From NCBI GenBank assembly GCA_934623575.1, contig CAKTVL010000008.1, positions 1 to 64,000 of the forward strand: a DNA stretch of 64,000 nt, read 5' to 3'. This document shows, in pieces, positions 1 through 64,000 of this stretch; position 1 is the first letter of the stretch, and each line of letters starts with the position of its first letter. Made by a program: the position numbers and the translations under genes. Under the pieces are notes generated by a model. The model was given only the letters and a program-made list of their open reading frames with translations. It searched no databases and was not told the origin of the DNA. The stretch comes from an uncultured Oscillospiraceae bacterium. Lineage in GTDB: Bacteria > Bacillota > Clostridia > Oscillospirales > Oscillospiraceae.

Positions 1-350
1 AAAGATGACCGCTGTGATCTTCGCTGTCCTCCGGGATGGACAACCGTACCAACCCATTTTGCAATCTGCCGGTTAACTGAGCTGCATCATTTTCATCCGG
101 CCCGCAAAGGGTCTGGTTCTTTGCGCCCTTTTCCGATATATCCCTTATACACGCGAACTGTAATTTTATCCCTTGACAAACCCATAGCCGACTGCTTTTT
201 CTTTCGTCCTCCGCAGAGCCTTGAAATCCCGCCTAAAGGCGCTCCAAATAACTGGGGCCGCTATCGTTACCCTCTTAGGCTTCTGTAATCGCACACAGCG
301 GCTCACAGGGGCAAACGCAGGGTAATTCACGCACTTATCCGCGCACCGCA
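1..350. other. gene-poor left edge
   Basis: No convincing gene is seen. The stretch lies downstream of the minus-strand winged-helix gene that ends at 351. In the related element further right the same position (19684-19861) separates the winged-helix gene from the mobilisation genes, so this may be the equivalent spacer, but no oriT or hairpin can be assigned. The single open frame across it (minus strand, 166-645) runs antisense to the winged-helix gene and looks spurious. Confidence 0.4.
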
Positions 351-782
351 TCAGCATTCCGCACCGCCTTTCTGCGCCAGTTGTTCCATGCGCCTTGCCG
401 CTCGCTGCCGCTCCTGTGCCCGCTCCGCAGCATCCAACTGCCGCTGATAAAACTGGTCGATGGAAAACTGGATCGGCAGGATCGTGTAGAGCAGACTTCC
501 GTTTTGCTTGCGCCCGTCCCGCGTGATGATGCTGGTGCGCTCGGTGCGGATAAGTCCGCGTTCCTCCAACTCCTGCACGTACTTCCGCACGGTGTTGCGA
601 CTCATGCCCACCGCCTTGCCGATGGTGGCGTAGCTGGGATGGCACTGATAGGTTCTGCGGTCTTCGATGCGGAGCAGGTAACCGTAGACAGCGATCGCAC
701 CGTGAGACAAGCCCAGCTGATAGATCTCATTGGGCAGAGGAAAATAGTTCTTGACCGGGTCGCGCTTTGTCCAAGTTCTCAT
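351..782 (-). CDS. winged-helix replication-initiator-like DNA-binding protein
   Basis: The 143-residue protein has a helix-turn-helix core of the type found in replication initiators and regulators of mobilisable elements (family-level recognition only). Residues about 12-75 contain the conserved run YFPLPNEIYQLGLSHGAIAV, then CHPSYATIGKAVGMSRNTVRKYV, the recognition-helix part, followed by a basic Q/R-rich tail. The ATG at 782 is chosen because GGAGGTG sits six bases upstream; an upstream in-frame start lacks this. It overlaps the excisionase-like gene by 4 bases, so the two are translationally coupled. A clear paralogue lies at 19862-20407 in the second element (shared PNEI, CYPSYKTIGHAIGMS, EE(K/R)GLI). 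Role inferred: replication or regulation of the element. Confidence 0.7.
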   Translation of the reverse strand: MRTWTKRDPVKNYFPLPNEIYQLGLSHGAIAVYGYLLRIEDRRTYQCHPSYATIGKAVGMSRNTVRKYVQELEERGLIRTERTSIITRDGRKQNGSLLYTILPIQFSIDQFYQRQLDAAERAQERQRAARRMEQLAQKGGAEC

Positions 783-988
783 CTGACACCTCCAGTCTGC
801 TGCTCTACCCACTGTTGGAATTTATCCTTGGGCACCACGAACCGACTGCCGATGCGCACAGACGGAAATACTTCTTCGTGCATCAACTCGTAGGCACTGG
901 AGATGGACACGCCCAGCGTCTTTGCCACCAATTCCGCGTTGAGGAACAGCGGCAGCTCCTCATAGCTTTTGTAAATGGATTCTTTCAA
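779..988 (-). CDS. excisionase-like small HTH protein
   Basis: About 69 residues with the MerR/excisionase fold: LFLNAELVAKTLGVSISSAY is the helix-turn-helix and PSVRIGSRFVVPKDKFQQWV the wing and final helix. Such proteins bend att DNA to direct excision by tyrosine integrases, or regulate the element. An ATG at 1003 exists, but GGGAGGG lies inside its first codons; a TTG at 988 is correctly spaced from that site and is preferred. The homologue at 17034-17252 sits directly beside an integrase, whereas here the neighbour is the winged-helix gene; the integrase of this element would lie outside the window. Confidence 0.75.
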   Translation of the reverse strand: MKESIYKSYEELPLFLNAELVAKTLGVSISSAYELMHEEVFPSVRIGSRFVVPKDKFQQWVEQQTGGVR

Positions 989-1049
989 GAGAAACCCTCC
1001 CATACTAAATTCAGTGAAAAAATATCTTGCGTTTCGGAGGTCCCTCTGT

Positions 1050-1133
1050 TAGACTGTTTGCAGATGGAGTCTGCGTTTTCCGAAACGCGGCGCGCCGCTG
1101 GACTGCTGCAACAGTTCAGCGGCTTTTCTTTTT
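1050..1133 (+). ncRNA. candidate antisense RNA with intrinsic terminator, opposite the excisionase/rep leader
   Basis: On the plus strand a weak promoter (TTGCGT at 1027, 17-base spacer, TAGACT at 1050) is followed by about 70 bases ending in a hairpin (1094-1123, GCCGCTG arms with an inner ACTG/CAGT) and a T tract (1124-1133). A 10-bp inverted repeat (1029-1038 with 1079-1088) encloses the region. The transcript would be antisense to the leader of the minus-strand operon starting at 988. The equivalent place at 20494-20576 has a stronger promoter and a similar terminal hairpin, which is why I read this as a small RNA rather than a stray terminator. Not proven. Confidence 0.35.
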
Positions 1134-1439
1134 GTCAGAACAATATACGGCTCTCACCTCTTTCTGCTTTAGGTCTGCCATGCACCATACCCGTTCCTGC
1201 CCCGCTTTTTCTGCGCGGCGTATATCTCTGCCTTGGTACGCTCGACCGCTCGGTTACAGCGTCGTGGCGATACTTCCCCGGCGAGTATCATCTCTGGTGA
1301 TGGGTATTCAATTGTCAAGGTGCAACCTCCGGATAAGCAGTCTTTTTCCCATTGACAATATCTTGTTCCGGTGTTAGACTTATCTCAATCCGTTTTTGAC
1401 AGTCTTTCCGTGATCGTATGGTAACACACTTTTCACCCC

Positions 1440-1467
1440 TTGTCAAGACTGTCCGTATTTTTATATT
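1440..1467 (+). promoter_or_regulatory. promoter of the DUF6076 gene
   Basis: TTGTCA (1440-1445), 16 bases, TATATT (1462-1467), then GAGGTG seven bases before the ATG at 1496. The 1134-1439 stretch upstream holds no gene I can support. Confidence 0.5.
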
Positions 1468-1495
1468 ACAATTGTCTATTTTGAGGTGATCTGCC

Positions 1496-2464
1496 ATGTG
1501 GTATGCCAAAATGTATTTCTCTGAGGGCAGAGAGATTTTTCAGTATGATCCCCTTGGTATGCAGGGCGTTCCGGATGTCCAGAGGGAGCTTCCCTTTCTG
1601 GAGAGCCTTCTCTCCTTTCAGGAATTGGACTGCGCGGAGGTGACACCGCTACTTCAATGCATCGCGGAGGATTGGAGCCGATTTATCGCAGAGGATGACC
1701 GGGGCGCGCTGGAGAGTGCCATGAAAAAGCTGGGCGAATTAGCCTCCGTACACATTTATTTTCAACTTCTCTATGTCCACTGTTACTACCGCCAGACAGC
1801 AATATTTATCCGGAACGACCGACGCAGTGCGGAGGATGCGAAATTGCTGGATGAGCTGCACCAGCCCCCTGAACAGCTTCCGCTGTACCAGCAGCAGATC
1901 CAACGCTTTTTTGAGTTGGTGCTGGATGTAGACAGCGCGGGACGGGAGCCGCAGGCGCAGGCGGCAAAAAATTACTTTCACGACTCTCCGAAAGATCCCG
2001 GCCTGTTTTGTTTCCACCCCATCCCGCTCAGCTTTGAGCCGGTGGAGCCGGGGCGGTGTTCGCCGGTGCTGTATTCCTCCAGCATCCGGGACATGATCGA
2101 CTACTCTCTGCGAAGCTGCGTGGAGCGGAACATCACCGTGCGGCGTTGCAAGAACTGCGGACGATGGTTCCCGCAGACCGGGCGGGTCAGCGCGGAGTAT
2201 TGCGAGCGACCCGTTCCGAAAGGGCAGCAGCGCTGCCGCGACATCGGCGCTCTGAAGCAGTGGACGCTTCGACAGGCAAACAATGACGCTTTCAAAGCCT
2301 ACCGCAAGGAATACAAGCGGCGCTTTGCGTGGATCAAGGCCGGGCGGATCACCGATCAGCAGTTTTACGATTGGAGCGAGCGGGCCAGAGCGGAAAAGGA
2401 TAAATGCGAGCAGGGGCTGATCTCCCAGAAGGAACTGGAGACCTGGCTGAAGGAATCCAAATGA
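1496..2464 (+). CDS. DUF6076-like protein with a zinc-binding motif
   Basis: The 322-residue protein matches my recollection of the DUF6076 family, common on Clostridia mobile elements; function unknown. The N-terminal two thirds is helical and acidic. Around residues 218-250 is a treble-clef-like zinc site: CKNCGRWF, then YC and C about 20-30 residues on. The C-terminal 80 residues are charged and helical. The start is fixed by GAGGTG upstream of the ATG. It is monocistronic, facing away from the excisionase/rep pair and converging on the BRO-N gene, with a terminator directly after its stop. Confidence 0.6.
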   Translation: MWYAKMYFSEGREIFQYDPLGMQGVPDVQRELPFLESLLSFQELDCAEVTPLLQCIAEDWSRFIAEDDRGALESAMKKLGELASVHIYFQLLYVHCYYRQTAIFIRNDRRSAEDAKLLDELHQPPEQLPLYQQQIQRFFELVLDVDSAGREPQAQAAKNYFHDSPKDPGLFCFHPIPLSFEPVEPGRCSPVLYSSSIRDMIDYSLRSCVERNITVRRCKNCGRWFPQTGRVSAEYCERPVPKGQQRCRDIGALKQWTLRQANNDAFKAYRKEYKRRFAWIKAGRITDQQFYDWSERARAEKDKCEQGLISQKELETWLKESK

Positions 2465-2508
2465 AAAAACCGTGTGCTGACCGTAAAGGTCCGCACACGG
2501 TTTTCTTT
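2464..2508 (+). terminator. intrinsic terminator after the DUF6076 gene
   Basis: AAAACCGTGTGC pairs with GCACACGGTTTT around a 15-base loop, followed by a T-rich run. It sits at the DUF6076 stop codon and merges into the dispersed repeat. Confidence 0.8.
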
Positions 2509-2530
2509 GTCTATAGCGAGGCAGATTTTA
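2503..2530 (+). repeat. dispersed hairpin-associated repeat, copy 1
   Basis: TTCTTTGTCTATAGCGAGGC followed by AGATTTTA is the most diverged of at least six intergenic copies (consensus TTCTTTGTYTAT, optional base, GCGGCGCAG, then roughly TTCTGAG). As at every other copy, a hairpin lies directly upstream. Confidence 0.55.
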
Positions 2531-2555
2531 AACCGCCCCATGTAGGGTCTGAATG

Positions 2556-3416
2556 CTATTTTTCTTTATTTCCCGCATCTTCCAGCAGATTTGTAACCAC
2601 TTCACTGAGCTGCGCGGCGTTCTTGGAAGTGATGACAGGAACGCCGGTCTGCGTCTCAATGGCCTTCCGTGCGTCACCGGCCACCTTGCCACCGGCACGG
2701 GCCACGTCGATGTTCTCCGAAAGGGTTACCGGTGCCTTCTGCTTGGAAATTTCCGTGGTGGTGGCCTCCGCCAGCATATTCAGCACCAACTCCAGCGTGG
2801 TCATGTTGTCACGAAGGTTTTCCTTTTTCAAGCCTTTTAGGTTTTTGTACTGCCGGGTGGACATCCCCGACCATGCACGGGAGATCTCATCGGTGAGGAT
2901 GGCGTATTCCACGCCCTTCTGCACGCCGCGGGCATCCCACTCATCTGTCAGTTCCTTACGGACCTGAATGGCTTGCAGCCGCTGGTTGATCCACTCGCGG
3001 GTGTAGCCTTTCTTGAGGTAGGTTTCCAATGCCCGCTCGATGGTCAGCTCTGGGTCGATGGTTTCCTCGATACGCTCCCGTCCCACCTGTGCCAGCCAGA
3101 GTTTGAACGGCTCCGCCTTGGGTGACGGGATGGACTGGATGATGCGGAGGAGCTGTTCGGTATCGGCCACATCGGTCAGGCGTTTTTTACCATCATGAGC
3201 CGTCATTTTCAAACCGTGACAATTTGTCACGGTTTCATTGCCCTCGGCCTTTAACCGTTGTTTGAGTTTGCGCCAATACGCCGTGGGATCAACGCTGTCC
3301 GTCAGTACGCCAACTACATCGACAATGGAAAAGTACCATTCTTCCTTTTCCTCGTCCCACGCCGTGCGGATACGTTGGTTTTCAAAAGGTTGGGTTTTAT
3401 CGTTTGGACCCGCCAT
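2556..3416 (-). CDS. BRO-N / DinD-like DNA-damage or antirepressor protein
   Basis: The 286-residue product resembles DinD and phage antirepressors with a BRO-N domain. Residues about 10-110 carry the domain: AWDEEKEEWYFSIVDVVGVL, then YWRKLKQRLK and GKKRLTDVADTEQLLRIIQ. The remainder is helical, with LTDEWDARGVQKGVEYAILT, typical of DinD-like proteins. The ATG at 3416 is preferred because AGGAGG lies seven bases upstream. Family knowledge links such proteins to SOS-responsive or phage regulatory roles; its job here is unknown. It faces the same way as the large operon at 3698-11399 but is separated by 281 bases, so co-transcription is uncertain. Confidence 0.7.
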   Translation of the reverse strand: MAGPNDKTQPFENQRIRTAWDEEKEEWYFSIVDVVGVLTDSVDPTAYWRKLKQRLKAEGNETVTNCHGLKMTAHDGKKRLTDVADTEQLLRIIQSIPSPKAEPFKLWLAQVGRERIEETIDPELTIERALETYLKKGYTREWINQRLQAIQVRKELTDEWDARGVQKGVEYAILTDEISRAWSGMSTRQYKNLKGLKKENLRDNMTTLELVLNMLAEATTTEISKQKAPVTLSENIDVARAGGKVAGDARKAIETQTGVPVITSKNAAQLSEVVTNLLEDAGNKEK

Positions 3417-3697
3417 GCTCGGCCTCCTTGCACAAATGCGTGCTCTTCTTTTTCCGCAAGATGAATGTGATAGCAATTTGTCTTGCTGATGCCTATGGTT
3501 GCTCTCGAACAAACGTATTCATTAGAGCATCAAAGGCATTTTTCAACAATACAACCGAGTCTTGCAAGCAAAAGCCAATAGTCGATCTTCGTACATCTTG
3601 CTGACTGATAGCCGCAAATAATACCATAGGCCTCGTTGGCCTTCTTGAGCATTATTCGCCACACAACGGCTATATGATAGCGTTTGTTCTTCTTCCT

Positions 3698-5224
3698 TTA
3701 AGGACTATATGGCTCTCTATTTCCGGAAAAGTCATCAATTAAGGCATCAATAAGGCGATCTGCGTCAGAGCCTAATTGATCGACAATAACACTAAAAACA
3801 TGTTCAAGAATCTTTTTCTCCGTCTTATTAAGTGTTTTGAGTGTATTGATCGCCTTAAATGCCGTTGTACCTTTAAGCGTACCAATAAGCATATCCAGTT
3901 CATCAAAAGCGATTTCTTGATAATATATACCAGATTCATCTGTGACTACCGAATTCGAAACCGCTTTTTGAGCTGAAGATAATTTTTGGGAAATGCGACT
4001 CTTGGCTATAATATCAGTACCATTTTCGATGGCATCGACTGCATCTCGGACAGTTGCTTTGGTCTTTTCGAGTTCCTCAGACAGCTCCCTATTCCTCTTT
4101 AATGATGCTGCTCTTATTTCTCGGGTTATCTCTGCTGCAACTTTTTGCAATTGTTCAATTAATACAAAATAGGCGGGGGTTTTTTCAAAATTATCGCGGC
4201 GAGCATTAGGAATCAGGTAAGCACTTGAAACAAATACTTCACCGATTGACCAGCCATTAAAGCGTGCATCTTTAAATACTGTGTTCAAGGTTTGTCCATC
4301 GCCAATCTGTATATTTCCTTTTCTCAAGCGAAGCCCCTTAATGGTCTTATCATAAATACTTCCGAGATAATTCGTTTTTCCAAGCCAAGCTATCGCTAAC
4401 ACGCTGCCATCATGTTGTTGTATCTTCACAAGTTCAATGTCACTAATAGCATCAAACAAGTTTTTTCCTTTGTCCACCAAAAAACGATCTTTATAAGGTT
4501 TATACAGTGGTGTGGTTGTGTTACCAAAAGAAACCGAAATATTATAAGAATTGACATCCATTCCTTCGGCATATAGACGCCGGACAATCTCTTTCCCCCA
4601 AGCAAAGGAACTTGGGTCATAAGGAACAGGGGCATTTTGTGAAATATATGAAACTACATTTTCATAGTCATTAAGTCCGGAAGTGTCATCCACCCCATCT
4701 AAAATGACTTTAAAATAGTGTGATGCTCTGCTCTCTGAATAGCGCTCAACAAAATATACTCGCCCAAGAACTTCTGTAATCGTAACCTCTCTGTCATCCT
4801 TGGCAGTTAAGAGCTGCGACAGTCTACTTGAGTCAATTATTATTCTGGTACCGATGTTCTCTGATACAGCACTGGTTTCAAATGTCAGTTTTGAGCAATA
4901 TCCCAATGCTGCGAGTCGACCAATACCGCGAAATCCTCTATCCAGTTCAGATGCTTTTTTAGAATTACCAATACTTATTAATGTCTGTTCTGCCTCATCC
5001 GCAGGAATTCCAGTTCCGTTATCTGAAATAACGATACTTCTTTCCGCCGGAGACAAGCGGATAACTATTTCTGCAGCATCTTTTTTTAGTAAATTTTGAC
5101 GAACTGCATTATCAATCGCATCTGCAGCATTTTGGATGTATTCTCGAAAAACGACATATGGATCTGCATACATGCCTGTTGTCAATGACTCAAGTGTGTA
5201 CTTCCCAATTATAATATTGCTCAT
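3698..5224 (-). CDS. GHKL (Hsp90/MORC-like) ATPase, last gene of the candidate defence operon
   Basis: The 508-residue protein has an N-terminal GHKL ATPase: the N box FREYIQNAADAID (E28, N32), the G1 box ISDNGTGIP (D68, G70, G72) and the GFRGIGRLAALG lid motif (97-108). This is the arrangement of Hsp90, MutL and MORC proteins, not of histidine kinases; no dimerisation-phosphoacceptor helix is present. A middle transducer-like region and a helical, probably coiled-coil C-terminus (about 350-500) follow. In MORC and MutL relatives ATP drives dimer clamping on DNA. It begins 1 base after the radical SAM stop codon, so it is the last cistron of a seven-gene operon. Specific role unknown; DNA clamping or sensing is inference. 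Confidence 0.8.
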   Translation of the reverse strand: MSNIIIGKYTLESLTTGMYADPYVVFREYIQNAADAIDNAVRQNLLKKDAAEIVIRLSPAERSIVISDNGTGIPADEAEQTLISIGNSKKASELDRGFRGIGRLAALGYCSKLTFETSAVSENIGTRIIIDSSRLSQLLTAKDDREVTITEVLGRVYFVERYSESRASHYFKVILDGVDDTSGLNDYENVVSYISQNAPVPYDPSSFAWGKEIVRRLYAEGMDVNSYNISVSFGNTTTPLYKPYKDRFLVDKGKNLFDAISDIELVKIQQHDGSVLAIAWLGKTNYLGSIYDKTIKGLRLRKGNIQIGDGQTLNTVFKDARFNGWSIGEVFVSSAYLIPNARRDNFEKTPAYFVLIEQLQKVAAEITREIRAASLKRNRELSEELEKTKATVRDAVDAIENGTDIIAKSRISQKLSSAQKAVSNSVVTDESGIYYQEIAFDELDMLIGTLKGTTAFKAINTLKTLNKTEKKILEHVFSVIVDQLGSDADRLIDALIDDFSGNREPYSP

Positions 5225-5225
5225 G

Positions 5226-7265
5226 TTACCCCTCCAGGAATTGCGAGAACTTTATCTGAATGTTTTTAAAAATCGCTTCAGATGTACTGTTTAGCAATTT
5301 TTGGCCAAGTTCTTGATCGTTCATGGCCACAATTTTCTGCTTAAAAACCGCAAAGTTCTGTTCGAGCAAAGTTGCAAGGTTCAGCATATCCATTTCGCTA
5401 ATGGCCTTTTGAGCAATGTGATGGTCACATGCATTAAAAGCACCTACATCGACAAAACGGCGATATATTCTTATAAGCTCAAAATCAACATATCCGATAC
5501 CACTCTTTCTGCAAATGGTATACCACTTTTGAAATTGTTCATCTGCATCATAGTCACTGCTACTCAATTTGTTTAATATATCGCGCACTCCTGTCCGGCC
5601 AAAAAATGAAACAAAATTCTTAAATGGGCTCTGAAGAGTGCTGTCACAGACAAACTCAACAACATCTTTGTAGATGTCGGGAAATTCAACTGTTATATAT
5701 TTTTTCAGCAAAGAGAATGTGGGTGATGCCAGTTCAATCATCCCCATAAGAGCAACAACGCGAGGCGTGGTTAAATATAGGAGATATAGTTTTTTATGGA
5801 GATCTGAAGATATGCCTAACAACTTTTCAGGCAAAAACTCGTTATCACTGATCAATGAAACAAACGAATCAACATTCCCCTCGAGCTGATCATACAGCCG
5901 ATTCCACTCTTTAATCCTGCGCTGGTTTCTATCCCAAGCACTCTTGCGGATAGCGAGTTCTTCTTTTGTTTCAGTTGTTCGCCCTCTACCACCTTCACTA
6001 AAGTGACCTCGAGCAGCGATCAATTTGTCCGGCATGCATAGATAGCGAACAAATTCATCTGCATCTTTGCCAAAATCCGCTTCAAAGAACGACCTGCTTC
6101 CAACCCCTTTGCCCTGTGTAGGAATGAGCATGCATTGTACTGCTCTTAAAAACTTTGCATTCCATTTTGAGCCAACATAGCCACGCTCATGCGCGGACAA
6201 GGGAATATACCGCATAGGGAAAGAAAATGCGCTTATTCTTGATCCCTCTGGCAACTCCTTGTTCAGTTTGTCCTTCAAATCGAGGGTAATTCTCATCCTG
6301 TTATACAAGTCTGCAGGCGTATCTGCAGCATACTGATGACCTTTACCGCCAAAGTCTTCGCTATTGTAAAGAACATAGTTAGAAAGTTCAGTTATTCCGT
6401 ATTTTGCACACAGTCTTAATGCCCGCTCATAGGTCTCGCGATCTTCAATATGATCAAATGCAATTCTGGCCGGCCGCAGCGCAATTTCACCTAAGCGTCG
6501 TGCCTTTGCCTCGGTTAAAAACATTGCATCAAGACCCTGGTTAAAGTCAACATATCGGCGAACAGTCTTTCCGGTCTTAGGGTTCACATAGGTAGCGCCC
6601 TTGCCAAACCCAGCCGCGATAATATCGTCAATGATCTGATTGAATTTGGGAGACCGTAAAACATTATTATCCATCAGGAGTAGATCCTTTTTCGGACCAT
6701 ACTTTGCATCGATTTTTTTGATTTTTTCCTTTATATCTATGTACGGAATAAATGTGGGCTCCAACGTCTGGACAGCACAAAATCCACACTTGTTTCCGCA
6801 GCCCTTCGTTGCACTGAGGAAGTAAGCGTCTCTAAACGGATATTTGTAGTCAGTCTCATCCAGGATTGAATAATCCGGAACAATCTGATCGATGCATTCA
6901 TCTCCAGGCAAGTTTAATTTACCAGGCTCGTTTAACAGGCCACGAACCGGATTGATTCCTGTCTCTTCGAAGATCTGTTCAGGCAACATTGTCGCAGCAA
7001 TACCGCCTACTGTGATTTGGTCAATCGAATCAACAAGTGTTTTTGCATATTCAATGGCCTCAATTGTAGCAGCCCATTCAAAAGTAAAGAGGGATGTCAC
7101 ATATACATGATCCCATTTGGTATTCGCAAACGCGGGAGGCAACTTACCTTTCGTAAACCGGACATAATCATGCATCTTTTCTCTATGAAATGATGCAATT
7201 TTCATGAGGCCAAGCGGCGGATATTTGTTCTTGTACTTGGGCTCTATTAGCAATATCTTTCTCAT
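5226..7265 (-). CDS. radical SAM protein, large, with B12-binding-like N-terminal region
   Basis: The 679-residue protein carries the radical SAM cluster motif KGCGNKCGFCAVQ with C156, C160 and C163 (CX3CX2C). The first 130 residues (starting KILLIEPKYKNKYPPLGLMK and including TVGGIAATMLPEQIF) resemble the Rossmann-like B12-binding domain of COG1032-type enzymes, but the DxHxxG cobalamin signature is not seen. A 300-residue C-terminal extension is unassigned. Radical SAM enzymes cleave S-adenosylmethionine to start difficult C-H chemistry on small molecules, RNA or peptides; the substrate here is unknown. Lying in an operon with SNF2, ParB-like, nuclease and GHKL genes, a nucleic-acid or nucleotide substrate is plausible but unproven. 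It starts 24 bases after the upstream ParB-like gene. Confidence 0.85.
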   Translation of the reverse strand: MRKILLIEPKYKNKYPPLGLMKIASFHREKMHDYVRFTKGKLPPAFANTKWDHVYVTSLFTFEWAATIEAIEYAKTLVDSIDQITVGGIAATMLPEQIFEETGINPVRGLLNEPGKLNLPGDECIDQIVPDYSILDETDYKYPFRDAYFLSATKGCGNKCGFCAVQTLEPTFIPYIDIKEKIKKIDAKYGPKKDLLLMDNNVLRSPKFNQIIDDIIAAGFGKGATYVNPKTGKTVRRYVDFNQGLDAMFLTEAKARRLGEIALRPARIAFDHIEDRETYERALRLCAKYGITELSNYVLYNSEDFGGKGHQYAADTPADLYNRMRITLDLKDKLNKELPEGSRISAFSFPMRYIPLSAHERGYVGSKWNAKFLRAVQCMLIPTQGKGVGSRSFFEADFGKDADEFVRYLCMPDKLIAARGHFSEGGRGRTTETKEELAIRKSAWDRNQRRIKEWNRLYDQLEGNVDSFVSLISDNEFLPEKLLGISSDLHKKLYLLYLTTPRVVALMGMIELASPTFSLLKKYITVEFPDIYKDVVEFVCDSTLQSPFKNFVSFFGRTGVRDILNKLSSSDYDADEQFQKWYTICRKSGIGYVDFELIRIYRRFVDVGAFNACDHHIAQKAISEMDMLNLATLLEQNFAVFKQKIVAMNDQELGQKLLNSTSEAIFKNIQIKFSQFLEG

Positions 7266-7289
7266 ATCAGTTATACCCTTCGTGGGGAT

Positions 7290-8282
7290 TTATTTTCCCA
7301 TGTCTTGAATGAGCTTATTAACAGTCTTTTGGATTTTCTTCAACTCAAAACCAACAGATTTATTCGTGGTAGCTTCCAGCAACAATGCTTTCTGGAAATC
7401 GTCATCGTCAATCAAGTCATGAAACTTCTTTATCCGCTGATATCCATTGCTTGCTTTTCCAGTCGCCTTAAATTTTTCATGCCCGTCATAAATGGACGTA
7501 TTGCCCTGGATGATATCCTGCATAATTTTGGTGGCTGTTTTGTCTTTAGCCTTCGCGATCTCGCCCAGAACTGTTCGCACATCCATAGCTTGTTTGATCT
7601 GCTCTGTTTTGACCTGCGCCACGAAGGTATCATCCATTTGGGGATGAGTCTCACGGTATTTATTAATTCCTCTATTTTTTAAGTACTCCTCGTAGTAACT
7701 CCAGCGATCCGGGCGCAAATCATCGTGCTCCAGCATGAAAGAGTATACTTTTAAGTACGCCAGCACTTTACTTTCTGTTAGGCCAACGTTTTTAGCAAGA
7801 ATATCTGTGGCAATACCTGTTGACTCCTTCTGCCGATACAGATAGGCGGCTTGTTCAAAGACGCTCCAATCCTTGCGACCAACCAAATGATACTGACCTA
7901 AAAGGGTAAAAATATCCCCATCCGTAATCTCTTCTGGCAAAATACATGCTCGGACTTTTTGCCATTTAACAGGATCTTTGGCAGCCAATAACCTATAAGC
8001 CGCCAAACGGCTGTTCCCTTCAAGAACAATGTACTCATCATTGCGTTTTACAACCATTAACGGATCAATTAAGCCGCCATTCTGTTCAATGGACAGACGG
8101 AGCTGCTTGACATGATCCATCGAAGTCATTTTTTCTTCGATGATCTCCTGGGTAGGGGTCGATCCATCAGCACGAAGAGCAGAATAAACACGAGGATTCT
8201 CTTCATAGAACAGCAACTCACACTGGTTTAACTGAACCTCACTAACCTCGTATTCTTTCTTCCCAATGGTTATCTTACTCAT
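7290..8282 (-). CDS. ParB/Srx-fold protein (second copy)
   Basis: A 330-residue protein with an N-terminal ParB/sulfiredoxin-like nuclease-fold domain: LRLSIEQNGGLIDPLMVVKR, then IVLEGNSRLAAYRLLA (EGNSR at 88-92, the nucleotide-binding signature of ParB-type CTPases and Srx). A helical middle with possible HTH (ILAKNVGLTESKVLAYLKVY) and a C-terminal helical region follow. The ATG at 8282 is preferred because AGGAGG lies just upstream; it overlaps the SNF2 stop by 8 bases. It has the same length and layout as the ParB-like protein at 10175-11167, so they are likely paralogues with split roles. Related ParB folds occur in DNA-modification islands (for example DpdB), which supports but does not prove such a role. 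Confidence 0.8.
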   Translation of the reverse strand: MSKITIGKKEYEVSEVQLNQCELLFYEENPRVYSALRADGSTPTQEIIEEKMTSMDHVKQLRLSIEQNGGLIDPLMVVKRNDEYIVLEGNSRLAAYRLLAAKDPVKWQKVRACILPEEITDGDIFTLLGQYHLVGRKDWSVFEQAAYLYRQKESTGIATDILAKNVGLTESKVLAYLKVYSFMLEHDDLRPDRWSYYEEYLKNRGINKYRETHPQMDDTFVAQVKTEQIKQAMDVRTVLGEIAKAKDKTATKIMQDIIQGNTSIYDGHEKFKATGKASNGYQRIKKFHDLIDDDDFQKALLLEATTNKSVGFELKKIQKTVNKLIQDMGK

Positions 8283-9765
8283 AATCAAACTCCTCCTGTT
8301 CGGGGAACAGTATTGCATTAATTAAATCACCGAAGCTATAATCAGCAATTTTCCTATATTTGCTAAGCGAGATATCTCCTTGAGCCAAAAATGCTGCATT
8401 TTGTTTTGCTTTCAGCAGAATATCAACCCATTCATCTATGCTGTCATTCACAATTATGTTGTGAACATAGCATGTCTTCTTCTGGGAAATTCGATGGATT
8501 CTATCTTGCGCTTGCAGATAATCATCGAGGCTAAATCCTCTATCATAAAAAATTACATGGTTTGCCATTGTCAAAGTTAGCCCTTCTTTAGCTGAAGCAG
8601 GTGTAGCAAACAAAATGCGGTAATCATCTGTGTAAAAACGCTCCACAGAACGATTTCGATCTGCCATATTCATCCCGCCATGTATCTTTACACTGCCAAG
8701 CTCAGAATACTTTTTACAGAAATCGTTGACATTTTCGATAAAATTTGACCAAACAATACATTTTTCGCCATTTGTAAGGATCTCTTGAATAAGACGATCT
8801 AAGACAGCTTCTTTCGCAGATTCTCCAGAAAATGAATCGTCAACCAGTCGCGGGTTTGATGTGACCTGCACAAGCCGCAAAAGTCGCTTTACGATAGCAG
8901 ACGAATCGTCCTCAACAAGTTCACCGTCTTTTACAACTTCAATCTTTAATTCCTCACGAACTCTATCGTACAAAGTTTTCTGTTCCGGGGCAAAGTCTAC
9001 AGTTTCTCTAATATACACTTTGTCCGGCAACTCAACAACTCCACTATTCTTGGTTTCGCGCACGGAGAAGTCCTTTATTCTGGCATGAATGCCAGAGACA
9101 ACACCTTCAAAATTGCTCTGCGAGCCTTCGTCGCGAGATAGTTTATTTGACAGGTCTGTTTCCTTTCGGAATGAATTGAAATCTGTGCCAAGACTCTTTC
9201 CTTGATCTAAAAAGAAGATTTGTGCCCAAATGTCATATGGGCGGTTTGCGACAGGAGTCCCCGTCATGATAACACGCTTTTTGAAGTGCGGTGATAATTC
9301 AAAGAATGCTTTTGTAAGTTTAGCGTTCGGATTTTTTAGTTTTGCGGATTCGTCAATGATAATAGCGACATTCCGAGTTTCTAAAAATAACTTAACCTGT
9401 TCAATCTCCGATACAAGAACCTCAAAGTTTGTAACTACAACGCGTGCAGGGCCAGTAAAGACATAAAAGTTACCTTGTTTGTTCGTATCCAAAACAGCCG
9501 GCTTAATAGCCGTATGATTCTTAAATTCTCTGATCCAATTCTGAACAAGTTGTTTTTTTGTAACAACCAGAACCGTATCTATAGAGGTTTCGGTTAGCCA
9601 ATACAGCAGAAGATCGATTGCGATTTTTGTTTTGCCAAGGCCTTGCTCATGAAAAATTGCAGCATACTCTAAATCCTTAATTGCTTCAAATGCCTCTTTT
9701 TGGTACTGGAAGGCATCGTATTTCGCAATGAAACTCGGTTCTTTTATTAGATGGATTCGCTTCAT
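8275..9765 (-). CDS. SNF2-family DEAD-like helicase/translocase
   Basis: The 496-residue protein is a compact SNF2/Rad54-type dsDNA translocase. Motif I is HEQGLGKTKIAI (residues 39-50), motif II DESA (138-141), motif III MTGTPVANRPYDIWAQ (167 onward). The second RecA lobe has KIHGGMNMADRNRSVERF, FATPASAKEGLTLTMA and motif VI QAQDRIHRISQ near residue 430. No nuclease or methyltransferase domain is attached. SNF2 proteins move along duplex DNA to displace or reposition proteins; they recur in DISARM, Dpd and other anti-phage islands. It overlaps the nuclease gene upstream by 4 bases and the ParB-like gene downstream by 8, so all three are co-translated. Confidence 0.9.
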   Translation of the reverse strand: MKRIHLIKEPSFIAKYDAFQYQKEAFEAIKDLEYAAIFHEQGLGKTKIAIDLLLYWLTETSIDTVLVVTKKQLVQNWIREFKNHTAIKPAVLDTNKQGNFYVFTGPARVVVTNFEVLVSEIEQVKLFLETRNVAIIIDESAKLKNPNAKLTKAFFELSPHFKKRVIMTGTPVANRPYDIWAQIFFLDQGKSLGTDFNSFRKETDLSNKLSRDEGSQSNFEGVVSGIHARIKDFSVRETKNSGVVELPDKVYIRETVDFAPEQKTLYDRVREELKIEVVKDGELVEDDSSAIVKRLLRLVQVTSNPRLVDDSFSGESAKEAVLDRLIQEILTNGEKCIVWSNFIENVNDFCKKYSELGSVKIHGGMNMADRNRSVERFYTDDYRILFATPASAKEGLTLTMANHVIFYDRGFSLDDYLQAQDRIHRISQKKTCYVHNIIVNDSIDEWVDILLKAKQNAAFLAQGDISLSKYRKIADYSFGDLINAILFPEQEEFDYE

Positions 9766-10169
9766 ATTGCTCCTCCAATCCCGTCGATGATCCGTACCTC
9801 ATATATTCCTGGATACTTCTGTTGAAGATTTCTAAGAATATTATGAATGGTGGCGTGCTCTGTCCACGGAACCGCAGCTAAAAACATAGCCTTTCCTCGG
9901 AAGAGAGAGCACTTTTTAAGGTACGATTCATACTGCAATTTACTATGTACACGGGCGACATCATCACTGGTTTTCGCCTCGCCGATAATCAAACTATGCT
10001 GATATTGATAATACACATCAGGGCGATATCCCTCTTCCATAAGAGGAGAAAGTGCGTAGCCGTCTGCTGCATCTGACATGATAAAACACCTATTTGTTTC
10101 GCCAACTATACTGACGACTTCGTCGATTATTAAATTGACCAGTTGCAAATGCTGCGCAGACTCGCCCAT
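9762..10169 (-). CDS. small PD-(D/E)XK nuclease-like protein
   Basis: A 135-residue single-domain protein. The sequence GYRPDVYYQYQHSLIIGEAK gives the classic PD-(D/E)XK core (D51, then E64-x-K66), followed by a helix with HSKLQYESYL containing the conserved Q79. This fold occurs in restriction endonucleases and Holliday-junction resolvases. There is no DNA-recognition domain, so specificity would come from partners; the SNF2 gene overlaps it by 4 bases, suggesting a nuclease-translocase pair comparable with split type III-like systems. Active-site residues look intact. Family call from motif only. Confidence 0.7.
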   Translation of the reverse strand: MGESAQHLQLVNLIIDEVVSIVGETNRCFIMSDAADGYALSPLMEEGYRPDVYYQYQHSLIIGEAKTSDDVARVHSKLQYESYLKKCSLFRGKAMFLAAVPWTEHATIHNILRNLQQKYPGIYEVRIIDGIGGAI

Positions 10170-10174
10170 AGTGA

Positions 10175-11167
10175 TTACTCTCCCTTAACTTCACCCAGCA
10201 CAAAGTTCAATTCTTCAAATACGCGCTCTAAACTCTCTAATTTTTCTGAATACTCAGAATCATCGCGAAGATGTTCAACTTCTCTCAATTCAATTTTCGC
10301 CATTCGCTTGGTCAGTTCCTGTGCAAGCAGTTCATAGGGAACATCTTTCAATTTGTCCGTTGTAATCTCTTCAACAGCCAGTATTTTTTTAGCTTCTCTA
10401 CTGTTTTCTTTCAAGAAAACTTCCAAAGCATTTTTGCTTTTCAGGATCTCCGGTAGACGTCTAACATCTTGCAAAACAGAAAACCGGTCATCGATCATCC
10501 ATTGAGAAAAATCAGTTTTGCTAAAGCCACGCATTGTAAGAGCATCGATAACATTCTTTCGCTGTAGCTCTACAAAACCATGGAAATTCCGATGGTCGAA
10601 CTGCGTATCGTCGTCACACAATGGCCGGTAATAGGTTTCCATGTCGTTGTATGCAGCAATCATATTTCGAATCTCAGATGCTTTTGAGGTGCCACCGCAA
10701 AAGGAAATTAACGTCGCCATTGGCATATGCTCAACATTTGCGAGATGATGTAAATATAATGCCTTGGAATACGGATCCCACTCTCTTGGGCCAATAAGAT
10801 GTGCCTGCAAACGAATCGCATGCATACGATCATCGTCTAAATCTTCGTAAACGATCGCACGAATCTTTGTCCAGTCACCAGGAACTCCATTTTTTATAAA
10901 GTCTTTATAAATTTGCAGTCTCGTGTTTCCCTCAACTACCACATAGCTCCCATCCACACGCCTGTTTACAACGATAGGATGAATGATTCCACCATTCTCC
11001 CTAATGGACTCTCGAAGACTGGCGCACGCTTCGGATGTCGATCCCAGTAGTAGTGCCATTGTTTCACTTGTGATATTCTCGCCATAGTACGCAACGCCAC
11101 GAGCAATGCGAGGGTTGCTCTTATCCAGTTCAATTGTTTCAACGGGAAGTTCAATATAATTATTCAT
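10175..11167 (-). CDS. ParB/Srx-fold protein (first copy)
   Basis: The 330-residue protein has the same order as the second ParB-like gene: LRESIRENGGIIHPIVVNRR, then YVVVEGNTRLQIYKDF (EGNTR at 79-83), then a helical region with an HTH-like stretch and a charged coiled-coil-like C-terminus (IELREVEHLRDDSEYSEKLE). ATGs at 11170 and 11167 are adjacent to GAGGGCG; the start overlaps the XRE regulator by 8 bases. It is the first effector gene of the operon. ParB-family members can bind and hydrolyse CTP and slide on DNA, or act as nucleases; which applies here cannot be read from sequence. Confidence 0.8.
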   Translation of the reverse strand: MNNYIELPVETIELDKSNPRIARGVAYYGENITSETMALLLGSTSEACASLRESIRENGGIIHPIVVNRRVDGSYVVVEGNTRLQIYKDFIKNGVPGDWTKIRAIVYEDLDDDRMHAIRLQAHLIGPREWDPYSKALYLHHLANVEHMPMATLISFCGGTSKASEIRNMIAAYNDMETYYRPLCDDDTQFDHRNFHGFVELQRKNVIDALTMRGFSKTDFSQWMIDDRFSVLQDVRRLPEILKSKNALEVFLKENSREAKKILAVEEITTDKLKDVPYELLAQELTKRMAKIELREVEHLRDDSEYSEKLESLERVFEELNFVLGEVKGE

Positions 11168-11399
11168 CATCGCCCTCATGTCCCTTCGTGTTGTTTTCGT
11201 CCGGCACGATCTCCATAATATCCTCAACCCTACAATCCAGTGCCGCACAAATCTTCATGAGTATCTCTGTGGTAACATGTCCGTTCCGCCCCATTTTGGT
11301 GACGGATGCAGGGCTGATACCTGCCTTTTCACACAGGTCTTTTTTCTTCATGTCCTTATCGATAAGCAACTTCCAGAGTTTTTTATAACTCACAGACAT
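11160..11399 (-). CDS. XRE/Cro-type regulator heading the candidate defence operon
   Basis: A 79-residue Cro/CI helix-turn-helix protein: YKKLWKLLIDKDMKKKDLCE, then AGISPASVTKMGRNGHVTTE (recognition helix) and LMKICAALDCRVEDIMEIV. GGAGGAG lies eight bases before the ATG. It is the first gene of the seven-gene operon and overlaps the next gene, so it probably sets operon expression. Close relatives head the AlbA_2/type I cluster (30218-30433) and, as a relic, the DUF3427 helicase cluster (49801-50079). Confidence 0.9.
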   Translation of the reverse strand: MSVSYKKLWKLLIDKDMKKKDLCEKAGISPASVTKMGRNGHVTTEILMKICAALDCRVEDIMEIVPDENNTKGHEGDDE

Positions 11400-11425
11400 A
11401 AACTATCTCCTCCGTACCAATATAC

Positions 11426-11454
11426 AAAAAATGCTCTGCCGCTTGGCAGAGCAT
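11426..11454 (-). terminator. intrinsic terminator in the leader of the candidate defence operon
   Basis: ATGCTCTGCC pairs with GGCAGAGCAT over a 4-base loop; read on the minus strand it is followed by a T run (plus-strand A tract 11426-11430). It lies only 27 bases ahead of the XRE start codon, between the gene and any promoter further upstream, so it could act as an attenuator or end an upstream transcript. Confidence 0.7.
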
Positions 11455-11680
11455 CCGGTCTATTGCAGCCATACTGCCAAGGCCTATTCCAACACATGAC
11501 AGCGTTGTTTTTAATGATAACACATTCAGGCAGAGAAAGCAAGAAAATGATAAATCCGCACGAATTTTGACTCTATTAGATTTCTTTTCGAGCCGCAGAA
11601 GAAAACAGTTGAACCTCCGGGCAGTCAGAGCTACAATGCCAATACCTCATCGCGAGAGCAAACTGATTGGAGGTCAGATG

Positions 11681-12157
11681 ATGAATTATGAAGCAAATCC
11701 GTGTCAGGACTACGAATCGATCACCATTGATGAGCTGAAGAATCAAGCTAACAGTCTACTGAATCTGGTAACGGAAGATCAGCGTCCACTGTGCGTATGT
11801 ATGAATAACGGCAAGGAGTTTCTGCTGTTCCCTCAGGACCTGCTCGCACCGATCTGTGACTCTGACTTTCGCTTGATCCTGCTGTCGGCAATGCGGTATG
11901 CGATGGGCAGGAATACTTATATGCCTGTGGTGGTTTCCGATTATATCAAGCGTCACATTCGGTTTCTGGACGATAAGTTTCTTGCGTTGGCTGCCGATGA
12001 TATTCGGCGGCACCTCGAAGACTACGCAGAGCATGAGCCGAACCCGAATCTTTGGCAAGGCCTTTTTGATGCACTCGAAGCAGAGCAGAAATCGCGTGCC
12101 ACTCGTCAGGCAAGGAAGATTCGGTCTTGTCCGCCCTGCGGAAAGTCCTCGCTTTGA
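11681..12157 (+). CDS. hypothetical protein, 158 residues
   Basis: GGAGG lies seven bases before the ATG at 11681 (a second ATG at 11678 is adjacent). The protein begins MNYEANPCQDYESITIDELK and contains LCVCMNNGKEFLLFPQDLL and YMPVVVSDYIKRHIRFLDDK; it is soluble and largely helical after residue 60. I do not recognise a family. The final 15 residues (QARKIRSCPPCGKSSL) look unlike the rest and may result from a frameshift or truncation. It stands alone near the right end of the first element, divergent from the defence operon. Confidence 0.55.
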   Translation: MNYEANPCQDYESITIDELKNQANSLLNLVTEDQRPLCVCMNNGKEFLLFPQDLLAPICDSDFRLILLSAMRYAMGRNTYMPVVVSDYIKRHIRFLDDKFLALAADDIRRHLEDYAEHEPNPNLWQGLFDALEAEQKSRATRQARKIRSCPPCGKSSL

Positions 12158-12250
12158 GTGCCAATCGAAAAATATTCACGATAAAATTATGATGAAAGTC
12201 AACAGCGTTTTCCTCGCAGGGCGCAGATACTTTCCCTTACTTCTGGTACG

Positions 12251-12319
12251 CTTTCCCTTAAAACGCAGTTCGGATTAAGGGAAAGTCCCTATTCTTTGTC
12301 TATAGCGATGCAAATTCTG
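12251..12319 (+). repeat. dispersed hairpin-associated repeat, copy 2
   Basis: An 11-bp perfect hairpin (CTTTCCCTTAA 12251-12261 with its complement 12275-12285) is followed by TTCTTTGTCTATAGCGATGC then AAATTCTG at 12292-12319. Same arrangement as the other copies. Confidence 0.6.
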
Positions 12320-12425
12320 CGCCGCCTATCCCTACATAAAGAACTTGCTTAACCTCTCCAGCAGAGGTACAATGCGACAGACTGGAGAGGCAAATCATCC
12401 GTCCGCAGCGCTCCGACAAACTATG

Positions 12426-12475
12426 AAAAACCGCTTTCTGTCCCCTGTCACGAGGGTGTTCAGAAAGCGGTTTTT
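12426..12475. terminator. bidirectional intrinsic terminator
   Basis: AAAAACCGCTTTCTG (12426-12440) and its perfect complement (12461-12475) form a 15-bp stem with a 20-base loop, with A/T tracts on both sides. It lies in the 720-base stretch without a gene (12158-12877), which otherwise holds the repeat above, the tRNA half and the promoter of the Lamassu-like pair. Confidence 0.75.
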
Positions 12476-12607
12476 GACCACATGTTTGACTACAGGCAGC
12501 CGTGGAGTGTGCGGAAACAGTGGAGTCAAGAGTTGCGAAGAGCATCCATAATAAAGCAAAAGCGGCTATAAATCGTCGGAAAAAGTAGAAAAATTTTTAT
12601 TCAAAAG

Positions 12608-12652
12608 TTTGGGAGCAGGATGCCGCAGGTTCGAATCCTGTCACTCGGACCA
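12608..12652 (+). other. 3' half of tRNA-Pro(UGG): attachment-site remnant
   Basis: Reading from the anticodon loop: TTTGGGA (anticodon TGG, G37), GCAGG 3' anticodon stem, ATGCC variable loop, GCAGG-TTCGAAT-CCTGT T arm, CACTCGG acceptor strand, discriminator A, CCA. No matching 5' half is upstream, so this is a displaced 3' half left by integration into a tRNA gene. A terminator hairpin follows. It marks the right end of the first element and the left end of the second. Confidence 0.85.
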
Positions 12653-12660
12653 CCTTTCCC

Positions 12661-12690
12661 AGAAAAACCGCCTTTTTAGGCGGTTTTTCT
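12661..12690 (+). terminator. terminator following the tRNA-Pro half
   Basis: AAAAACCGCC and GGCGGTTTTT pair over a 6-base loop. It is placed where a tRNA gene terminator would be, supporting that the DNA right of the CCA was once downstream of an intact tRNA or was carried with the att site. Confidence 0.8.
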
Positions 12691-12860
12691 GCGTTATAAG
12701 TTCGATTTTTGAAGTGCGCTTGACCACATGCTAATTGTGGTCAGAGCGGTAAAATGGCGGCTTTATCCTTGGAACGGAAGAATGCAGAAAAACGCAAAAT
12801 CCCTAACGCATCCCTAACGGGAGTATTTTCAACATTTTTGTACGCAGGTGTGACAATATC

Positions 12861-12889
12861 TTGAATTTTTCGGCGTTATGCACTATAAT
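12861..12889 (+). promoter_or_regulatory. promoter of the Lamassu-like operon
   Basis: TTGAAT (12861-12866), 17-base spacer, TATAAT (12884-12889). A potential ATG at 12878 lies inside the spacer and therefore cannot be the translation start of a transcript from this promoter. Confidence 0.75.
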
Positions 12890-12922
12890 ATTTCTACGGT
12901 AGGCCTTTGCGCCGCCAAGGTA

Positions 12923-12949
12923 GCCGTACGGAATACCGTGCGGCTTTTA
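12923..12949 (+). terminator. attenuator-like hairpin in the Lamassu-like leader
   Basis: GCCGTACGG and CCGTGCGGC pair (one G-U) over a 4-base loop, followed by TTTTAT. It lies between the promoter and the likely ribosome site (AAAGGGGGAAAG, 12958-12969), so it could limit expression of a toxic defence operon. Confidence 0.5.
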
Positions 12950-14014
12950 TCATATACCAAAGGGGGAAAGCATCTTGGGGTAGTTGATGTCTATACCAAA
13001 ATCCCATATGACCTTTCAGGCTCAATAAGTAAAAATAGATTTCGCCAAGAGCTCTGCTGGGGCATAAGCAAAATGTTTGACCTCTTTGATAAAGAGGATT
13101 TTTGCGTTGTTTTTGATTATAAGTGTGATATTGAGATTCATTTCAATGATTCCATTGAATTCTATCAGATTAAAACACACAAAATTCAATCGCCTTACAA
13201 GTTTTCTAATCTTAAAAGGCACAAAGATGGTCCAAGTATAATCGCAAAGCTTTTTGTTCTAAAAGACACCTCCTCCCCTGATGTCCCGATCCGATGTGCG
13301 CTTGTGTCAAACGCCTTTCTCCAGATTGGAAAGGTCGCAATATCCGATAAGGAGTCCTTTTCATTTGAAGAACTGGACGAAAAAAGTCAATCGGCTGTAA
13401 AGGCTGCCCTTACCGAGGAACTTGTTCGAGAAAATGTAGATCTTTCGAACTTATATTACATTTACACACCAATGAATCTTTTTGCCCCGCAAAACGATAT
13501 CATTGGAAAGATAACCGGAAGCTTTGAAAGAATCAAGGGCTGTGAACCGGTGAAGCCCAATGCACTATACCGTCTGATTGTTGATACTGTTACTGAAAAG
13601 GCGTGTTATGAACTTAGCTCTCAAGATTACTCTGAACTAATCAGGTGCAAGGGTATTACAAAAGCTGAATTGAATACTATGCTGGATCATCATATGGAGA
13701 AAACTGACAATTCAGTTTCTCTTGTCCAAGATTACATTGAACGGAAGCAAGTAACCATTGGCGAAAAACGAAAACTGAAGCAGTCTTTGGCCAAAATTGT
13801 TGAAGCTGAATGTAAATCACTCGAACTGCAAACGAAGCAACAAACTTTGTTCGAGTATATGGATACCATTTCAACTGATGTATCCTTTGAAGAGATGGCT
13901 GAAACGCTTTTGTCTCGTTACTCTACCACATTCCCGATAGAGTACAGTCAAACGGACAGGTATATATTTATATTATTAGTCATTAAGAGGTGGGAGTGTG
14001 GTCTAAATGAGTAA
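12938..14014 (+). CDS. DUF4297 (Cap4-type) dsDNA nuclease, LmuA-like
   Basis: The protein (up to 358 residues) matches the DUF4297/Cap4 endonuclease family: IPYDLSGSISKNRFRQELCW at the N-terminus, then the PD-(D/E)XK-like core FDYKCDIEIHFNDSIEFYQI followed by KTHK. This domain is the nuclease of Lamassu LmuA and of CBASS Cap4. The C-terminal half is helical and unassigned. It overlaps the SMC-like gene by 8 bases. The start is unresolved: the only in-frame starts are the promoter-embedded ATG (12878) and a GTG (12938) in the hairpin, while the ATG after the best ribosome site (12987) is one frame off and would read MSIPK into IPYDLSG if the A run at 12998-13001 had one more base. So a frameshift is possible. 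Confidence 0.75.
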   Translation: MRLLSYTKGGKHLGVVDVYTKIPYDLSGSISKNRFRQELCWGISKMFDLFDKEDFCVVFDYKCDIEIHFNDSIEFYQIKTHKIQSPYKFSNLKRHKDGPSIIAKLFVLKDTSSPDVPIRCALVSNAFLQIGKVAISDKESFSFEELDEKSQSAVKAALTEELVRENVDLSNLYYIYTPMNLFAPQNDIIGKITGSFERIKGCEPVKPNALYRLIVDTVTEKACYELSSQDYSELIRCKGITKAELNTMLDHHMEKTDNSVSLVQDYIERKQVTIGEKRKLKQSLAKIVEAECKSLELQTKQQTLFEYMDTISTDVSFEEMAETLLSRYSTTFPIEYSQTDRYIFILLVIKRWECGLNE

Positions 14015-15704
14015 GTTGATTTTTAAGGATTTATATTTGTTTTCACCTTCCGAAAAATTAGCAAAGAAGATTTCATTTGCCCCTGGCCGCACAATGATTA
14101 CTTCGGATGCACATGACGGAACTGATCGCGGCAAATCAGTTATTATGAAGGCCCTATATCATACAATGGGCGCTGATTGTTATTTCGAAGGGAAATGGGA
14201 TGATTCAAGCAAAACGTATATTCTTCGCTTCTGCGTAGATGATGACGAATATTATATATTCCGGCACAACAAGCTGTTTAAGGTATTTGATGGTGAAAAA
14301 AATCTTCTGTTTTCTGTAATCTCACGACACGAATTATCAGAGCGTCTATCAAGCATTACTGGTTTCGCCGTTAAGTTACCGCCCAGAGAACGAAATTCGG
14401 ACGATGGCTACATACAAGAATTAGAAATCGCTTCTGCAGTTTACAACTACCTTCTTTATTTTGTGGATCAAGACTATCAAAATGGCTCACAGTTTGCGTC
14501 CTTCCAGCATCTCGGTGAATATCTCGATTACAAAGAAAATGTTTTGTACTACCACTTTGGTGCTTTTGACGATGATTATTATATGTTAGTACAGGAGCAG
14601 GACATCTTGTTAGCAGAGGGTAGACGGTTAGAGAACGAACACAAGATGACATGCATGATGCTCGATAAAATTTACGCAAACATTCATTCTGTTTCTTACT
14701 CTAAGGATATCAAACATTTAAGAGCCGATGTCAACCGCACAAGGGATGAGTATAACAAGCTGTCCAATGCTTTGAATCAGCTTCGTCAAAAGCTAATTCG
14801 CCTACGTAATGAGAAGGCAGATCTGGAATATCATCTGCATGCTCTAACACTGTTCGGCAAAGAAAATGATCTCCAAATTGCCTCGCTCAACAATCATGTC
14901 TGTCCATTTTGCAAGTCAGAAATAAATGATGCAATAGATTTAAGAATCAAAAAGTACAGCACCGGTGATGATATCATTCTACTTAGCAGCGATATGCAGT
15001 ATAGTATTATGGAGATTGACCGGAAAATTTCCGAATATGAGGCTGAGTATTCACAATGGCTTTCTAAATTGAGAAAATATGAAGAATCAATCAATATTGC
15101 ATCGACAGAAATCAACGACATCCTAAAGCACGAGGGCTTTATTGATATCAAGGAATCTGTTGCTGAAGACTTGGACACTATTCGCAACAGCATATCGGAA
15201 AATGAAAAGAAGCTTAGGGAGGTGAAAAAATCACTTCGCAAATATGGTGAAATCAAGAAAAAAATAAATGAGCGATACTACGCCTTGATGCTGTCTGATA
15301 AGAATCGTTTTGGCCTTGAAGGAATCAATGCAAAAAGCTTTGAAAATATAAAGCGAACTTTTTCTGCTGGAGGCAGCAACAATCCGCTTTCAACAATTAT
15401 TTGGTATGTTAATCTAATTCAGCTTAAGCATGAATTTAATCCTTCGGCAATAGATTTTCCTGTTGTTTTCGATAGTCCCAACAATGCGGAGACTGATGAA
15501 ACGAAAAAACGCCAAATATACAGTTATATTTGTGAGCGTATAACTGAAAACCAGCTTATTGTTTCAGGTCTTGGGTTTTCAGGAGACGAAATTTTGGATT
15601 CCTTTGATTCTATTATTACCCTCACCAACAACAAGTACGAATTACTTTGTCAGAAAGACTATGATGCTAATGTTTCTTTGTTACGAGAATTGAACAATAA
15701 GTAA
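14007..15704 (+). CDS. SMC/RecN-like coiled-coil ATPase, LmuB-like
   Basis: The 565-residue protein is built like a small SMC/Rad50 ATPase. A divergent P-loop is at HDGTDRGKSVIMKAL (residues 36-50, GKS intact but the first glycine shifted). Coiled coils flank a zinc-hook-like CPFC at 299-302. The C-terminal lobe has FSAGGSNNPLSTIIWYVNL (signature-like) and Walker B FPVVFDSPNN (484-493), followed by LIVSGLGF. Paired with a DUF4297 nuclease this is the layout of Lamassu (LmuA-LmuB), where the SMC-like protein senses foreign DNA and licenses the nuclease. No LmuC-like gene is present; the next gene is the integrase on the opposite strand. Confidence 0.8.
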   Translation: MSKLIFKDLYLFSPSEKLAKKISFAPGRTMITSDAHDGTDRGKSVIMKALYHTMGADCYFEGKWDDSSKTYILRFCVDDDEYYIFRHNKLFKVFDGEKNLLFSVISRHELSERLSSITGFAVKLPPRERNSDDGYIQELEIASAVYNYLLYFVDQDYQNGSQFASFQHLGEYLDYKENVLYYHFGAFDDDYYMLVQEQDILLAEGRRLENEHKMTCMMLDKIYANIHSVSYSKDIKHLRADVNRTRDEYNKLSNALNQLRQKLIRLRNEKADLEYHLHALTLFGKENDLQIASLNNHVCPFCKSEINDAIDLRIKKYSTGDDIILLSSDMQYSIMEIDRKISEYEAEYSQWLSKLRKYEESINIASTEINDILKHEGFIDIKESVAEDLDTIRNSISENEKKLREVKKSLRKYGEIKKKINERYYALMLSDKNRFGLEGINAKSFENIKRTFSAGGSNNPLSTIIWYVNLIQLKHEFNPSAIDFPVVFDSPNNAETDETKKRQIYSYICERITENQLIVSGLGFSGDEILDSFDSIITLTNNKYELLCQKDYDANVSLLRELNNK

Positions 15705-15748
15705 GCTACATTGGGGCATGCAGTTCAATCTGCATGCCCCAACGCATT

Positions 15749-16978
15749 TTATCCTACTTTTTCAAACGGAATCACCTTGCACCGGCTCTGCTCCGGCGGG
15801 TCGGGAGGCTCCGGAGTAGGCGTTGCCGTGGCCGATTCCATAAAGCCGCCGATTTTCTCAGCCGCACCTCTCTGCATATCGTTGGTGATGTGCGTGTAGG
15901 TGTCCAGCGTGAAGCCCGCGCTGAAGTGGCCCAACATACTGGACAGGGTTTTCACATCCACGCCGCTGGAGATTGCCATCGTTGCGAATGTGTGTCTGAG
16001 GTCATGGAAGCGCACATGCTCCTCGATGCCCGCGTTTTTCAGCAGTTTCCGGTTGATCCTTGACACGGCATCCGGACTCCAGTAGCCGCCCGTCCGGGGC
16101 GACGGGAACAGGATTGGATTGTCCGGGTGCTGCTCATGCTCCTGCACCAGCAGGTCCACTGCCTGCTGAGACAGCGCCACCTTGCGGACGGAGTTTTTTG
16201 TTTTCGGCTCCGTCACATCCAACTCGCCCTCCATGCGGGTGACCTGCTTATTCACCGTCAGGATGCGCTCTTTTACATTCAAGTCCTCCCACTGGAGTGC
16301 CAGCAATTCGCCCCGGCGCAGGCCGCTGGACAACTCCAGATAGAACATAGGCAGGACGCCGTATTTCTCCGCTTCCTGGAGGTATCTGCCGATCTTCTCC
16401 GGTGGGAGGATGGTCATCTCTTTCTTGTCCTTGGGCGGGATGCGGCAGTTCTCGCAGGGGTTGTACGGGATGAGCCGCTCTTTCACCGCCTGCTTCAGCG
16501 CCGCCTGCAGCACCGCATGGACACGCCGCACGAAGGTGTTGGACAGGGGCTTGTCGTTCTGCTTCGACCCACGCTGCATCCTGCCGTTTTCTTTCAGGTC
16601 GTTATACATTCTCTGGATGTGGATGGACGAGAGCTGCTTAAGCTTGATCGCGCCGATGGCCGGGATGATGTGGTGCTCGATGATCCCCTCATAGCCTTTA
16701 GCGGTGTTGTAGCGGATGTTGGGCTTGCTGTAAGTTTCAAACCACAGGCGGCACCACTCCGCTGCGGTGTAGTCGCCCATGTGATTGAGCGGCACGCCTC
16801 GATTCTCCCGAATGGCTTTCGCCAGCTTTTCTTTGCATTCCGCCTGGGTCTTGGCAGACACACTTTTCTGGATGGCCCGGCCGGTGACCGGGTCGATGCC
16901 CTGGGTATATCTGCCCTCCCAGCGGCCGCTGGGCTTTTTGCGGATACTGCCCTCTCCGTTGGCTCGTTTCTTTGCCAT
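15749..16978 (-). CDS. int: tyrosine integrase of the second element
   Basis: The 409-residue enzyme has the full phage-integrase layout: an arm-binding AP2-like N-terminus (GEGSIRKKPSGRWEGRYTQG), a core-binding SAM-like domain (about 75-180), and a catalytic domain with R in SGLRRGELLALQW, HDLRHTFAT, LGHFSAGFTLDTYTH (H and the nucleophilic Y). GGAGGGATC precedes the ATG. It sits next to the excisionase and 3.1 kb from the tRNA-Pro half, with the defence pair in between, so it most likely catalysed insertion into tRNA-Pro. Confidence 0.95.
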   Translation of the reverse strand: MAKKRANGEGSIRKKPSGRWEGRYTQGIDPVTGRAIQKSVSAKTQAECKEKLAKAIRENRGVPLNHMGDYTAAEWCRLWFETYSKPNIRYNTAKGYEGIIEHHIIPAIGAIKLKQLSSIHIQRMYNDLKENGRMQRGSKQNDKPLSNTFVRRVHAVLQAALKQAVKERLIPYNPCENCRIPPKDKKEMTILPPEKIGRYLQEAEKYGVLPMFYLELSSGLRRGELLALQWEDLNVKERILTVNKQVTRMEGELDVTEPKTKNSVRKVALSQQAVDLLVQEHEQHPDNPILFPSPRTGGYWSPDAVSRINRKLLKNAGIEEHVRFHDLRHTFATMAISSGVDVKTLSSMLGHFSAGFTLDTYTHITNDMQRGAAEKIGGFMESATATPTPEPPDPPEQSRCKVIPFEKVG

Positions 16979-17033
16979 TTATGATCCCTCCTTTTTAACA
17001 CAAACACATACCACAGAGTTTTTGGAATAGCTA

Positions 17034-17252
17034 CTAAAATATTTCAGATTTTTTCGCGGCCTGTTCGTCGATCCATTCCATGAATTTATCACGTGGGACG
17101 ATGATGCGGCTGCCCAGAGTAATGGTGGGGAAATCCCTGCGGTGGGCTACCTCGTAGGCATGAGCCAAGCCGATGCCCAGCACATGGGACACATCCTCCA
17201 CGGTCAGCATCAGCGGGAGTTCATCAAACGAATTGTATTTGGATTTTCTCAT
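17034..17252 (-). CDS. xis: excisionase-like HTH protein
   Basis: A 72-residue MerR/excisionase-type protein: LMLTVEDVSHVLGIGLAHAY, then FPTITLGSRIIVPRDKFMEW. It is homologous to the protein at 779-988 and lies 55 bases upstream of the integrase in the same direction, the usual xis-int order. AAGGAAC precedes the ATG. Probable role: directionality factor for excision. Confidence 0.85.
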   Translation of the reverse strand: MRKSKYNSFDELPLMLTVEDVSHVLGIGLAHAYEVAHRRDFPTITLGSRIIVPRDKFMEWIDEQAAKKSEIF

Positions 17253-17266
17253 TCAGTTCCTTTCTG

Positions 17267-17320
17267 CCTTCCGGGCGGAAGGGTTTTATTCTTTGTTTTG
17301 CGGCGCAGTTTCTGCGCCGC
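17267..17320 (+). repeat. dispersed hairpin-associated repeat, copy 3, with a second perfect hairpin
   Basis: CCTTCC-GGGC-GGAAGG (17267-17282) is followed by TTCTTTGTTTTGCGGCGCAG and TTTCTGCGCCGC. Here the conserved part itself folds: GCGGCGCAG (17300-17308) pairs perfectly with CTGCGCCGC (17312-17320). It occupies the gap between relaxase stop and excisionase start. Confidence 0.6.
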
Positions 17321-19261
17321 TTACATGGTCATGTCAGGCCACTGCTCCTCATGGTCATCCTGCTTGTGGCCCAGGGCGATGCGCTTTTCTTGAAGCTTCT
17401 TCAGCCGCTTCCGGTCGATCTGGATACCGCCGGGTCGGGACTTGGGTACGGAGTTGTCCCGGAAGATCCGGCTCATGTGATGGAGCAGCCGGGTCACTGC
17501 CAACATCGCAGAGGGCGGACGGTTTTCCTCCAAATGGTTCAGAAGGTACTGTGCATACTGATTGCCTTGCTCGGCGGATTGGGTCAGCCAATATGCGGCT
17601 TTCTCCTCGTCGCGGGGAATCTCCTTACCAGCAAGGTACAGCTTGCCCAGCATATACTGGGCGTAGGGGTTTCCCCGCTCGGCTGACCGAGTGAACCACT
17701 CCACGGCGGCATCACTATTTCGTTTGATTAAATCACCTTTGAACAGTTCTTTAGCCAGCCGATACATGGCGTAGTGGCTGCCGTTGGCCGCAGCGGTGTA
17801 GAGCCAGTTCATTCCCTTCCGGGTATCCCACACTTCCAAATCATCCGAGAAGTACAGTTTGGCAAGAGAGTACTGTGCCACCAGATGTCCCTGCTCCGCC
17901 GCCTGTTCGAACCAGTACCGGGCATTCGCCGAGTCCGGGATCAGCAAAGGTCCGTCCCGCCAGAGTTTTCCCATCAAGCACTGGGCGTACATATCGCCGC
18001 GCTCCGCCAGCCTTTCCATTTCAGAGACGGCTTCGCCGCGCTCCTCCATGGTCAGGCTCTCGTCCCGGATCACATCCCGGAGCGCCCCGTAGTCGTAGGA
18101 GGCGTTGCGGTATTCCTCCGGCTCGTCCTGCTGATTGAGATTCTTCTCCTCGAAGGTGAACTCACCCAGGCGCAGACGCTCCGCTTCACGGATAACTGCA
18201 TTTTTGATCTGTGTGAACTCTTTCTGCTTTGAGAGAGGAACACGCTCCCGGGACTTGTCGTGGTAGTAGCTGTCCACCTTGCCCTGAAGCATCAGCCATT
18301 GGTCATAACACCCGCTCACGCCGGGGAGCCGCTCCATCTCATCAACAATTTCATCCACCAGTTTCTTCAGCCGTTTGGGGAGGTAGCCATAGGATTTCTT
18401 TCCCTTGACTGTTTCAAGCTGCGCCGCCAGCTCCAGCATGAGCCGCTCAGCGTCCGGGTGGTCGCACATGCTATCCTGCATGGTCTGCACCAGTTCCAGT
18501 ATTGCCCGCCGCGCCTCCCGCACCAACTCATCTCTGGACTCAGACTTCTGTTCGTAGAGATGGAGCATTTCGTTGCGGAAGATATCGTTGGTGAGCTTGG
18601 ACTTGATCTGACGGATGCCCTCTTTGGACAAGTAAGCCTGTCCCGGCTTTGCGGACCAGGCCATCATGTGGATGTGCGGGTGCTCGCCCTCGTCGTGGAA
18701 GGCCGCATACCAGCGGAAGTCACCGGGCGGTATCTTCATTGCCACCGCGATGTCGTTGCGGTGCGCCCGAATGAGATTGCGCCACGCCGCGGCGTTATCG
18801 AAGCCGAGCCGGACCGCATCCTCACGCTTGAGGGAGATGATGTGCGTCCACACGTTTCCGGTGTAGTTCTCCAGTTCTTCCATGGCCTTGCCCAGAGAGA
18901 CCGTTTCCTCATCACCGAACAGACCGTGGGTACCGATGCGCTCGGCGCGTGGCCGGGTGGCAATGTACTTCATGTACTGTTCCGACTCGTGGATGGCATC
19001 CCAGTTGGTCTCCAGCGCCAGCGTGATGAACGCAGAGGCGCTGACCTTAGTGGGCTTCGTCAGGTAGTCCTCGTACTCATAGAGCGTTTTGCTGTCCGGG
19101 AAGTCCTTGACCAATTTAGCGGCGAGCTGTTCCTGCTTTCGTGTGGGCGGACGGTCATCCGGGATAAGCTCCACCCGCTCCCGGGTCGCGATGTAGCGAA
19201 GGTATCCGGAGGCCCCGCCGGTGCTTTTGATATAGGGACTCTTGAGGATCAGTCTTGCCAT
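17321..19261 (-). CDS. MobP-type relaxase with C-terminal Sel1 repeats
   Basis: The 646-residue protein starts with a relaxase domain (about 1-230) whose metal site is FHDEGEHPHIHMMAWS. Relaxases nick oriT and pilot the strand in conjugation. Residues about 410-590 contain at least four Sel1-like repeats (for example ARYWFEQAAEQGHLVAQYSL and AVEWFTRSAERGNPYAQYML), a protein-interaction solenoid. Accordingly the element is mobilisable, but no type IV secretion genes are in the window, so it must borrow a transfer apparatus. It overlaps the relaxosome gene by 13 bases. Call is firm for the relaxase; the MobP3 subfamily is my best match. Confidence 0.9.
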   Translation of the reverse strand: MARLILKSPYIKSTGGASGYLRYIATRERVELIPDDRPPTRKQEQLAAKLVKDFPDSKTLYEYEDYLTKPTKVSASAFITLALETNWDAIHESEQYMKYIATRPRAERIGTHGLFGDEETVSLGKAMEELENYTGNVWTHIISLKREDAVRLGFDNAAAWRNLIRAHRNDIAVAMKIPPGDFRWYAAFHDEGEHPHIHMMAWSAKPGQAYLSKEGIRQIKSKLTNDIFRNEMLHLYEQKSESRDELVREARRAILELVQTMQDSMCDHPDAERLMLELAAQLETVKGKKSYGYLPKRLKKLVDEIVDEMERLPGVSGCYDQWLMLQGKVDSYYHDKSRERVPLSKQKEFTQIKNAVIREAERLRLGEFTFEEKNLNQQDEPEEYRNASYDYGALRDVIRDESLTMEERGEAVSEMERLAERGDMYAQCLMGKLWRDGPLLIPDSANARYWFEQAAEQGHLVAQYSLAKLYFSDDLEVWDTRKGMNWLYTAAANGSHYAMYRLAKELFKGDLIKRNSDAAVEWFTRSAERGNPYAQYMLGKLYLAGKEIPRDEEKAAYWLTQSAEQGNQYAQYLLNHLEENRPPSAMLAVTRLLHHMSRIFRDNSVPKSRPGGIQIDRKRLKKLQEKRIALGHKQDDHEEQWPDMTM

Positions 19262-19683
19262 TCGTCATCATCCCAGTCCGGCTCCTGACGGGAGCGCGCA
19301 TACTTCTCCAGAGAGATAGTACCGTTGGTCGCTCTAACATTCCGGACACTCTGCGCGCGCCTACGCTTCAAGTCATCCCGGTCCATCTCGAACGCTTCCG
19401 CGATGATGCCGTTGGTCATGTCCTGCTCCACGCATCTGGTAAAATCTCTGCGGGCAATATAGTCCTCCAGTCTGCTCAGCCTGCCGTCGATGGCAGACAT
19501 GATTGCCATGGGCAGCAGCGTTGTGTTGTCCTGTATTCCCAGATAGTCCACATAGAAGTTCACGGCTTTTTCGATGAACTCATTTTTGCTCTGGCAGTTG
19601 TCGGCGGCGTACCATTGCTCGATCCTTCTTCTGGTTTCCGGCTGCATCCGGAATGCAATACGATCTCTGGTTTCTTTACTCAT
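19249..19683 (-). CDS. relaxosome accessory protein, ribbon-helix-helix (MobC-like)
   Basis: A 144-residue protein beginning RIAFRMQPETRRRIEQWYAA, a ribbon-helix-helix DNA-binding start, followed by helices (KNEFIEKAVNFYVDYLGIQ) and an acidic tail (EPDWDDDEWQD). AAGGAGGGA precedes the ATG. Its placement immediately before and overlapping the relaxase gene is typical of the oriT-binding partner that loads the relaxase. oriT is therefore likely in 19684-19861, but I cannot identify the nick site. Confidence 0.7.
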   Translation of the reverse strand: MSKETRDRIAFRMQPETRRRIEQWYAADNCQSKNEFIEKAVNFYVDYLGIQDNTTLLPMAIMSAIDGRLSRLEDYIARRDFTRCVEQDMTNGIIAEAFEMDRDDLKRRRAQSVRNVRATNGTISLEKYARSRQEPDWDDDEWQD

Positions 19684-19861
19684 TCAATCCCTCCTTTTTG
19701 CTGTAAGACATCCTTGAAAAGCCCTGCAACACGGGGCTTTGGGGAAAGCTGACGCCATCGGTGCTTTTTTCGCCTCTCAAAGACGCCAGCTTCAAACTCC
19801 CGAAACTGCCCGCACTGCGGGCAGAAGTGGCGGCTGCGGCGGCACGTGCGACGCCATGCCT

Positions 19862-20407
19862 TTATCCTGCTTTTTCTTTCGTCCCGCAAAAGTCTGCCGA
19901 AAACGGCTCACATCCGGCTTCAATCCCCTGGTCGGGACTGGGACTCGCTTCTTCCCGGAAAGGCGCACACAAGGCGTTCTGGCGACCCTGGGCGTTGGAC
20001 TTTTTGAGGAGTTCTGCCACACGATAGCGGGCGGTAGCCTCCTCTGCCTGCCGGAACTGCCGCTCATAGAACGCTTCGAGTACACCCGGGATAGGACGAA
20101 TGGTGTAGAGCAGATTCCCGTTCAGCGGTTTTCCGTCTTTGCTCTGCATGATGGTCGGCTCCGTGTAGATGAGGCCTTTCTCCTCCAGCTGCCGCACGTA
20201 CTTTGCCACCGTATTTTCACTCATGCCGATCGCATGGCCGATGGTTTTGTAACTGGGGTAGCACTGGTAGGTCTTACGATTCTCGCACCGGAGCAGATAG
20301 GAATAGAGGGAGATCTCACGAAAATCCAGACCGATGCTGAATATCTCGTTTGGTACCATAAAATAGTTTTTCTCTGCACTGCGCTTGGGCCATTTGTTGA
20401 AACTCAA
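19862..20407 (-). CDS. winged-helix replication-initiator-like protein
   Basis: The 181-residue paralogue of the protein at 351-782: NYFMVPNEIFSIGLDFREIS, YQCYPSYKTIGHAIGMSENT and VAKYVRQLEEKGLIYTEPTI. The start is TTG at 20407, seven bases after AGGAGGT; the TTG overlaps the TGA of a short upstream frame (ATGAATTGAG). Such stop-start overlap suggests translational coupling. With an antisense-RNA-like gene opposite its leader, this looks like a copy-controlled replication gene of the mobilisable element. Function is inferred. Confidence 0.7.
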   Translation of the reverse strand: MSFNKWPKRSAEKNYFMVPNEIFSIGLDFREISLYSYLLRCENRKTYQCYPSYKTIGHAIGMSENTVAKYVRQLEEKGLIYTEPTIMQSKDGKPLNGNLLYTIRPIPGVLEAFYERQFRQAEEATARYRVAELLKKSNAQGRQNALCAPFREEASPSPDQGIEAGCEPFSADFCGTKEKAG

Positions 20408-20601
20408 TTCATACCTCCTGTATTGTCGTAGAGTCCGATGTCGCTCACACAGGGAACAGAAAAATTTTCATTGCTTTTCTGCTGTTTACCTGATATACTT
20501 TTATCAGTAGATTTGTGCGTGCCTGTGTGTGCGCCGAGCCGCCGGACTGTTGCCGCAGTCGCGGCGGTTTTTATTTTGCGGGTGTGTTGTGTGATCCACA
20601 T
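20404..20601 (-). CDS. possible leader peptide coupled to the rep-like gene
   Basis: A 65-codon frame ends NTGGMN with its TGA overlapping the TTG start of the rep-like gene. GGAGGA lies only two bases before its ATG, so initiation would be poor. Low-complexity basic composition (KIKTAATAATVRR) gives no family. It is listed because leader peptides opposite an antisense RNA are known in plasmid rep control; it may equally be non-coding. Confidence 0.2.
   Translation of the reverse strand: MWITQHTRKIKTAATAATVRRLGAHTGTHKSTDKSISGKQQKSNENFSVPCVSDIGLYDNTGGMN
20494..20576 (+). ncRNA. candidate antisense RNA to the rep leader
   Basis: On the plus strand TTGCTT (20471-20476), 17 bases and TATACT (20494-20499) form a good promoter; about 70 bases on, CCGCCGGACTG and its partner through GCGGCGG (20539-20567) form a hairpin followed by TTTTTATTTT. 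The RNA would be antisense to the leader of the rep-like gene that starts at 20407. The 1050-1133 region has the same order and a similar hairpin core. Confidence 0.45.
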
Positions 20602-20664
20602 TCCTCCTTTGCCCTCATCTGTAAACTATCTTTTTCGCCTCCTCCGTGTTAGAATAAAAAGAGA

Positions 20665-20684
20665 CCGTGCTCCCGGGAGCACGG
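20665..20684. repeat. 20-bp perfect palindrome
   Basis: CCGTGCTCCCGGGAGCACGG is fully self-complementary. It lies between the rep leader and the sigma-like gene, in a 512-base stretch (20408-20919) that otherwise holds the antisense RNA candidate. It could be an operator for divergent transcription or a replication/transfer hairpin. Confidence 0.6.
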
Positions 20685-20919
20685 CCAGAGATGGAATGAC
20701 CTTCCGAACGGATTGCCGTATGGCGGAGAGCACTCATGCTCTCATAGATGCTCTGTCGAAGACCATGTGGATTCGTCGGCGCGGAGACCGTGCCGTACCG
20801 AACCAGGGGCAACCTCACCCGGGTGAAATTGTCCTTCTATTATTACTTAGAGAAAATTCACAAAATCGGAAGGTCTGGAATTGTAAACTTTTTGTGAACG
20901 CAGAAAGGGCGGTGAGCTC

Positions 20920-21684
20920 ATGTCCTTCAAGGATACTCAGTCGTACAAAGAACTTCAGTCTGACTGGCGCTGGATACACGAAATGGACCCGGAAGCTGCC
21001 GCCGCTGCAGACCAATGGGTGAAAGAGCATCCGGAGGAGTGGAAGGAGCTGGAGCATATGCTCTACTACAGCGAGGCGAACTTTCACAAGCGTGTAGCAC
21101 CGGATACTCTGGAGGATTTGGATATAAAGCAGCCCCGATCTTACAATCCGGAAGCGTTCCTGCCGGAGGAAGTACGCAACGCGATTTACAATGACAGACG
21201 GTGGTTTGACCGAAGCAAGTATCTGCCGGAGGGTTCTGATGAATATCCCTTCATGTATTTGGACACCCAAATCTATGACGCCCTGCATGCACTGACCGAA
21301 CTGCAGAGGGAGATTTTGTTCCGCACGATCATCAATGGCGAGTCCACTGAATCCGTCGCACAGGACAAACAGTGTTCGTCCAGAAACATCCGGGATATCC
21401 GAACCCGTGCGCTTCGACAGATACAGGCCAAAATCAAAAGACGTGAAGGCTACGGCAGACCCGATGTTGTCATCATTATTTTGCTGTTTATGCTGCTTGT
21501 TGGTGTTCCGCTTGCTTGCTGGGGAGAACAGCTTTGGGCCGCATATCCCTGGCTGGAGTCTGTGGCTGCAGTGCTTAGCGCATTGGTTATGGCTGTCATG
21601 TTCCAAAATTCCCTTCGCAGAGAAGCAGAAAGGCTGCTGCGCCAGCACTGGGCCAGCCTGAATGGGGCGCAGGAAAATCAATGA
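20920..21684 (+). CDS. sigma-70 region 4-like protein with two C-terminal membrane helices
   Basis: The 254-residue protein has a region-4-type HTH: LTELQREILFRTIINGESTE, then RNIRDIRTRALRQIQAKIKR. Upstream (1-120) is charged and not clearly region 2. After the HTH come two predicted membrane helices (VVIIILLFMLLVGVPLACW and WLESVAAVLSALVMAVMF) and a short basic tail. A membrane-anchored sigma- or anti-sigma-like regulator is an unusual layout. It stands alone in direction before the type I restriction operon, separated by a strong terminator. Exact role unknown. Confidence 0.6.
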   Translation: MSFKDTQSYKELQSDWRWIHEMDPEAAAAADQWVKEHPEEWKELEHMLYYSEANFHKRVAPDTLEDLDIKQPRSYNPEAFLPEEVRNAIYNDRRWFDRSKYLPEGSDEYPFMYLDTQIYDALHALTELQREILFRTIINGESTESVAQDKQCSSRNIRDIRTRALRQIQAKIKRREGYGRPDVVIIILLFMLLVGVPLACWGEQLWAAYPWLESVAAVLSALVMAVMFQNSLRREAERLLRQHWASLNGAQENQ

Positions 21685-21691
21685 CTGCGAA

Positions 21692-21728
21692 AGAGGGAGT
21701 GAAGCACTTGCGGTGCTTCACTCCCTCT
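21692..21728. terminator. bidirectional terminator between sigma-like gene and hsdR
   Basis: AGAGGGAGTGAAGCAC and its perfect complement form a 16-bp stem around a 5-base loop; the two convergent genes end on either side. Confidence 0.8.
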
Positions 21729-21739
21729 AACTATGCTTT

Positions 21740-24712
21740 TTACTCAGTTGAAGCTGCATCAGGATTCTCGTAAGGTTTACCATCCTTGTTATAGGTCAAA
21801 TTAAATACAAGATCAGACAGCCATTTCTTAAACGAAGGATTATCCTGGAACTGCTTAAACAATTCCATATTGTCCGCCATAATTGAAAAGATGACCTGTT
21901 GCAACGCACGTTCGCTTTCCAAGCGCGCACTCTGCTCATCAGAGTTTCTCATGGCATTCTGATATTTTTCGTCCTTAGAGACCATGGCCGGTATCTCAAG
22001 GATCTGCCGCCGCACGTTATCCGCATCATTCCAATTGATGTTACCAAACATATCATTGAAATTGGAGAGAATGACAGACAACAAATCCATTTCCGGTTCA
22101 ACGATATGCCCAACCTTTCCCGCCGGTACGGGAGCCACCTCCGTATCGGCATCTTCCAGGCGAATGGACATGACCTCACGCGCCTCGTTGCGGTAACTTT
22201 CGAGGTCGATCGTTTCAAGAATCCCCTGCGAAAGATCGTCCTCTCGTGGAGATGGCAGCTTTGGTATCAGCAAATTAAGAAAGATGGACAACCGTTCCCA
22301 GTCTGCGTTACCATATGGCAAAATCGCTCCGAGAAAGCCATAGGTACGCACAAACGCCTTTGCTGCGCTCTTAAATTTAATCTGGTCATCCGTGTCAAGC
22401 TGCTTGTAAACGGCAGTACAGGCATCTAATGTGGGATCAAGTTTGTCGCGATCCGCTCCATCCAGGTACAAATTGACAAGCCGCTCGACATCTTCGTTGG
22501 AGAACACCTGGTATTCCTCCATTGTTGCAACCAGGTCGTATAGCTTGTTCGGATCGGTTTCGCCGGACAGAATCGTGGTGCGGTAATATCGCGAAAATGA
22601 TTCCTGAATCATCTCCGGCTTGTTTGCAAAGTCCAAGACAAAAGTATCATACTTCTTCGGGCAGCAGCGGTTCAAGCGAGAGAGCGTCTGTACCGCCTTG
22701 ATGTCATAAAGCACCGTGTCCACATACATAGTGTGGAGCAGCGGCTCGTCAAAGCCCGTCTGGAACATATCCGCAACAATGAGAATGCGATACGGGTCTT
22801 TTTTGAACTCTTTCGGAATCTTAGCATCTGGGAAGCCATTCAGCCCTGCCGATGTCAGCGGCGGTTCCTGACCTTGATACTTGTTCTCGCCGGAAAAGGC
22901 GATGATCGTCTTATATGGACTGTGCCTATCCGCAAGGCATTTATTGATGGCGTAATAATATTCGATACAGCGGGGAATGCGGGAGGTCACGACCATAGCA
23001 CGAGCCTGCCCGCCGATTTTTCCTTTGGCAATGACCTGTTCGTGGAAGTGGTCTACCATCATAGCCGCTTTCTTGGCGATGGTATAGCTGTCACTTTCCA
23101 CAAAGCTGCGTAGCTTCTTCTGCGCCCGCTTCTTATCGAACATCGGGTCATCCTCGACGGTTTTCATTAACTTATAGAAGCTGTCAATGGGCGTGTAGTA
23201 TTGCAGCACATCCAGAATGAATCCTTCCTGGATCGCCTGCTTCATCGTATAAACGTGGAAAGGTCTGTGCTTAACATCGTCGCCGTCCTGATACGGAACG
23301 CCGAAGGTTTCCAGTGTTTTGTTCTTCGGAGTGGCGGTAAACGCAAAATAGCTGGCATTGTTCAGCAGCTTGCGTCCTTCCATCATAGCGTTGATCTTAT
23401 CCTCATTGTCCATTTCGTCATCGGAAGCAAGCCCGGAAAGTGCAAGGTTCATCTGCGCAGAGTTCCTTCCGCTCTGTCCGGAATGAGCTTCATCGATGAT
23501 AATGGCGAAATGGTTATCCTTGTGTTCCGCTCCGATTTGCGGAACAATGTATGGGAACTTTTCAATCGTGGTGACAATAATACGTTTTCCATCCGTAATG
23601 GCTTTCGTAAGATCGCCGGAGTGCTCCGCCCATGCGACCGTGTTGCCGACCTGCATAAACTGCTTAATCGTATCCCGAATCTGCTTGTCGAGAATCCGGC
23701 GGTCAGTGACTACGATAACAGAATCCAGCATCGGGCGACCGTCCTGTTCCAGCCCGATAAGCTGGTGAGCAAGCCATGCGATAGAGTTGGATTTACCGCT
23801 GCCTGCGCTGTGCTGAATGAGATACTTTTTTCCGACACCGTTTGTTTTCACATCGGCAAGTAGCTTCGTTACAACATCGAGCTGGTGGTAACGGGGGAAA
23901 ATCTGCTTTTCCTTTTTCTTTTTGGTGTCCTCGTCCACCTCGACGACGACCTGCGCGTAGTTTTCTATAATCAGCGTCAGTTTTTCCTTGGTGAGGATAT
24001 CCTTCCAAAGATAATCGGTCATAAGGCCGTCTGGATTCGGCGGGTTACCTGCTCCATCATTATATCCCTTGTCAAAGGGCAGAAACCAGCTGTCTTGTCC
24101 GGCAAGTTTCGTGCAGAACTTGACACGGGCATCGTCTACGGCAAAATGCACCATGCAGCGTTTGAACTGGAACAGCATCTCTCTGGAATCACGGTCATCC
24201 TTGTACTGCTGAACGGCATCATCAACATTTTGCTTTGTGATCTGATTCTTTAGTTCAAATGTAATAACCGGGAGGCCATTGATAAATACACACAGATCCA
24301 ATGCCAGTTTGGCTGCATCCTGTGAATAGCGGAGTTGTCGTGTAACGCTGAAAACATTCTTTTGGAACAGCTCCTTCGCTTTTGCGTTGCCCTCAGAGGG
24401 AGTCAGGTAAAACATGATCAGATCGGCAGGGTACACTTTGATTCCATTTCGCAGCACGTCAACTATGCCGCGCTTAGAAATCTCGCCCTGTAAGCGGTTG
24501 AGAAACTGTGCGTATTTTTGATGACTTTTCCGGATGCCCAGCTTCTCTAATTGCTCCGGTTGCGTATCCTGCAGGAACCGAAAAAGCCGAGTCTCATCAA
24601 TGGCGTATTCTTTGTTGTAGTCGGTGTTGGAGCCTTCTTCATATCCGTTGTGCTCAACAAGCCAGTTTACAATGAGAGCTTCGAATCCGCTTTCCTTGGT
24701 ATTGGTCGGCAT
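21740..24712 (-). CDS. hsdR: type I restriction endonuclease subunit R
   Basis: The 990-residue protein has the HsdR order: an N-terminal PD-(D/E)XK nuclease with VITFELKNQ, the translocase with QHSAGSGKSNSIAWL (Walker A) and IIIDEAHSGQSG (DEAH), FTATPKNKTLE, and motif VI VQTLSRLNRC; a helical C-terminus binds the methylase core. It cleaves unmodified DNA after translocation. Its ATG overlaps the DUF4145 stop (TAATG). All key motifs appear intact. Confidence 0.95.
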   Translation of the reverse strand: MPTNTKESGFEALIVNWLVEHNGYEEGSNTDYNKEYAIDETRLFRFLQDTQPEQLEKLGIRKSHQKYAQFLNRLQGEISKRGIVDVLRNGIKVYPADLIMFYLTPSEGNAKAKELFQKNVFSVTRQLRYSQDAAKLALDLCVFINGLPVITFELKNQITKQNVDDAVQQYKDDRDSREMLFQFKRCMVHFAVDDARVKFCTKLAGQDSWFLPFDKGYNDGAGNPPNPDGLMTDYLWKDILTKEKLTLIIENYAQVVVEVDEDTKKKKEKQIFPRYHQLDVVTKLLADVKTNGVGKKYLIQHSAGSGKSNSIAWLAHQLIGLEQDGRPMLDSVIVVTDRRILDKQIRDTIKQFMQVGNTVAWAEHSGDLTKAITDGKRIIVTTIEKFPYIVPQIGAEHKDNHFAIIIDEAHSGQSGRNSAQMNLALSGLASDDEMDNEDKINAMMEGRKLLNNASYFAFTATPKNKTLETFGVPYQDGDDVKHRPFHVYTMKQAIQEGFILDVLQYYTPIDSFYKLMKTVEDDPMFDKKRAQKKLRSFVESDSYTIAKKAAMMVDHFHEQVIAKGKIGGQARAMVVTSRIPRCIEYYYAINKCLADRHSPYKTIIAFSGENKYQGQEPPLTSAGLNGFPDAKIPKEFKKDPYRILIVADMFQTGFDEPLLHTMYVDTVLYDIKAVQTLSRLNRCCPKKYDTFVLDFANKPEMIQESFSRYYRTTILSGETDPNKLYDLVATMEEYQVFSNEDVERLVNLYLDGADRDKLDPTLDACTAVYKQLDTDDQIKFKSAAKAFVRTYGFLGAILPYGNADWERLSIFLNLLIPKLPSPREDDLSQGILETIDLESYRNEAREVMSIRLEDADTEVAPVPAGKVGHIVEPEMDLLSVILSNFNDMFGNINWNDADNVRRQILEIPAMVSKDEKYQNAMRNSDEQSARLESERALQQVIFSIMADNMELFKQFQDNPSFKKWLSDLVFNLTYNKDGKPYENPDAASTE

Positions 24713-25311
24713 TACGCTTCCTCCTCTTCTGCTAAATGAGGCATCTCATATAAGTTGCCCAATAGCTGTTTTATAAATACAATAACCTTATCGGCATCTT
24801 CTTGGGTTGCCATTCCCATTTCGTGCGTATACTTGTTTCCTATCTTTCTTATTTTATCGACCCATGCTTTGTTTTGTCTACCGATATAGCCATTCACTTC
24901 CAAAAAATCTATGTATTCGACGAAGCGTTTTCCCACATCAGCACCCTTGTCAACCGCAATATACATTAACAATGTTCGTGAAACCATTATAACCGAGTGA
25001 TAACACTCATTTAGAAAGCACTTTCTGCATTCGTTATACAGCTTTTCTACATTGGGCGGTAGAAAGCGTACATCTTCATAGGGCAGCAACTGTGACTGCG
25101 GTATGATTTTTCCGTCAAGACCAATGATGACCGGCATGAAGCACTCCGGGCATTTGTGAATTTGATATTTAATGGCACCGGTAGCTGTATCGACAATTCT
25201 GGTGGTAGAACCCGCCTGTACCCGCACGCCGCAGTATGGACAGGTTATTGTTTTTGCAGTCATCTCTTTTTTGGGAATGGCCTTCCAAGTCCATTCTTTT
25301 ATCTCTATCAT
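24712..25311 (-). CDS. DUF4145 protein embedded in the type I R-M operon
   Basis: A 199-residue protein with two zinc-ribbon-like CxxC pairs (CPYCGVR and CPECFMP, about residues 24-58), then a helical DUF4145-type domain (YNECRKCFLNECYHSVIMVS, then NKYTHEMG with conserved H). DUF4145 domains occur beside or fused to type I restriction subunits; the biochemical role is not known to me. It is squeezed between hsdS (2-base gap) and hsdR (overlap), so it is clearly part of the operon. Confidence 0.75.
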   Translation of the reverse strand: MIEIKEWTWKAIPKKEMTAKTITCPYCGVRVQAGSTTRIVDTATGAIKYQIHKCPECFMPVIIGLDGKIIPQSQLLPYEDVRFLPPNVEKLYNECRKCFLNECYHSVIMVSRTLLMYIAVDKGADVGKRFVEYIDFLEVNGYIGRQNKAWVDKIRKIGNKYTHEMGMATQEDADKVIVFIKQLLGNLYEMPHLAEEEEA

Positions 25312-25313
25312 AC

Positions 25314-26672
25314 TTATTCCTCCTCAGGAGGCTCGTCCGCACCTTGTTCCGGGTTTTCATCTGCATTGTCTATATCTTCATCCACAAATTCATACTTGGG
25401 GATTTCAATGCCACGGACATCAATTTTGCCGGTGACGGCGTCAGATACAAGTCGATTCTTCAGTTCTTTGAGAAGTTCAACCTGTTTCTGTAAACACTCT
25501 ATAAGTAGTTTCGTTTTAGATTCTTCTTCATCAATTGCGTGTACAATTTTCACCTGCTCTTCATATGGAGGCAGTGGAATTTCAAAATTCCTAAATGCAC
25601 TTGCGGGTAAACGCCACCTTCCCACATTTGCAGCGCCTCGACCAAATCGATAAAAAGCATGACGACGATAGCATATTTGGAATACTTTTAGATAATATTG
25701 GGCATAGCACCGCTTTTCGTCAAATAGTCTAAATACGCGATAGTCTGGACTTGTAACGCCAAGGTGATCTGCAATACCAATACCTCCAGTGAGCAAATCC
25801 ATATGGTTCATAGCAAATTCGCCAGGATAAACAAACTGATAGCCAGAATAGTCGGAAGCGAGCTGACCTTCGTAGATGTTTATATCACGCACCTTAAGTC
25901 CCTCCTGCGTGACAGAAAATACATCAAACCCCTCAGTTCCAGCTATTCGTTTGAGTATTTCAAAGTGGTTCCTTATACGACTTACTGACCAATCAGATGG
26001 AATTACAGGTGCCCAATCCATATCTGTTTTCATATAAGCGCAATTCTCCGAAATTCCGTGTGTCACAAAGGCATTTATAGCTGCAAGGAATTTTTCGTTA
26101 AGGCATGCAATTTGCTTTTGCTTTACACTAATCAGCCTATTGATGCTCGAAACTTTCCAATCCAGAAAGCGCACAATCTGATCCTGCTCGTCACGGGGAG
26201 GGACGGGTAGAAGATGATTTTTCAACTTGGTGTAGTCTATATTCTGTCCCTCGCGAATGCCCGTCACGCACAATGTTAGCAGGCCGATAAACGGCTTGCT
26301 TTTCGCAAGATAGCGAAAATATGGGGCTGACATAGGCTCATGTGGAACCAAAATTGTGTATGCTGGACTAATTATGCCTTGATAATAAGCATATTCAAGG
26401 CCTCCTTGAAAGGAACGTAAACTTATAACGAAGTCACCTATGTGTACGAGTTTCAGCAAATGTAAATCTTTTTGCGCTTCAACCGTTCGGTTGCCGTACA
26501 CATTCTTCGGAACAACCCCCATGTTTTGGGATGCAACTAATAAAGGCTCATTCGGGTATCCTTTTTCAGATCGTTCAGCAAATAAACGTTTCATTTTATG
26601 CGCTTGCCAGTGCGCAGGAGTTTTCGAGAGCCATACATCCGGGAATTGGTCGTAATTATCGTACTTACTCAT
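25314..26672 (-). CDS. hsdS: type I R-M specificity subunit S
   Basis: The 452-residue subunit has two target-recognition domains with conserved helical spacers: TRD1 about 20-160, spacer with PPRDEQDQIVRFLDWKVSSI, TRD2 about 215-370 (IPSDWSVSRIRNHFEILKRI onward), and a second spacer with PPYEEQVKIVHAIDEEESKT. An unusually acidic tail (VDEDIDNADENPEQGADEPP) follows. The two half-site specificities cannot be read from sequence. Its start overlaps hsdM by 4 bases. Confidence 0.93.
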   Translation of the reverse strand: MSKYDNYDQFPDVWLSKTPAHWQAHKMKRLFAERSEKGYPNEPLLVASQNMGVVPKNVYGNRTVEAQKDLHLLKLVHIGDFVISLRSFQGGLEYAYYQGIISPAYTILVPHEPMSAPYFRYLAKSKPFIGLLTLCVTGIREGQNIDYTKLKNHLLPVPPRDEQDQIVRFLDWKVSSINRLISVKQKQIACLNEKFLAAINAFVTHGISENCAYMKTDMDWAPVIPSDWSVSRIRNHFEILKRIAGTEGFDVFSVTQEGLKVRDINIYEGQLASDYSGYQFVYPGEFAMNHMDLLTGGIGIADHLGVTSPDYRVFRLFDEKRCYAQYYLKVFQICYRRHAFYRFGRGAANVGRWRLPASAFRNFEIPLPPYEEQVKIVHAIDEEESKTKLLIECLQKQVELLKELKNRLVSDAVTGKIDVRGIEIPKYEFVDEDIDNADENPEQGADEPPEEE

Positions 26673-28675
26673 TCAATTCCCTCCATTATATTTTCCAATA
26701 ACCCGTTCGCTCCCTGCTCCAATTCTTTTAGACTTTTCAAAATCTCATCCATGGGACGTAGTTCCACGGGCTTGTAAAAATACTTCGTAAAGCTGATCTC
26801 GTAGCCGATTTGGGCTTTCTTTTCATCCACCCATGCGTCCGGCGCATAGGTCAGCACCTCATTTTTCATAAAGGCGTCAATGCCGCCCTCATAGGTGAAC
26901 GGAATATTCTCCGTGTCGCGCAGGTCAACATCCGGTTCACCCTCGATTGGTTGTGCGGACGGGCCTTTTTCAGTGATAAAGGGGCGTACCTTTTTCAATG
27001 CAGCGGCTTTCAGCCCGGTGGCTTTGGCAAATGCCGTCCAGTCGTCCAGCGGCGCAGTTTCGGCAGCCTTTTCGATAGCAGCAATTACGCCGTCGTATTC
27101 GTCCGACTTCTTGAATGTATCTGCCGGAATCGGTCTGTCGGGGCGCACGCGCAGGCGCAGCGGTCGCTCCACCGTCACATTCCAATAACCGAAGTCCTCA
27201 TTGTTCAGAATCATGCTGACTACGCTTTCCTCCATTGCGAGAAAAATACGGACGATCTCCTTGCGGATCTCTTCGGTAAATTCGCAGTTTTTCTTGCCCA
27301 TGTTCTTACGCAGCGCAGATTTCATCGTCGTTGCGTCGATGAGCTGAATTTTCCCCTTGCGGCGTTCTTCTTTCTTATTGGAAAGCACCCAAATGAAGGT
27401 GCCGATGCCCGTGTTGTAAAACATATTCTCCGGCACGGCAATAATAGCTTCTACCAAGTCATTTTCGATCATATAACGGCGGGCGTTGCTTTCGCCGCTC
27501 CCCGCATCGCCCGTGAAGATGGACGAGCCGTTATGTACTTCCGCAATGCGGCTGCCGAGAGGCGTGTCTTTCTTCATCTTCGCCACATTGTTCAGCAGGA
27601 ACAGAAGCTGACCGTCGCTTGTGCGCGGGATCATAGTAAGCTGCTCACCGCCGTCCAGATAAGTGTTGAAACGGCTGTCGAGGATTTCCTTCTTGCCACC
27701 CATCTTTTCTGCATCGGTTTTCCAGCTCTTACCATACGGCGGGTTCGAGAGCATAAAATCAAACTGCCGGGTGGCGTTGCCGTCCAAAGACAGCGTTGAG
27801 CCGTAACTGATATGTTCTGCCTGATCGCCATCGCCCTTGAGCAGCATATCTGCCTTACAGATGGCGTAAGTTTCCGGGTTGATTTCTTGCCCGAAAAGGT
27901 GGATAGATACATTTTTGCCGCGCCGTGCTGCCAATGTGGTAAGACGATCCTGTGCAACGGTGAGCATGCCACCTGTTCCGCAGGCTCCGTCATAGCAGGA
28001 GTAAGTAGCGTCCTTGATTTGATCCGCAATCGGCATAAAGATAAGGTCTGCCATCAGCTCAACAACATCACGGGGCGTCCAGTGTTCGCCGGCTTCCTCG
28101 TTGTTCTCCTCGTTGAACTTACGGATCAGTTCCTCGAAAATCGTACCCATGCCGTGGTTGTCCAGACCGGGATGCTTGAGAATGGTCTTTTCTTCGTCTT
28201 TGTACACCGGGTTCGGACTGAGGTTAATATCCGAAGATATAAATTTTTCAATGACTGCACCGAGGATATCTGCCTCGATCATAGTGTCGATCTGATTGCG
28301 GAACTTGAACTTCTCCAGGATCTCCTGTACATTTGGAGAGAAACCATCAAGATATGCTTCAAAGTCCGTTTTCAATGTCTGCTTCTTCGCACGGCTGGTA
28401 AGGTCGCGCAGACGGAACGGCGATGCATTGCAAAAAGCCTGTCCCGCCACGTTGCACAGTGCAGGCCACTGGTTATCGATACCTGCTGCATCCAACTTTT
28501 TCTTCATATCCAGGACAGCCTCTTTACTGTCCTCCAAAAGAGCATCCAAACGCCGGATGACCGTCATCGGCAGGATCACATCACGGTACTTGCCGCGCAC
28601 ATAAACATCACGCAGGCAGTCGTCTGCGATACTCCATATAAAACTCACTATTTGATTATGCACCTGATTGTCCAT
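26669..28675 (-). CDS. hsdM: type I R-M methyltransferase subunit M
   Basis: The 668-residue adenine methyltransferase has SAM-binding motif I (YDGACGTGGMLTVAQDRL) and catalytic motif IV NPPYG (DFMLSNPPYGKSW), preceded by the HsdM N-terminal helical domain (about 1-165). The ATG at 28675 has GAGGA just upstream and is preferred over an earlier one. First gene of hsdM-hsdS-DUF4145-hsdR. It forms the modification core with HsdS and with HsdR the nuclease complex. Confidence 0.95.
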   Translation of the reverse strand: MDNQVHNQIVSFIWSIADDCLRDVYVRGKYRDVILPMTVIRRLDALLEDSKEAVLDMKKKLDAAGIDNQWPALCNVAGQAFCNASPFRLRDLTSRAKKQTLKTDFEAYLDGFSPNVQEILEKFKFRNQIDTMIEADILGAVIEKFISSDINLSPNPVYKDEEKTILKHPGLDNHGMGTIFEELIRKFNEENNEEAGEHWTPRDVVELMADLIFMPIADQIKDATYSCYDGACGTGGMLTVAQDRLTTLAARRGKNVSIHLFGQEINPETYAICKADMLLKGDGDQAEHISYGSTLSLDGNATRQFDFMLSNPPYGKSWKTDAEKMGGKKEILDSRFNTYLDGGEQLTMIPRTSDGQLLFLLNNVAKMKKDTPLGSRIAEVHNGSSIFTGDAGSGESNARRYMIENDLVEAIIAVPENMFYNTGIGTFIWVLSNKKEERRKGKIQLIDATTMKSALRKNMGKKNCEFTEEIRKEIVRIFLAMEESVVSMILNNEDFGYWNVTVERPLRLRVRPDRPIPADTFKKSDEYDGVIAAIEKAAETAPLDDWTAFAKATGLKAAALKKVRPFITEKGPSAQPIEGEPDVDLRDTENIPFTYEGGIDAFMKNEVLTYAPDAWVDEKKAQIGYEISFTKYFYKPVELRPMDEILKSLKELEQGANGLLENIMEGIE

Positions 28676-28767
28676 ATTTCCTCGTTCCCTTCCTCGCTGT
28701 AATAAGGCACCAATGATCATATCCTGAATGGTATCTTACTAAAGTTTCTACCCGTTATTCTGGACTA

Positions 28768-30225
28768 TTAAGATTTCAGCTTATAAGTTCTGTTTCGATT
28801 TCCGCCTTCGGCTACGACAATTTCCTCCGCAGTCAGTTCAGAGAGGAGTTTCTTGGCTCGTGTACTTTTGACTCCAAGGAGCTCTGCAATATCGGCACTT
28901 CTGGCCGAAATATGATCAGTAAGGTATGCAACGATTTCTTCTTTCTGCCGGGCAGATTTTATCGTTGCTTTTTTATCGTCACTCTTTATCGCCGCTTTTT
29001 TATCGTCACTCTTGGAGAATAAGAGCGTTAATGTTGTCCGCTCCGGCTCGAGTTGCTCTGTAATCTCCGGAGTTGTCCAATTTTGCTCGCGCCAGACGCG
29101 GAAGATATTCGGAATGCCGCTACCAGCACGCTCACCAATATCAATCAGGTTGAACATCTTCAGCATCGTTCCGTTCCGCGGATCAGAAACACCGCCGCTC
29201 TTTGCGGCATCAATTTCGATGCGGAAGCTGCCCGGATTAGACATCGTAATGCTATTACGCTTTTTGACGATGACCAACCCCTGTCTGCCGTAGTAATCGG
29301 CATTCACCAAACAGTTGGCCAGTGCTTCACGCAGCGCCTGATGCACTGGGGTATCATCTATACGAGTACCACCGTCCATCTTGAAGGGCACCTTGATATC
29401 CTGGATCAGCTTGTTGTAGACCCGGAAATAGAAGTCGTATACATTTCCGCTCCAGTCGCCGGAAGAAGATATGATACGGTCAGTCCAACGGGTATCAGCG
29501 TCATACTGTTCCTGATAGTCCAGAAAGTAAGCGTTAAATTCTCGCACAATATCGTATTCGTTGCCGAACATGAGAAGTCCGGCAGAAGTGGGGTGCTTCT
29601 TCCCATCAGAGCCGATGCCCACAGCGCCCAGCTTCAGAAGGAAATCTTCATCCTCCAGCGCCTCCCATACATGACCGGGGCGGGAGAGGCGCATCCTCTG
29701 GCGATAGCTGCGAATGCTCTCTTTGTTGAACACAGTCATGTCCATTTCATTCAGGATGAGCATGTCCTGGGTTTTCACGGAAGCATCCCGCACCATGGCC
29801 TGATATTCTTCTTTGGTGCAACGGTAGTCGCCCTCACCGTCGCGGCGGTAGGTGCAGAGCGGATTGCCGTCTACATAGACCGGCTTGTAGGAGCGTTCTG
29901 CACGGGGTACATTGATGACCACGATATGGTTGCCGTCCACCTCCTGAACAAACACATCCTTGGAGGACAGAACATTCACACTGGTCTTATTGGGGTTATT
30001 GGCGATGTCCCAGAACTCCTTGATGAGTCTGTCCGGATCGGGCAGATCTACCGTGTGCAAGGATTTGTCTGCCCATTCTTCTACTCCCAGCAGGATAATA
30101 CCGCCGTGGGTATTGGCAAAGGCGGAATAGGTTTCCCAAATGCTCTTGGGAAGCCCGCCGAGGGCTTTCTTTGCCTCAATACGGTTGTTCTCCCGATACT
30201 GCTCGATTTTGGAAAAGTCAATCAT
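28768..30225 (-). CDS. AlbA_2 (Schlafen-like) ATP-binding regulator/effector
   Basis: The 485-residue protein has an N-terminal AlbA_2 domain (ENNRIEAKKALGGLPKSIWE; FANTHGGIILLGVEEWAD), a middle dimerisation region, an ATP-binding-like segment (REALANCLVNADYYGRQGLV; SNPGSFRI), and a C-terminal winged HTH (IVAYLTDHISARSADIAELL). A small internal repeat, KSDDKKA(A/T)IKS, occurs near residues 410-425. Family members are often called transcriptional regulators, and some occur in abortive-infection loci. It overlaps the XRE gene by 8 bases. The type I operon begins 92 bases downstream in the same direction. Confidence 0.8.
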   Translation of the reverse strand: MIDFSKIEQYRENNRIEAKKALGGLPKSIWETYSAFANTHGGIILLGVEEWADKSLHTVDLPDPDRLIKEFWDIANNPNKTSVNVLSSKDVFVQEVDGNHIVVINVPRAERSYKPVYVDGNPLCTYRRDGEGDYRCTKEEYQAMVRDASVKTQDMLILNEMDMTVFNKESIRSYRQRMRLSRPGHVWEALEDEDFLLKLGAVGIGSDGKKHPTSAGLLMFGNEYDIVREFNAYFLDYQEQYDADTRWTDRIISSSGDWSGNVYDFYFRVYNKLIQDIKVPFKMDGGTRIDDTPVHQALREALANCLVNADYYGRQGLVIVKKRNSITMSNPGSFRIEIDAAKSGGVSDPRNGTMLKMFNLIDIGERAGSGIPNIFRVWREQNWTTPEITEQLEPERTTLTLLFSKSDDKKAAIKSDDKKATIKSARQKEEIVAYLTDHISARSADIAELLGVKSTRAKKLLSELTAEEIVVAEGGNRNRTYKLKS

Positions 30226-30433
30226 GGTTTTCCTCCTTTACGAGCTCTATGATATCGCAGAAGTCGCAATCCAGCACAGTGCAGATCTTCGTCAGAATCT
30301 CTGTGCTGACATGCTGGTTCTTGCCCAGCTTGGCAAGGGCGGTTGTAGACATACCGGTAGCCAGACGCAGATCCTTCTTTTTCATGTTTTTATCGATCAG
30401 GAGCTTCCACAGCTTGTTATAACAAATCGTCAT
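30218..30433 (-). CDS. XRE/Cro-type regulator
   Basis: A 71-residue HTH protein: YNKLWKLLIDKNMKKKDLRL, then LAKLGKNQHVSTEILTKICT and LDCDFCDIIELV. It is a close paralogue of the regulator at 11160-11399 and heads the AlbA_2/type I R-M run, overlapping the AlbA_2 gene by 8 bases. Probable operon repressor. Confidence 0.88.
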   Translation of the reverse strand: MTICYNKLWKLLIDKNMKKKDLRLATGMSTTALAKLGKNQHVSTEILTKICTVLDCDFCDIIELVKEENHD

Positions 30434-30574
30434 TGTAACACCTCATCCCCGGAGTATACACTGATACAGGTTAATTCTAACACAGCAGCTTCAGTTTGTC
30501 TATTGAGAATCCAATTTTCAGATTCGTGATGTCCTTTCCGGACGAGAGATTTCGAATTATAAACTGGCAAAGGG

Positions 30575-30641
30575 TAACCGCAGGAATGCTTTTTTTGCTC
30601 CCCTGCGGTTATTTCATTGTTTATGCGGCGCAATTTTTGAG
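30575..30641 (+). repeat. dispersed hairpin-associated repeat, copy 4
   Basis: TAACCGCAGG (30575-30584) pairs with CCTGCGGTTA (30602-30611); then TTCATTGTTTATGCGGCGCA followed by ATTTTTGAG (30613-30641). It lies at the 3' end of the DUF6550-like gene. Confidence 0.6.
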
Positions 30642-30642
30642 G

Positions 30643-31134
30643 TCAGCCCATGATGCCGATTTTATTGCCGTTCTCGTACATATCCTCGGCGTACTCGACA
30701 TGGTTGGGGCCTTCACTTCGTATCCAGCCGAAGCCGGGGACATAGACCATATCCGCCAATCCGTTATCGTTGGTTATTGGCTCCGGTGCCGATTCAGACT
30801 GCGTAGGATGTACCGGGGTGGGATCTGTCTGCGTAGGAGGTGCAGATTTCTGTTCTGCCACGGGTTCATCTTCTATTTCAGGTGCAGGGACGGGTAGCTC
30901 CTCAGTGGTTGTTTCCGTGGCTGATTTAGTTTCCGGCATTTCCGACTCTTGCTTTTCTGTGATTGCTGGCAATATTAGTTCTTCCGGCTCCGGAAGTGTC
31001 GGCCGTGGAGTGGTCACGTTGGCCGTTTCGCTCGGTGTGGGTGTTTTCTCGACCTTTTCAGTCTGTGGCCACACAGCGGCACACAGGGCGAGACAGGCGG
31101 TGATTGCCGCGGTAACGATGATTCTCTTTTTCAT
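30643..31134 (-). CDS. secreted or anchored DUF6550-like protein
   Basis: A 163-residue protein with an N-terminal signal (KKRIIVTAAITACLALCAAV), a long Pro/Thr/Glu-rich linker (about 25-125) and a conserved ending (MVYVPGFGWIRSEGPNHVEY, ENGNKIGIMG). This ending matches my memory of the DUF6550 family in Clostridia elements; function unknown. GAGGAGG precedes the ATG. It lies 69 bases after the recombinase stop and may be co-transcribed. Confidence 0.65.
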   Translation of the reverse strand: MKKRIIVTAAITACLALCAAVWPQTEKVEKTPTPSETANVTTPRPTLPEPEELILPAITEKQESEMPETKSATETTTEELPVPAPEIEDEPVAEQKSAPPTQTDPTPVHPTQSESAPEPITNDNGLADMVYVPGFGWIRSEGPNHVEYAEDMYENGNKIGIMG

Positions 31135-31203
31135 TTTGGTTCCTCCTCTTTGGATGTAAAATGATTGAGTTCTGAGGACAACTCACCTTTTGCGGAATAG
31201 CTA

Positions 31204-32163
31204 TCAGAACTTCAGAAGATTATCCAGAATATTTGCCGCCTGTTGCAGTTCGCTCTGGGTGGCCTCATTTGGTATATCTTCGTCCTTTTGTACCTTGTGG
31301 GGCAGATAGGGTTCATAGTTCTGCCTGGTGATCGTGGGGCGGTAGTGTCCAAGCATCTGCGCCAGTTCCTTGGTATCCACGCCGTTCTTCAGAGCGAGGA
31401 TGGCGCAGGTGTGGCGGAGATCCACATACCTGATATGGTCGATGCCTGCTTCCTTTATGATCTCATCGTGCATCCGGCGCACCATCTGCGGCGAGTAAGG
31501 TTTCAGCGTGGCCGGGTGCATAAACATGAGCGGACTGCTTGGGTGCTTGTCGTGTTCCCTGATTAGGAGGTCGATTACCTCTGGTGTCAGTGCTATCGTC
31601 CTTGTCTGACTGCCGTACTCCACCAGCTCTCGCCGTACCACGGCACGGTTTTCTGCGATGGTCAGCGTCCGATTTTCGATATCAAGGTCGCTCCATTTCA
31701 GGGCGATTAGCTCGCCTTGGCGTAGGCCTGTCGTCAGCGCCAGCATGAACATGGGGAGGTAGCCCAGCCGCTCGGCGGCGTCCAGATAGTCCTCCATTTC
31801 CAGAGGCGTCATGATATTTGCTTTCACCGTTGTGGACTTGCGGTGGCGGAATGCCTTGGCGGGATTCTCTGTCAGGAGACCGTCCCGTATGGCTTGATCC
31901 AAGCATTGTTGGAGCAGGCGGTGGATGTGCCGCATAGTTTCTTCGCCCAGGCCAGAGTTGCCGGGTCGATGATTGCCGAAGCGCCGCCGTTCCTCCAGAA
32001 ATTCTCCGACCATCTCCGATGTCAATTCAGAGAGCGGTATATCTCCCAAGCTGGGGAGAATATGGTTCTTGAATACATAGTTGTGTGCCGCATAGGTAGT
32101 CGGTCTGCTCTGATGCTTATCATAGGTTTCCTGCCAGAAGAGGATGTATTCCCGGAGCGTCAT
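31204..32163 (-). CDS. tyrosine recombinase with altered active site
   Basis: The 319-residue protein has a core-binding domain and catalytic domain with TTGLRQGELIALKW (R), LGHYRPTITRQNYEPYLPHK (H, Y). The HxxR box reads VDLRHT, so the first catalytic histidine is replaced by valine. It starts with ATGA overlapping the stop of the upstream recombinase fragment, showing co-translation. The arm-binding N-terminus of usual integrases is absent. Could be a helper recombinase or a weak enzyme. Confidence 0.8.
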   Translation of the reverse strand: MTLREYILFWQETYDKHQSRPTTYAAHNYVFKNHILPSLGDIPLSELTSEMVGEFLEERRRFGNHRPGNSGLGEETMRHIHRLLQQCLDQAIRDGLLTENPAKAFRHRKSTTVKANIMTPLEMEDYLDAAERLGYLPMFMLALTTGLRQGELIALKWSDLDIENRTLTIAENRAVVRRELVEYGSQTRTIALTPEVIDLLIREHDKHPSSPLMFMHPATLKPYSPQMVRRMHDEIIKEAGIDHIRYVDLRHTCAILALKNGVDTKELAQMLGHYRPTITRQNYEPYLPHKVQKDEDIPNEATQSELQQAANILDNLLKF

Positions 32164-32873
32164 ATTCCCACCTCCATGCACTGGCGCTGCAGATCCCGAA
32201 AAGCCACCCACGGGAGCCGTGCCCGTTTCAATATCTTTTTGTGTAGGTAGTAGAACTCGTGCAGCTTATACGGTGCTCCGGTTTTGAGATTGAGGAATAC
32301 ATACGGCAAGTCCGTTTCCGGTATCTGCTTCAGAAGGCGTTCTGCTTTGGCGTTAAGCTTCAGCAGGCGCTGACCCTTGAGGATGTACCTGTAGCGGACA
32401 TAAAAATCAGCCCACGACAAGGTGATCAGTTCACATTGCCGCAGGCCGCTTGATAGTCCTGTATAGATGATGGAGAGTACGCCGAGCTGCTCTGCTGCGC
32501 TCAGGTAACGCTGGAGCTGCCCCAAGCGCAGAGGGGCTGCTTTGTATTCCTCTGCCTTTGATTCCTGGCAGAGCCGCACCGGGTTGTATGGAATAAACTG
32601 TTCCCGTGCTGCTTCGTCCATACACCGGCGCAGGAGCAAATGGACGCACCAGACACTTCTGGCGCTGAGTCTCTGACTCCGTAGCGTGTCATAGAAATTG
32701 GTGATGGTCTGCTCTGTCAGGTCAGAGAGCGCCACACTTCCGATGCTGGGGAGGATGTGGCTGTAAATCAGATTGCGGTACCCGCCCTCGGTGTTGCCGT
32801 TCCATTTGTGCCGATTGGCGGTGAACCACTGGCCGCACCACTGCTCGACTGTCAGGGTATTTTCTTTCTGCAT
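32160..32873 (-). CDS. degenerate, C-terminally short tyrosine recombinase
   Basis: The 237-residue protein has the core-binding domain and box I (SSGLRQCELITLSWADF) but box II reads FRDLQRQ in place of HDLRHT, and the protein stops there: no box III histidine and no nucleophilic tyrosine. AGGAGG precedes the ATG at 32873. Because it is intact, has a good ribosome site and is coupled to the next recombinase, it may be retained as a DNA-binding partner rather than being a simple pseudogene. Confidence 0.7.
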   Translation of the reverse strand: MQKENTLTVEQWCGQWFTANRHKWNGNTEGGYRNLIYSHILPSIGSVALSDLTEQTITNFYDTLRSQRLSARSVWCVHLLLRRCMDEAAREQFIPYNPVRLCQESKAEEYKAAPLRLGQLQRYLSAAEQLGVLSIIYTGLSSGLRQCELITLSWADFYVRYRYILKGQRLLKLNAKAERLLKQIPETDLPYVFLNLKTGAPYKLHEFYYLHKKILKRARLPWVAFRDLQRQCMEVGI

Positions 32874-32960
32874 ATCGTCGCCTCCTTTTGGCAAACGAAC
32901 AATATCACAGAAAGCAGGAAATAGCTACTGGAAAGAATGGAATATTCGCGGAATCAAACT

Positions 32961-33026
32961 ATTCCGAATAATGTCGCTATTGTTCGGAATAATACAGTTG
33001 ATTTTATGTGGAATAGTGGTTATAAT
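32961..33026 (+). promoter_or_regulatory. promoter and operator of the HTH-AAA gene
   Basis: ATTCCGAA (32961-32968) and TTCGGAAT (32983-32990) form an inverted repeat just upstream of TTGATT (32998-33003), 17 bases, TATAAT (33021-33026). The gene's own N-terminal HTH could bind it. Confidence 0.7.
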
Positions 33027-33059
33027 ATTCTTGACGAACTGCAATGGAGGTGTTCCAAT

Positions 33060-34925
33060 ATGACGATCAAAGAAGCGGCTGCCGCCTGGGGGATTACCGA
33101 ACGACGGGTCAATGCGCTCTGCAAAGCCGGACGCATTTCCGGCGCATATAAGGATGGCAGGCAGTGGTTTATCCCGGACGGTACTCATAAGCCGATGGAT
33201 AAGCGCAACCGCCGAAGTGCTGTGAAACCCGCAGTGTCATCCGCACGCAAGCCCTTGCCTATTGGTGTGTCTGATTACCGGGACGCCTGCAAAAACTACT
33301 ACTATGTAGACAAGACTTTAATGATCAAAGAGTTTCTGGACGAGCGCCCCAAAGTATCCCTATTTACCCGCCCCAGACGCTTTGGCAAAACGTTGAACAT
33401 GGATATGCTCCGCACTTTCTTCGAAAAGACGACCGAGGACACTTCCGTTTACTTCAGAGATAAGAAAATCTGGTCCTGCGGAGAATCCTATCTTGCTCAC
33501 CATAGAAAGTACCCTGTGATCTTCCTGTCCTTCAAGGATGTTAAATACACCTCTTGGGAAGAAACCTATCAGACGCTCCAAAAGCTGATCGCGCAGGAAT
33601 TCCGCCGTCACGATGAATTGGCCTCCAGTTCTGCGCTCAGTGATTACGAAAAAGAGGAGTATTCCCTTCTTGCAACAGAAGCCGCTGACGAAGTAGAATA
33701 TCAAATGTCCCTGCGGACACTGACGCTGCTCCTCCATAAGCACCACAATGTTGCACCTATCGTCATCATTGACGAATATGATACGCCCATTCAGCAGGGC
33801 CATGTGATCGGTTTTTACAACACGATCATCGGATTCATGCGAAACCTGTTCTCCGGCGGTCTGAAGGACAATCCGCATCTGAGCTATGGTTTCTTGACCG
33901 GCATCCTGCGTGTTGCCAAGGAAAGTATCTTCAGCGGCCTGAACAACCTGAAGATCAACTCAATTTTAGACGAGCGCTACAGTGAATATTTCGGCTTTAC
34001 TTCAAGCGAAGTACATGAGATGGCGGACTACTATCATGCTTCTGATAAATATCAGGAGCTTTGCGAGTGGTATGATGGTTACCTTTTCGGCAATACCGAG
34101 ATTTTTAATCCCTGGTCTGTCATTGGATACTTCAATAATAACTGCCGTCCCAAAGCATTCTGGCAGTCCACCGGAAGCAATGACATCATCCGCGAGGTGC
34201 TGGCTTCTGCAACGCCGGATATTATGGAGCGTCTGGAACTGTTGATGAAGGGCGAATCCTTCGTTACGCACATCGACACCGGCGTCATTTATCCGCAGAT
34301 CCAGAATGATCCGTCCTCTGTTTACAGCTTCCTGCTGGTGGCAGGTTATTTGAAGGCTGTGAGCTGCGACCAGTCTTATGGCGAGGATTATATGTGCGAA
34401 GTGGCTCTGCCCAACAAAGAGATTTCTTTCGTCTACAGCAAGGAGATCCTCTCTCAGCTTGAGAATATTATTCCTCGTTCCGTTGCTATTGCTATTCAGG
34501 AAGCTATCTACAAGGTAGATAGCGACTCACTGCAAAAAACTTTGGAGAAGTTTCTGCTCCAAACAATTAGTTTCCACGATGCTGCCGACGAAACATTTTA
34601 CCATGGTCTGATATTGGGTATGTGCGCTGTGATGGACAACAGCTATCGCATTACCTCCAATCGCGAAGCTGGTGATGGACGATTTGATATTCAGATGCTT
34701 CCTTTGAATAAGCGGCTGCCTGGTATTCTGATTGAATTAAAGGCCGGGAAAGACCGCTCTGAACCACAGCTTGAAGACCTTGCTAATGTTGCCTTGCAAC
34801 AGATTAACGACCGTGCATATAGCGTTGATTTGCAGGCAATGAATGTTACGTCAATTATAAAAATCGGCATTGCATTCTCTGGCAAAAGAACACACATTGC
34901 TGCTGAAAAACAAAACATCGAATAA
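33060..34925 (+). CDS. AAA-ATPase_like protein with N-terminal HTH and C-terminal PD-(D/E)XK domain
   Basis: The 621-residue protein has three parts. Residues 1-45: excisionase-type HTH (TIKEAAAAWGITERRVNALC, GRQWFIPDG). Residues about 65-330: the AAA-ATPase_like domain, with DYRDACKNYYYVDKTLMIKE, Walker A TRPRRFGKTLNMDML and Walker B IVIIDEYDTPIQ. C-terminus: PDDEXK_9-type nuclease (GRFDIQMLPLNKRLPGILIE then LKAGK). The last two occur together in a large gut-bacterial family of unknown function; the added HTH is uncommon in my experience. GGAGGTG precedes the ATG at 33060; an earlier in-frame ATG (32937) lies before the promoter and is excluded. Confidence 0.85.
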   Translation: MTIKEAAAAWGITERRVNALCKAGRISGAYKDGRQWFIPDGTHKPMDKRNRRSAVKPAVSSARKPLPIGVSDYRDACKNYYYVDKTLMIKEFLDERPKVSLFTRPRRFGKTLNMDMLRTFFEKTTEDTSVYFRDKKIWSCGESYLAHHRKYPVIFLSFKDVKYTSWEETYQTLQKLIAQEFRRHDELASSSALSDYEKEEYSLLATEAADEVEYQMSLRTLTLLLHKHHNVAPIVIIDEYDTPIQQGHVIGFYNTIIGFMRNLFSGGLKDNPHLSYGFLTGILRVAKESIFSGLNNLKINSILDERYSEYFGFTSSEVHEMADYYHASDKYQELCEWYDGYLFGNTEIFNPWSVIGYFNNNCRPKAFWQSTGSNDIIREVLASATPDIMERLELLMKGESFVTHIDTGVIYPQIQNDPSSVYSFLLVAGYLKAVSCDQSYGEDYMCEVALPNKEISFVYSKEILSQLENIIPRSVAIAIQEAIYKVDSDSLQKTLEKFLLQTISFHDAADETFYHGLILGMCAVMDNSYRITSNREAGDGRFDIQMLPLNKRLPGILIELKAGKDRSEPQLEDLANVALQQINDRAYSVDLQAMNVTSIIKIGIAFSGKRTHIAAEKQNIE

Positions 34926-34936
34926 GCATCTTCGCT

Positions 34937-35020
34937 CAGCAGGCTGGCTATCATCCAAGTCAGCCTGCTGTTTCTTTGTTATCGCGCTTATTTCTTTGTT
35001 TATGCGGCGCAGTTTCTGAG
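34937..35020 (+). repeat. dispersed hairpin-associated repeat, copy 5
   Basis: CAGCAGGCTG (34937-34946) pairs with CAGCCTGCTG (34961-34970), the terminator of the AAA gene. Then TTTCTTTGTTATCGCGC and a second, full TTCTTTGTTTATGCGGCGCA plus GTTTCTGAG (34992-35020), so the first half of the motif is duplicated here. Confidence 0.65.
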
Positions 35021-35228
35021 CTGCTCTCTGCAGCAAAAAACACCCGCTGTTGGAGGTAAACCCGGTCGGAAGCACTTTTAATATACAGAATTTCATCCCA
35101 CACAAATCCCAAAAGCCGAAAGCGGTGGCTGAAATAAACAGTCCAATAGAGTTCCAAAGAGGAACCGCAGGAGTGCCGGAAAGTGCCAAAGAGTGCGACA
35201 CAGTTCTGCCTGAAGGTTTAGACATAGG

Positions 35229-35273
35229 TTTGGGTCCAGGAGACCGTGCGTTCGAGCCGCACTACTCGGGCCA
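35229..35273 (+). other. second tRNA-Pro(UGG)-like 3' half: attachment-site remnant
   Basis: From the anticodon loop: TTTGGGT (anticodon TGG), CCAGG, AGACC, GTGCG-TTCGAGC-CGCAC T arm, TACTCGG, G, CCA. Every helix closes although the sequence differs from the copy at 12608 in the anticodon stem, T stem and discriminator. The upstream 35 bases do not supply a 5' half. It marks the right end of the second element. Confidence 0.7.
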
Positions 35274-35275
35274 AA

Positions 35276-35344
35276 GCCCCTCTGAAATCGTTGATTTCAG
35301 AGGGCTTTTTCTTATTCTTTGTCTATTGCGGCGCAGAATCTGAG
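35276..35344 (+). repeat. dispersed hairpin-associated repeat, copy 6
   Basis: A 13-bp hairpin with one bulge (35276-35306; GATTTCAGAGGGC right arm) and a T tract form a terminator; then TTCTTTGTCTATTGCGGCGC and AGAATCTGAG (35315-35344). It directly follows the tRNA half. Confidence 0.65.
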
Positions 35345-35354
35345 TCGTTTCATA

Positions 35355-35383
35355 TTGAATCTCGCGACCCGTAACAATATAAT
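35355..35383 (+). promoter_or_regulatory. promoter of the XRE-AIPR unit
   Basis: TTGAAT (35355-35360), 17 bases, TATAAT (35378-35383), then AGGAGG before the ATG at 35405. Confidence 0.8.
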
Positions 35384-35404
35384 ATTTATATAGGAGGAAT
35401 ACAT

Positions 35405-35626
35405 ATGAAATGGGAAAATATAAATCTGCAATTTGGAAATGTCCTCCGGAAAATACGAGAAGGGCGTTGTATGACGCAAGAGGAGTTTTCAGCATTTTGC
35501 GGAATAAGCCGTGCCTATTACGGACGCGTTGAACGCGGGGAACATAGTGCTACTTTGGAAATCTGTCAGAAGATATCAGAGGCAACGGGACTATCCTTTT
35601 CGGAATTGTTTGAGGATATTGTTTAA
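35405..35626 (+). CDS. XRE-family regulator of the AIPR gene
   Basis: A 73-residue HTH protein: FGNVLRKIREGRCMTQEEFS, then CGISRAYYGRVERGEHSATL and ICQKISEATGLSFSELFEDI. AGGAGG precedes the ATG. It belongs to a different XRE subgroup from the three KLWKLL regulators. A perfect palindrome starts just after its stop and overlaps the AIPR promoter, so it likely represses AIPR. Confidence 0.88.
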   Translation: MKWENINLQFGNVLRKIREGRCMTQEEFSAFCGISRAYYGRVERGEHSATLEICQKISEATGLSFSELFEDIV

Positions 35627-35671
35627 AACGTCATATATGACGTTGATTACACTATTCGACGACTGTATAAT
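35627..35671 (+). promoter_or_regulatory. palindromic operator and promoter of the AIPR gene
   Basis: AACGTCATATATGACGTT (35627-35644) is a perfect 18-bp palindrome overlapping TTGATT (35643-35648); 17 bases on is TATAAT (35666-35671). A repressor here would block polymerase directly. Confidence 0.8.
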
Positions 35672-35738
35672 CAAGCTGTGGATGGCAGTTCTGTCTGCGT
35701 ATCCAAATACAACGTCTCGAATGACAAGGAGAACTATT

Positions 35739-36926
35739 ATGAGTAATCACGAAAAGCGAACCCTTACCTTTAAGGTGCAGTCCTTCCGCCGCATCCCAAA
35801 CCCCTACCTCAAATCAGAGGAAGGAGAGAAAGGTGCGGAGATGTACATTGCTATCTGCGACGTTAAGGATATCCCTGACAATTTCCCTATGGAAACAAAT
35901 CCCCGCGAGCAGAAAATGACCACTAATGTGGCAAAAAGAATTAAAGAATCTCTTCTCAACGCCAGCGAACTGAACTTCTATCTGCTGAACCGTGGCATTC
36001 TGCTTTCTGCAAAAGATGTATCCTACAGCAATTACTCCAACGAGATGACCATCAGTTTTGAAGATAGCGAAGTTCACGGAAACGTCGACGGTGGCCATAC
36101 TTACAGAACGATCCTCCAGTACCGTGACCAACTTGATCGTGGTCAGCAGTATGTAAAAATTGAGATTCTGACGGGCATTGAAGGAATTTTCCAGAGTCTT
36201 GCGGCTGCACGTAATACTTCCGTTCAGGTACAGGATAAGTCTATTGCCGAACTGGAAGATCGCTTTGATATTATCAAAAACACCCTTGCTAATGAGAGCT
36301 ATATCTCCCGTGTTTTCTTCAAGGAAAATGACACCGGTGATATTGACGTTGCTGATCTGCTGGCTCTTCTGAATATGTTTAATATCACCCGTTACAATGG
36401 CATGGCCTCTTTCCCCATCAACTCTTACAGTTCCAAGAAGAAATGTATCGATCTGTATATTGCTGACCATAAGCAGTACGGGGAATCCGGGGAGAATCCC
36501 TATGTGAAAATGATTGGTATCATGCCTGATATTTTTCGCCTGTATGATGCTATCGAGGTCGGAATGAATAAATTCTATCGTCAAAAAAACCCCGGTGGTA
36601 GATATGGCTCTACCAAAGGTGTCCAGGTACCTAAGCCTGGTCAGCAGTTCCACTCCAAGTTCTTGGGTAACGACTTGGATGTTGCTTCTCCCAACGGCTT
36701 TATTTACCCTATCCTGGGTGCGTTCCGTGCGCTGGTCGAGGAAAAAGATGGCCAGTATCGCTGGAAGAAGAATCCCTTCGCTGTTCTGGAGAATGTTGGT
36801 GCTGATTTGGTTGAGTCCACCGTATCTATGAGCCGTTCCTTGGGCAACAATCCCCAGTCCGTCGGCAAGGAAGCCAACATCTGGAAGACTCTGTATATGA
36901 CCGTTGCTTTTGAAACTATGGCATAA
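35739..36926 (+). CDS. AIPR-family abortive-infection protein
   Basis: The 395-residue protein matches the AIPR (abortive infection phage resistance) family: LNFYLLNRGILLSAKDVSYS, then VHGNVDGGHTYRTILQYRDQ and AAARNTSVQVQDKSIAELED are its hallmark blocks. Family members occur in abortive-infection loci; the molecular activity is not known to me. The ATG at 35739 follows AAGGAG. It is shorter than many family members but looks complete. Its own promoter with a palindromic operator, and the preceding XRE gene, indicate tight repression. Confidence 0.85.
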   Translation: MSNHEKRTLTFKVQSFRRIPNPYLKSEEGEKGAEMYIAICDVKDIPDNFPMETNPREQKMTTNVAKRIKESLLNASELNFYLLNRGILLSAKDVSYSNYSNEMTISFEDSEVHGNVDGGHTYRTILQYRDQLDRGQQYVKIEILTGIEGIFQSLAAARNTSVQVQDKSIAELEDRFDIIKNTLANESYISRVFFKENDTGDIDVADLLALLNMFNITRYNGMASFPINSYSSKKKCIDLYIADHKQYGESGENPYVKMIGIMPDIFRLYDAIEVGMNKFYRQKNPGGRYGSTKGVQVPKPGQQFHSKFLGNDLDVASPNGFIYPILGAFRALVEEKDGQYRWKKNPFAVLENVGADLVESTVSMSRSLGNNPQSVGKEANIWKTLYMTVAFETMA

Positions 36927-37025
36927 CACTATATCGCAAATTGCGCAATCCGCAAAATTAATCAAAATACCGATATCATGCCGACATGGGCGCCGATTAC
37001 TCGGTACCCATGTCGGTGATTCTTT

Positions 37026-38540
37026 TTATTTACTCTTTTTCGCCTTTTTCTTCCGCCCTTCCTTCTTATCCTTCTCCGGCTCCTGTGGTGACAGCGCACC
37101 CTCCGCCTTCTGCCGTTTCAGTTCTGCAAGCTCAGTTTTCATCTCTACGATCAGCACCTTTAGCTTTTCCTCGCACTCCTCGCGGGTGTGTGCATAGACA
37201 TTGCGGGCGTGCTTTTTACCGTCGGGCCATTTGGGAGAGTAGCGGCCTTCAAACAGGTGGTCGTTGATCTCGCTGACACAGCCGGTACCGGATCTGCGCT
37301 TGCGGCCCACGTAGGGCTTGAAATCGGTCATACTCGGCTTTTCCGCCTGGGCTGGGGCAGTTTCCTGCCCCGGCTCTGAAGTGTCCTCCTGCGGCGCTGC
37401 TTTGCCGATGCCGCGGTCGATGTTGGCGGCGGCCGTGAGCCGCATGTCGTCGGTGATGTGGGTGTAGATGTCCAGCGTGGTGGCCGCCGACACATGCCCC
37501 AGCATGGCGGAGAGTGTTTTCACATCCATGCCATTTTCCAGTGCCAGCGTTGCAAATGTGTGACGCAAATCATGGAAGCGCACATGCTTGCACCCTGCGT
37601 GTTCCAAGATGAGCTGCAGTCTGCGGCGTACTACGCCGGGGGTGATGGGGCAGTCCTCCTTCACCGGCGACGGGAACATCCAGCGGGAGTCCACCGTCTC
37701 TTTGTACTCCCGCAGTACTACCACCACAGCGGGCGGCAGGACGATCTTGCGGACGGAGTTCTTCGTCTTAGGCGTGCTGATTTGAAGCTGACCCCGCACG
37801 TCGTAGACCTGCTTGTTCACATTCAGCACGCCGGTTTTGAAGTTCAGGTCATCCCATTGCAGCGCCATCAGCTCGCCCCGGCGCAGACCAGTTGCTAAGT
37901 CCAGAAGGAACACTTCGTAGTAGCCCTCGAACTTTGCTTGAATAAGAAATCTTTGCAGCTCTTCCCGCGTCAGCACCTGCATCTCCCGAGCCTTCTTCGG
38001 CGGCAGCTTGCAGCCGATGGCCGGGTTGACACGAATCAGCCCATCCTGCACTGCCTTTTCCAATGCGGAGCGGCAGGTGGCGTGGCACATGCGCACCATT
38101 CGGTCGGACAGCCCTTCGCCATACTTGTCAGTGAACCGCTTCCGGCCGCTTTTCTTGAGTCGACCGTAGAACTGCTGCAGGTCATTCTGCGTCAGCTTGT
38201 TCAGCGGGATGTCCCCGATCTCCGGGATGACGTGCAGTCGGATGCGGCTCTCATAGGTCTCCTGCGTAGTGGGGCGGATCTTGGGCTTGGAGTGATTCTC
38301 GTACCAATATGTCAGCCAGTCCCCGAACGGCATCTCGGACCGCACTTTTTCGGGCTTCAACCCGCCGTAATCCTCCTTGAGCTTTTGGAGTTTCTCGAGG
38401 CACTCCTTCTTCGTTTTGGCAAGGACATTTTTCGTCTTGGGATAGCCGTTATCGTCATAGCCGATGACGATGCGTCCCTCCCACCGACCATCCTTGCGCT
38501 GTCTTACGGTTCCGTCGCCGGCTTTTCGTTTTCTTGCCAC
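37026..38540 (-). CDS. int: tyrosine integrase with a duplicated arm-binding domain
   Basis: The 504-residue enzyme has the usual AP2-like N-terminus (GDGTVRQRKDGRWEGRIVIG), core-binding domain, and catalytic motifs TGLRRGELMALQW, HDLRHTFATLAL and LGHVSAATTLDIYTH. After the catalytic domain it continues for about 110 residues including GTGCVSEINDHLFEGRYSPK and VYAHTREECEEKLKVL, a second copy of the AP2-like fold, then a lysine-rich tail. It lies 1.75 kb from the tRNA-Pro-like half with the AIPR pair between, mirroring the second element. Confidence 0.92.
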   Translation of the reverse strand: MARKRKAGDGTVRQRKDGRWEGRIVIGYDDNGYPKTKNVLAKTKKECLEKLQKLKEDYGGLKPEKVRSEMPFGDWLTYWYENHSKPKIRPTTQETYESRIRLHVIPEIGDIPLNKLTQNDLQQFYGRLKKSGRKRFTDKYGEGLSDRMVRMCHATCRSALEKAVQDGLIRVNPAIGCKLPPKKAREMQVLTREELQRFLIQAKFEGYYEVFLLDLATGLRRGELMALQWDDLNFKTGVLNVNKQVYDVRGQLQISTPKTKNSVRKIVLPPAVVVVLREYKETVDSRWMFPSPVKEDCPITPGVVRRRLQLILEHAGCKHVRFHDLRHTFATLALENGMDVKTLSAMLGHVSAATTLDIYTHITDDMRLTAAANIDRGIGKAAPQEDTSEPGQETAPAQAEKPSMTDFKPYVGRKRRSGTGCVSEINDHLFEGRYSPKWPDGKKHARNVYAHTREECEEKLKVLIVEMKTELAELKRQKAEGALSPQEPEKDKKEGRKKKAKKSK

Positions 38541-38800
38541 GGTTTCAACTCCTTTCCGAAGATGTCCTCCATGAAGCCGCCCACGATGCCCGAGGCTGTC
38601 TTCTGCATATCCGATGTAACATGGGTATAGGTGTCCAGCGTGAAGGACGCATTGGTGTGTCCCAGAATACCGGACAGCGTTTTGGCGTCCACGCCGCTGG
38701 TGAGGGCGTGGGTGGCGAAGGTGTGACGCAGATCGTGGAAGCGGATGCTGGGGAGTCCCGCCCGCGGGTAGCTGTCCATAAAACAGGTTTCACGAAACAA
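38504..38800 (-). pseudogene. C-terminal remnant of a tyrosine integrase
   Basis: About 98 residues: IRFHDLRHTFATHALTSGVD, LSGILGHTNASFTLDTYTHV and GGFMEDIFG are the last third of an integrase close to the one at 15749-16978. Box I arginine and all upstream domains are missing, and the first 15 codons do not fit the family. It overlaps the start of the intact integrase by 37 bases, so the new integrase gene was probably inserted at or recombined with this older one. Confidence 0.8.
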
Positions 38801-38837
38801 ATACTATGACAGTTGCCGGACAAGGGTTGCTGACAAA

Positions 38838-38871
38838 AAAGGGTATGTGCCGTTAAGGCACATACCCTTTT
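38838..38871. terminator. bidirectional terminator
   Basis: AAAGGGTATGTGC and GCACATACCCTTT pair perfectly over a 7-base loop with flanking A and T runs. The 38801-39031 gap holds nothing else I can support. Confidence 0.8.
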
Positions 38872-39031
38872 GCTGTTTTAAAGGTCGATTATGGCTGATT
38901 TTTTGCCGTCACGCATCTTTCAGAGGGTGCTTGATGGGATTTGCCGCCCCGCTTGAAAAGCGGGCTGAAACAGTCGTTTTGCCAAAGGAAAGTGAGAGCT
39001 ATGTATTATCCAGAGGATACTGCGAGGAAGA

Positions 39032-39874
39032 TTAATTCGCGTTCATACCGAGAGGCTCATAGGTCAGCAGCTTTTTCTTCCAAAGGGTCTCCGTTTGGAT
39101 CACTTCATCGGGCGTCACGGCCTTTGGCAGGAGCTGCAAAATCGAGAACTGGAAGTGCGTATACCTATCCGGGTAGTCGCAGAGCAGCTCCTTCATCAGC
39201 TTGTTGTCGCCGTGCAGCGATTTCACATAGTGCGTCCAGCGTCCCAACAAACCGCCCTTGCCGTAAGCGGAGCCAACATACTTCCGGCCATTTTCACGGT
39301 CAACAATGAGATAGACCGCGTTGATGGAAGAAAGCGCCGTGTGCCACGATTCGTATGCCGTGGGATCCTGCACGATCTCCCAAAGCTCTTCATAGGTAAG
39401 GATCGCGTTTTCGTAGCCGGAAAAGATCTTCTTGTCCCGAATGGCCACAATAGGCTTTTCGTTTGTGCCTTTCTGCGCCCAGGCAAGCGCGCTTTTACCC
39501 CATTCGATCAAGAGTCTGCCTTCGTATTCCTTCAGCAGGTCAATGCGCTCCAGATTGTAAAACATTCGCTGTCCTTGGAACCAATCCTCCAGCGGGAAAC
39601 CCTTTGGTTTCGTGTCCTGCGTGTCAATAACGCCGCCGCTTACCTTGTAGCAGGCGAAAAACTTTGCCGTCGTACTCTTGTCGCTGATAAATACGCACCA
39701 ATAATCATACCCGTTGCTGAAGGTTTCACTCTGTACGCGGGTGTACTCCTCCACCATGTTCTTGTCATAGCATTTCTTGAATGCCTTGTCACCCAGCGAA
39801 TGCCGGATCAGCTTTACCCGCTTCGGGTCAAGCCCCACATTTTTAAGCACATCGGAAAAGTTCAAAATTGCCAT
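39032..39874 (-). CDS. GIY-YIG nuclease-family protein
   Basis: A 280-residue protein whose C-terminal third is a GIY-YIG domain: VYLIVDRENGRKYVGSAYGK (Y..YVG), LLGRWTHY (R) and VIQTETLWKKKLLT (E). The N-terminal 170 residues (for example DYWCVFISDKSTTAKFFACY, GQRMFYNLERIDLLKEYEGR) are a domain I do not recognise. AAGGAGG precedes the ATG. It is the last gene of the accessory minus-strand run, 29 bases after the ADP-ribosylglycohydrolase. Structure-specific nuclease or restriction role is possible, not shown. Confidence 0.8.
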   Translation of the reverse strand: MAILNFSDVLKNVGLDPKRVKLIRHSLGDKAFKKCYDKNMVEEYTRVQSETFSNGYDYWCVFISDKSTTAKFFACYKVSGGVIDTQDTKPKGFPLEDWFQGQRMFYNLERIDLLKEYEGRLLIEWGKSALAWAQKGTNEKPIVAIRDKKIFSGYENAILTYEELWEIVQDPTAYESWHTALSSINAVYLIVDRENGRKYVGSAYGKGGLLGRWTHYVKSLHGDNKLMKELLCDYPDRYTHFQFSILQLLPKAVTPDEVIQTETLWKKKLLTYEPLGMNAN

Positions 39875-39903
39875 GGAAGCCCCTCCTTATTTTGTTCTCC
39901 ATT

Positions 39904-40725
39904 TTAAATTCTACCACAGATTTTTTCGTTGTAAAGCGCGCTTTCCCACCGGCGCAAAATCTCCGCCAGCTCCGGTGTCAGGCGCGTGCGGCACTCCTGC
40001 CGCAGTTCCTCTGGCACGCCGTAGAACGCCTCGGCAATGCTGCCGGTAATGGCGGCAAGTGTGTCGCTGTCACCACCGAGGGACACCGCCGTGCGGAGAG
40101 CGTCTTCAAAATCGCGACTCTCCAAAAACGCGGTAATTGCCTGCGGCACGGTTTCCTGGCAGCTCTCCACATGGTGATAAGTGGGGCGAATCTCATCGCA
40201 GGTTCGGCTGAGGTCGTAGCCGAATTCGCGCTCCACATACGCTTTGATTTCCGCTTTGTCGTGACCCGTGCGGGCGAGAAAGATGGCCGCGGCGGTGGCC
40301 TGTGCGCCCTTGATGCCCTCCGGGTGGTCGTGGGTCACCTGGGCGGTGAGCCGCGCCAGACGCAGCGTTTCCGCCATATCTGTTGCCAGCCATGCAGCGG
40401 GAGACACCCGCATGGCACTGCCGTTGCCGTAGCTTTGGTAGGGCTGCGGGTCGTCCTCATAGAGCCAGTCGCCAAAATGGGTGCCATAGCCCCGGTCGGG
40501 GTAGGCGCGGCCCAGCTGCTGCATCTCCCGCACCAGTGCCGCTTTGATGGCGGCATCATCCTGCCCACGGCTGCTGAGTAGCGCCTTTGCTACCGCCAGC
40601 GTCATCACCGTGTCGTCGGTGAAGTCGGAACGGCGGCTGAACAGGGGGAAATCCTTCGCCTTATAGTTGTTGCAGTCGAACTCGTAGGGGCTGCCCACGA
40701 TGTCGCCCAAAATCGCTCCGTACAT
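39904..40725 (-). CDS. ADP-ribosylglycohydrolase family protein (DraG-like)
   Basis: The 273-residue protein has the family's dinuclear metal motifs: GAILGDIVGSPYEF at the N-terminus, SDFTDDTVMTLAVAKALL, and SLGGDSDTLAAITGSIAEAF near residue 205. Such enzymes remove ADP-ribose from proteins or nucleic acids. All aspartates of the metal site are present. GGAGG precedes the ATG; the gene begins 4 bases after the vWA stop. With a macro-domain gene three cistrons upstream it points to ADP-ribose turnover. Confidence 0.93.
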   Translation of the reverse strand: MYGAILGDIVGSPYEFDCNNYKAKDFPLFSRRSDFTDDTVMTLAVAKALLSSRGQDDAAIKAALVREMQQLGRAYPDRGYGTHFGDWLYEDDPQPYQSYGNGSAMRVSPAAWLATDMAETLRLARLTAQVTHDHPEGIKGAQATAAAIFLARTGHDKAEIKAYVEREFGYDLSRTCDEIRPTYHHVESCQETVPQAITAFLESRDFEDALRTAVSLGGDSDTLAAITGSIAEAFYGVPEELRQECRTRLTPELAEILRRWESALYNEKICGRI

Positions 40726-40729
40726 ACGC

Positions 40730-41365
40730 TTACCTCCCTCTTTTCTGCACGTCCTCGTCGATGCGGCGTTTCCAGTCGGCGCTGAGAGGTTGGGCCGCTC
40801 GAACGCTGCACACGGCCTCGCTGATGACCTCGTAATTCAGCGCCGTGCCCGCCTCGTCGCACTTGTAGTTCACCGAGCGGTTCGCACCGATGCCGAAGCG
40901 TGCCGCCTCCTTGGCTGCGTCGATGTTTGCGCCGAGGAACAGGAACTCCCAGCCGTATCGCTCCTTCTGCCTCTCGATCATGCGGCGCACACGTTCGTAA
41001 TCGTATCGGCGGCTGGCGTTTTCGTAGCCGTCGGTGGTGATGATGAACATTGTCTTTTCCGGTACATCCTCGCGGCGGGCGTACTTGTGGATGTTGCCGA
41101 TGTGGTGGATGGCCCCGCCCACGGCGTCCAGCAGGGCCGTACAGCCGCGGGTGAAATACTCCTTTTTCGTCATGGGCGGCACCTTGGCAAGGGGCAGGCG
41201 GTCGTGGATGACCACGCTCTCATTGTCAAACAGCACGGTGGAGACCAGCGCCTCGCCTGCCTTCTGTTTTTGCCTCGCGATCATGGAGTTGAAGCCGCCG
41301 ATGGTGTCTGCCTCCAGCCCCGCCATGGAGCCGCTGCAATCCAGGATGAAAACCAATTCTGTCAT
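40730..41365 (-). CDS. vWA-domain protein
   Basis: The 211-residue protein is essentially one von Willebrand A domain: ELVFILDCSGSMAGLEADTI gives the MIDAS DxSxS, then GCTALLDAVG and MFIITTDGYENAS. GAGGG lies before the ATG at 41365. Soluble vWA proteins act as metal-dependent interaction modules with ATPases. No MoxR-type ATPase is adjacent. Partner unknown. Confidence 0.88.
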   Translation of the reverse strand: MTELVFILDCSGSMAGLEADTIGGFNSMIARQKQKAGEALVSTVLFDNESVVIHDRLPLAKVPPMTKKEYFTRGCTALLDAVGGAIHHIGNIHKYARREDVPEKTMFIITTDGYENASRRYDYERVRRMIERQKERYGWEFLFLGANIDAAKEAARFGIGANRSVNYKCDEAGTALNYEVISEAVCSVRAAQPLSADWKRRIDEDVQKRGR

Positions 41366-41444
41366 AATGAAAACCCTCCTTCGTTTGATTACGCTCCCAT
41401 TGTAGCGCATCCGAAGGAGGGTTTGGTCGCCTGTGGGGCGACAT

Positions 41445-41801
41445 TTATTGGGTTTTCAGACGGCTCTCCCACTCGGCTTCTTTGAAGCCGACCAGCACGA
41501 AGTCATCGCCCACCAGCAGCGGGCGCTTGACCAGCATCCCGTCTGCCGCAAGGAGCTTCAGCATCTCGTCCTCGCTCATTTGGGGCAACTTGTCCTTTAG
41601 CCCCATAGATTTGTATAGCAGACCGCTGGTGTTAAAAAACCTTTTCAGCGGCAGCCCGCTGCGCTGATGCCACGCAGACAGTTCCTCATAAGCGGGATGT
41701 TCCATTTTGATGTCCCGGAATGTATAGGAAATGCCGTTCTCGTCCAGCCACTTCTGCACCTTCTGGCAGGTGGTGCATTTGGGGTAGCAGATAAAAGTCA
41801 T
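41445..41801 (-). CDS. ArsC/Spx-family thioredoxin-fold protein
   Basis: A 118-residue protein with the ArsC/Spx/YffB fold: FICYPKCTTCQKVQKWLDEN (CxxC with the reactive first cysteine), SGLPLKRFFNTSG and DGMLVKRPLLVGDDF. It resembles YffB/arsenate reductase-like proteins of unknown substrate; there is no ars operon here. The ATG at 41801 follows AGGAG. Confidence 0.85.
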   Translation of the reverse strand: MTFICYPKCTTCQKVQKWLDENGISYTFRDIKMEHPAYEELSAWHQRSGLPLKRFFNTSGLLYKSMGLKDKLPQMSEDEMLKLLAADGMLVKRPLLVGDDFVLVGFKEAEWESRLKTQ

Positions 41802-41817
41802 GGTGTTACGCTCCTGA

Positions 41818-42624
41818 TTACAAAAGTATACTTCTTGCCCACTCCGTGCAGGCATCCGATTCCATCAATCCAAGTTCCTGCCAAATGCCCGCGTAGTATA
41901 ATCCCTTTATTGGATCCTTTGCGCCGTTCTTTCTCTTTCCGTATATGTGCTGCGTATCGTACACTTCATTCATCGCCCAAGTTGCTTTTGTTGCGCCCTC
42001 TAGCGTCAGCACACGCTTTTTGTCAAAGGGCAGCAATCCCGCTCCGGGCTTGGTGATATCCAGAGAAAGCCTCTCAGATGCTTTGAATATAACATTCGCT
42101 ATGCCGCTTGTCCGCTCATCGGTTGAATGGGGGTGCCACCACGCTTCTTTTTGTTTTTCGGGCACAGAAAGGATTTCCCCCACCTGTAGGTAGCCCCAAA
42201 TCACCTGAATATCTTTTTCACGGTAAAAATCACCGCACTCCCGCGAATACTTGTATTCCCCGTTTTTGCACTCAACAAAGTGGAAATTTCCAAAAAACAG
42301 GAAAATATCTCCCGGCGCAACGCCCAGATTCTTCAGGTAAGAAGCCGCGGCATCCCGCTGACCGAACGCCGGAAACCAGCCATCAATTTCCTTTGCACGC
42401 CGACTCAAATCCAAATCCGGGTCGACATGGCAGTGGTTCCCACCCTTATACCTCAAATCATGTAAAATCTTGGAGTATGGAATCCCATTGTAGTAAAGCG
42501 AATCATAGGTATCGGTATCCCCACTGGGAATGGGAAAGGAAATCATCGTGCCATCTTCAAAGATAGGGCTGACAATGCCGCCGTTTGCGGAATCAAATCC
42601 TTTTCGACTGAGTATAATTTTCAT
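41818..42624 (-). CDS. Nmad3-like (nucleotide-modification-associated) protein
   Basis: The 268-residue protein begins MKIILSRKGFDSANGGIVSP and includes PSGDTDTYDSLYYNGIPYSK and GDIFLFFGNFHFVE, matching my memory of the Nmad3 domain, predicted from genome context to act with nucleotide or DNA modification enzymes. No catalytic mechanism is established to my knowledge. It follows the macro-domain gene by 9 bases, placing a predicted nucleotide-modification factor amid ADP-ribose enzymes. Confidence 0.7.
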   Translation of the reverse strand: MKIILSRKGFDSANGGIVSPIFEDGTMISFPIPSGDTDTYDSLYYNGIPYSKILHDLRYKGGNHCHVDPDLDLSRRAKEIDGWFPAFGQRDAAASYLKNLGVAPGDIFLFFGNFHFVECKNGEYKYSRECGDFYREKDIQVIWGYLQVGEILSVPEKQKEAWWHPHSTDERTSGIANVIFKASERLSLDITKPGAGLLPFDKKRVLTLEGATKATWAMNEVYDTQHIYGKRKNGAKDPIKGLYYAGIWQELGLMESDACTEWARSILL

Positions 42625-42633
42625 TTCTCTTCC

Positions 42634-43623
42634 TCACGCCCCCAGTAAACTCTGGTCGAACGCGAACAGCGCCTCGTTGATCTTGAAAATGTCGTAGTCC
42701 CGCTGCATGATGAAATACTCGATGATGACATCAAACTTGCTGCTGGGGCTGAGGGCGTAGCCCGCCCGGGCGATGAGGTCGCGGGTCTCCGGCAGGCTCA
42801 GCTCAAGCGCGATGGCGAAGGCCACCGCCGTGGGCTTGGAGGGCTTGTAGTCCGGGTTGTTGCGGATTTTCGAGAACAGCTTGCGATCCACATTGGCCTT
42901 CTTGTAGACCTCGGCGTCCTTTTTGCCGCTGCGGTCGATGAGCTTCAGCAGCGTCTCCGAAAACCCGGCGTCCAAATGCGCAAGCGCCTCGTCCAGCCCG
43001 GAGGCCACCATGGGCACGTCCTCGTAGGCGGTCAGCATCCGGCTTTCGACGACGCCCATCCGGCGCATCCGCTCCCGGCGGGAATCGGTGTGGGCATCCA
43101 CATAGTGGTCGTCGATGTAGGCGGCGATATCCGCGAAAAGCTTATTGCCGATCTGGTACGCCGCGCGGTCGAAAATGACGATGTACACCGTCATGTCGTT
43201 CTCTGCGAGGAATTCACTGATGGTGTCCACCGCCACCCGGAGCGCCTGATCCTTGGGGTAGCCGAAGATGCCGGAGGAGATCAGCGGGAAGGCAACCGTC
43301 TCGCAGCCATGCTCTTTCGCCAGCGCAAGGCTCGTCCGGTAGCAGGAGACCAGCTGCTTCCGCTCGCCGTGGCTGCCGCCGTTCCACACGGGGCCCACGG
43401 TGTGGATGATGTAGCGGCACGGCAGGCGGTACGCGCCAGTGATCTTGGCCTCGCCGGTTCGGCAACCGCCCAGCGTCCGGCACTCTTGGAGCAGCTCCGG
43501 CCCCGCCGCCCGGTGGATGCAGCCATCCACGCCGCCTCCGCCCAGCAGAGATTCCTTCGCTGCGTTGACGATGACGTCCACGCTCATTTTCGTAATGTCG
43601 TTTCGAACAATTTCAAGAGGCAT
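42634..43623 (-). CDS. macro-domain (ADP-ribose-binding) protein with C-terminal HTH-like region
   Basis: Residues 1-175 are a macro domain: [54 protein letters not shown] and [16 protein letters not shown], all the ADP-ribose pocket blocks of the O-acetyl-ADP-ribose/ADP-ribosyl hydrolase type. The C-terminal 130 residues include [20 protein letters not shown] and [20 protein letters not shown], an HTH-like module seen in Clostridia homologues. The ATG at 43623 follows GAGGG. Likely removes or senses ADP-ribose. Confidence 0.9.
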
Positions 43624-43654
43624 GGTTCTATCCCTCAATTCCTATCATTCAAAA

Positions 43655-43861
43655 TCAAACCAACGCGCCGTTGTCTTCCTCCTTTTCCACTTCGGACAGT
43701 TCTTCCCAATCCTTACGATTTCCGCATCTACGAAGGTAATCGTGACCGCCATCCACAGCGCACGAACCGCAGCTGCAAAACTTGAAATCATGGACAGTCT
43801 TGCTTTCAATAATGTCTCCACATTTCTTGCATCTGATCGCGTTCCTGATAATTTTCGGCAT
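43655..43861 (-). CDS. small zinc-ribbon protein
   Basis: A 68-residue protein with three cysteine pairs: IRCKKCGDIIES, FCSCGSCAVDGG and RRCGNRKDW. It starts MPKIIRNAIRCKKC with GAGGGA upstream. Such small zinc ribbons are widespread in Clostridia, role unknown. It is 2 bases after the helicase stop and is co-transcribed. Confidence 0.75.
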   Translation of the reverse strand: MPKIIRNAIRCKKCGDIIESKTVHDFKFCSCGSCAVDGGHDYLRRCGNRKDWEELSEVEKEEDNGALV

Positions 43862-43863
43862 AA

Positions 43864-46572
43864 TCAGTCCCTCTTTAGTGCATTTTTGATTTTCTCTTTT
43901 TCCCCGCTGCCATCTGTGCGGAGGCGCAGCAGCGGGACGGCGCACTTCTCCAGAATGGAGTTTTTCTTCATATCTCGCTCTGCCTGCTTGCTCCCCGCTT
44001 CGTGGAAGCCAGTCCCGTCTACTTCAATCGCCAGCACAGGTTGCTTATCCATCTGATTAAACAGCAGAAAATCCACATGGGTCAATGGATTGCGGGCATA
44101 TTTGCGTTCTCCCTCTGTCAGCGGTTCATAGTTCTTCACCAGTGTCGCAAGAGAAACATGCACTGCACAACCGATAGAGGAAAACGCCTCCTCAGACAAC
44201 ATCTCTTGAATCACAGAGTACATGAGATTCTCGGAATCGTATTCTGATATCCGCTTATGTTTTTTCAGATATGCTCTGCGCTGCTCAGCATAGCCCTGAT
44301 AGAGCATATCGAACACGGAGTAGACCTGGCTCTGGATAACCTCAAAATTGTTATATTCGATGTACCGCGTTAGGTCGCCGTAGTTGGTCTGGTCATTGCG
44401 CGGATCCTGCGATGTAACCACCGCCAGCGAATGAACTGCGCGGGAAACTGCCACATTCAGCATGTGGGGATCATCCACGAAATCCGTGATGACATTGTCG
44501 ACTGAGGTCAGAATGATAGCATCTTGTTCTCGCCCCTGAAACTTGTGGACGGTGTCCACCTCATAAGTATCTCCCAGTTGCTTACGAATGGCTGTCACCT
44601 GATCCCGATACGGCGTAATAATGCCGATGCTCTGGAAATTCTGCTGATGCAGCCGCGGAAGTACCTCCTGCTGGATGACATCAATCTGTCGCTGGTTGAG
44701 ATGCCCACGGGCGTGATTACCGGCAATCGTCCGGTACATGGTCAACACATCCGGCTCATCATGGTCTTTTGTCATAACGATCAGCTGTCCGTGGTAGAAC
44801 TTCTGATTGCAAAAATTGATGATTTTCGGGTGACAGCGGTAGTGTTCCCGCAGCAGCGTAACAGGTGCATCCTGCCATATTTCCAATGCAGAGGACAGCA
44901 AACTGTGGGTAGAAAAGCGATAACGCTCATCCAAGGAATGCTTTTGCCAAATGGCATCGCTGGTGCGAATGTCATCCTCCGTCAGCACATTGGGGAGCTG
45001 CTTCAAGTCCCCGACAATCACGATATTCCGCGCACAGGAAAATGCCAGCACCCCTGTGGCTAAATCGACCTGTGAGGCTTCATCCACGATTAAATAATCA
45101 TAGATATGATCGATGCTCAGCGTTCCCTTGATGGAATAGGTCGTGCTGAGCACCACCGGGTACTCACGGGTAAACTCCGCGGAATTCCGGCGGAAATCGT
45201 TCTTTTCAAAGCATCGCCTATTATTCCGCCAATGATACCGTGTTGCCAGCTCCGCCCGGAACAGCCGCAGGGACTTTTGTGTGAGTTCGTCCAGCTTCGC
45301 GTCGAAAGCGTAGCGCTCCAGCTTTCGGTTCAATTCCTGCTTTTCGGCCTCCAGTTCCCGCCTCTTTACGAAATAGAATTGGTTTTGCAAATAGGGAATG
45401 ACCTGTTCTGGGGAGCGGATAAACAATTTGAGCGCATTACGGTTGAATCGGAACATGATGGAGATTTTTTGCAACAGGCTCAAGCGAGTCTCACGCTCTG
45501 CGTGCTGTTCAAATTCCATCCAAAGCGCAAGGATCTTCTGCGAGGACAGCTTGTCCATGCTATCCATTGGCACATCGCTGTAACTTGCGTAATATTCCTC
45601 AAAATAATGCTGCTCCGGGTTTAGCCGCAAGAACTCCTGATCAATTTCCGCAATGCGGTTCTTGGCATTGAGCATTTCATTTAGCTCTTTGGAAAGCGCA
45701 GTTGTTTCCTGATCCAACTGCTGCCGTTGCTCCGGCAGCATCTCCCAATCGCTCATATCTGGATAGACACCGGTCTGAGCCTCCAGAAACTTTTGCTTGT
45801 TGGCAAGGCTCCCGAGAAACGCAGTCAGAAAGTCAACATTCTTCTTTTCCAGCTTTTCCGCCACATTGTGCGTTGCAGAGTTGTTGTTAGATACGACCGC
45901 CACGGTTTTCCCGCTCCGAACCACATTGGCAATGATATTCAGGATCGTCTGTGTCTTTCCAGTACCCGGAGGCCCCTGAATGATGCTGATTTTGGAAGAA
46001 AGCGCCCGCTCCACCGCCAGTTTCTGACTTTGGTTCAAGCCAAACGGATAGATCACCGCCTCCGGCATCTGGGGCATTTTGACGTCTTTCTGCGGTGCAA
46101 GATAGCTTGCCAACACGGTATCCTCGCTGACCTGCTGGATCTTGTCATACTGCATGCTTAGAATGTTGATACCGTTTTCCGCCACCAGACTGATTGCAGC
46201 GGCAGTCTCCTTGAAATATTGGAATGTTTCTTGATTTTTACCGTCTGTCAGGCAATTTTGCTGGAACTGCACTTCGCTCCTGTGGAATGATAAATCTCTC
46301 TTTCCGTTGCGGACAATACGATAATACCCACTGAAGTCGAGAATCTCATCAATTCCGCTGATGGTCTGCCCATTTGCGGTGACAATCACCCGTGCAGGGT
46401 CGATTTTCTTTTGCAGGGGTAGGATCTCCACATTGCTACGCTGAAAGCTGTATGTCTTATTGGGCGCACTGGTATAGACGACCTCACACTTCCCGTCATG
46501 GAACTGAAAGCTCGCGACCGAGTCCGTCTGGTCTTTTCCTTTTATGATGATTAAGCGCTTTCGTGCGTCCAT
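43864..46572 (-). CDS. UPF1-like superfamily I helicase with DUF2726-like C-terminal domain
   Basis: The 902-residue protein has an SF1 helicase core: IIQGPPGTGKTQTILNIIAN (Walker A 200-207), LIVDEASQVDLATGVLAFSC (DEAS), VGDLKQLPNV, REHYRCHP and VDTVHKFQGREQDAIILTSV, LNVAVSRA. The last 120 residues (THVDFLLFNQMDKQPVLAIE followed by VDG and QAERDMKKNSILEKC) form the nuclease-like DUF2726/Vsr-type domain. Helicases of this layout are frequent in anti-phage islands. The ATG at 46572 follows GGGAG; it lies 30 bases after the DUF3427 helicase gene. Confidence 0.88.
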   Translation of the reverse strand: MDARKRLIIIKGKDQTDSVASFQFHDGKCEVVYTSAPNKTYSFQRSNVEILPLQKKIDPARVIVTANGQTISGIDEILDFSGYYRIVRNGKRDLSFHRSEVQFQQNCLTDGKNQETFQYFKETAAAISLVAENGINILSMQYDKIQQVSEDTVLASYLAPQKDVKMPQMPEAVIYPFGLNQSQKLAVERALSSKISIIQGPPGTGKTQTILNIIANVVRSGKTVAVVSNNNSATHNVAEKLEKKNVDFLTAFLGSLANKQKFLEAQTGVYPDMSDWEMLPEQRQQLDQETTALSKELNEMLNAKNRIAEIDQEFLRLNPEQHYFEEYYASYSDVPMDSMDKLSSQKILALWMEFEQHAERETRLSLLQKISIMFRFNRNALKLFIRSPEQVIPYLQNQFYFVKRRELEAEKQELNRKLERYAFDAKLDELTQKSLRLFRAELATRYHWRNNRRCFEKNDFRRNSAEFTREYPVVLSTTYSIKGTLSIDHIYDYLIVDEASQVDLATGVLAFSCARNIVIVGDLKQLPNVLTEDDIRTSDAIWQKHSLDERYRFSTHSLLSSALEIWQDAPVTLLREHYRCHPKIINFCNQKFYHGQLIVMTKDHDEPDVLTMYRTIAGNHARGHLNQRQIDVIQQEVLPRLHQQNFQSIGIITPYRDQVTAIRKQLGDTYEVDTVHKFQGREQDAIILTSVDNVITDFVDDPHMLNVAVSRAVHSLAVVTSQDPRNDQTNYGDLTRYIEYNNFEVIQSQVYSVFDMLYQGYAEQRRAYLKKHKRISEYDSENLMYSVIQEMLSEEAFSSIGCAVHVSLATLVKNYEPLTEGERKYARNPLTHVDFLLFNQMDKQPVLAIEVDGTGFHEAGSKQAERDMKKNSILEKCAVPLLRLRTDGSGEKEKIKNALKRD

Positions 46573-46602
46573 AGGTGTCTCCCAAAAATCATGCAAAGTA
46601 CG

Positions 46603-49600
46603 TCAGCCCACTACCAACTTATTGGTCTTCTTCAAGAACTTCGCCGGGATTGGGCGGTCCAGCTGCCAGGTGATATTCATCGGCCTGCTGCCTGTGTGCT
46701 TCACGTAGTTCGCCGTACCCAAATAGGTGTACGCCTCCGCGCCGCCGGTCATACGGTCCGACTTAAACTCACGGACAAACAGCAGTACCTTACTGCCGCG
46801 TTCTTTATGATGGATATAGCGCTGACCGGTGGACGAATTCTCCGCCGTGGTGCTCTGGCTCTGCCAATGAAACAAGCTCTCATTGATGGAATAATCGTTG
46901 TACATGGTGGTTGGCGAATAGTCCTTGTCCGCCTTGTTCAGCGTCACAAAGAACACATCGATGTTTTTCTCCGGCAGCCACTTCACGCCCTCACGCACGG
47001 TTGCCGGTTTCATAAAGTCCATCGCCACCAACAGTTGATCGCGGGTATAGGTGCAGTGCAGATCCAACGGGCAGTCGAAGCCCAGCTCCACCGGCTCGTC
47101 GATAAAGTCGATCTGCTCGAAGCGATAGCGCAGCAGCTCCATGAGCTCACCGAGCAGAACTGTGCTGTCAGACAGGGCATAGAGGTTACTAAGCACCTCT
47201 TCGTCATCCCAGTCCTCCACAGCCTTGCCCCAGACGGTGATGTAAAACATCTGCATCATCCGCTTTTCCGCATCCGGAAGCGCTGCAAAATCAAGGTTGT
47301 CCAACCGCGGAAGAACATCCAACAGGAACGAAATCCAGCGGCGGGAATCAGCCACAGCAAGCTTTGCAAACGCTTTGGTCAGAATATCCTCCAGCGGCTC
47401 CGAAAAGTCCTCGATGGCATTCGCTCTGGCGCAAATGCGAGAGAAGGAGGAAAACTTGTAGATCGCACGTGGGTCAAGATGGTAGTAATCCAAGAAGTTT
47501 TTGAGCGTCAGCTCCAGCCCGCTGTCCTCCGCAAAGGAGGCCGCGCGAGCCACCAACCCAGCCGTATTGCCATAGGAGGCGCGGATATTCTCCAAAATGT
47601 ATTTGGCCGCCTTCTTCTCCAACTGGATATAGCAGCCCTTGGGGACGGACACAAAACCGTCCTTGATCTCCCGGCTCACGCTGCGGGTGGCATTCGACAG
47701 CAGCGCCGCAAACTTATCTTCAAAATTGTATTTTCGATTTGCCTGACCGATAAAGTCCAGCACGGTCAGACATTCCTTGTCCTCGGATAGACGCAGACCG
47801 CGTCCCAGCTGCTGTAAGAAGATCGTCAGCGATTCGGTAGGACGTAAGAACAGAACGGTATTGACTTCCGGAATATCCACGCCTTCGTTGTAGATGTCCA
47901 CAACGAAGATAAAACGAACTTCGCCAGTTACCAAACGCTGCTTGGCCGCCGACCTTTCCTCGTCCGAAGATTGCCCGGTGAGGCACATGGACGGGATGTT
48001 GTGGTCGTTAAAATAGCGGCACATAAACTCCGCGTGATCGACCGTCACGCAGAAGCCGAGGCCCTTCACCTCGTCAATGTCCGTCACATATTTCAGCAGT
48101 GCCGTCACCACATGGTCGGCGCGGCGGTCGGCAACAGCCCCGCTGAACGTGTAGATGTGCTCCAGCTCGCTCTTTTGATAGCCGCCGGCAGACCATTTGA
48201 GCGCATCCAGATCCACCGTATCGGTAACACCAAAATATTGGAACGGGCACAGGAGCTTTCGATCAATGGCTTCCGGTAGACGGATCTCAGCGGCGATACG
48301 ATTGTTGAAGTAGGGCAGGATGTTCTTGCCGTCCATACGCTCCGGAGTAGCGGTCAAGCCCAGCAGGATGCGCGGCTGGTAGTAGGACAACAACTTCTGG
48401 TAAGTCGGCGCGGCGGCATGGTGGAATTCGTCCACGATGATGTAATCATAAAAATCGGGGCTCGTCTTTTCCGTGAAGCTCTGTGAGTTGAAGGTCTGAA
48501 TGGACAGAAACAGGTTGTCGATGCTCTCCGGCTTATAGTTGCCCACAAACAGCTCACCAAAGTTTGCGTCCTTGAGCACGGCACGGAAGGTGTACAAGCT
48601 CTGCTTGAGGATTTCCTCTCGGTGCGCCACAAACAGCAGGCGGCAGGGTCTATCCGGATTCTGCTTGCGGAAGCGCTTGTAGTCCAGTGCAGAGATGACC
48701 GTCTTGCCGGTACCGGTGGCCGCCACCACCAGATTGCGCGTATAGCCACGGACAGTGCGCTCTGCCTCCAGCTTGTCCAAAATCTTCTGCTGGTAGGAAT
48801 AGGGGTTGATGTCCATGGTGTAGACGCCAGGATTGTTGGTGTCGAAATATTTTTCCGCTTTCAATGCCCGTGTCAAGCGCTCCCGCTGATCCTCCGCATA
48901 ATATTCAAATTCCCGGTCGTTCCAGTAATACTCAAAGGTAGCGGCGATCTTGTCGATGGTTTCGGGTAGGTCGCGTTTCGTTACTTTGGTGTTCCATTCA
49001 AGGCCGCTGGTCAATGCGGCATTGGACAGGTTGGACGAGCCCACATAGGCCGTCGTGAAGCCGGTTTCGCGGTAAAAGATATATGCCTTGGCGTGGAGCC
49101 GGGTCGTCTTGGTGTTGTAGCTGACCTTGATCTGCGTATTGGGCAGCTGGCGAAGTTCCTCGATGGCTTTCACATCCGTTGCGCCCATGTAAGAAGTGGT
49201 GATAATGCGAAGTTCGCCGCCGCTGTGCGTAAACTCCCGCAGCTCGTCCATGATGAGCCGCAGGCCGCTCCATTTGATGAAGGACACCAGCATGTCGATC
49301 CGGTCGGCCGAGACGATTTCCTTTTTGAGTTCTGTAAACATCTGCGGCTCATGCACGGCCCCGGTGAAAAGTGAGCTTTGTGCGATGGAGGTCTCTGGGC
49401 GCTCTATGTCCGCCGCTGTTTTTCCTACGGCCAGCCGCGGATCGGCTTCCCGCAAAAGCGCAAGAAGCTGCTCTGCCCGCCGGTCAACGCCCAGCGCGGC
49501 AAAGTCAGCTTCTTTCGTTGTATTTTGAATGAGATCAACGATCTGGTTGGTCAGCCCGATTTGGGCAGAAATATCCCCGCCGTTGTCCAGCACGTTATCC

Positions 49601-49758
49601 AAGCCCTTTTGAACCACATCTGCCAGATACTGCGCCAGCACCTTGGAGGCCTCCGCCTTGTCAATGGGCGCAACAGACTTGCGAGCCTCCGGAATCTCCG
49701 CAAGCTCGCCCGTCAAGGCGTTGTTGATGACTTGTTCGTAAAGACCGGGGTGCAGCAT
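46603..49758 (-). CDS. PLD-nuclease / SF2 helicase / DUF3427 protein
   Basis: A 1051-residue protein: phospholipase-D-like nuclease with RLHAKAYIFYRETGFTTAYV and GSSNLS (HxK at 222-224), SF2 helicase with VVAATGTGKTVISALDYKRF (from 344), DEFH (443-446), GLTATPERMDG, QQLGRGLRLSEDKECLTVLD, and a C-terminal DUF3427 domain (from about 850; GSKVLLFVREFKSD). Similar proteins occur as solitary defence candidates and in restriction-like islands. The order is intact. It follows the XRE-DUF5655 relic by 42 bases in the same direction and probably heads the run of nine co-directional genes. Confidence 0.9.
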   Translation of the reverse strand: MLHPGLYEQVINNALTGELAEIPEARKSVAPIDKAEASKVLAQYLADVVQKGLDNVLDNGGDISAQIGLTNQIVDLIQNTTKEADFAALGVDRRAEQLLALLREADPRLAVGKTAADIERPETSIAQSSLFTGAVHEPQMFTELKKEIVSADRIDMLVSFIKWSGLRLIMDELREFTHSGGELRIITTSYMGATDVKAIEELRQLPNTQIKVSYNTKTTRLHAKAYIFYRETGFTTAYVGSSNLSNAALTSGLEWNTKVTKRDLPETIDKIAATFEYYWNDREFEYYAEDQRERLTRALKAEKYFDTNNPGVYTMDINPYSYQQKILDKLEAERTVRGYTRNLVVAATGTGKTVISALDYKRFRKQNPDRPCRLLFVAHREEILKQSLYTFRAVLKDANFGELFVGNYKPESIDNLFLSIQTFNSQSFTEKTSPDFYDYIIVDEFHHAAAPTYQKLLSYYQPRILLGLTATPERMDGKNILPYFNNRIAAEIRLPEAIDRKLLCPFQYFGVTDTVDLDALKWSAGGYQKSELEHIYTFSGAVADRRADHVVTALLKYVTDIDEVKGLGFCVTVDHAEFMCRYFNDHNIPSMCLTGQSSDEERSAAKQRLVTGEVRFIFVVDIYNEGVDIPEVNTVLFLRPTESLTIFLQQLGRGLRLSEDKECLTVLDFIGQANRKYNFEDKFAALLSNATRSVSREIKDGFVSVPKGCYIQLEKKAAKYILENIRASYGNTAGLVARAASFAEDSGLELTLKNFLDYYHLDPRAIYKFSSFSRICARANAIEDFSEPLEDILTKAFAKLAVADSRRWISFLLDVLPRLDNLDFAALPDAEKRMMQMFYITVWGKAVEDWDDEEVLSNLYALSDSTVLLGELMELLRYRFEQIDFIDEPVELGFDCPLDLHCTYTRDQLLVAMDFMKPATVREGVKWLPEKNIDVFFVTLNKADKDYSPTTMYNDYSINESLFHWQSQSTTAENSSTGQRYIHHKERGSKVLLFVREFKSDRMTGGAEAYTYLGTANYVKHTGSRPMNITWQLDRPIPAKFLKKTNKLVVG

Positions 49759-49800
49759 AGTAAAATCCTCAATTTCTTCGATCGTTAGGAATTCTCAAAT

Positions 49801-50079
49801 TTAGTTTTCATCAAATGCTCGGTCGATTAGAGGCTTTGCCTTCTCGAAATCCGCACCACTTTGCAAATAGAGCTCAACCGCACCGCAGCCCCAGTGACCG
49901 ATGTTTGTAACATCTCTTGAAAAGCCTTCTTCAAATGATACAGTAGCCAGCGTGACTTCCTCATCCCGCCGCAGCCGGGTCATGGTGTTCGGCGCGATGC
50001 CTGCCGCTTTGCGCAGATCAGCCTTGCTCATCTTCTTATCGACGAGCAGCTTCCATAGCTTGTTATACGAAATAGCCAT
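49801..50079 (-). CDS. chimera: XRE N-terminus fused to a DUF5655 C-terminus
   Basis: A 92-residue frame. Residues 1-47 (YNKLWKLLVDKKMSKADLRK, NTMTRLRRDEEVTLATV) match the XRE regulators at 11160 and 30218, but stop before their LDC..DI ending. Residues 48-92 (FEEGFSRDVTNIGHWGCGAV, ADFEKAKPLIDRAFDEN) match the end of DUF5655 proteins, normally a separate family. The join is in frame, so an internal deletion of one XRE 3' end and a neighbouring gene is likely. It may still bind DNA. Confidence 0.75.
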   Translation of the reverse strand: MAISYNKLWKLLVDKKMSKADLRKAAGIAPNTMTRLRRDEEVTLATVSFEEGFSRDVTNIGHWGCGAVELYLQSGADFEKAKPLIDRAFDEN

Positions 50080-50192
50080 TTCCGTTCGATTTCCGGCTAC
50101 AAATATTGTTCTTATTATACATCTTTCTCGACCACAAGACAAGAGAGCTTCGCATCGCGTTGCGAAGGGGAAAAACGGCGTCTAACCTGCAC

Positions 50193-50242
50193 TTGACTTT
50201 CTGTCAAAAGCGTCTATAATATAACTAACGAATATTAGTTAG
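50193..50242 (+). promoter_or_regulatory. promoter and operator of the TetR gene
   Basis: TTGACT (50193-50198), 16 bases, TATAAT (50215-50220), then CTAACGAATATTAGTTAG (50225-50242), an 18-bp palindrome with one mismatched pair. This is the expected autoregulatory site of the TetR protein. Confidence 0.8.
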
Positions 50243-50254
50243 CGAGGCGTGATG

Positions 50255-50905
50255 ATGAAGCAGGAAGATACGAAGCAGAAGATTTTGGACAAAGCCTTGG
50301 AGCTGTTTTCCACGCAGGGCTATGATTCCGTCAGCGTGGGCGAGATCGCAAAGGCGGTGGGCATCAAGGCACCTTCCCTCTACAATCACTTTCCCAGCAA
50401 GCAGGCGATTTTTGACGCCATTGTGGAATCCACGGCGGCGCAGTATGAAGCGGATACGGACAAGATCGACATCCATGTACAGAACGCGAAGCAGGACATC
50501 CCCGTTTTTACGGAGATCACCGCCGACGCGCTCTTCGAAAAGGTGCGGCAGATATTCGAATACTCTCTCCATAATGAAACGATCAGCCGGTTTCGCCGCA
50601 TGATGACCATCGAGCAGTTCCGCTCACCGGAGCTGGCGGCGCTCTATTCCCGGCGATATGTGGAGCGCATTTTGCGCTATCACGCCGGTATCTTCCGGGC
50701 GCTGATCGCCTCCGGCGAGATCTGCGCAGAGGATCCGGACGCGCTGGCCATGATGTACGTTTCGCCTGTGCTGACGCTCATCGGCATCTGCGACCGCCAG
50801 CCGGAAAGAGAGCCTGAGTGTCTGGAAAAGCTCCAAAACCATGTGCAGCTCTTTTTTCGCATGGTTCATGGCAGCAGCGCGCAAAGGGGTGAAGGTCATG
50901 AGTAG
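50255..50905 (+). CDS. TetR/AcrR-family regulator
   Basis: A 216-residue protein with the TetR HTH (ILDKALELFSTQGYDSVSVG, EIAKAVGIKAPSLYNHFPSK) and a helical ligand-binding C-terminus. Adjacent ATGs at 50252 and 50255 follow GAGG. It shares 8 bases with the cysteine-rich gene. Likely autorepresses from the palindrome just upstream and controls the short operon after it. Confidence 0.93.
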   Translation: MKQEDTKQKILDKALELFSTQGYDSVSVGEIAKAVGIKAPSLYNHFPSKQAIFDAIVESTAAQYEADTDKIDIHVQNAKQDIPVFTEITADALFEKVRQIFEYSLHNETISRFRRMMTIEQFRSPELAALYSRRYVERILRYHAGIFRALIASGEICAEDPDALAMMYVSPVLTLIGICDRQPEREPECLEKLQNHVQLFFRMVHGSSAQRGEGHE

Positions 50906-51089
50906 TCCGGAAGAAAAATGGCTGCTTTGCCCCATCTGCGGCGCAAAAACGCGGCTGCGGCTGCTACAAAGGACGGTGCTGCGGGACTTTCCGCTCTTTT
51001 GCCCCAAGTGCAGGCAGGAGCGCATCATCAACGCGCAGAATTATCAAATAGAGATCATTGATCAGCCAGACGCAAAGACGCAGTGCTGA
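50898..51089 (+). CDS. cysteine-rich KTR-type small protein
   Basis: A 63-residue protein with two CxxC knuckles (WLLCPICGAKTR, LFCPKCRQE) of the cysteine-rich KTR family that commonly follows TetR genes in Clostridia. Start overlaps the TetR stop (ATGAGTAG). Function unknown; zinc binding is likely. Confidence 0.8.
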   Translation: MSSPEEKWLLCPICGAKTRLRLLQRTVLRDFPLFCPKCRQERIINAQNYQIEIIDQPDAKTQC

Positions 51090-51391
51090 CCGCAATTTCC
51101 GTGGTCATGCACTGCATCTTTTTCAGGCGGAGCCGCATAAAGAAATCATTGCTGCAAAAGCTGGGGCTGCTGGGTGTTGTCAGCTTTCTTTCGCACGCGG
51201 CGGCGGTGCTGTTTGCGCCGCTGGCTTATCCCGGCTACAACTGGATGGCGCAGGCGGTCAGCGATCTGAACGCCGCCAATGCGCCGTCGCTGGCGCTGCG
51301 GAATCAGCTCAGCGCGTTATACAATGTATGCGAAGTCGTCTGCGTCACGGTCGTCTGCATCGGCAGCCAGGGGCACGCTGCGTACCGGTAA
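51083..51391 (+). pseudogene. truncated DUF998-like membrane protein
   Basis: A GTG start overlaps the KTR stop. The 102 residues contain LGLLGVVSFLSHAAAVLFAP, then WMAQAVSDLNAANAPSLALR and a second hydrophobic helix, matching the first half of DUF998 multi-pass proteins (usually near 200 residues). It then ends in unrelated codons, so the 3' half is lost. The 51392-51476 stretch holds no recognisable remainder. Confidence 0.7.
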
Positions 51392-51476
51392 ACTACAAAT
51401 ATATATTAGCTCTGTGTACATGTAGGCCGATTTCCTAACATGGCAGAGAACGCTACAGTGTCATGGCCTGACATGC

Positions 51477-51512
51477 AAAGGTGGCTGACTTTTGTTAATC
51501 AGCCACCTTTTG
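51477..51512. terminator. intrinsic terminator after the TetR unit
   Basis: AAAGGTGGCTGA and TCAGCCACCTTT pair perfectly over a 10-base loop, T run following. Confidence 0.8.
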
Positions 51513-51561
51513 CAGTCATGCGTCGCCCCAAACGTCCACTTAAAATCAGGCTAATATGCAG

Positions 51562-51879
51562 TTAAAGTCTCCCCAGCTTTTCCAACCGGGACTCGATTGA
51601 GCCGGGGCTGCGCTTGAAATGGGCGCACAACTCTTTTTTCTTCATCCCCTCATCGAACAAGCGGCACAGCTCGCTGTCCAACTCCTCCGTCCACGGCTTT
51701 CCATTGTTCTCCGGCAGCGGTCTTTTTCGTCTGCGGGACATCTCCTCTACGGCGCAATGCAGCGCACGGACGATCTCACCCTTGTTGCAGACATGATCGT
51801 CCGGCAGCACCTCGCCGGTCAAAGGATCGATGCCATCTGCTAAAATCTCCAGCAGCTCTTTTGCTCGTTGGATCTCCAT
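51562..51879 (-). CDS. small DNA-binding-like protein
   Basis: A 105-residue protein starting MEIQRAKELLEILADGIDPL, with LPDDHVCNKGEIVRALHCAV and a C-terminal HTH-like part (LDSELCRLFDEGMKKKELCA, RSPGSIESRLEKLG). AGGAGG precedes the ATG at 51879. The HTH looks like those that act on repeated or unstructured sites, but I do not know a named family. It stands alone between accessory and core regions. Confidence 0.7.
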   Translation of the reverse strand: MEIQRAKELLEILADGIDPLTGEVLPDDHVCNKGEIVRALHCAVEEMSRRRKRPLPENNGKPWTEELDSELCRLFDEGMKKKELCAHFKRSPGSIESRLEKLGRL

Positions 51880-51967
51880 GATACCCCTCCTTTTTTGTTC
51901 TCCGCCTCGCATTTTACCACACATTTCGCTGCTATTAAAGCATATTTTCCCAGTTTTGCGTAAATAA

Positions 51968-51999
51968 GAACAAGCCCTCCTGCCGGAGGGCTTGTTCTT
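51968..51999. terminator. terminator of the two-component operon
   Basis: GAACAAGCCCTCC and GGAGGGCTTGTTC form a 13-bp stem with a 4-base loop, directly beyond the kinase stop codon. Confidence 0.85.
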
Positions 52000-53945
52000 T
52001 ATATCAGCGGGAACACAATGTCCGCGCGGAAGAGGTCGGCGTCGATGGACAGGGCGAACGTCCCGCCCTGCAGCTGCACAAGGCTCCGGGCGATGGACAG
52101 CCCCAGACCGCTGCCCTCCGAATGGCGGGAGGCGTCGCCCCGGACGAACCGCTCCATCAGCTCATCGGGGGAGATATTCAGCTCGTCACGGGACACGTTC
52201 TTGAAGCTGATGACCGCCTGCCCGTCCCGCACAGCCGCCGTCACATAGACCCGCGTGTTCTCCATGGCGTACTTGCACACGTTGGACACCAGATTGTCCA
52301 TGACCCGGCTGAGAAGCCGGCTGTCGGCCTGTATCATGGTGCCGGGAGCCGGCGGCTGCGTGACCAGCGTCAGATGGCAGGCGGCCAGCCGCTCCTGATA
52401 CTCGCCCTCGATCTGGGAGAGCAGCACGTTCACGTCCGTGGGCTGAAGTTCCACGTTCAGCGCGCCGGAGGACGCCTTGGACGCCTCCACCAGATCCTCC
52501 GTCAGCTTTTTCAGCCGATGGCTCTGCCGGTCCAGCACGGCGATGTATTCCTGCGCGTTCGGCGAGTGGATATCCTCCTTCTTCAGCAGATCCACATAGT
52601 TGACGATGGACGTCAGCGGCGTCTTGATGTCGTGGGACACGTTGGTGATGAGCTCTGTCTTCAGATGCTCGGCCTTCATCTGCTCCTGCACCGCCTGCTC
52701 TAACCCGCCCTGTACATCGTTCAGCTCCTGTCCGTATCGCTTGAAGTCCCAGAGGAGATATCGGGTGTCGATGGGCGAGGAGAAGTCGCCGCGCGCCAGC
52801 TTTTCGCCGCCCTTTTGCAGCGTCCGCAGGCTTACGGCGATATACAGCACCGCCAGCAGCTCGATGAGCTTCATCACCAGAAAGACACCGTATCGCACAC
52901 GGTAGAAATCGTTGATATAAAGCAGGAACTCCGCACCGGCGATGACCAGCCCCACCAGCGCGGTCTTCCACACCAGCGGCAGCCGGACGAGGGTGTGCAG
53001 CAGTGCCCGGAAAACGGCTCTGACAATGCGCCAGAGGAACCGGGCTATACGCCCGATCAGCGCGCTCCGCAGGACGGTGCCCGCCTTGCACTGGGCGGCA
53101 AAGGCGCACAGGAACAGCAGCACCAGCGGCACCAGCGCCGCGCAGAAGAACACTCTGCCCCATTCATAGTAAAACGCTTCCCAGCCAATGAAAAACGTAC
53201 ACAGCAGCACCAGCAGCCACACGTCGGCGGGGATCTTGTCCAGCCACGTCAGATGGATGCCCTCGTGCCCTGCCCAATGGCCGGCGGAGGCCATGAGGAA
53301 GCAGAAGAAGAACAGTGCCAGCAGCGCGAATAGTGCGGTGAGGAAGATAGTCAGGCCGGTGTGCTCCGTCAGCCACGAGAGCAGCAGGTAGGAATAGGTG
53401 GGGGCGGTCTCCACCTGAAGCAGGTCGACGGTGTAGGTCAGCGCATAGATGCTGCCGTCCGAGAGAGTATAGAGGCGGGTGCTCTGGGCGGTGTACAGCG
53501 GCTTGTCGGTGTAGGTCAGGGCGAAGTTTTCCAGATACACCTCGCCGGTGTCGTCGCTGGCTACGGTCAGGTGGCAGCCGAAGCCCTCCAAGGTAAATTC
53601 GTTGGAGAAGTCCTGCGAAAGCTCCTTCAGAAAGCTCGGTATACTCTCCTCGCCGGGGACGGCGGTGGGGGAATTTTCGATGTTGGAGTAGTCGTAGCCG
53701 TCGGCATCGGACAGCAGGCCGGCGTTGGCCAGATTGCCCCGGAGAAAGCTGTCCGCATGATCCACGGCGCTGTAGCACCGGTTTTCATACAGACTCTGGC
53801 GGGCAAAGGCGCCATCATCCAGAAATACGTCGTAGGAGATGAGCGCCGCCACGCCCACGCCGCCCAGAACGGTCAGAACGCCGAACACCAGCGTCAGCAC
53901 GAAGGCGGCGGCCTTCGCCCACGTCTTGTCTAAAAATCCCTTCAT
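51999..53945 (-). CDS. membrane sensor histidine kinase
   Basis: The 648-residue kinase has a first membrane helix (about 12-32), an extracytoplasmic region to about 195, then five to six further helices (for example LTIFLTALFALLALFFFCFL, VWLLVLLCTFFIGWEAFYYE) and a HAMP-like linker. The kinase core has TNVSHDIKTPLTSIVNYVDL (phospho-acceptor H), the N box SRVMDNLVSNVCKYAM and G box GEGSGLGLSIARSL. The number of membrane helices after the sensor region is unusual. It overlaps the response-regulator gene by 4 bases. Confidence 0.93.
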   Translation of the reverse strand: MKGFLDKTWAKAAAFVLTLVFGVLTVLGGVGVAALISYDVFLDDGAFARQSLYENRCYSAVDHADSFLRGNLANAGLLSDADGYDYSNIENSPTAVPGEESIPSFLKELSQDFSNEFTLEGFGCHLTVASDDTGEVYLENFALTYTDKPLYTAQSTRLYTLSDGSIYALTYTVDLLQVETAPTYSYLLLSWLTEHTGLTIFLTALFALLALFFFCFLMASAGHWAGHEGIHLTWLDKIPADVWLLVLLCTFFIGWEAFYYEWGRVFFCAALVPLVLLFLCAFAAQCKAGTVLRSALIGRIARFLWRIVRAVFRALLHTLVRLPLVWKTALVGLVIAGAEFLLYINDFYRVRYGVFLVMKLIELLAVLYIAVSLRTLQKGGEKLARGDFSSPIDTRYLLWDFKRYGQELNDVQGGLEQAVQEQMKAEHLKTELITNVSHDIKTPLTSIVNYVDLLKKEDIHSPNAQEYIAVLDRQSHRLKKLTEDLVEASKASSGALNVELQPTDVNVLLSQIEGEYQERLAACHLTLVTQPPAPGTMIQADSRLLSRVMDNLVSNVCKYAMENTRVYVTAAVRDGQAVISFKNVSRDELNISPDELMERFVRGDASRHSEGSGLGLSIARSLVQLQGGTFALSIDADLFRADIVFPLI

Positions 53946-54637
53946 GAGACGCCGCCCTCCATCTTATAGCCCTTGCCCCAGACCACCTTGATATAGCGCG
54001 GCTCCGAGGGGTTGATCTCCAGCTTTTCCCGCAGGTGCCGGATGTGTACGGCGATGGCGCCCGCGGCGTTCAGCGGCACGTCCTCCCACACCCGGCGGTA
54101 GATCTCATTGGGGGAGAACACCGTTCCGGCGTTGCGCATGAGAAAGCGCAGGATGTCGTACTCCTTGGGCGTCAGCGCCACCGGGTCGCCGTCCACGGTG
54201 ACGGTCTTGGCGTTGTCGTCCAGACAGATACCGCCGATGACCAGCGTGCTGGCCTGCACCTGTCCGCCGCCCAGCTGTAAATACCGCCGCAGCTGGGAGT
54301 GCACCCGCGCCAGCAGCTCCACCGGGTTGAAGGGCTTGGTGATATAGTCATCCGCGCCCACGTTGAGTCCCAGCACCTTGTCGGTGTCCTCGCCCTTGGC
54401 GGTCAGCAGGATCACCGGCACGTTGCTGGTCTGGCGCAGCTGCGCCATGGCGGTCAGACCGTCCATGACGGGCATCATGATGTCCATGAGGATCAGATGC
54501 ACGTCCTCCCGCGCCGCTATGCTCAGCGCCTCCCGCCCGTTGCTGGCGGACAGCACCCGATAGCCCTCCGAGCGGAGATAGATCTCCAGCGCGGCCACGA
54601 TGTCCTTTTCGTCGTCAACCACCAGAATGTTGTACAT
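53942..54637 (-). CDS. OmpR-family response regulator
   Basis: The 231-residue protein has a receiver (NILVVDDEKDIVAALEIYLR; VHLILMDIMMPVMDGLTAMA with the acceptor D; VILLTAKGED; KPFNPVELLARV) and an OmpR winged helix (LTPKEYDILRFLMRNAGTVF, VAVHIRHLREKLEINPSEPR-type ending). The ATG at 54637 is chosen for GAGAGGA upstream. First gene of the operon with the kinase. Confidence 0.95.
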   Translation of the reverse strand: MYNILVVDDEKDIVAALEIYLRSEGYRVLSASNGREALSIAAREDVHLILMDIMMPVMDGLTAMAQLRQTSNVPVILLTAKGEDTDKVLGLNVGADDYITKPFNPVELLARVHSQLRRYLQLGGGQVQASTLVIGGICLDDNAKTVTVDGDPVALTPKEYDILRFLMRNAGTVFSPNEIYRRVWEDVPLNAAGAIAVHIRHLREKLEINPSEPRYIKVVWGKGYKMEGGVS

Positions 54638-54678
54638 GGTAAGTTCCTCTCTGATTATTGTACCCGGTATGCCTCTTT

Positions 54679-54734
54679 GTAGGGGACGGCGTCCCCGACG
54701 TCCCGCCGTAGGGACGGACGACTCTGTCCGCCCG
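54679..54734. repeat. GTAGGGG-type intergenic repeat
   Basis: GTAGGGGACGGCGTCCCCGA then CGTCCCGCCGTAGGGACGGA forms nested GGGAC/GTCCC inverted repeats between the glycosyltransferase and response regulator. It resembles short dispersed intergenic repeats seen in Oscillospiraceae; only one copy is in the window. Confidence 0.45.
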
Positions 54735-54761
54735 AACACCGGCGTGGGAATCCGTCTCCCC

Positions 54762-56018
54762 TCAGCGCGGCTCTGCCGCGGTGGGCAGACCTGCCAGCTT
54801 CACCCCATGGTGGATGGGCTTCCACTCCACCTTCATGAACAGCGCCGCCAGCGAAATGGGCAGGTACGTCAGCATGAACAGGGGAAACGTCAGCGTATAC
54901 AGTATCTTTTTCCAGCCGGGCGCGTGGATGCGTCTCCACTCGCTGGCGGTGGTGATGCCGCCCAGCACCAGCAGTGTGGCCAGAATACTGCCCATACATT
55001 CCAGCAGGGAGCGAAGGGCGAACCACGCGCCGTCTCCCTGCGCCAGACCCAGCACTGTCAGCGTCAGGTTGGCCAGCAGGCACAGGGCGGTAAGGATGAA
55101 GGCCGGCAGGATGGACATGGACATGTCGAAGCAGCTCCAGCTGCCCTTGGCCGTGCCCCGCAGCAGCTGCGCACCGTACCGGCGGAACACCTGTATATAG
55201 CCCTTTGCCCAGCGCAGACGCTGGCGCACGGACTGGCGGAAGTCGGTGGGCTGCTCGTCGTACAGCACCGCGTCCTCGCAGATGGCGATCTTCTCGCCCC
55301 GCAGGATGTGGTACACGGAAAACTCGATATCCTCCGTCAGCAGATAGAACCGCCAGCCGCCGCTCTCCGCCAGTATCCGCCGGGAGAACAGGAACCCGGT
55401 GCCGCCCACGGCGGCGCTGGCGCCCAGCCGGTTGCGGGCGCAGTTGAGATACCGGCTCTCCCGCAGGAACCACAGGGCGTAGCCCGCGCTGATCCAGTTA
55501 TCGCCGAAATTCTTGCTGTTGCGATAGCTGGTGACGATCTCGTGACCGGCGGAGAACGTCTCGTTCATCCGCTGGATGTAGTCCGGAGACAGCAGGTTGT
55601 CCGCGTCGAATACGAAGTAGCCGTCAAAGCCCTCCGGATAGTCCGCACCAATGTGCTGCAAAAGGAAGTCCAGCGCGTAGCCCTTGCCTACGTTCACATG
55701 GTTGAACCGCTCGTACACCACCGCGCCGTGGGCGCGGGCGATGGCGGCGGTGCTGTCGGTGCAGTTGTCCGCCGCCACGAACACCGTGACCAGGGACATG
55801 TCGTAGGTCTGGGCGGCCAGGGAATCCAGCAGCCCGGCGATGACATTCTCCTCGTTCCGGGCGGCGATCAGCACCGCGTACCGGTGGGGCGATGCCGGGA
55901 GCGCCGCCGGGCGGCGCTTTTTCAGCAGCACCAGCGGTATGTACAGGAATTGATAGGTGTAGCAGATGAAAAACAGTGCCGATATAACGGCATTGATGGT
56001 ACGCAGAACAGGCTCCAT
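54762..56018 (-). CDS. membrane GT2 glycosyltransferase (cellulose/hyaluronan-synthase-like)
   Basis: The 418-residue protein has one N-terminal membrane helix, a GT2 domain (YAVLIAARNEENVIAGLLDS; VFDADNLLSPDYI with DxD; TEDIEFSV; QRLRWAKGYIQ, the QxxRW box of processive synthases) and three to four C-terminal helices. It likely polymerises or transfers a sugar at the cytoplasmic face. No partner synthase gene is adjacent, so product is unknown. Confidence 0.9.
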   Translation of the reverse strand: MEPVLRTINAVISALFFICYTYQFLYIPLVLLKKRRPAALPASPHRYAVLIAARNEENVIAGLLDSLAAQTYDMSLVTVFVAADNCTDSTAAIARAHGAVVYERFNHVNVGKGYALDFLLQHIGADYPEGFDGYFVFDADNLLSPDYIQRMNETFSAGHEIVTSYRNSKNFGDNWISAGYALWFLRESRYLNCARNRLGASAAVGGTGFLFSRRILAESGGWRFYLLTEDIEFSVYHILRGEKIAICEDAVLYDEQPTDFRQSVRQRLRWAKGYIQVFRRYGAQLLRGTAKGSWSCFDMSMSILPAFILTALCLLANLTLTVLGLAQGDGAWFALRSLLECMGSILATLLVLGGITTASEWRRIHAPGWKKILYTLTFPLFMLTYLPISLAALFMKVEWKPIHHGVKLAGLPTAAEPR

Positions 56019-56124
56019 GGGGATACCTTCCTTTCTCTCGTTCTGCGTACCATGGTAAAGAAAGTCGGATTAAGAAACAAGCAGAGGGCACATTAAGTAT
56101 TTCTTAAGGCAGCTGCGCACAGGC

Positions 56125-57327
56125 TCACAGCAGCTGTCCCGCCAGATGCCCGGACGACCACGCCCACTGCAGATTGAAGCCGCCGCAGTCGCCGTCCACG
56201 TCCAGCACCTCGCCGCAGGCGTAAAGCCCCGGCACAAGGCGGCTCTCCAGCGTCTGCGGGTCAAATTCGTCCGTGCGCAGGCCGCCGGCGGTCACCTGCG
56301 CCTGGTCGAAGCCGCAGGTGCCGGTGATGGGCAGCTCGAATTGCGTTGCCTGCCGGGCGATGCGCTCCAGATCGCCGTCGGTGAGGTCGGCGGCGCGCTG
56401 GTTGGTGAACCCGGCGGCCTTGCACAGCATCTGCCCCAGCCGCGTGTGGCAGGAGCCTGTCAGCAGAGTGGACGCCTCGTGCGCGCCCATGGTCTGCCGC
56501 CGCAGCCGCAGCCAGTCCAGCACCTCCCGCCTCTCCCAGTCGGGGAAGAAGTTCAGCTGGCAGATCAGCCCCTCCCCGCCGGTGGACACCGCCCGGGAGA
56601 TGTCGAAGATAGCCGGGCCGCTGACGCCGTATTCGGTGAACAGCACCTCGCCCCGGTTCTCCGCCACCACATCGCTGCCCCGGCGGACGGTGATGCCGCA
56701 CTCGGCCTTGATGCCCTTCAGCGCCCTGGGATAGGTGGGGTCGGTCTTCAGCTGCACCAGCGAGGGGTACAGCACCGTGCGGTGGTGCCCCAGCGCCTTG
56801 GCCAGGCGATAGCCGTCCATCACGCCGCCCACCTTGCCGCCCGCGCCGCCGCCGGCGGCCAGAATGACCCTCCGGGCGGCGAAGGCGTCCGTCTCGGTCT
56901 TGACGGCGAAGCCCTCCGCCGCGGGCTTCACGGCGGTGACCACCTGCCCGGTACGCACCTCGATACCGGGGCGCTCCAGCGCGTAGCGCAGCACGTCCAG
57001 CACGCTGCCGGCCATGTTGCTCATGGGATAGACCCGCCCGCTGTCCTCGCTGACCGTCAGCAGCCCCAGCGAGGCGAAGTATTGCAGCGTAGCGCCCACG
57101 TCGAACTCCTGCAGCGCGTGGGCGCAGAAGGTGCCGTCCTCCCCGTGGTAGCGGTCGGGCGCGGCGTGGTAATTGGTGAGGTTGCACCGCCCGTTGCCGG
57201 TGGCCAGCAGCTTCCGCCCCACCCGGCTCTGCCGCTCCAGCAGGAGCACGCTGTGCCCGCTCTCCGCGGCGGTCAGCGCCGCCAGCATACCGCTGGCGCC
57301 GCCGCCGATGATGATCACATCCGTCAT
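56125..57327 (-). CDS. HI0933/YhiN-like flavoprotein
   Basis: The 400-residue flavoprotein starts MTDVIIIGGGASGMLAALTA (FAD-binding GxGxxG), then RKLLATGNGRCNLTN and, at the end, GLYACGEVLDVDGDCGGFNL followed by QWAWSSG, diagnostic of the HI0933 family. Substrate is unknown in the family. Its ATG overlaps the ruvX stop by 4 bases. The start at 57327 is used; the longer upstream reading is the ruvX region in another frame. Confidence 0.92.
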   Translation of the reverse strand: MTDVIIIGGGASGMLAALTAAESGHSVLLLERQSRVGRKLLATGNGRCNLTNYHAAPDRYHGEDGTFCAHALQEFDVGATLQYFASLGLLTVSEDSGRVYPMSNMAGSVLDVLRYALERPGIEVRTGQVVTAVKPAAEGFAVKTETDAFAARRVILAAGGGAGGKVGGVMDGYRLAKALGHHRTVLYPSLVQLKTDPTYPRALKGIKAECGITVRRGSDVVAENRGEVLFTEYGVSGPAIFDISRAVSTGGEGLICQLNFFPDWERREVLDWLRLRRQTMGAHEASTLLTGSCHTRLGQMLCKAAGFTNQRAADLTDGDLERIARQATQFELPITGTCGFDQAQVTAGGLRTDEFDPQTLESRLVPGLYACGEVLDVDGDCGGFNLQWAWSSGHLAGQLL

Positions 57328-57749
57328 CGGCCGCCCTCCAGTCTCCGCCGGGTCAGGTAGCCCTCCAGCATCAGCGCCGCCGCCACCGCATCCACGGTCT
57401 TTTTGCGCTTTTTGGCGTTCTGCCCGTTGCGCTGGAGGATGTTGTGGGCGTCGATGGTGGTGCGCCGCTCGTCCCAGAGGACGACCTCCAGCCCCGTCTC
57501 CTGCCGCAGCACCTCGGCGAAGGCGGCGCACTTCTCCGCCCGGACGCCCACCGTGCCGTCCATGTTCCGGGGATAGCCCAGCACCAGCAGCTCCACGCCG
57601 TGCTCGGCGATGAGCCGCTGCACACCGGAGAGCACCTCCTCCTGCTTCCGGGAGTGGATCACGTCGGAGTATCCCGCCAGCGTCTCTGTATAGTCGGAAA
57701 TGGCGATACCGGTGTGGGCGTCGCCGTAGTCGATAGCCATGATCTTCAT
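57324..57749 (-). CDS. ruvX: RuvX/YqgF-type RNase H-fold protein
   Basis: A 141-residue protein of the YqgF family: MAIDYGDAHTGIAISDYTET (D catalytic), LLVLGYPRNMDGTVGVRAEK and VVLWDERRTTIDAHNILQ, KRKKTVDAVAAALMLEGYL. The ATG at 57749 gives the normal family length. It is implicated in Holliday-junction resolution and 16S rRNA 5'-end processing. Overlaps the flavoprotein gene downstream by 4 bases. Confidence 0.93.
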   Translation of the reverse strand: MKIMAIDYGDAHTGIAISDYTETLAGYSDVIHSRKQEEVLSGVQRLIAEHGVELLVLGYPRNMDGTVGVRAEKCAAFAEVLRQETGLEVVLWDERRTTIDAHNILQRNGQNAKKRKKTVDAVAAALMLEGYLTRRRLEGGR

Positions 57750-57861
57750 GCGTAGCACCTGCACTTTCTGTTCAGTGACACTATCATACACAAAATACGC
57801 CTCCTGTGCAACCAAAACCGCACAAAAGCCCGCCGTCTCCCTCCCCCCCCCGGCCGCAATC

Positions 57862-57897
57862 CAAAAAATGTTCCGGGCGGTGCCCGGAACATTTTTG
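57862..57897 (-). terminator. terminator of the shikimate operon
   Basis: ATGTTCCGGGC and GCCCGGAACAT pair perfectly over 3 bases, with T tracts on the minus-strand side. It lies between the DAHP synthase stop and ruvX. A run of nine or more C follows at 57844-57851. Confidence 0.85.
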
Positions 57898-57928
57898 CTT
57901 TTTTCGTATTCACATCTGCTGCGCCGGC

Positions 57929-58960
57929 TCAGCCCCGCAGCTCCGCCAGCTCCAGCACCAGCTGCTCGGTTTTCTCCCAGCCGATGCAGGGGTCGGTGAT
58001 GGACAGGCCGTACACGCCGCCGTCGGGCTTCTGGCAGCCGTCCAGCAGGTACGACTCGATCATCAACCCCTTGACCATGCGGCCGATATCCCCGTTGTGG
58101 CGGGTGCTGTGGAGCACCTCCTTGGCGATGCGCGCCTGCTGATCCCACTGCTTGCCGGAGTTGGAGTGGTTGGTGTCGATGATAACGGCGGGATTGGCCA
58201 GTCCGCTTTTGGCGTACAGCTCATAGAGCTGGCTGAGATCCTCGTAGTGATAGTTGGGCAGGGAGCGCCCGTATTTGTTCACCGAGCCGCGGAGGATGGC
58301 GTGCGCCAGCGGGTTGCCCTTGCTGTGTACCTCCCACTGGGCGAACAGGAACGTGTGGGGATGCTGGGCAGCCAGGATGGAGTTCATCATCACCGACAGG
58401 TCGCCGCTGGTGGGATTCTTCATGCCCACGGGCACGTCCAGGCCGCTGGCGATCAGCCGGTGCTGCTGATCCTCCACCGACCGGGCGCCGATGGCCGCGT
58501 AGGAGAGGATATCGGACAGGTAGTAGTAATTCTCCGGATACAACAGCTCGTCGGCGCTGGAAAAGCCCGTCTGCTCCAGCACCTTCATGTGCATCTTGCG
58601 GATGGCGATCAGCCCCTTGAGCATGTCCGGCTGACCGTTGGGGTCGGGCTGGTGCAGCATGCCCTTGTACCCGTCGCCGGTGGTGCGGGGCTTGTTGCTG
58701 TAAATGCGGGGGACGATGAGGATCGTGTCCTTCACCCGCTCCTGCAGTGTCCGGAGCCGCGCCGCGTACTCCAGCACGGCGTCCTCCCGGTCGGCGGAGC
58801 AGGGGCCGATGAGCAGCATCAGCCGCTGATCCTCCCCGGTGATGACGGCCTTGATCTGCCGGTCGTTTTCCCGCTTCTGCCGCGCCAGCTCCTCCGTGAC
58901 GGGGTACATGTCCTTGACGGTCTGCGGGGTGGGCAGCTTACGTTTGAATTCCATGTTCAT
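57929..58960 (-). CDS. aroF: 3-deoxy-7-phosphoheptulonate (DAHP) synthase, AroFGH type
   Basis: The 343-residue enzyme condenses phosphoenolpyruvate and erythrose 4-phosphate, the first step of the shikimate pathway. Signatures: LLIGPCSADREDAVLEYAAR, IVPRIYSNKPRTTGDGYKGM, VGMKNPTSGDLSVMMNS, DTNHSNSGK and ITDPCIGWEKTEQLV. It is the AroFGH-like class I alpha form. The ATG at 58960 follows AAGGAAC. Last gene of the operon, 29 bases after aroA; likely feedback-inhibited, by which amino acid cannot be told. Confidence 0.95.
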   Translation of the reverse strand: MNMEFKRKLPTPQTVKDMYPVTEELARQKRENDRQIKAVITGEDQRLMLLIGPCSADREDAVLEYAARLRTLQERVKDTILIVPRIYSNKPRTTGDGYKGMLHQPDPNGQPDMLKGLIAIRKMHMKVLEQTGFSSADELLYPENYYYLSDILSYAAIGARSVEDQQHRLIASGLDVPVGMKNPTSGDLSVMMNSILAAQHPHTFLFAQWEVHSKGNPLAHAILRGSVNKYGRSLPNYHYEDLSQLYELYAKSGLANPAVIIDTNHSNSGKQWDQQARIAKEVLHSTRHNGDIGRMVKGLMIESYLLDGCQKPDGGVYGLSITDPCIGWEKTEQLVLELAELRG

Positions 58961-58989
58961 GGATGAATGTTCCTTTCCGTGCAAGGGTT

Positions 58990-60186
58990 TCAGGGCTGGA
59001 TGTCCATGCGCAGCCCCAGCGCTTCCAGTGCGGGGAAGAAGTCCGGCCAGCTCTTGCTGACGGCCTCCGCGCCGCGTATGGTGCCGCCCAGCGAGGCGCA
59101 CAGCACCGCCAGAGCCATGACGATGCGGTGGTCATTGTGTCCGTCCAGCACCTCCCGCGGAGGGTGAAGTGGACGGTGCAGCACCGTCACCCGATCTTCC
59201 TCCTCCCTGATCTGCGCGCCGAATTTCGACAGTTCCTGCGCCATGGCCGCTATGCGGTCACTCTCCTTGATGCGCAGGCGGTGGGTTCCTGTGAACACGC
59301 CGCCGCAGCTCCGCGCCGCCGCAGCGAACAGTATGGGCCCCAGATCGGGGCAGGCGGAGATGTCCAGCACCGCGCCGGGACTTTCCAGCCGGTGCAGCAT
59401 GCCGCGGCACACCCGGTCGCCCTGCAAGCTGTCCGGGCGCAGGCCGGTGACGGTGACGCCGTCCAGCGCCAGCAGAAACGCCGCGTTGGACCAGTCGCCC
59501 TCCACCGCCGCGCAGCGGCTCTCGTACCGCTGCCCGCCGGGGATCGAAAACAGGTTCGGCTCCCGCTCCTCCACCCGGACGCCGAAGGTGGCCATGATGT
59601 CCAGCGTGATGTCGATGTAGGGGCGGCTCTCCACCGGCGGCAGGACGCGCAGGGTGCTGCTGTCCGGCAGCAGCGGCAGCGCCAGCAGCAGTCCGGTGAC
59701 GAACTGGCTGCTCACATCGCCCCGGAGGGTGTAGTCCCCCGGCGTCAGCCGCCCGGAAAACGTGACGGCGTCCCGCGTCCGGGACACCGACATGCCCTTC
59801 TGCGCCAGAATCGTCTCATAGATGCCCACGCCCCGCTCCATGAGCCGGGGCGTGCCGGTAAACACGGCGCTGCCGCCGGACAGCAGTGCCGGAGGGATGC
59901 AGAACCGCAGGGTGCTGCCGCTTTCGCGGCAGGGATACGTCCCGCCGGGGCGGATATGTCCGCCGGTGCCGGTGATGTACGCCGTATCGCCCTCCAGACG
60001 GCACGCGCCGCCCATGGCGCGGATGCAGTCCACGGTGGCCAGCATGTCCTGACTGGGGGCGATGCCCTCGATGACGCTCTCGCCCTCTGCCAGTGCGCCG
60101 CACAGGAGCATCCGGTGGGCGCAGCTCTTGGATGGCGGCGCTGCCGCCGTGCCCGCCGCCCGTCCGGGATAGATGGTCACGGTCAT
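58990..60186 (-). CDS. aroA: EPSP synthase
   Basis: The 398-residue enzyme (3-phosphoshikimate 1-carboxyvinyltransferase) shows PPSKSCAHRMLLCGALAEGE, CRESGSTLRFCIPPALLSGG, GDVSSQFVTGLLLALPLL and RLRIKESDRIAAMAQELSKF, DGHNDHRIVMALAVL. The CRESGSTLRF motif replaces the common GNAGTAMR block and is the class II-like form found in many Clostridia. It overlaps aroQ by 4 bases. Confidence 0.95.
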   Translation of the reverse strand: MTVTIYPGRAAGTAAAPPSKSCAHRMLLCGALAEGESVIEGIAPSQDMLATVDCIRAMGGACRLEGDTAYITGTGGHIRPGGTYPCRESGSTLRFCIPPALLSGGSAVFTGTPRLMERGVGIYETILAQKGMSVSRTRDAVTFSGRLTPGDYTLRGDVSSQFVTGLLLALPLLPDSSTLRVLPPVESRPYIDITLDIMATFGVRVEEREPNLFSIPGGQRYESRCAAVEGDWSNAAFLLALDGVTVTGLRPDSLQGDRVCRGMLHRLESPGAVLDISACPDLGPILFAAAARSCGGVFTGTHRLRIKESDRIAAMAQELSKFGAQIREEEDRVTVLHRPLHPPREVLDGHNDHRIVMALAVLCASLGGTIRGAEAVSKSWPDFFPALEALGLRMDIQP

Positions 60187-60623
60187 GACTCCGCCGCCCC
60201 CTTCAGCAGGATGTCCACGGCGTCCAGATAGCCCGCAAAGCCCCGGCCTGTCACAGTGGCGATACACGCCGGACGGACGTAGCTGATCTGCCGGAAGTCC
60301 TCCCGTGCGGCCACGTCGGAGATGTGTACCTCCACCGCAGGGATGGCCACAGCCTTCAGCGCATCCAGCAGCGCCACGCTGGTGTGGGTATAGGCCGCCG
60401 GGTTGAGGATAATGCCCTCCACCCCGTCGAAATACGCCTGCTGGATGGCGTCCACCAGCGCGCCCTCGTGGTTGGACTGGAAGAAGGACACCTCCGCGCC
60501 GCGCCTTTCTGCGTGGGCGCGGATCAGCTCCAGCAGCTGGGCATAGGTGCCGCTGCCGTAAATGGCCGGCTCCCGGATGCCCAGCATATTGAGATTGGGG
60601 CCGTTGATGACCAGCAGCTTCAT
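60183..60623 (-). CDS. aroQ: type II 3-dehydroquinate dehydratase
   Basis: The 146-residue enzyme: KLLVINGPNLNMLGIREPAI with the catalytic Y near 22 (YGSGTYAQL), QSNHEGALVDAIQQAYFDGV, ILNPAAYTHTSVALLDALKA and EVHISDVAAREDFRQISYV. Complete type II fold. ATG at 60623 overlaps aroEK by 4 bases (ATGA). Confidence 0.95.
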   Translation of the reverse strand: MKLLVINGPNLNMLGIREPAIYGSGTYAQLLELIRAHAERRGAEVSFFQSNHEGALVDAIQQAYFDGVEGIILNPAAYTHTSVALLDALKAVAIPAVEVHISDVAAREDFRQISYVRPACIATVTGRGFAGYLDAVDILLKGAAES

Positions 60624-61858
60624 ATCGTCCACTCCTTTTCGATCCGCTCCGCCGTGTCCTCCGGTGAGCCGTCGCCGTTCACCCGCAGGTCAGCGGCAGC
60701 GCAGTAGATGTCGTAGCGCTCCTCGTACCGGCGGCGCAGCGCTTCCGGGTCGGCGGAAAGCGGCCTGTCCGCCGTGGCGGTCAGCTTGTCCGGCGAGCGA
60801 TCCAGAAACACCAGCCGTCCGGTGCGCCGCAGCGCCCGCAGGTTCTCCGGCCGCAGGACGGCGCCGCCGCCGGTGGCGATGACCTTGCCGCCGCTTGCCG
60901 CCGCTGATGCCACTGCCTCCTTCTCCCGCTCCCGGAAGGCGCTCTCGCCCTTTGCGGCGAAATAGTCCGGGACGGGCATGCCCACGGCCTGCTCCACCAG
61001 CGCGTCCGTGTCCACGAATTCCTTTCCGGTGCGCTGCGCCAGCAGCCGCCCCACGGTGGTCTTGCCGGAGGAGGGCATGCCGATGAGCACAATGTTCTCC
61101 ATCCGGCGCAGCACCGTGCGATAGGCCAGCTCAATGTCCCCCGCCGTGGCTTCACAGCCCCGGAACAGGGCGCTGGCATAGGCGGCCTGCGCCGCCAGCA
61201 TATACAGCCCGCCCTCCGCAGGGATGCCCCGCTGCCGGGCGCTGAGCACCAGCTCGCTGCGCAGAGGGTTATAGATCACGTCCACCACGCCCTCCAGGCA
61301 GGGAAAGCCGTCCAGCTCCACCGGGCAGCCGCCCAGATCGGGGTACATGCCGCAGGGCGTCGTGTTGATGATGCAGGCGGCGTCCCCGTGCTCCTCCGCC
61401 GCCTGACGGTAGGTAACAGCGCCGTCTCTGCCGCTGCGGGAGACGCGGTACACCTCCGCCGCGCCCAGCTGCGATGCCGCCGCCCGCGCCGTTTTGGATG
61501 TGCCGCCGGTACCGAGGATCAGCACCTTTTTGCCGGACAGCACCAGACCCATGCGGCGTATCAGCGCCAGCATACCGGCAAGATCCGTGTTGTCGCCGTA
61601 CAGCTTGCCGTCCCGGTTCACCACGGTGTTCACCGCGCCGATGGCCCGCGCCGTATCGGACAGCTGATCCAGATAGGGAATGACCCGCTCCTTATAGGGG
61701 ATCGTCACGTTGATGCCCGCAAAATCGCGCTTCACGAGAAACGCTTCCAGCTCCTCCGGCTTCAGCGGCCAGAGGCGGTAGTCGTAGTCCGCCAGCGCGC
61801 GGTGTATCTGGGGCGAGTAGCTGTGCCCCAGAGGGTAGCCGATCAATCCGCAGTTCAC
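60620..61858 (-). CDS. aroE: shikimate dehydrogenase-shikimate kinase fusion
   Basis: A 412-residue bifunctional protein. Residues 1-262 are AroE: CGLIGYPLGHSYSPQIHRAL, GINVTIPYKERVIPYLDQ (catalytic K), NTDLAGM, LGTGGTSKTARAAASQLGA (NADP). Residues 263-412 are AroK: ENIVLIGMPSSGKTTVGRLL (Walker A), VDTDALVEQ, ATGGGAVLRPENLRALRR. Fusion of these two steps is known in Clostridia. GTG start at 61858 overlaps aroC by 4 bases (GTGA). Confidence 0.95.
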   Translation of the reverse strand: MNCGLIGYPLGHSYSPQIHRALADYDYRLWPLKPEELEAFLVKRDFAGINVTIPYKERVIPYLDQLSDTARAIGAVNTVVNRDGKLYGDNTDLAGMLALIRRMGLVLSGKKVLILGTGGTSKTARAAASQLGAAEVYRVSRSGRDGAVTYRQAAEEHGDAACIINTTPCGMYPDLGGCPVELDGFPCLEGVVDVIYNPLRSELVLSARQRGIPAEGGLYMLAAQAAYASALFRGCEATAGDIELAYRTVLRRMENIVLIGMPSSGKTTVGRLLAQRTGKEFVDTDALVEQAVGMPVPDYFAAKGESAFREREKEAVASAAASGGKVIATGGGAVLRPENLRALRRTGRLVFLDRSPDKLTATADRPLSADPEALRRRYEERYDIYCAAADLRVNGDGSPEDTAERIEKEWTI

Positions 61859-62955
61859 AGCCCCGCCCCCTTCGCCAGATAGTCCGTGCCGAAGCGCTGG
61901 GTCAGCAGGTCGCACAGCACCAGCGCCGTGACACTGTCCAGCACCGGGCAGATGCGGCGGATAATGGCCGGGTCGTGGCGGCCGTGAATGGTCAGCTCCG
62001 CGTCCTCGCCCCGGAGGAAGTCCACGGTCTGCTGGGGCTGGCCGATGGAGGGCGTGGGCTTCACGGCGCACTGGAACACCACGTCCATGCCGTTGGTGAT
62101 GCCGCCGTTGATGCCGCCGTTGCGGTTGGTCTCCGTCACCACCCGCCCGTTCTCCATGCGGAGGCTGTCGTTGAAATCGGAGCCGTATCCGCACACGGCG
62201 GAGAAGCCGCCGCCGAATTCAATGCCCTTCACGCCGCCGATGGAGAACACCGCGTGGCTCAGCAGGCTCTCCACGCTGTCGAACCACGGCTCGCCCACAC
62301 CGGCGGGCAGGCCGCACACGGCGGTCTGGGTGATGCCGCCTACGCTGTCCTGACGCTCTCTGGCTGCCAAAATGGCGGCGCTGATGGCTTGGGCGGCCTC
62401 GTCCGTCAGGGCGGGGAAATCCGCCCCCTGCAGGGCGGCCACGTCCGCCGCCGCACGGTCGGCAAAGGGGCGATCCCACGCGTCGCCGCAGCGAAGGATG
62501 TGTGTGCCCACGGTGACGCCCACACCGGCAAGGGCGGACAGCAGGATGGCGCCCGCCGCCACCAGCGGCGCGGTGACGCGGCCGGAGAAGTGTCCGCCGC
62601 CCCGCCAGTCCTCATAGCCGTGGTATTTGCAATAGGCGGCGTAGTCCGCGTGGGAGGGGCGGGCAAGGCCGTAGGTATAATCCCCGCTGCGGGTGTTCTC
62701 GTTGGGGATGACGATGGTCAGCGGCGTGCCGGTGGTGCGCCCCTGAAAGACGCCGCTGAGTATCTGATAGTTGTCCGGCTCCTGCCGGGCGGTATCCAGC
62801 GCCGTGGTGGGACGGCGGCGGGACAGCTGGCGGCGGAGGAAATCCCCGTCCACCGGCAGACCGGGTGCCAGACCGTCCAGCACCGCGCCCACGGCAGCGC
62901 CGTGGCTCTCGCCGAACAGCGTCAGCGTGACCGCTTGTCCAAAGGTGTTTTTCAT
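61855..62955 (-). CDS. aroC: chorismate synthase
   Basis: The 366-residue FMN-dependent enzyme: LTLFGESHGAAVGAVLDGLA, LSRRRPTTALDTARQEPDNY, GLARPSHADYAAYCKYHGYE, RGGGHFSGRVTAPLVAAGAI, and near the end FLRGEDAELTIHGRHDPAII. All family signatures present. It overlaps aroB by 4 bases. Confidence 0.97.
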   Translation of the reverse strand: MKNTFGQAVTLTLFGESHGAAVGAVLDGLAPGLPVDGDFLRRQLSRRRPTTALDTARQEPDNYQILSGVFQGRTTGTPLTIVIPNENTRSGDYTYGLARPSHADYAAYCKYHGYEDWRGGGHFSGRVTAPLVAAGAILLSALAGVGVTVGTHILRCGDAWDRPFADRAAADVAALQGADFPALTDEAAQAISAAILAARERQDSVGGITQTAVCGLPAGVGEPWFDSVESLLSHAVFSIGGVKGIEFGGGFSAVCGYGSDFNDSLRMENGRVVTETNRNGGINGGITNGMDVVFQCAVKPTPSIGQPQQTVDFLRGEDAELTIHGRHDPAIIRRICPVLDSVTALVLCDLLTQRFGTDYLAKGAGL

Positions 62956-63962
62956 GCGTTCCTCTCCTCCCAGCGGCGGAGTATCTCCTCCGGCGTCATT
63001 GTTTCCATGCGGAAGGTGCCCGGCTCGTCCACCAGCACGGCGGTAACGGAGCCAGAGGCCGCTTTTTTGTCGTGCAGCAGATAGGGCAGCAGCTGCCCGG
63101 CGGTGCAGCCGCACTCCGTGGGCAGGCCGCACCTCTGCAATATGGCGGTCAGCCGGGGGCGCAGCGGCGGCGCGCACATGGGCACCATGCCCAGCGCCAC
63201 GCATTCGCCGTGGAGCAGCTCTCCCCCGGCGCAGCTCTCGATGGCGTGGCCGAGGGTGTGGCCGAAATTCAGCACCCGGCGCAGCCCCTGCTCGGTGGGA
63301 TCCTGCTCCACCACCTGCGCCTTGATGCGCAGAGAGCGGGCGATGATCTCCGGCAGGGCGGCGGTCAGGTCGGAAGCCGTCTCGATCAGGCTCAGGAGCG
63401 ATGCGTCGCAGGTCATGGCCATTTTCACGCTCTCGGCCAGTCCCTCGGCTATCTGCCGCGGGGAAAGCGTCCGGAGGACGTCCGTGTCGATGAGCACGGC
63501 GCGGGGCTGGTGGAACGCGCCCACCGCGTTCTTCACACCGTCCAGGTCGATGGCGGTCTTGCCGCCCACGGAGGAATCCACCTGCGCCAGCAGCGTGGTG
63601 GGGATGTTGTAAAAATCAACGCCGCGCATGTAGGTGGCGGCGGCAAAGCCCGCCAGATCGCCCACCATACCGCCGCCCACGGCGGCCACGCAGTCGCCGC
63701 GATCCATGTGTAGGCGCAGCATCTCCCGCAGAAGCAGGTGATAGCTGTCCATGCTCTTGCTGCCCTCCCCTGCTGGCAGGGTGCAGATGCGGGACTGGCG
63801 GCACCGGCTCGCTATGGCCTGTGCGTATTCCTGCGGCACGCCGCTGTCCGTCACCACCAGCACGCGGCGGTCAAGGGACAGGTGCTCCCCGGCGCGAGCC
63901 AACGCGCCGGGCTCCAGCAGGATGGGGTAGCTCTGCGCTCCCAGTGAAACGGAAATGACCAT
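62952..63962 (-). CDS. aroB: 3-dehydroquinate synthase
   Basis: The 336-residue NAD- and zinc-dependent enzyme: VAAVGGGMVGDLAGFAAATY, NIPTTLLAQVDSSVGGKTAI, GLAESVKMAM, RVLNFGHTLGHAIESCAGGE (zinc ligands), HGECVALGMV. First visible gene of the aro operon; 13 bases follow the stop of the gene upstream. Confidence 0.97.
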   Translation of the reverse strand: MVISVSLGAQSYPILLEPGALARAGEHLSLDRRVLVVTDSGVPQEYAQAIASRCRQSRICTLPAGEGSKSMDSYHLLLREMLRLHMDRGDCVAAVGGGMVGDLAGFAAATYMRGVDFYNIPTTLLAQVDSSVGGKTAIDLDGVKNAVGAFHQPRAVLIDTDVLRTLSPRQIAEGLAESVKMAMTCDASLLSLIETASDLTAALPEIIARSLRIKAQVVEQDPTEQGLRRVLNFGHTLGHAIESCAGGELLHGECVALGMVPMCAPPLRPRLTAILQRCGLPTECGCTAGQLLPYLLHDKKAASGSVTAVLVDEPGTFRMETMTPEEILRRWEERNA

Positions 63963-63975
63963 GGTCTGCTCTCCC

Positions 63976-64000
63976 TCAGATGGTATTGGCGTAGTAGGAG
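63976..64000 (-). CDS. C-terminal fragment of an upstream gene, cut by the window
   Basis: Reading the minus strand from 64000, one frame ends SYYANTI and TGA at 63976-63978, 13 bases before the aroB start. Spacing suggests an operon partner (prephenate dehydrogenase would fit the pathway), but seven residues are not enough to identify it. Confidence 0.35.

What the first reader, a model, noticed from the sequence alone, without database searches (positions are those of the whole stretch)
3698..11399. Seven-gene operon of XRE, ParB, PD-(D/E)XK, SNF2, ParB, radical SAM and GHKL ATPase: candidate undescribed defence or DNA-modification system
All seven genes read the same way with 1-24 base gaps or 4-11 base overlaps, so they act as one unit. 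Seen directly: intact motifs for a SNF2 translocase, a PD-(D/E)XK nuclease, two EGN(S/T)R ParB folds, a CX3CX2C radical SAM enzyme and an Hsp90/MORC-type ATPase. Known: SNF2 plus ParB-like proteins occur in Dpd-type DNA 7-deazaguanine islands, and GHKL ATPases occur in MORC/MutL-like restriction systems, but no named system I know has this set, and there is no methyltransferase, TGT-like or Dnd gene. It is cargo near the right end of an element that abuts a Lamassu-like pair. Inference: a nuclease-helicase restriction arm with a radical SAM-dependent mark or nucleotide product.
Basis: partly seen in the sequence, partly recalled or inferred. Interest (0 to 1): 0.92.

Follow-up and report, generated by a model that had tools for sequence, protein, structure and literature searches.

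The report
Radical-enzyme defence operon with swappable halves
A seven-gene cargo operon on a mobile bacterial element looks like an unnamed anti-invader system in which a radical-chemistry enzyme and its ATPase partner form a cassette that is swapped between different DNA-cutting machines, which hints at a new kind of chemical mark but has not been tested at the bench.

Summary
In detail: seven minus-strand genes at 11399-3698 encode XRE, ParB-like, PD-(D/E)XK-like, SNF2, ParB-like, radical SAM (RSAM) and GHKL proteins with intact motifs. The order recurs on rhizobial plasmids, viral contigs and genomes of several phyla. It is two separately inherited modules: in 20 loci, SNF2/ParB1/ParB2 identities agree (Spearman 0.80-0.90) and RSAM/GHKL agree (0.82), but the blocs hardly do (0.01-0.22). 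The same RSAM family, with GHKL in 52 of 80 genome loci, also sits beside DISARM DrmA-DrmB, DndB-like, Pbe/CxC-type or HerA-like genes; 62 of 80 loci fall in five frameworks. The RSAM model (pLDDT 93.5) matches cobalamin-domain and methylthiotransferase enzymes over residues 1-409. Best reading: a mobile restriction-like system whose RSAM takes the modification slot, with SNF2/ParB/nuclease as cutting arm. Conservation and module swapping are shown; defence and DNA marking are inferred. Ten searches of the held library listed no paper that, as far as I read them, describes this cassette.

The parts
11160..11399 (-). XRE/Cro HTH regulator (79 aa), first gene, likely autoregulator
   Evidence: HTH_26 3.6e-21; kin upstream of ParB1 in L012 and L025
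10175..11170 (-). ParB1, ParB/Srx-like protein (about 331 aa), EGNTR motif
9762..10169 (-). stand-alone PD-(D/E)XK nuclease-like protein (135 aa)
8275..9765 (-). SNF2 family translocase (496 aa)
7290..8282 (-). ParB2, second ParB/Srx-like protein (about 330 aa)
5226..7265 (-). radical SAM enzyme: N-terminal cobalamin-domain-like Rossmann fold + radical SAM core (1-409) + helical C-terminal part
3698..5224 (-). GHKL (HSP90/MutL/MORC-like) ATPase (508 aa)
2503..2537 (+). left att-like direct repeat flanking the cargo unit
12292..12326 (+). right att-like direct repeat (83% over 35 nt; first 17 nt identical)

Best explanation
A mobile, restriction-like anti-invader system made of two modules. Module 1 (ParB1, PD-(D/E)XK-like, SNF2, ParB2) is the DNA-scanning and cutting arm: SNF2 translocates, the ParB-like proteins bind DNA and/or nucleotides, and the small nuclease cuts. 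Module 2 (radical SAM + GHKL) takes the place a DNA modification enzyme takes in DISARM, Pbe/Dnd-type and MORC R-M loci. The RSAM enzyme, of the cobalamin-domain class by fold, would put a carbon-centred mark (for example a methyl group) on host DNA, with the GHKL ATPase loading or remodelling the DNA or the complex; unmarked invader DNA would be cut. Shown: conserved gene set, intact motifs, two co-inherited blocs, swapping of RSAM-GHKL between engines. Inferred: defence, DNA as the substrate, the nature of the mark, the division of labour.
Confidence: 0.5

Rival explanations
1. Defence system in which RSAM-GHKL is a sensor or effector cassette rather than a marking enzyme: the radical enzyme modifies or destroys invader nucleic acid, a tRNA or a protein once the ParB/SNF2/nuclease arm has engaged foreign DNA.
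Against: In D and B frameworks RSAM appears where related systems carry modification genes; the second-cluster cysteines that would make it a methylthiotransferase are absent.
Confidence: 0.25
2. Not defence but element maintenance: ParB-like, SNF2 and GHKL proteins serve segregation, addiction or conjugation of the mobile element, with RSAM as an accessory.
For: Two ParB-like genes; relatives on plasmids and viral contigs, and an integrase and MobL relaxase near the operon.
Against: No ParA-like gene among the seven; homologous cassettes sit with DrmA-DrmB and Pbe genes and the window holds several defence systems.
Confidence: 0.12
3. Viperin-like route: RSAM makes a modified nucleotide that poisons invader polymerases; the rest is a separate nuclease system.
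For: Radical SAM enzymes can be antiviral (recalled); viperin is among the Foldseek hits.
Confidence: 0.06

Closest known systems
DISARM (DrmA, DrmB, DrmC, DrmM)
   Same: In framework B the same RSAM family, with GHKL in 21 of 24 loci, follows DrmA and DrmB.
   Different: The operon has no DrmA/DrmB; framework B operons carry RSAM-GHKL and a NERD-UvrD helicase and no methylase-motif ORF inside the operon. That DISARM has a methylase is recalled.
CxC ABC ATPase-DndE systems (PbeABCD)
   Same: In framework D a PbeC-like ATPase and, in most loci, a PbeA-like helicase and a small DndE-like ORF precede RSAM.
   Different: Described systems are linked to phosphorothioation or cytosine methylases (PMC10853773); here RSAM is in that place and none of those was found among the 50 neighbours scanned. 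The operon lacks these genes.
MORC/paraMORC GHKL restriction-modification operons (PMC2292703)
   Same: GHKL ATPase, SNF2-type helicase and nuclease in one operon.
   Different: The passages read have DNA methylases, and no mention of ParB by term count; here no methylase, two ParB-like proteins and RSAM.
Dpd 7-deazaguanine islands / Zorya ZorD
   Same: SNF2 ATPase resembles DpdE (2.5e-42) and ZorD (1.4e-46) in the ATPase part only.
   Different: No other Dpd or Zorya component among the matches shown for the seven proteins (for SNF2 25 of 32 matches are shown).
PADLOC candidate PDC-M38 and PD-Lambda-5 component A
   Same: The ParB-like proteins match (PDC-M38A 1.6e-10 and 6.8e-10; PD-Lambda-5_A 2.1e-9 and 8.6e-9).
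   Different: Match covers an N-terminal part only; no other component of these candidates matched.

Membership tests
DISARM | DrmA and DrmB genes | tested here: not met
   No Drm match shown other than SNF2 similarity to DrmD among the seven window proteins; met only in framework B relatives
DISARM | DNA methyltransferase in the operon | tested here: not met
   None of the seven genes matches a methylase
Dpd | DpdA TGT-like enzyme and preQ0 genes (recalled) | tested here: not met
   Seven proteins scanned; only DpdE-like SNF2 similarity
Dnd / Pbe (CxC-DndE) | DndC, DndD/PbeC, DndE | tested here: not met
   No match in the operon; PbeA/PbeC in framework D relatives
Zorya | ZorA/ZorB motor | tested here: not met
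   Only ZorD-like SNF2 similarity among the seven
MORC/paraMORC-type R-M operons | GHKL ATPase with SF2 helicase and nuclease in one operon | tested here: met
MORC/paraMORC-type R-M operons | DNA methylase in the operon | tested here: not met
Radical SAM superfamily | CxxxCxxC motif and radical SAM core fold | tested here: met
   79 of 79; model and fold matches; Pfam 22.4 bits, below cut-off 29.5
Cobalamin-dependent (class B) radical SAM enzymes | N-terminal cobalamin-domain-like Rossmann fold | tested here: met
   Aligned from residue 1-2 with AprD4, MgmA, TsrM, OxsB; AprD4 is recalled to bind no cobalamin; Pfam B12-binding below cut-off
Cobalamin-dependent (class B) radical SAM enzymes | cobalamin bound and used | not testable with these tools
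   needs purified protein
Methylthiotransferases (MiaB/RimO) | three further conserved Cys for a second Fe-S cluster (recalled) | tested here: not met
   Only Cys 155, 159, 162 are invariant; next best column 39 of 79
PD-(D/E)XK nucleases | PD...(D/E)xK motif | tested here: met
   18 of 18
PD-(D/E)XK nucleases | restriction-endonuclease-like fold | tested here: inconclusive
ParB/Srx superfamily (ParB1, ParB2) | ParB_N domain | tested here: inconclusive
   22.7 and 14.2 bits against cut-off 26.3; GNTR 19 of 19 for ParB1

The most novel reading that the evidence does not exclude
A portable radical SAM-GHKL cassette is a radical-chemistry DNA-marking module, which as far as I recall would be the first such self-mark in a restriction-type system, and has been exchanged many times between at least five different DNA-scanning/cutting engines (ParB-SNF2-nuclease, DISARM DrmAB, DndB-like, CxC-DndE/Pbe, HerA-NurA-like). 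It would define a superfamily of defence systems by its marking chemistry rather than by its cutting engine.
Probability: 0.42. Interest if true: 0.93.

Novelty: new variant of a known kind. Interest (0 to 1): 0.8.

Why it matters
If right, it adds a new class of chemistry (radical SAM) to bacterial DNA marking and shows that marking and cutting halves of restriction-like systems evolve as separate, exchangeable cassettes. It gives concrete tests: nucleoside mass spectrometry of carriers, and module swaps between a ParB/SNF2 arm (the window) and a DrmAB arm (L010) whose RSAMs are 72% identical. The protein search scored 5113 proteins at E <= 0.001 (not all need belong to the family), so the family looks large and apparently unnamed.

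Tried and rejected
Viperin-like reading: set aside as leading idea. Methylthiotransferase: rejected for lack of extra cysteines. One-unit operon: rejected. Own-genome search: no genome held. Single-sequence ParB1 scan of viral contigs found no relative; the alignment scan did. PDB sequence search with the RSAM profile gave no match at 0.001; best 0.015 (a magnesium transporter, helical C-terminal part) and 9ccb 0.076 (MgmA). Rfam (gathering threshold) and tRNA scans: nothing in the window. Promoter/terminator scan: counts near the shuffled mean. DNA-level search in plasmids: 3 records, at most 4% of the query covered. Literature: ten searches of the held library, judged mostly from listings. 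Of PMC10853773 I saw passages, outline and sections 16-17: its two uses of 'radical SAM' concern DndC. Of PMC12458937: passages, abstract and parts 1-2 of 8; GHKL and ParB 0 by term count and no radical SAM passage among those shown. PMC11090510: passages; radical SAM and GHKL 0 by term count. PMC2292703: passages only. The review PMC12926258 (one use of 'radical SAM') was not opened. DOI 10.1093/nar/gkaa726 is not held, so earlier mention there cannot be excluded; supplements and non-open papers were not seen.

Limits of the counts: the 80 genome loci are the best 80 of 432 confirmed; many are metagenome bins and many contigs end inside the locus. Frameworks and GHKL were called by HMM hits anywhere in the locus. 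L067 is called D only on such a hit; L063 and L074 are called A without an SNF2 hit above threshold. E-type u5/u6 had no Pfam hit; the names NurA-like (u5) and HerA-like (u6) rest on recall, with a weak PADLOC HerA match for u6 (8.8e-4). DndE-like for u2 also rests on position and recall: no Pfam or PADLOC match. The tree used 77 rows: 18 genome and 2 viral loci without a framework, plus identical proteins, were left out, and the window row was cut at 430 residues while others were full length; it was the quick method, with several long branches. By path the window's nearest rows are two A loci (L011, L012), then B loci. The correlation test used only the 20 non-identical loci with all five genes. 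The neighbour scans took complete ORFs of 150 aa or more not already assigned. One search shows 25 of 156 families and 25 of 70, so further methylases among the hidden ones are not excluded for B and A. The methylase-motif scan was a simple pattern on ORFs of 200 aa or more.

Full report
OBSERVATION. Pfam supports the XRE, SNF2 and GHKL calls; the radical SAM and both ParB calls are below gathering scores and the 135-aa nuclease has no Pfam hit. The motifs are conserved in the aligned relatives. PADLOC names none of the seven as part of a known system by a full-length match; SNF2 resembles ZorD and DpdE in its ATPase part, and the ParB-like proteins match PDC-M38A and PD-Lambda-5_A in part.

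RELATIVES. The RSAM protein search gave 5113 proteins at E <= 0.001 among 7998 candidates, best 92% identical. tblastn finds it in 15 of 72,556 plasmid records and 10 of 50,697 phage records, none covering 80% of the query. One alignment scan of genome contigs confirmed 432 relatives and kept 80; one of viral contigs confirmed 446 and kept 80. The window's order, ParB1-nuclease-SNF2-ParB2-RSAM-GHKL, is found in Clostridia (L011, L012), Erysipelotrichaceae (L025), Pelosinus (L039), Parcubacteria (L085) and viral contigs (L001, L092-L094), and with a DndB-family gene before RSAM on Rhizobium and Mesorhizobium plasmids (L004, L006, L183). Nitrospirota (L059) and Brocadia (L070) copies have the arm and RSAM but no GHKL hit. 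In L008, L096 and L099 the two halves stand on opposite strands, already a hint of two modules; in L021 they are in the reverse order.

FRAMEWORKS. Among 80 genome loci: A (ParB/nuclease/SNF2) 16, B (DrmA-DrmB with a NERD-UvrD helicase) 24, C (DndB-like only) 8, D (CxC/PbeC-like ABC ATPase, mostly with a PbeA-like helicase and a small DndE-like ORF) 11, E (NurA-like and HerA-like) 3, none 18. GHKL was detected in 52 of 80; it is missing in 6 of 16 A, 3 of 24 B and 9 of 11 D. Identities of B and D partners rest on PADLOC matches of one representative each (DrmA 2.8e-161, DrmB 1e-52, PbeC 8.4e-164, PbeA 1.3e-218) and of C on Pfam DndB for two proteins. Rough control: 67 further viral loci with more distant radical SAM genes hold none of these arms in 66 cases; the exception L107 scores as a family member. 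Reverse test: ParB1 of arm A lies within 6 kb of RSAM in 7 of 7 plasmid records and has an RSAM gene beside it in 8 of 8 viral contigs and in 3 of 3 carrier genomes out of 391 searched, two of which were known beforehand. In L178 and L181 the RSAM is much diverged (24-25% identity in the aligned part) yet still next to the arm, without a GHKL hit.

TWO MODULES. For 20 A loci with all five large genes, pairwise identities correlate within SNF2/ParB1/ParB2 (0.80-0.90) and within RSAM/GHKL (0.82; 0 of 500 permutations reach any of these) but hardly between the blocs (0.01-0.22; 17-219 of 500 permutations as high, the strongest being RSAM-ParB2). Across 42 loci (22 A, 20 B) RSAM and GHKL agree at 0.87, and at 0.76 over the 440 cross-framework pairs. 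The window's RSAM is 72% identical to that of a DrmAB locus (L010) and of an A locus (L012) but 50-51% to that of A locus L025, although L025's SNF2 is 74% identical to the window's. On a quick maximum-likelihood tree of 77 RSAMs the frameworks need at least 18 changes (minimum 4), 13 for A alone being forced by well supported branches; the labels are nevertheless clustered (shuffled mean 40.9). So RSAM-GHKL behaves as a cassette repeatedly re-paired with different engines.

FUNCTION. In frameworks B and D, RSAM sits in systems that normally carry a DNA modification gene: DISARM has a methylase (recalled) and CxC-DndE systems are linked to phosphorothioation or cytosine methylases (PMC10853773). 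Among 50 other neighbour proteins of the D loci PADLOC finds five families at 1e-10, none named a methylase, DndC or DndA. Methylase-motif ORFs occur in 0 of 11 D, 4 of 24 B and 2 of 16 A loci; PADLOC mad2, probably a methylase since the window's type I methylase also matches it, matches 4 of 87 B and 2 of 88 A neighbours. GHKL ATPases with SF2 helicases and nucleases were proposed as R-M systems (PMC2292703, passages). The simplest reading is that RSAM fills the marking slot, helped by GHKL where present, while the engine scans and cuts. That step is inference; an effector role explains the swapping equally well.

SURROUNDINGS. The operon and a BRO-N/DinD-like gene (PADLOC PDC-S13, 3.6e-139) lie between 35-nt direct repeats at 2503 and 12292 whose first 17 bases are identical; a third, weaker copy is at 35315 (chance expectation 0.00, for a pattern chosen after seeing the repeat). 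None of the genes checked between the first two repeats is an integrase, but a tyrosine integrase and a MobL relaxase lie at 15749-19261, so the unit may be a cis-mobilised cargo. Lamassu (12878-15704), type I R-M (21740-28720) and a type IV-like enzyme (46603-49758) make the window a defence island.

NOVELTY. None of the ten library searches listed a paper that, as far as I read, describes an RSAM-GHKL defence cassette, and the closest papers do not name it in the parts seen; supplements, non-open papers and one relevant unheld paper were not seen. I file it as a new variant of the restriction-type kind, with a bolder reading in the section on the most novel reading.

Noticed in passing
window 2503-2537, 12292-12326, 35315-35335: Att-like direct repeats bracket the operon plus a PDC-S13 gene, with a third weaker copy beyond the Lamassu/MobL genes; suggests tandem element accretion.
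   Followed up: partly
window 12878-15704: Lamassu LmuA/LmuB pair (PADLOC 4e-116 and 7e-189), beside a tyrosine integrase and MobL relaxase.
   Followed up: partly
window 2556-3512: BRO-N/DinD-like protein, PADLOC candidate PDC-S13 (3.6e-139).
   Followed up: no
window 21740-28720 and 43864-49758: Type I R-M genes (R, S, M) and a type IV-like methyl-directed enzyme next to an Mko-like helicase.
   Followed up: no
L178 8631-13886 and L181 6227-11994: Arm A operons with a strongly diverged radical SAM protein and no GHKL hit. Whether stand-alone phage radical SAM genes counter such systems is an open idea.
   Followed up: partly
L073 4759-5643: D12-class adenine methyltransferase upstream of a solo RSAM; a similar-size DPPY ORF lies upstream of RSAM in L071.
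   Followed up: partly
L015 1961-3040 and kin: Protein of about 336-549 aa with weak bactofilin similarity just before DrmA in many framework B operons; unassigned.
   Followed up: no
L003 4126-7634, L076 13386-16843: PIN_8-domain protein (tested on L003) paired with a second GHKL ATPase beside RSAM-GHKL in alphaproteobacteria; possibly another arm.
   Followed up: partly
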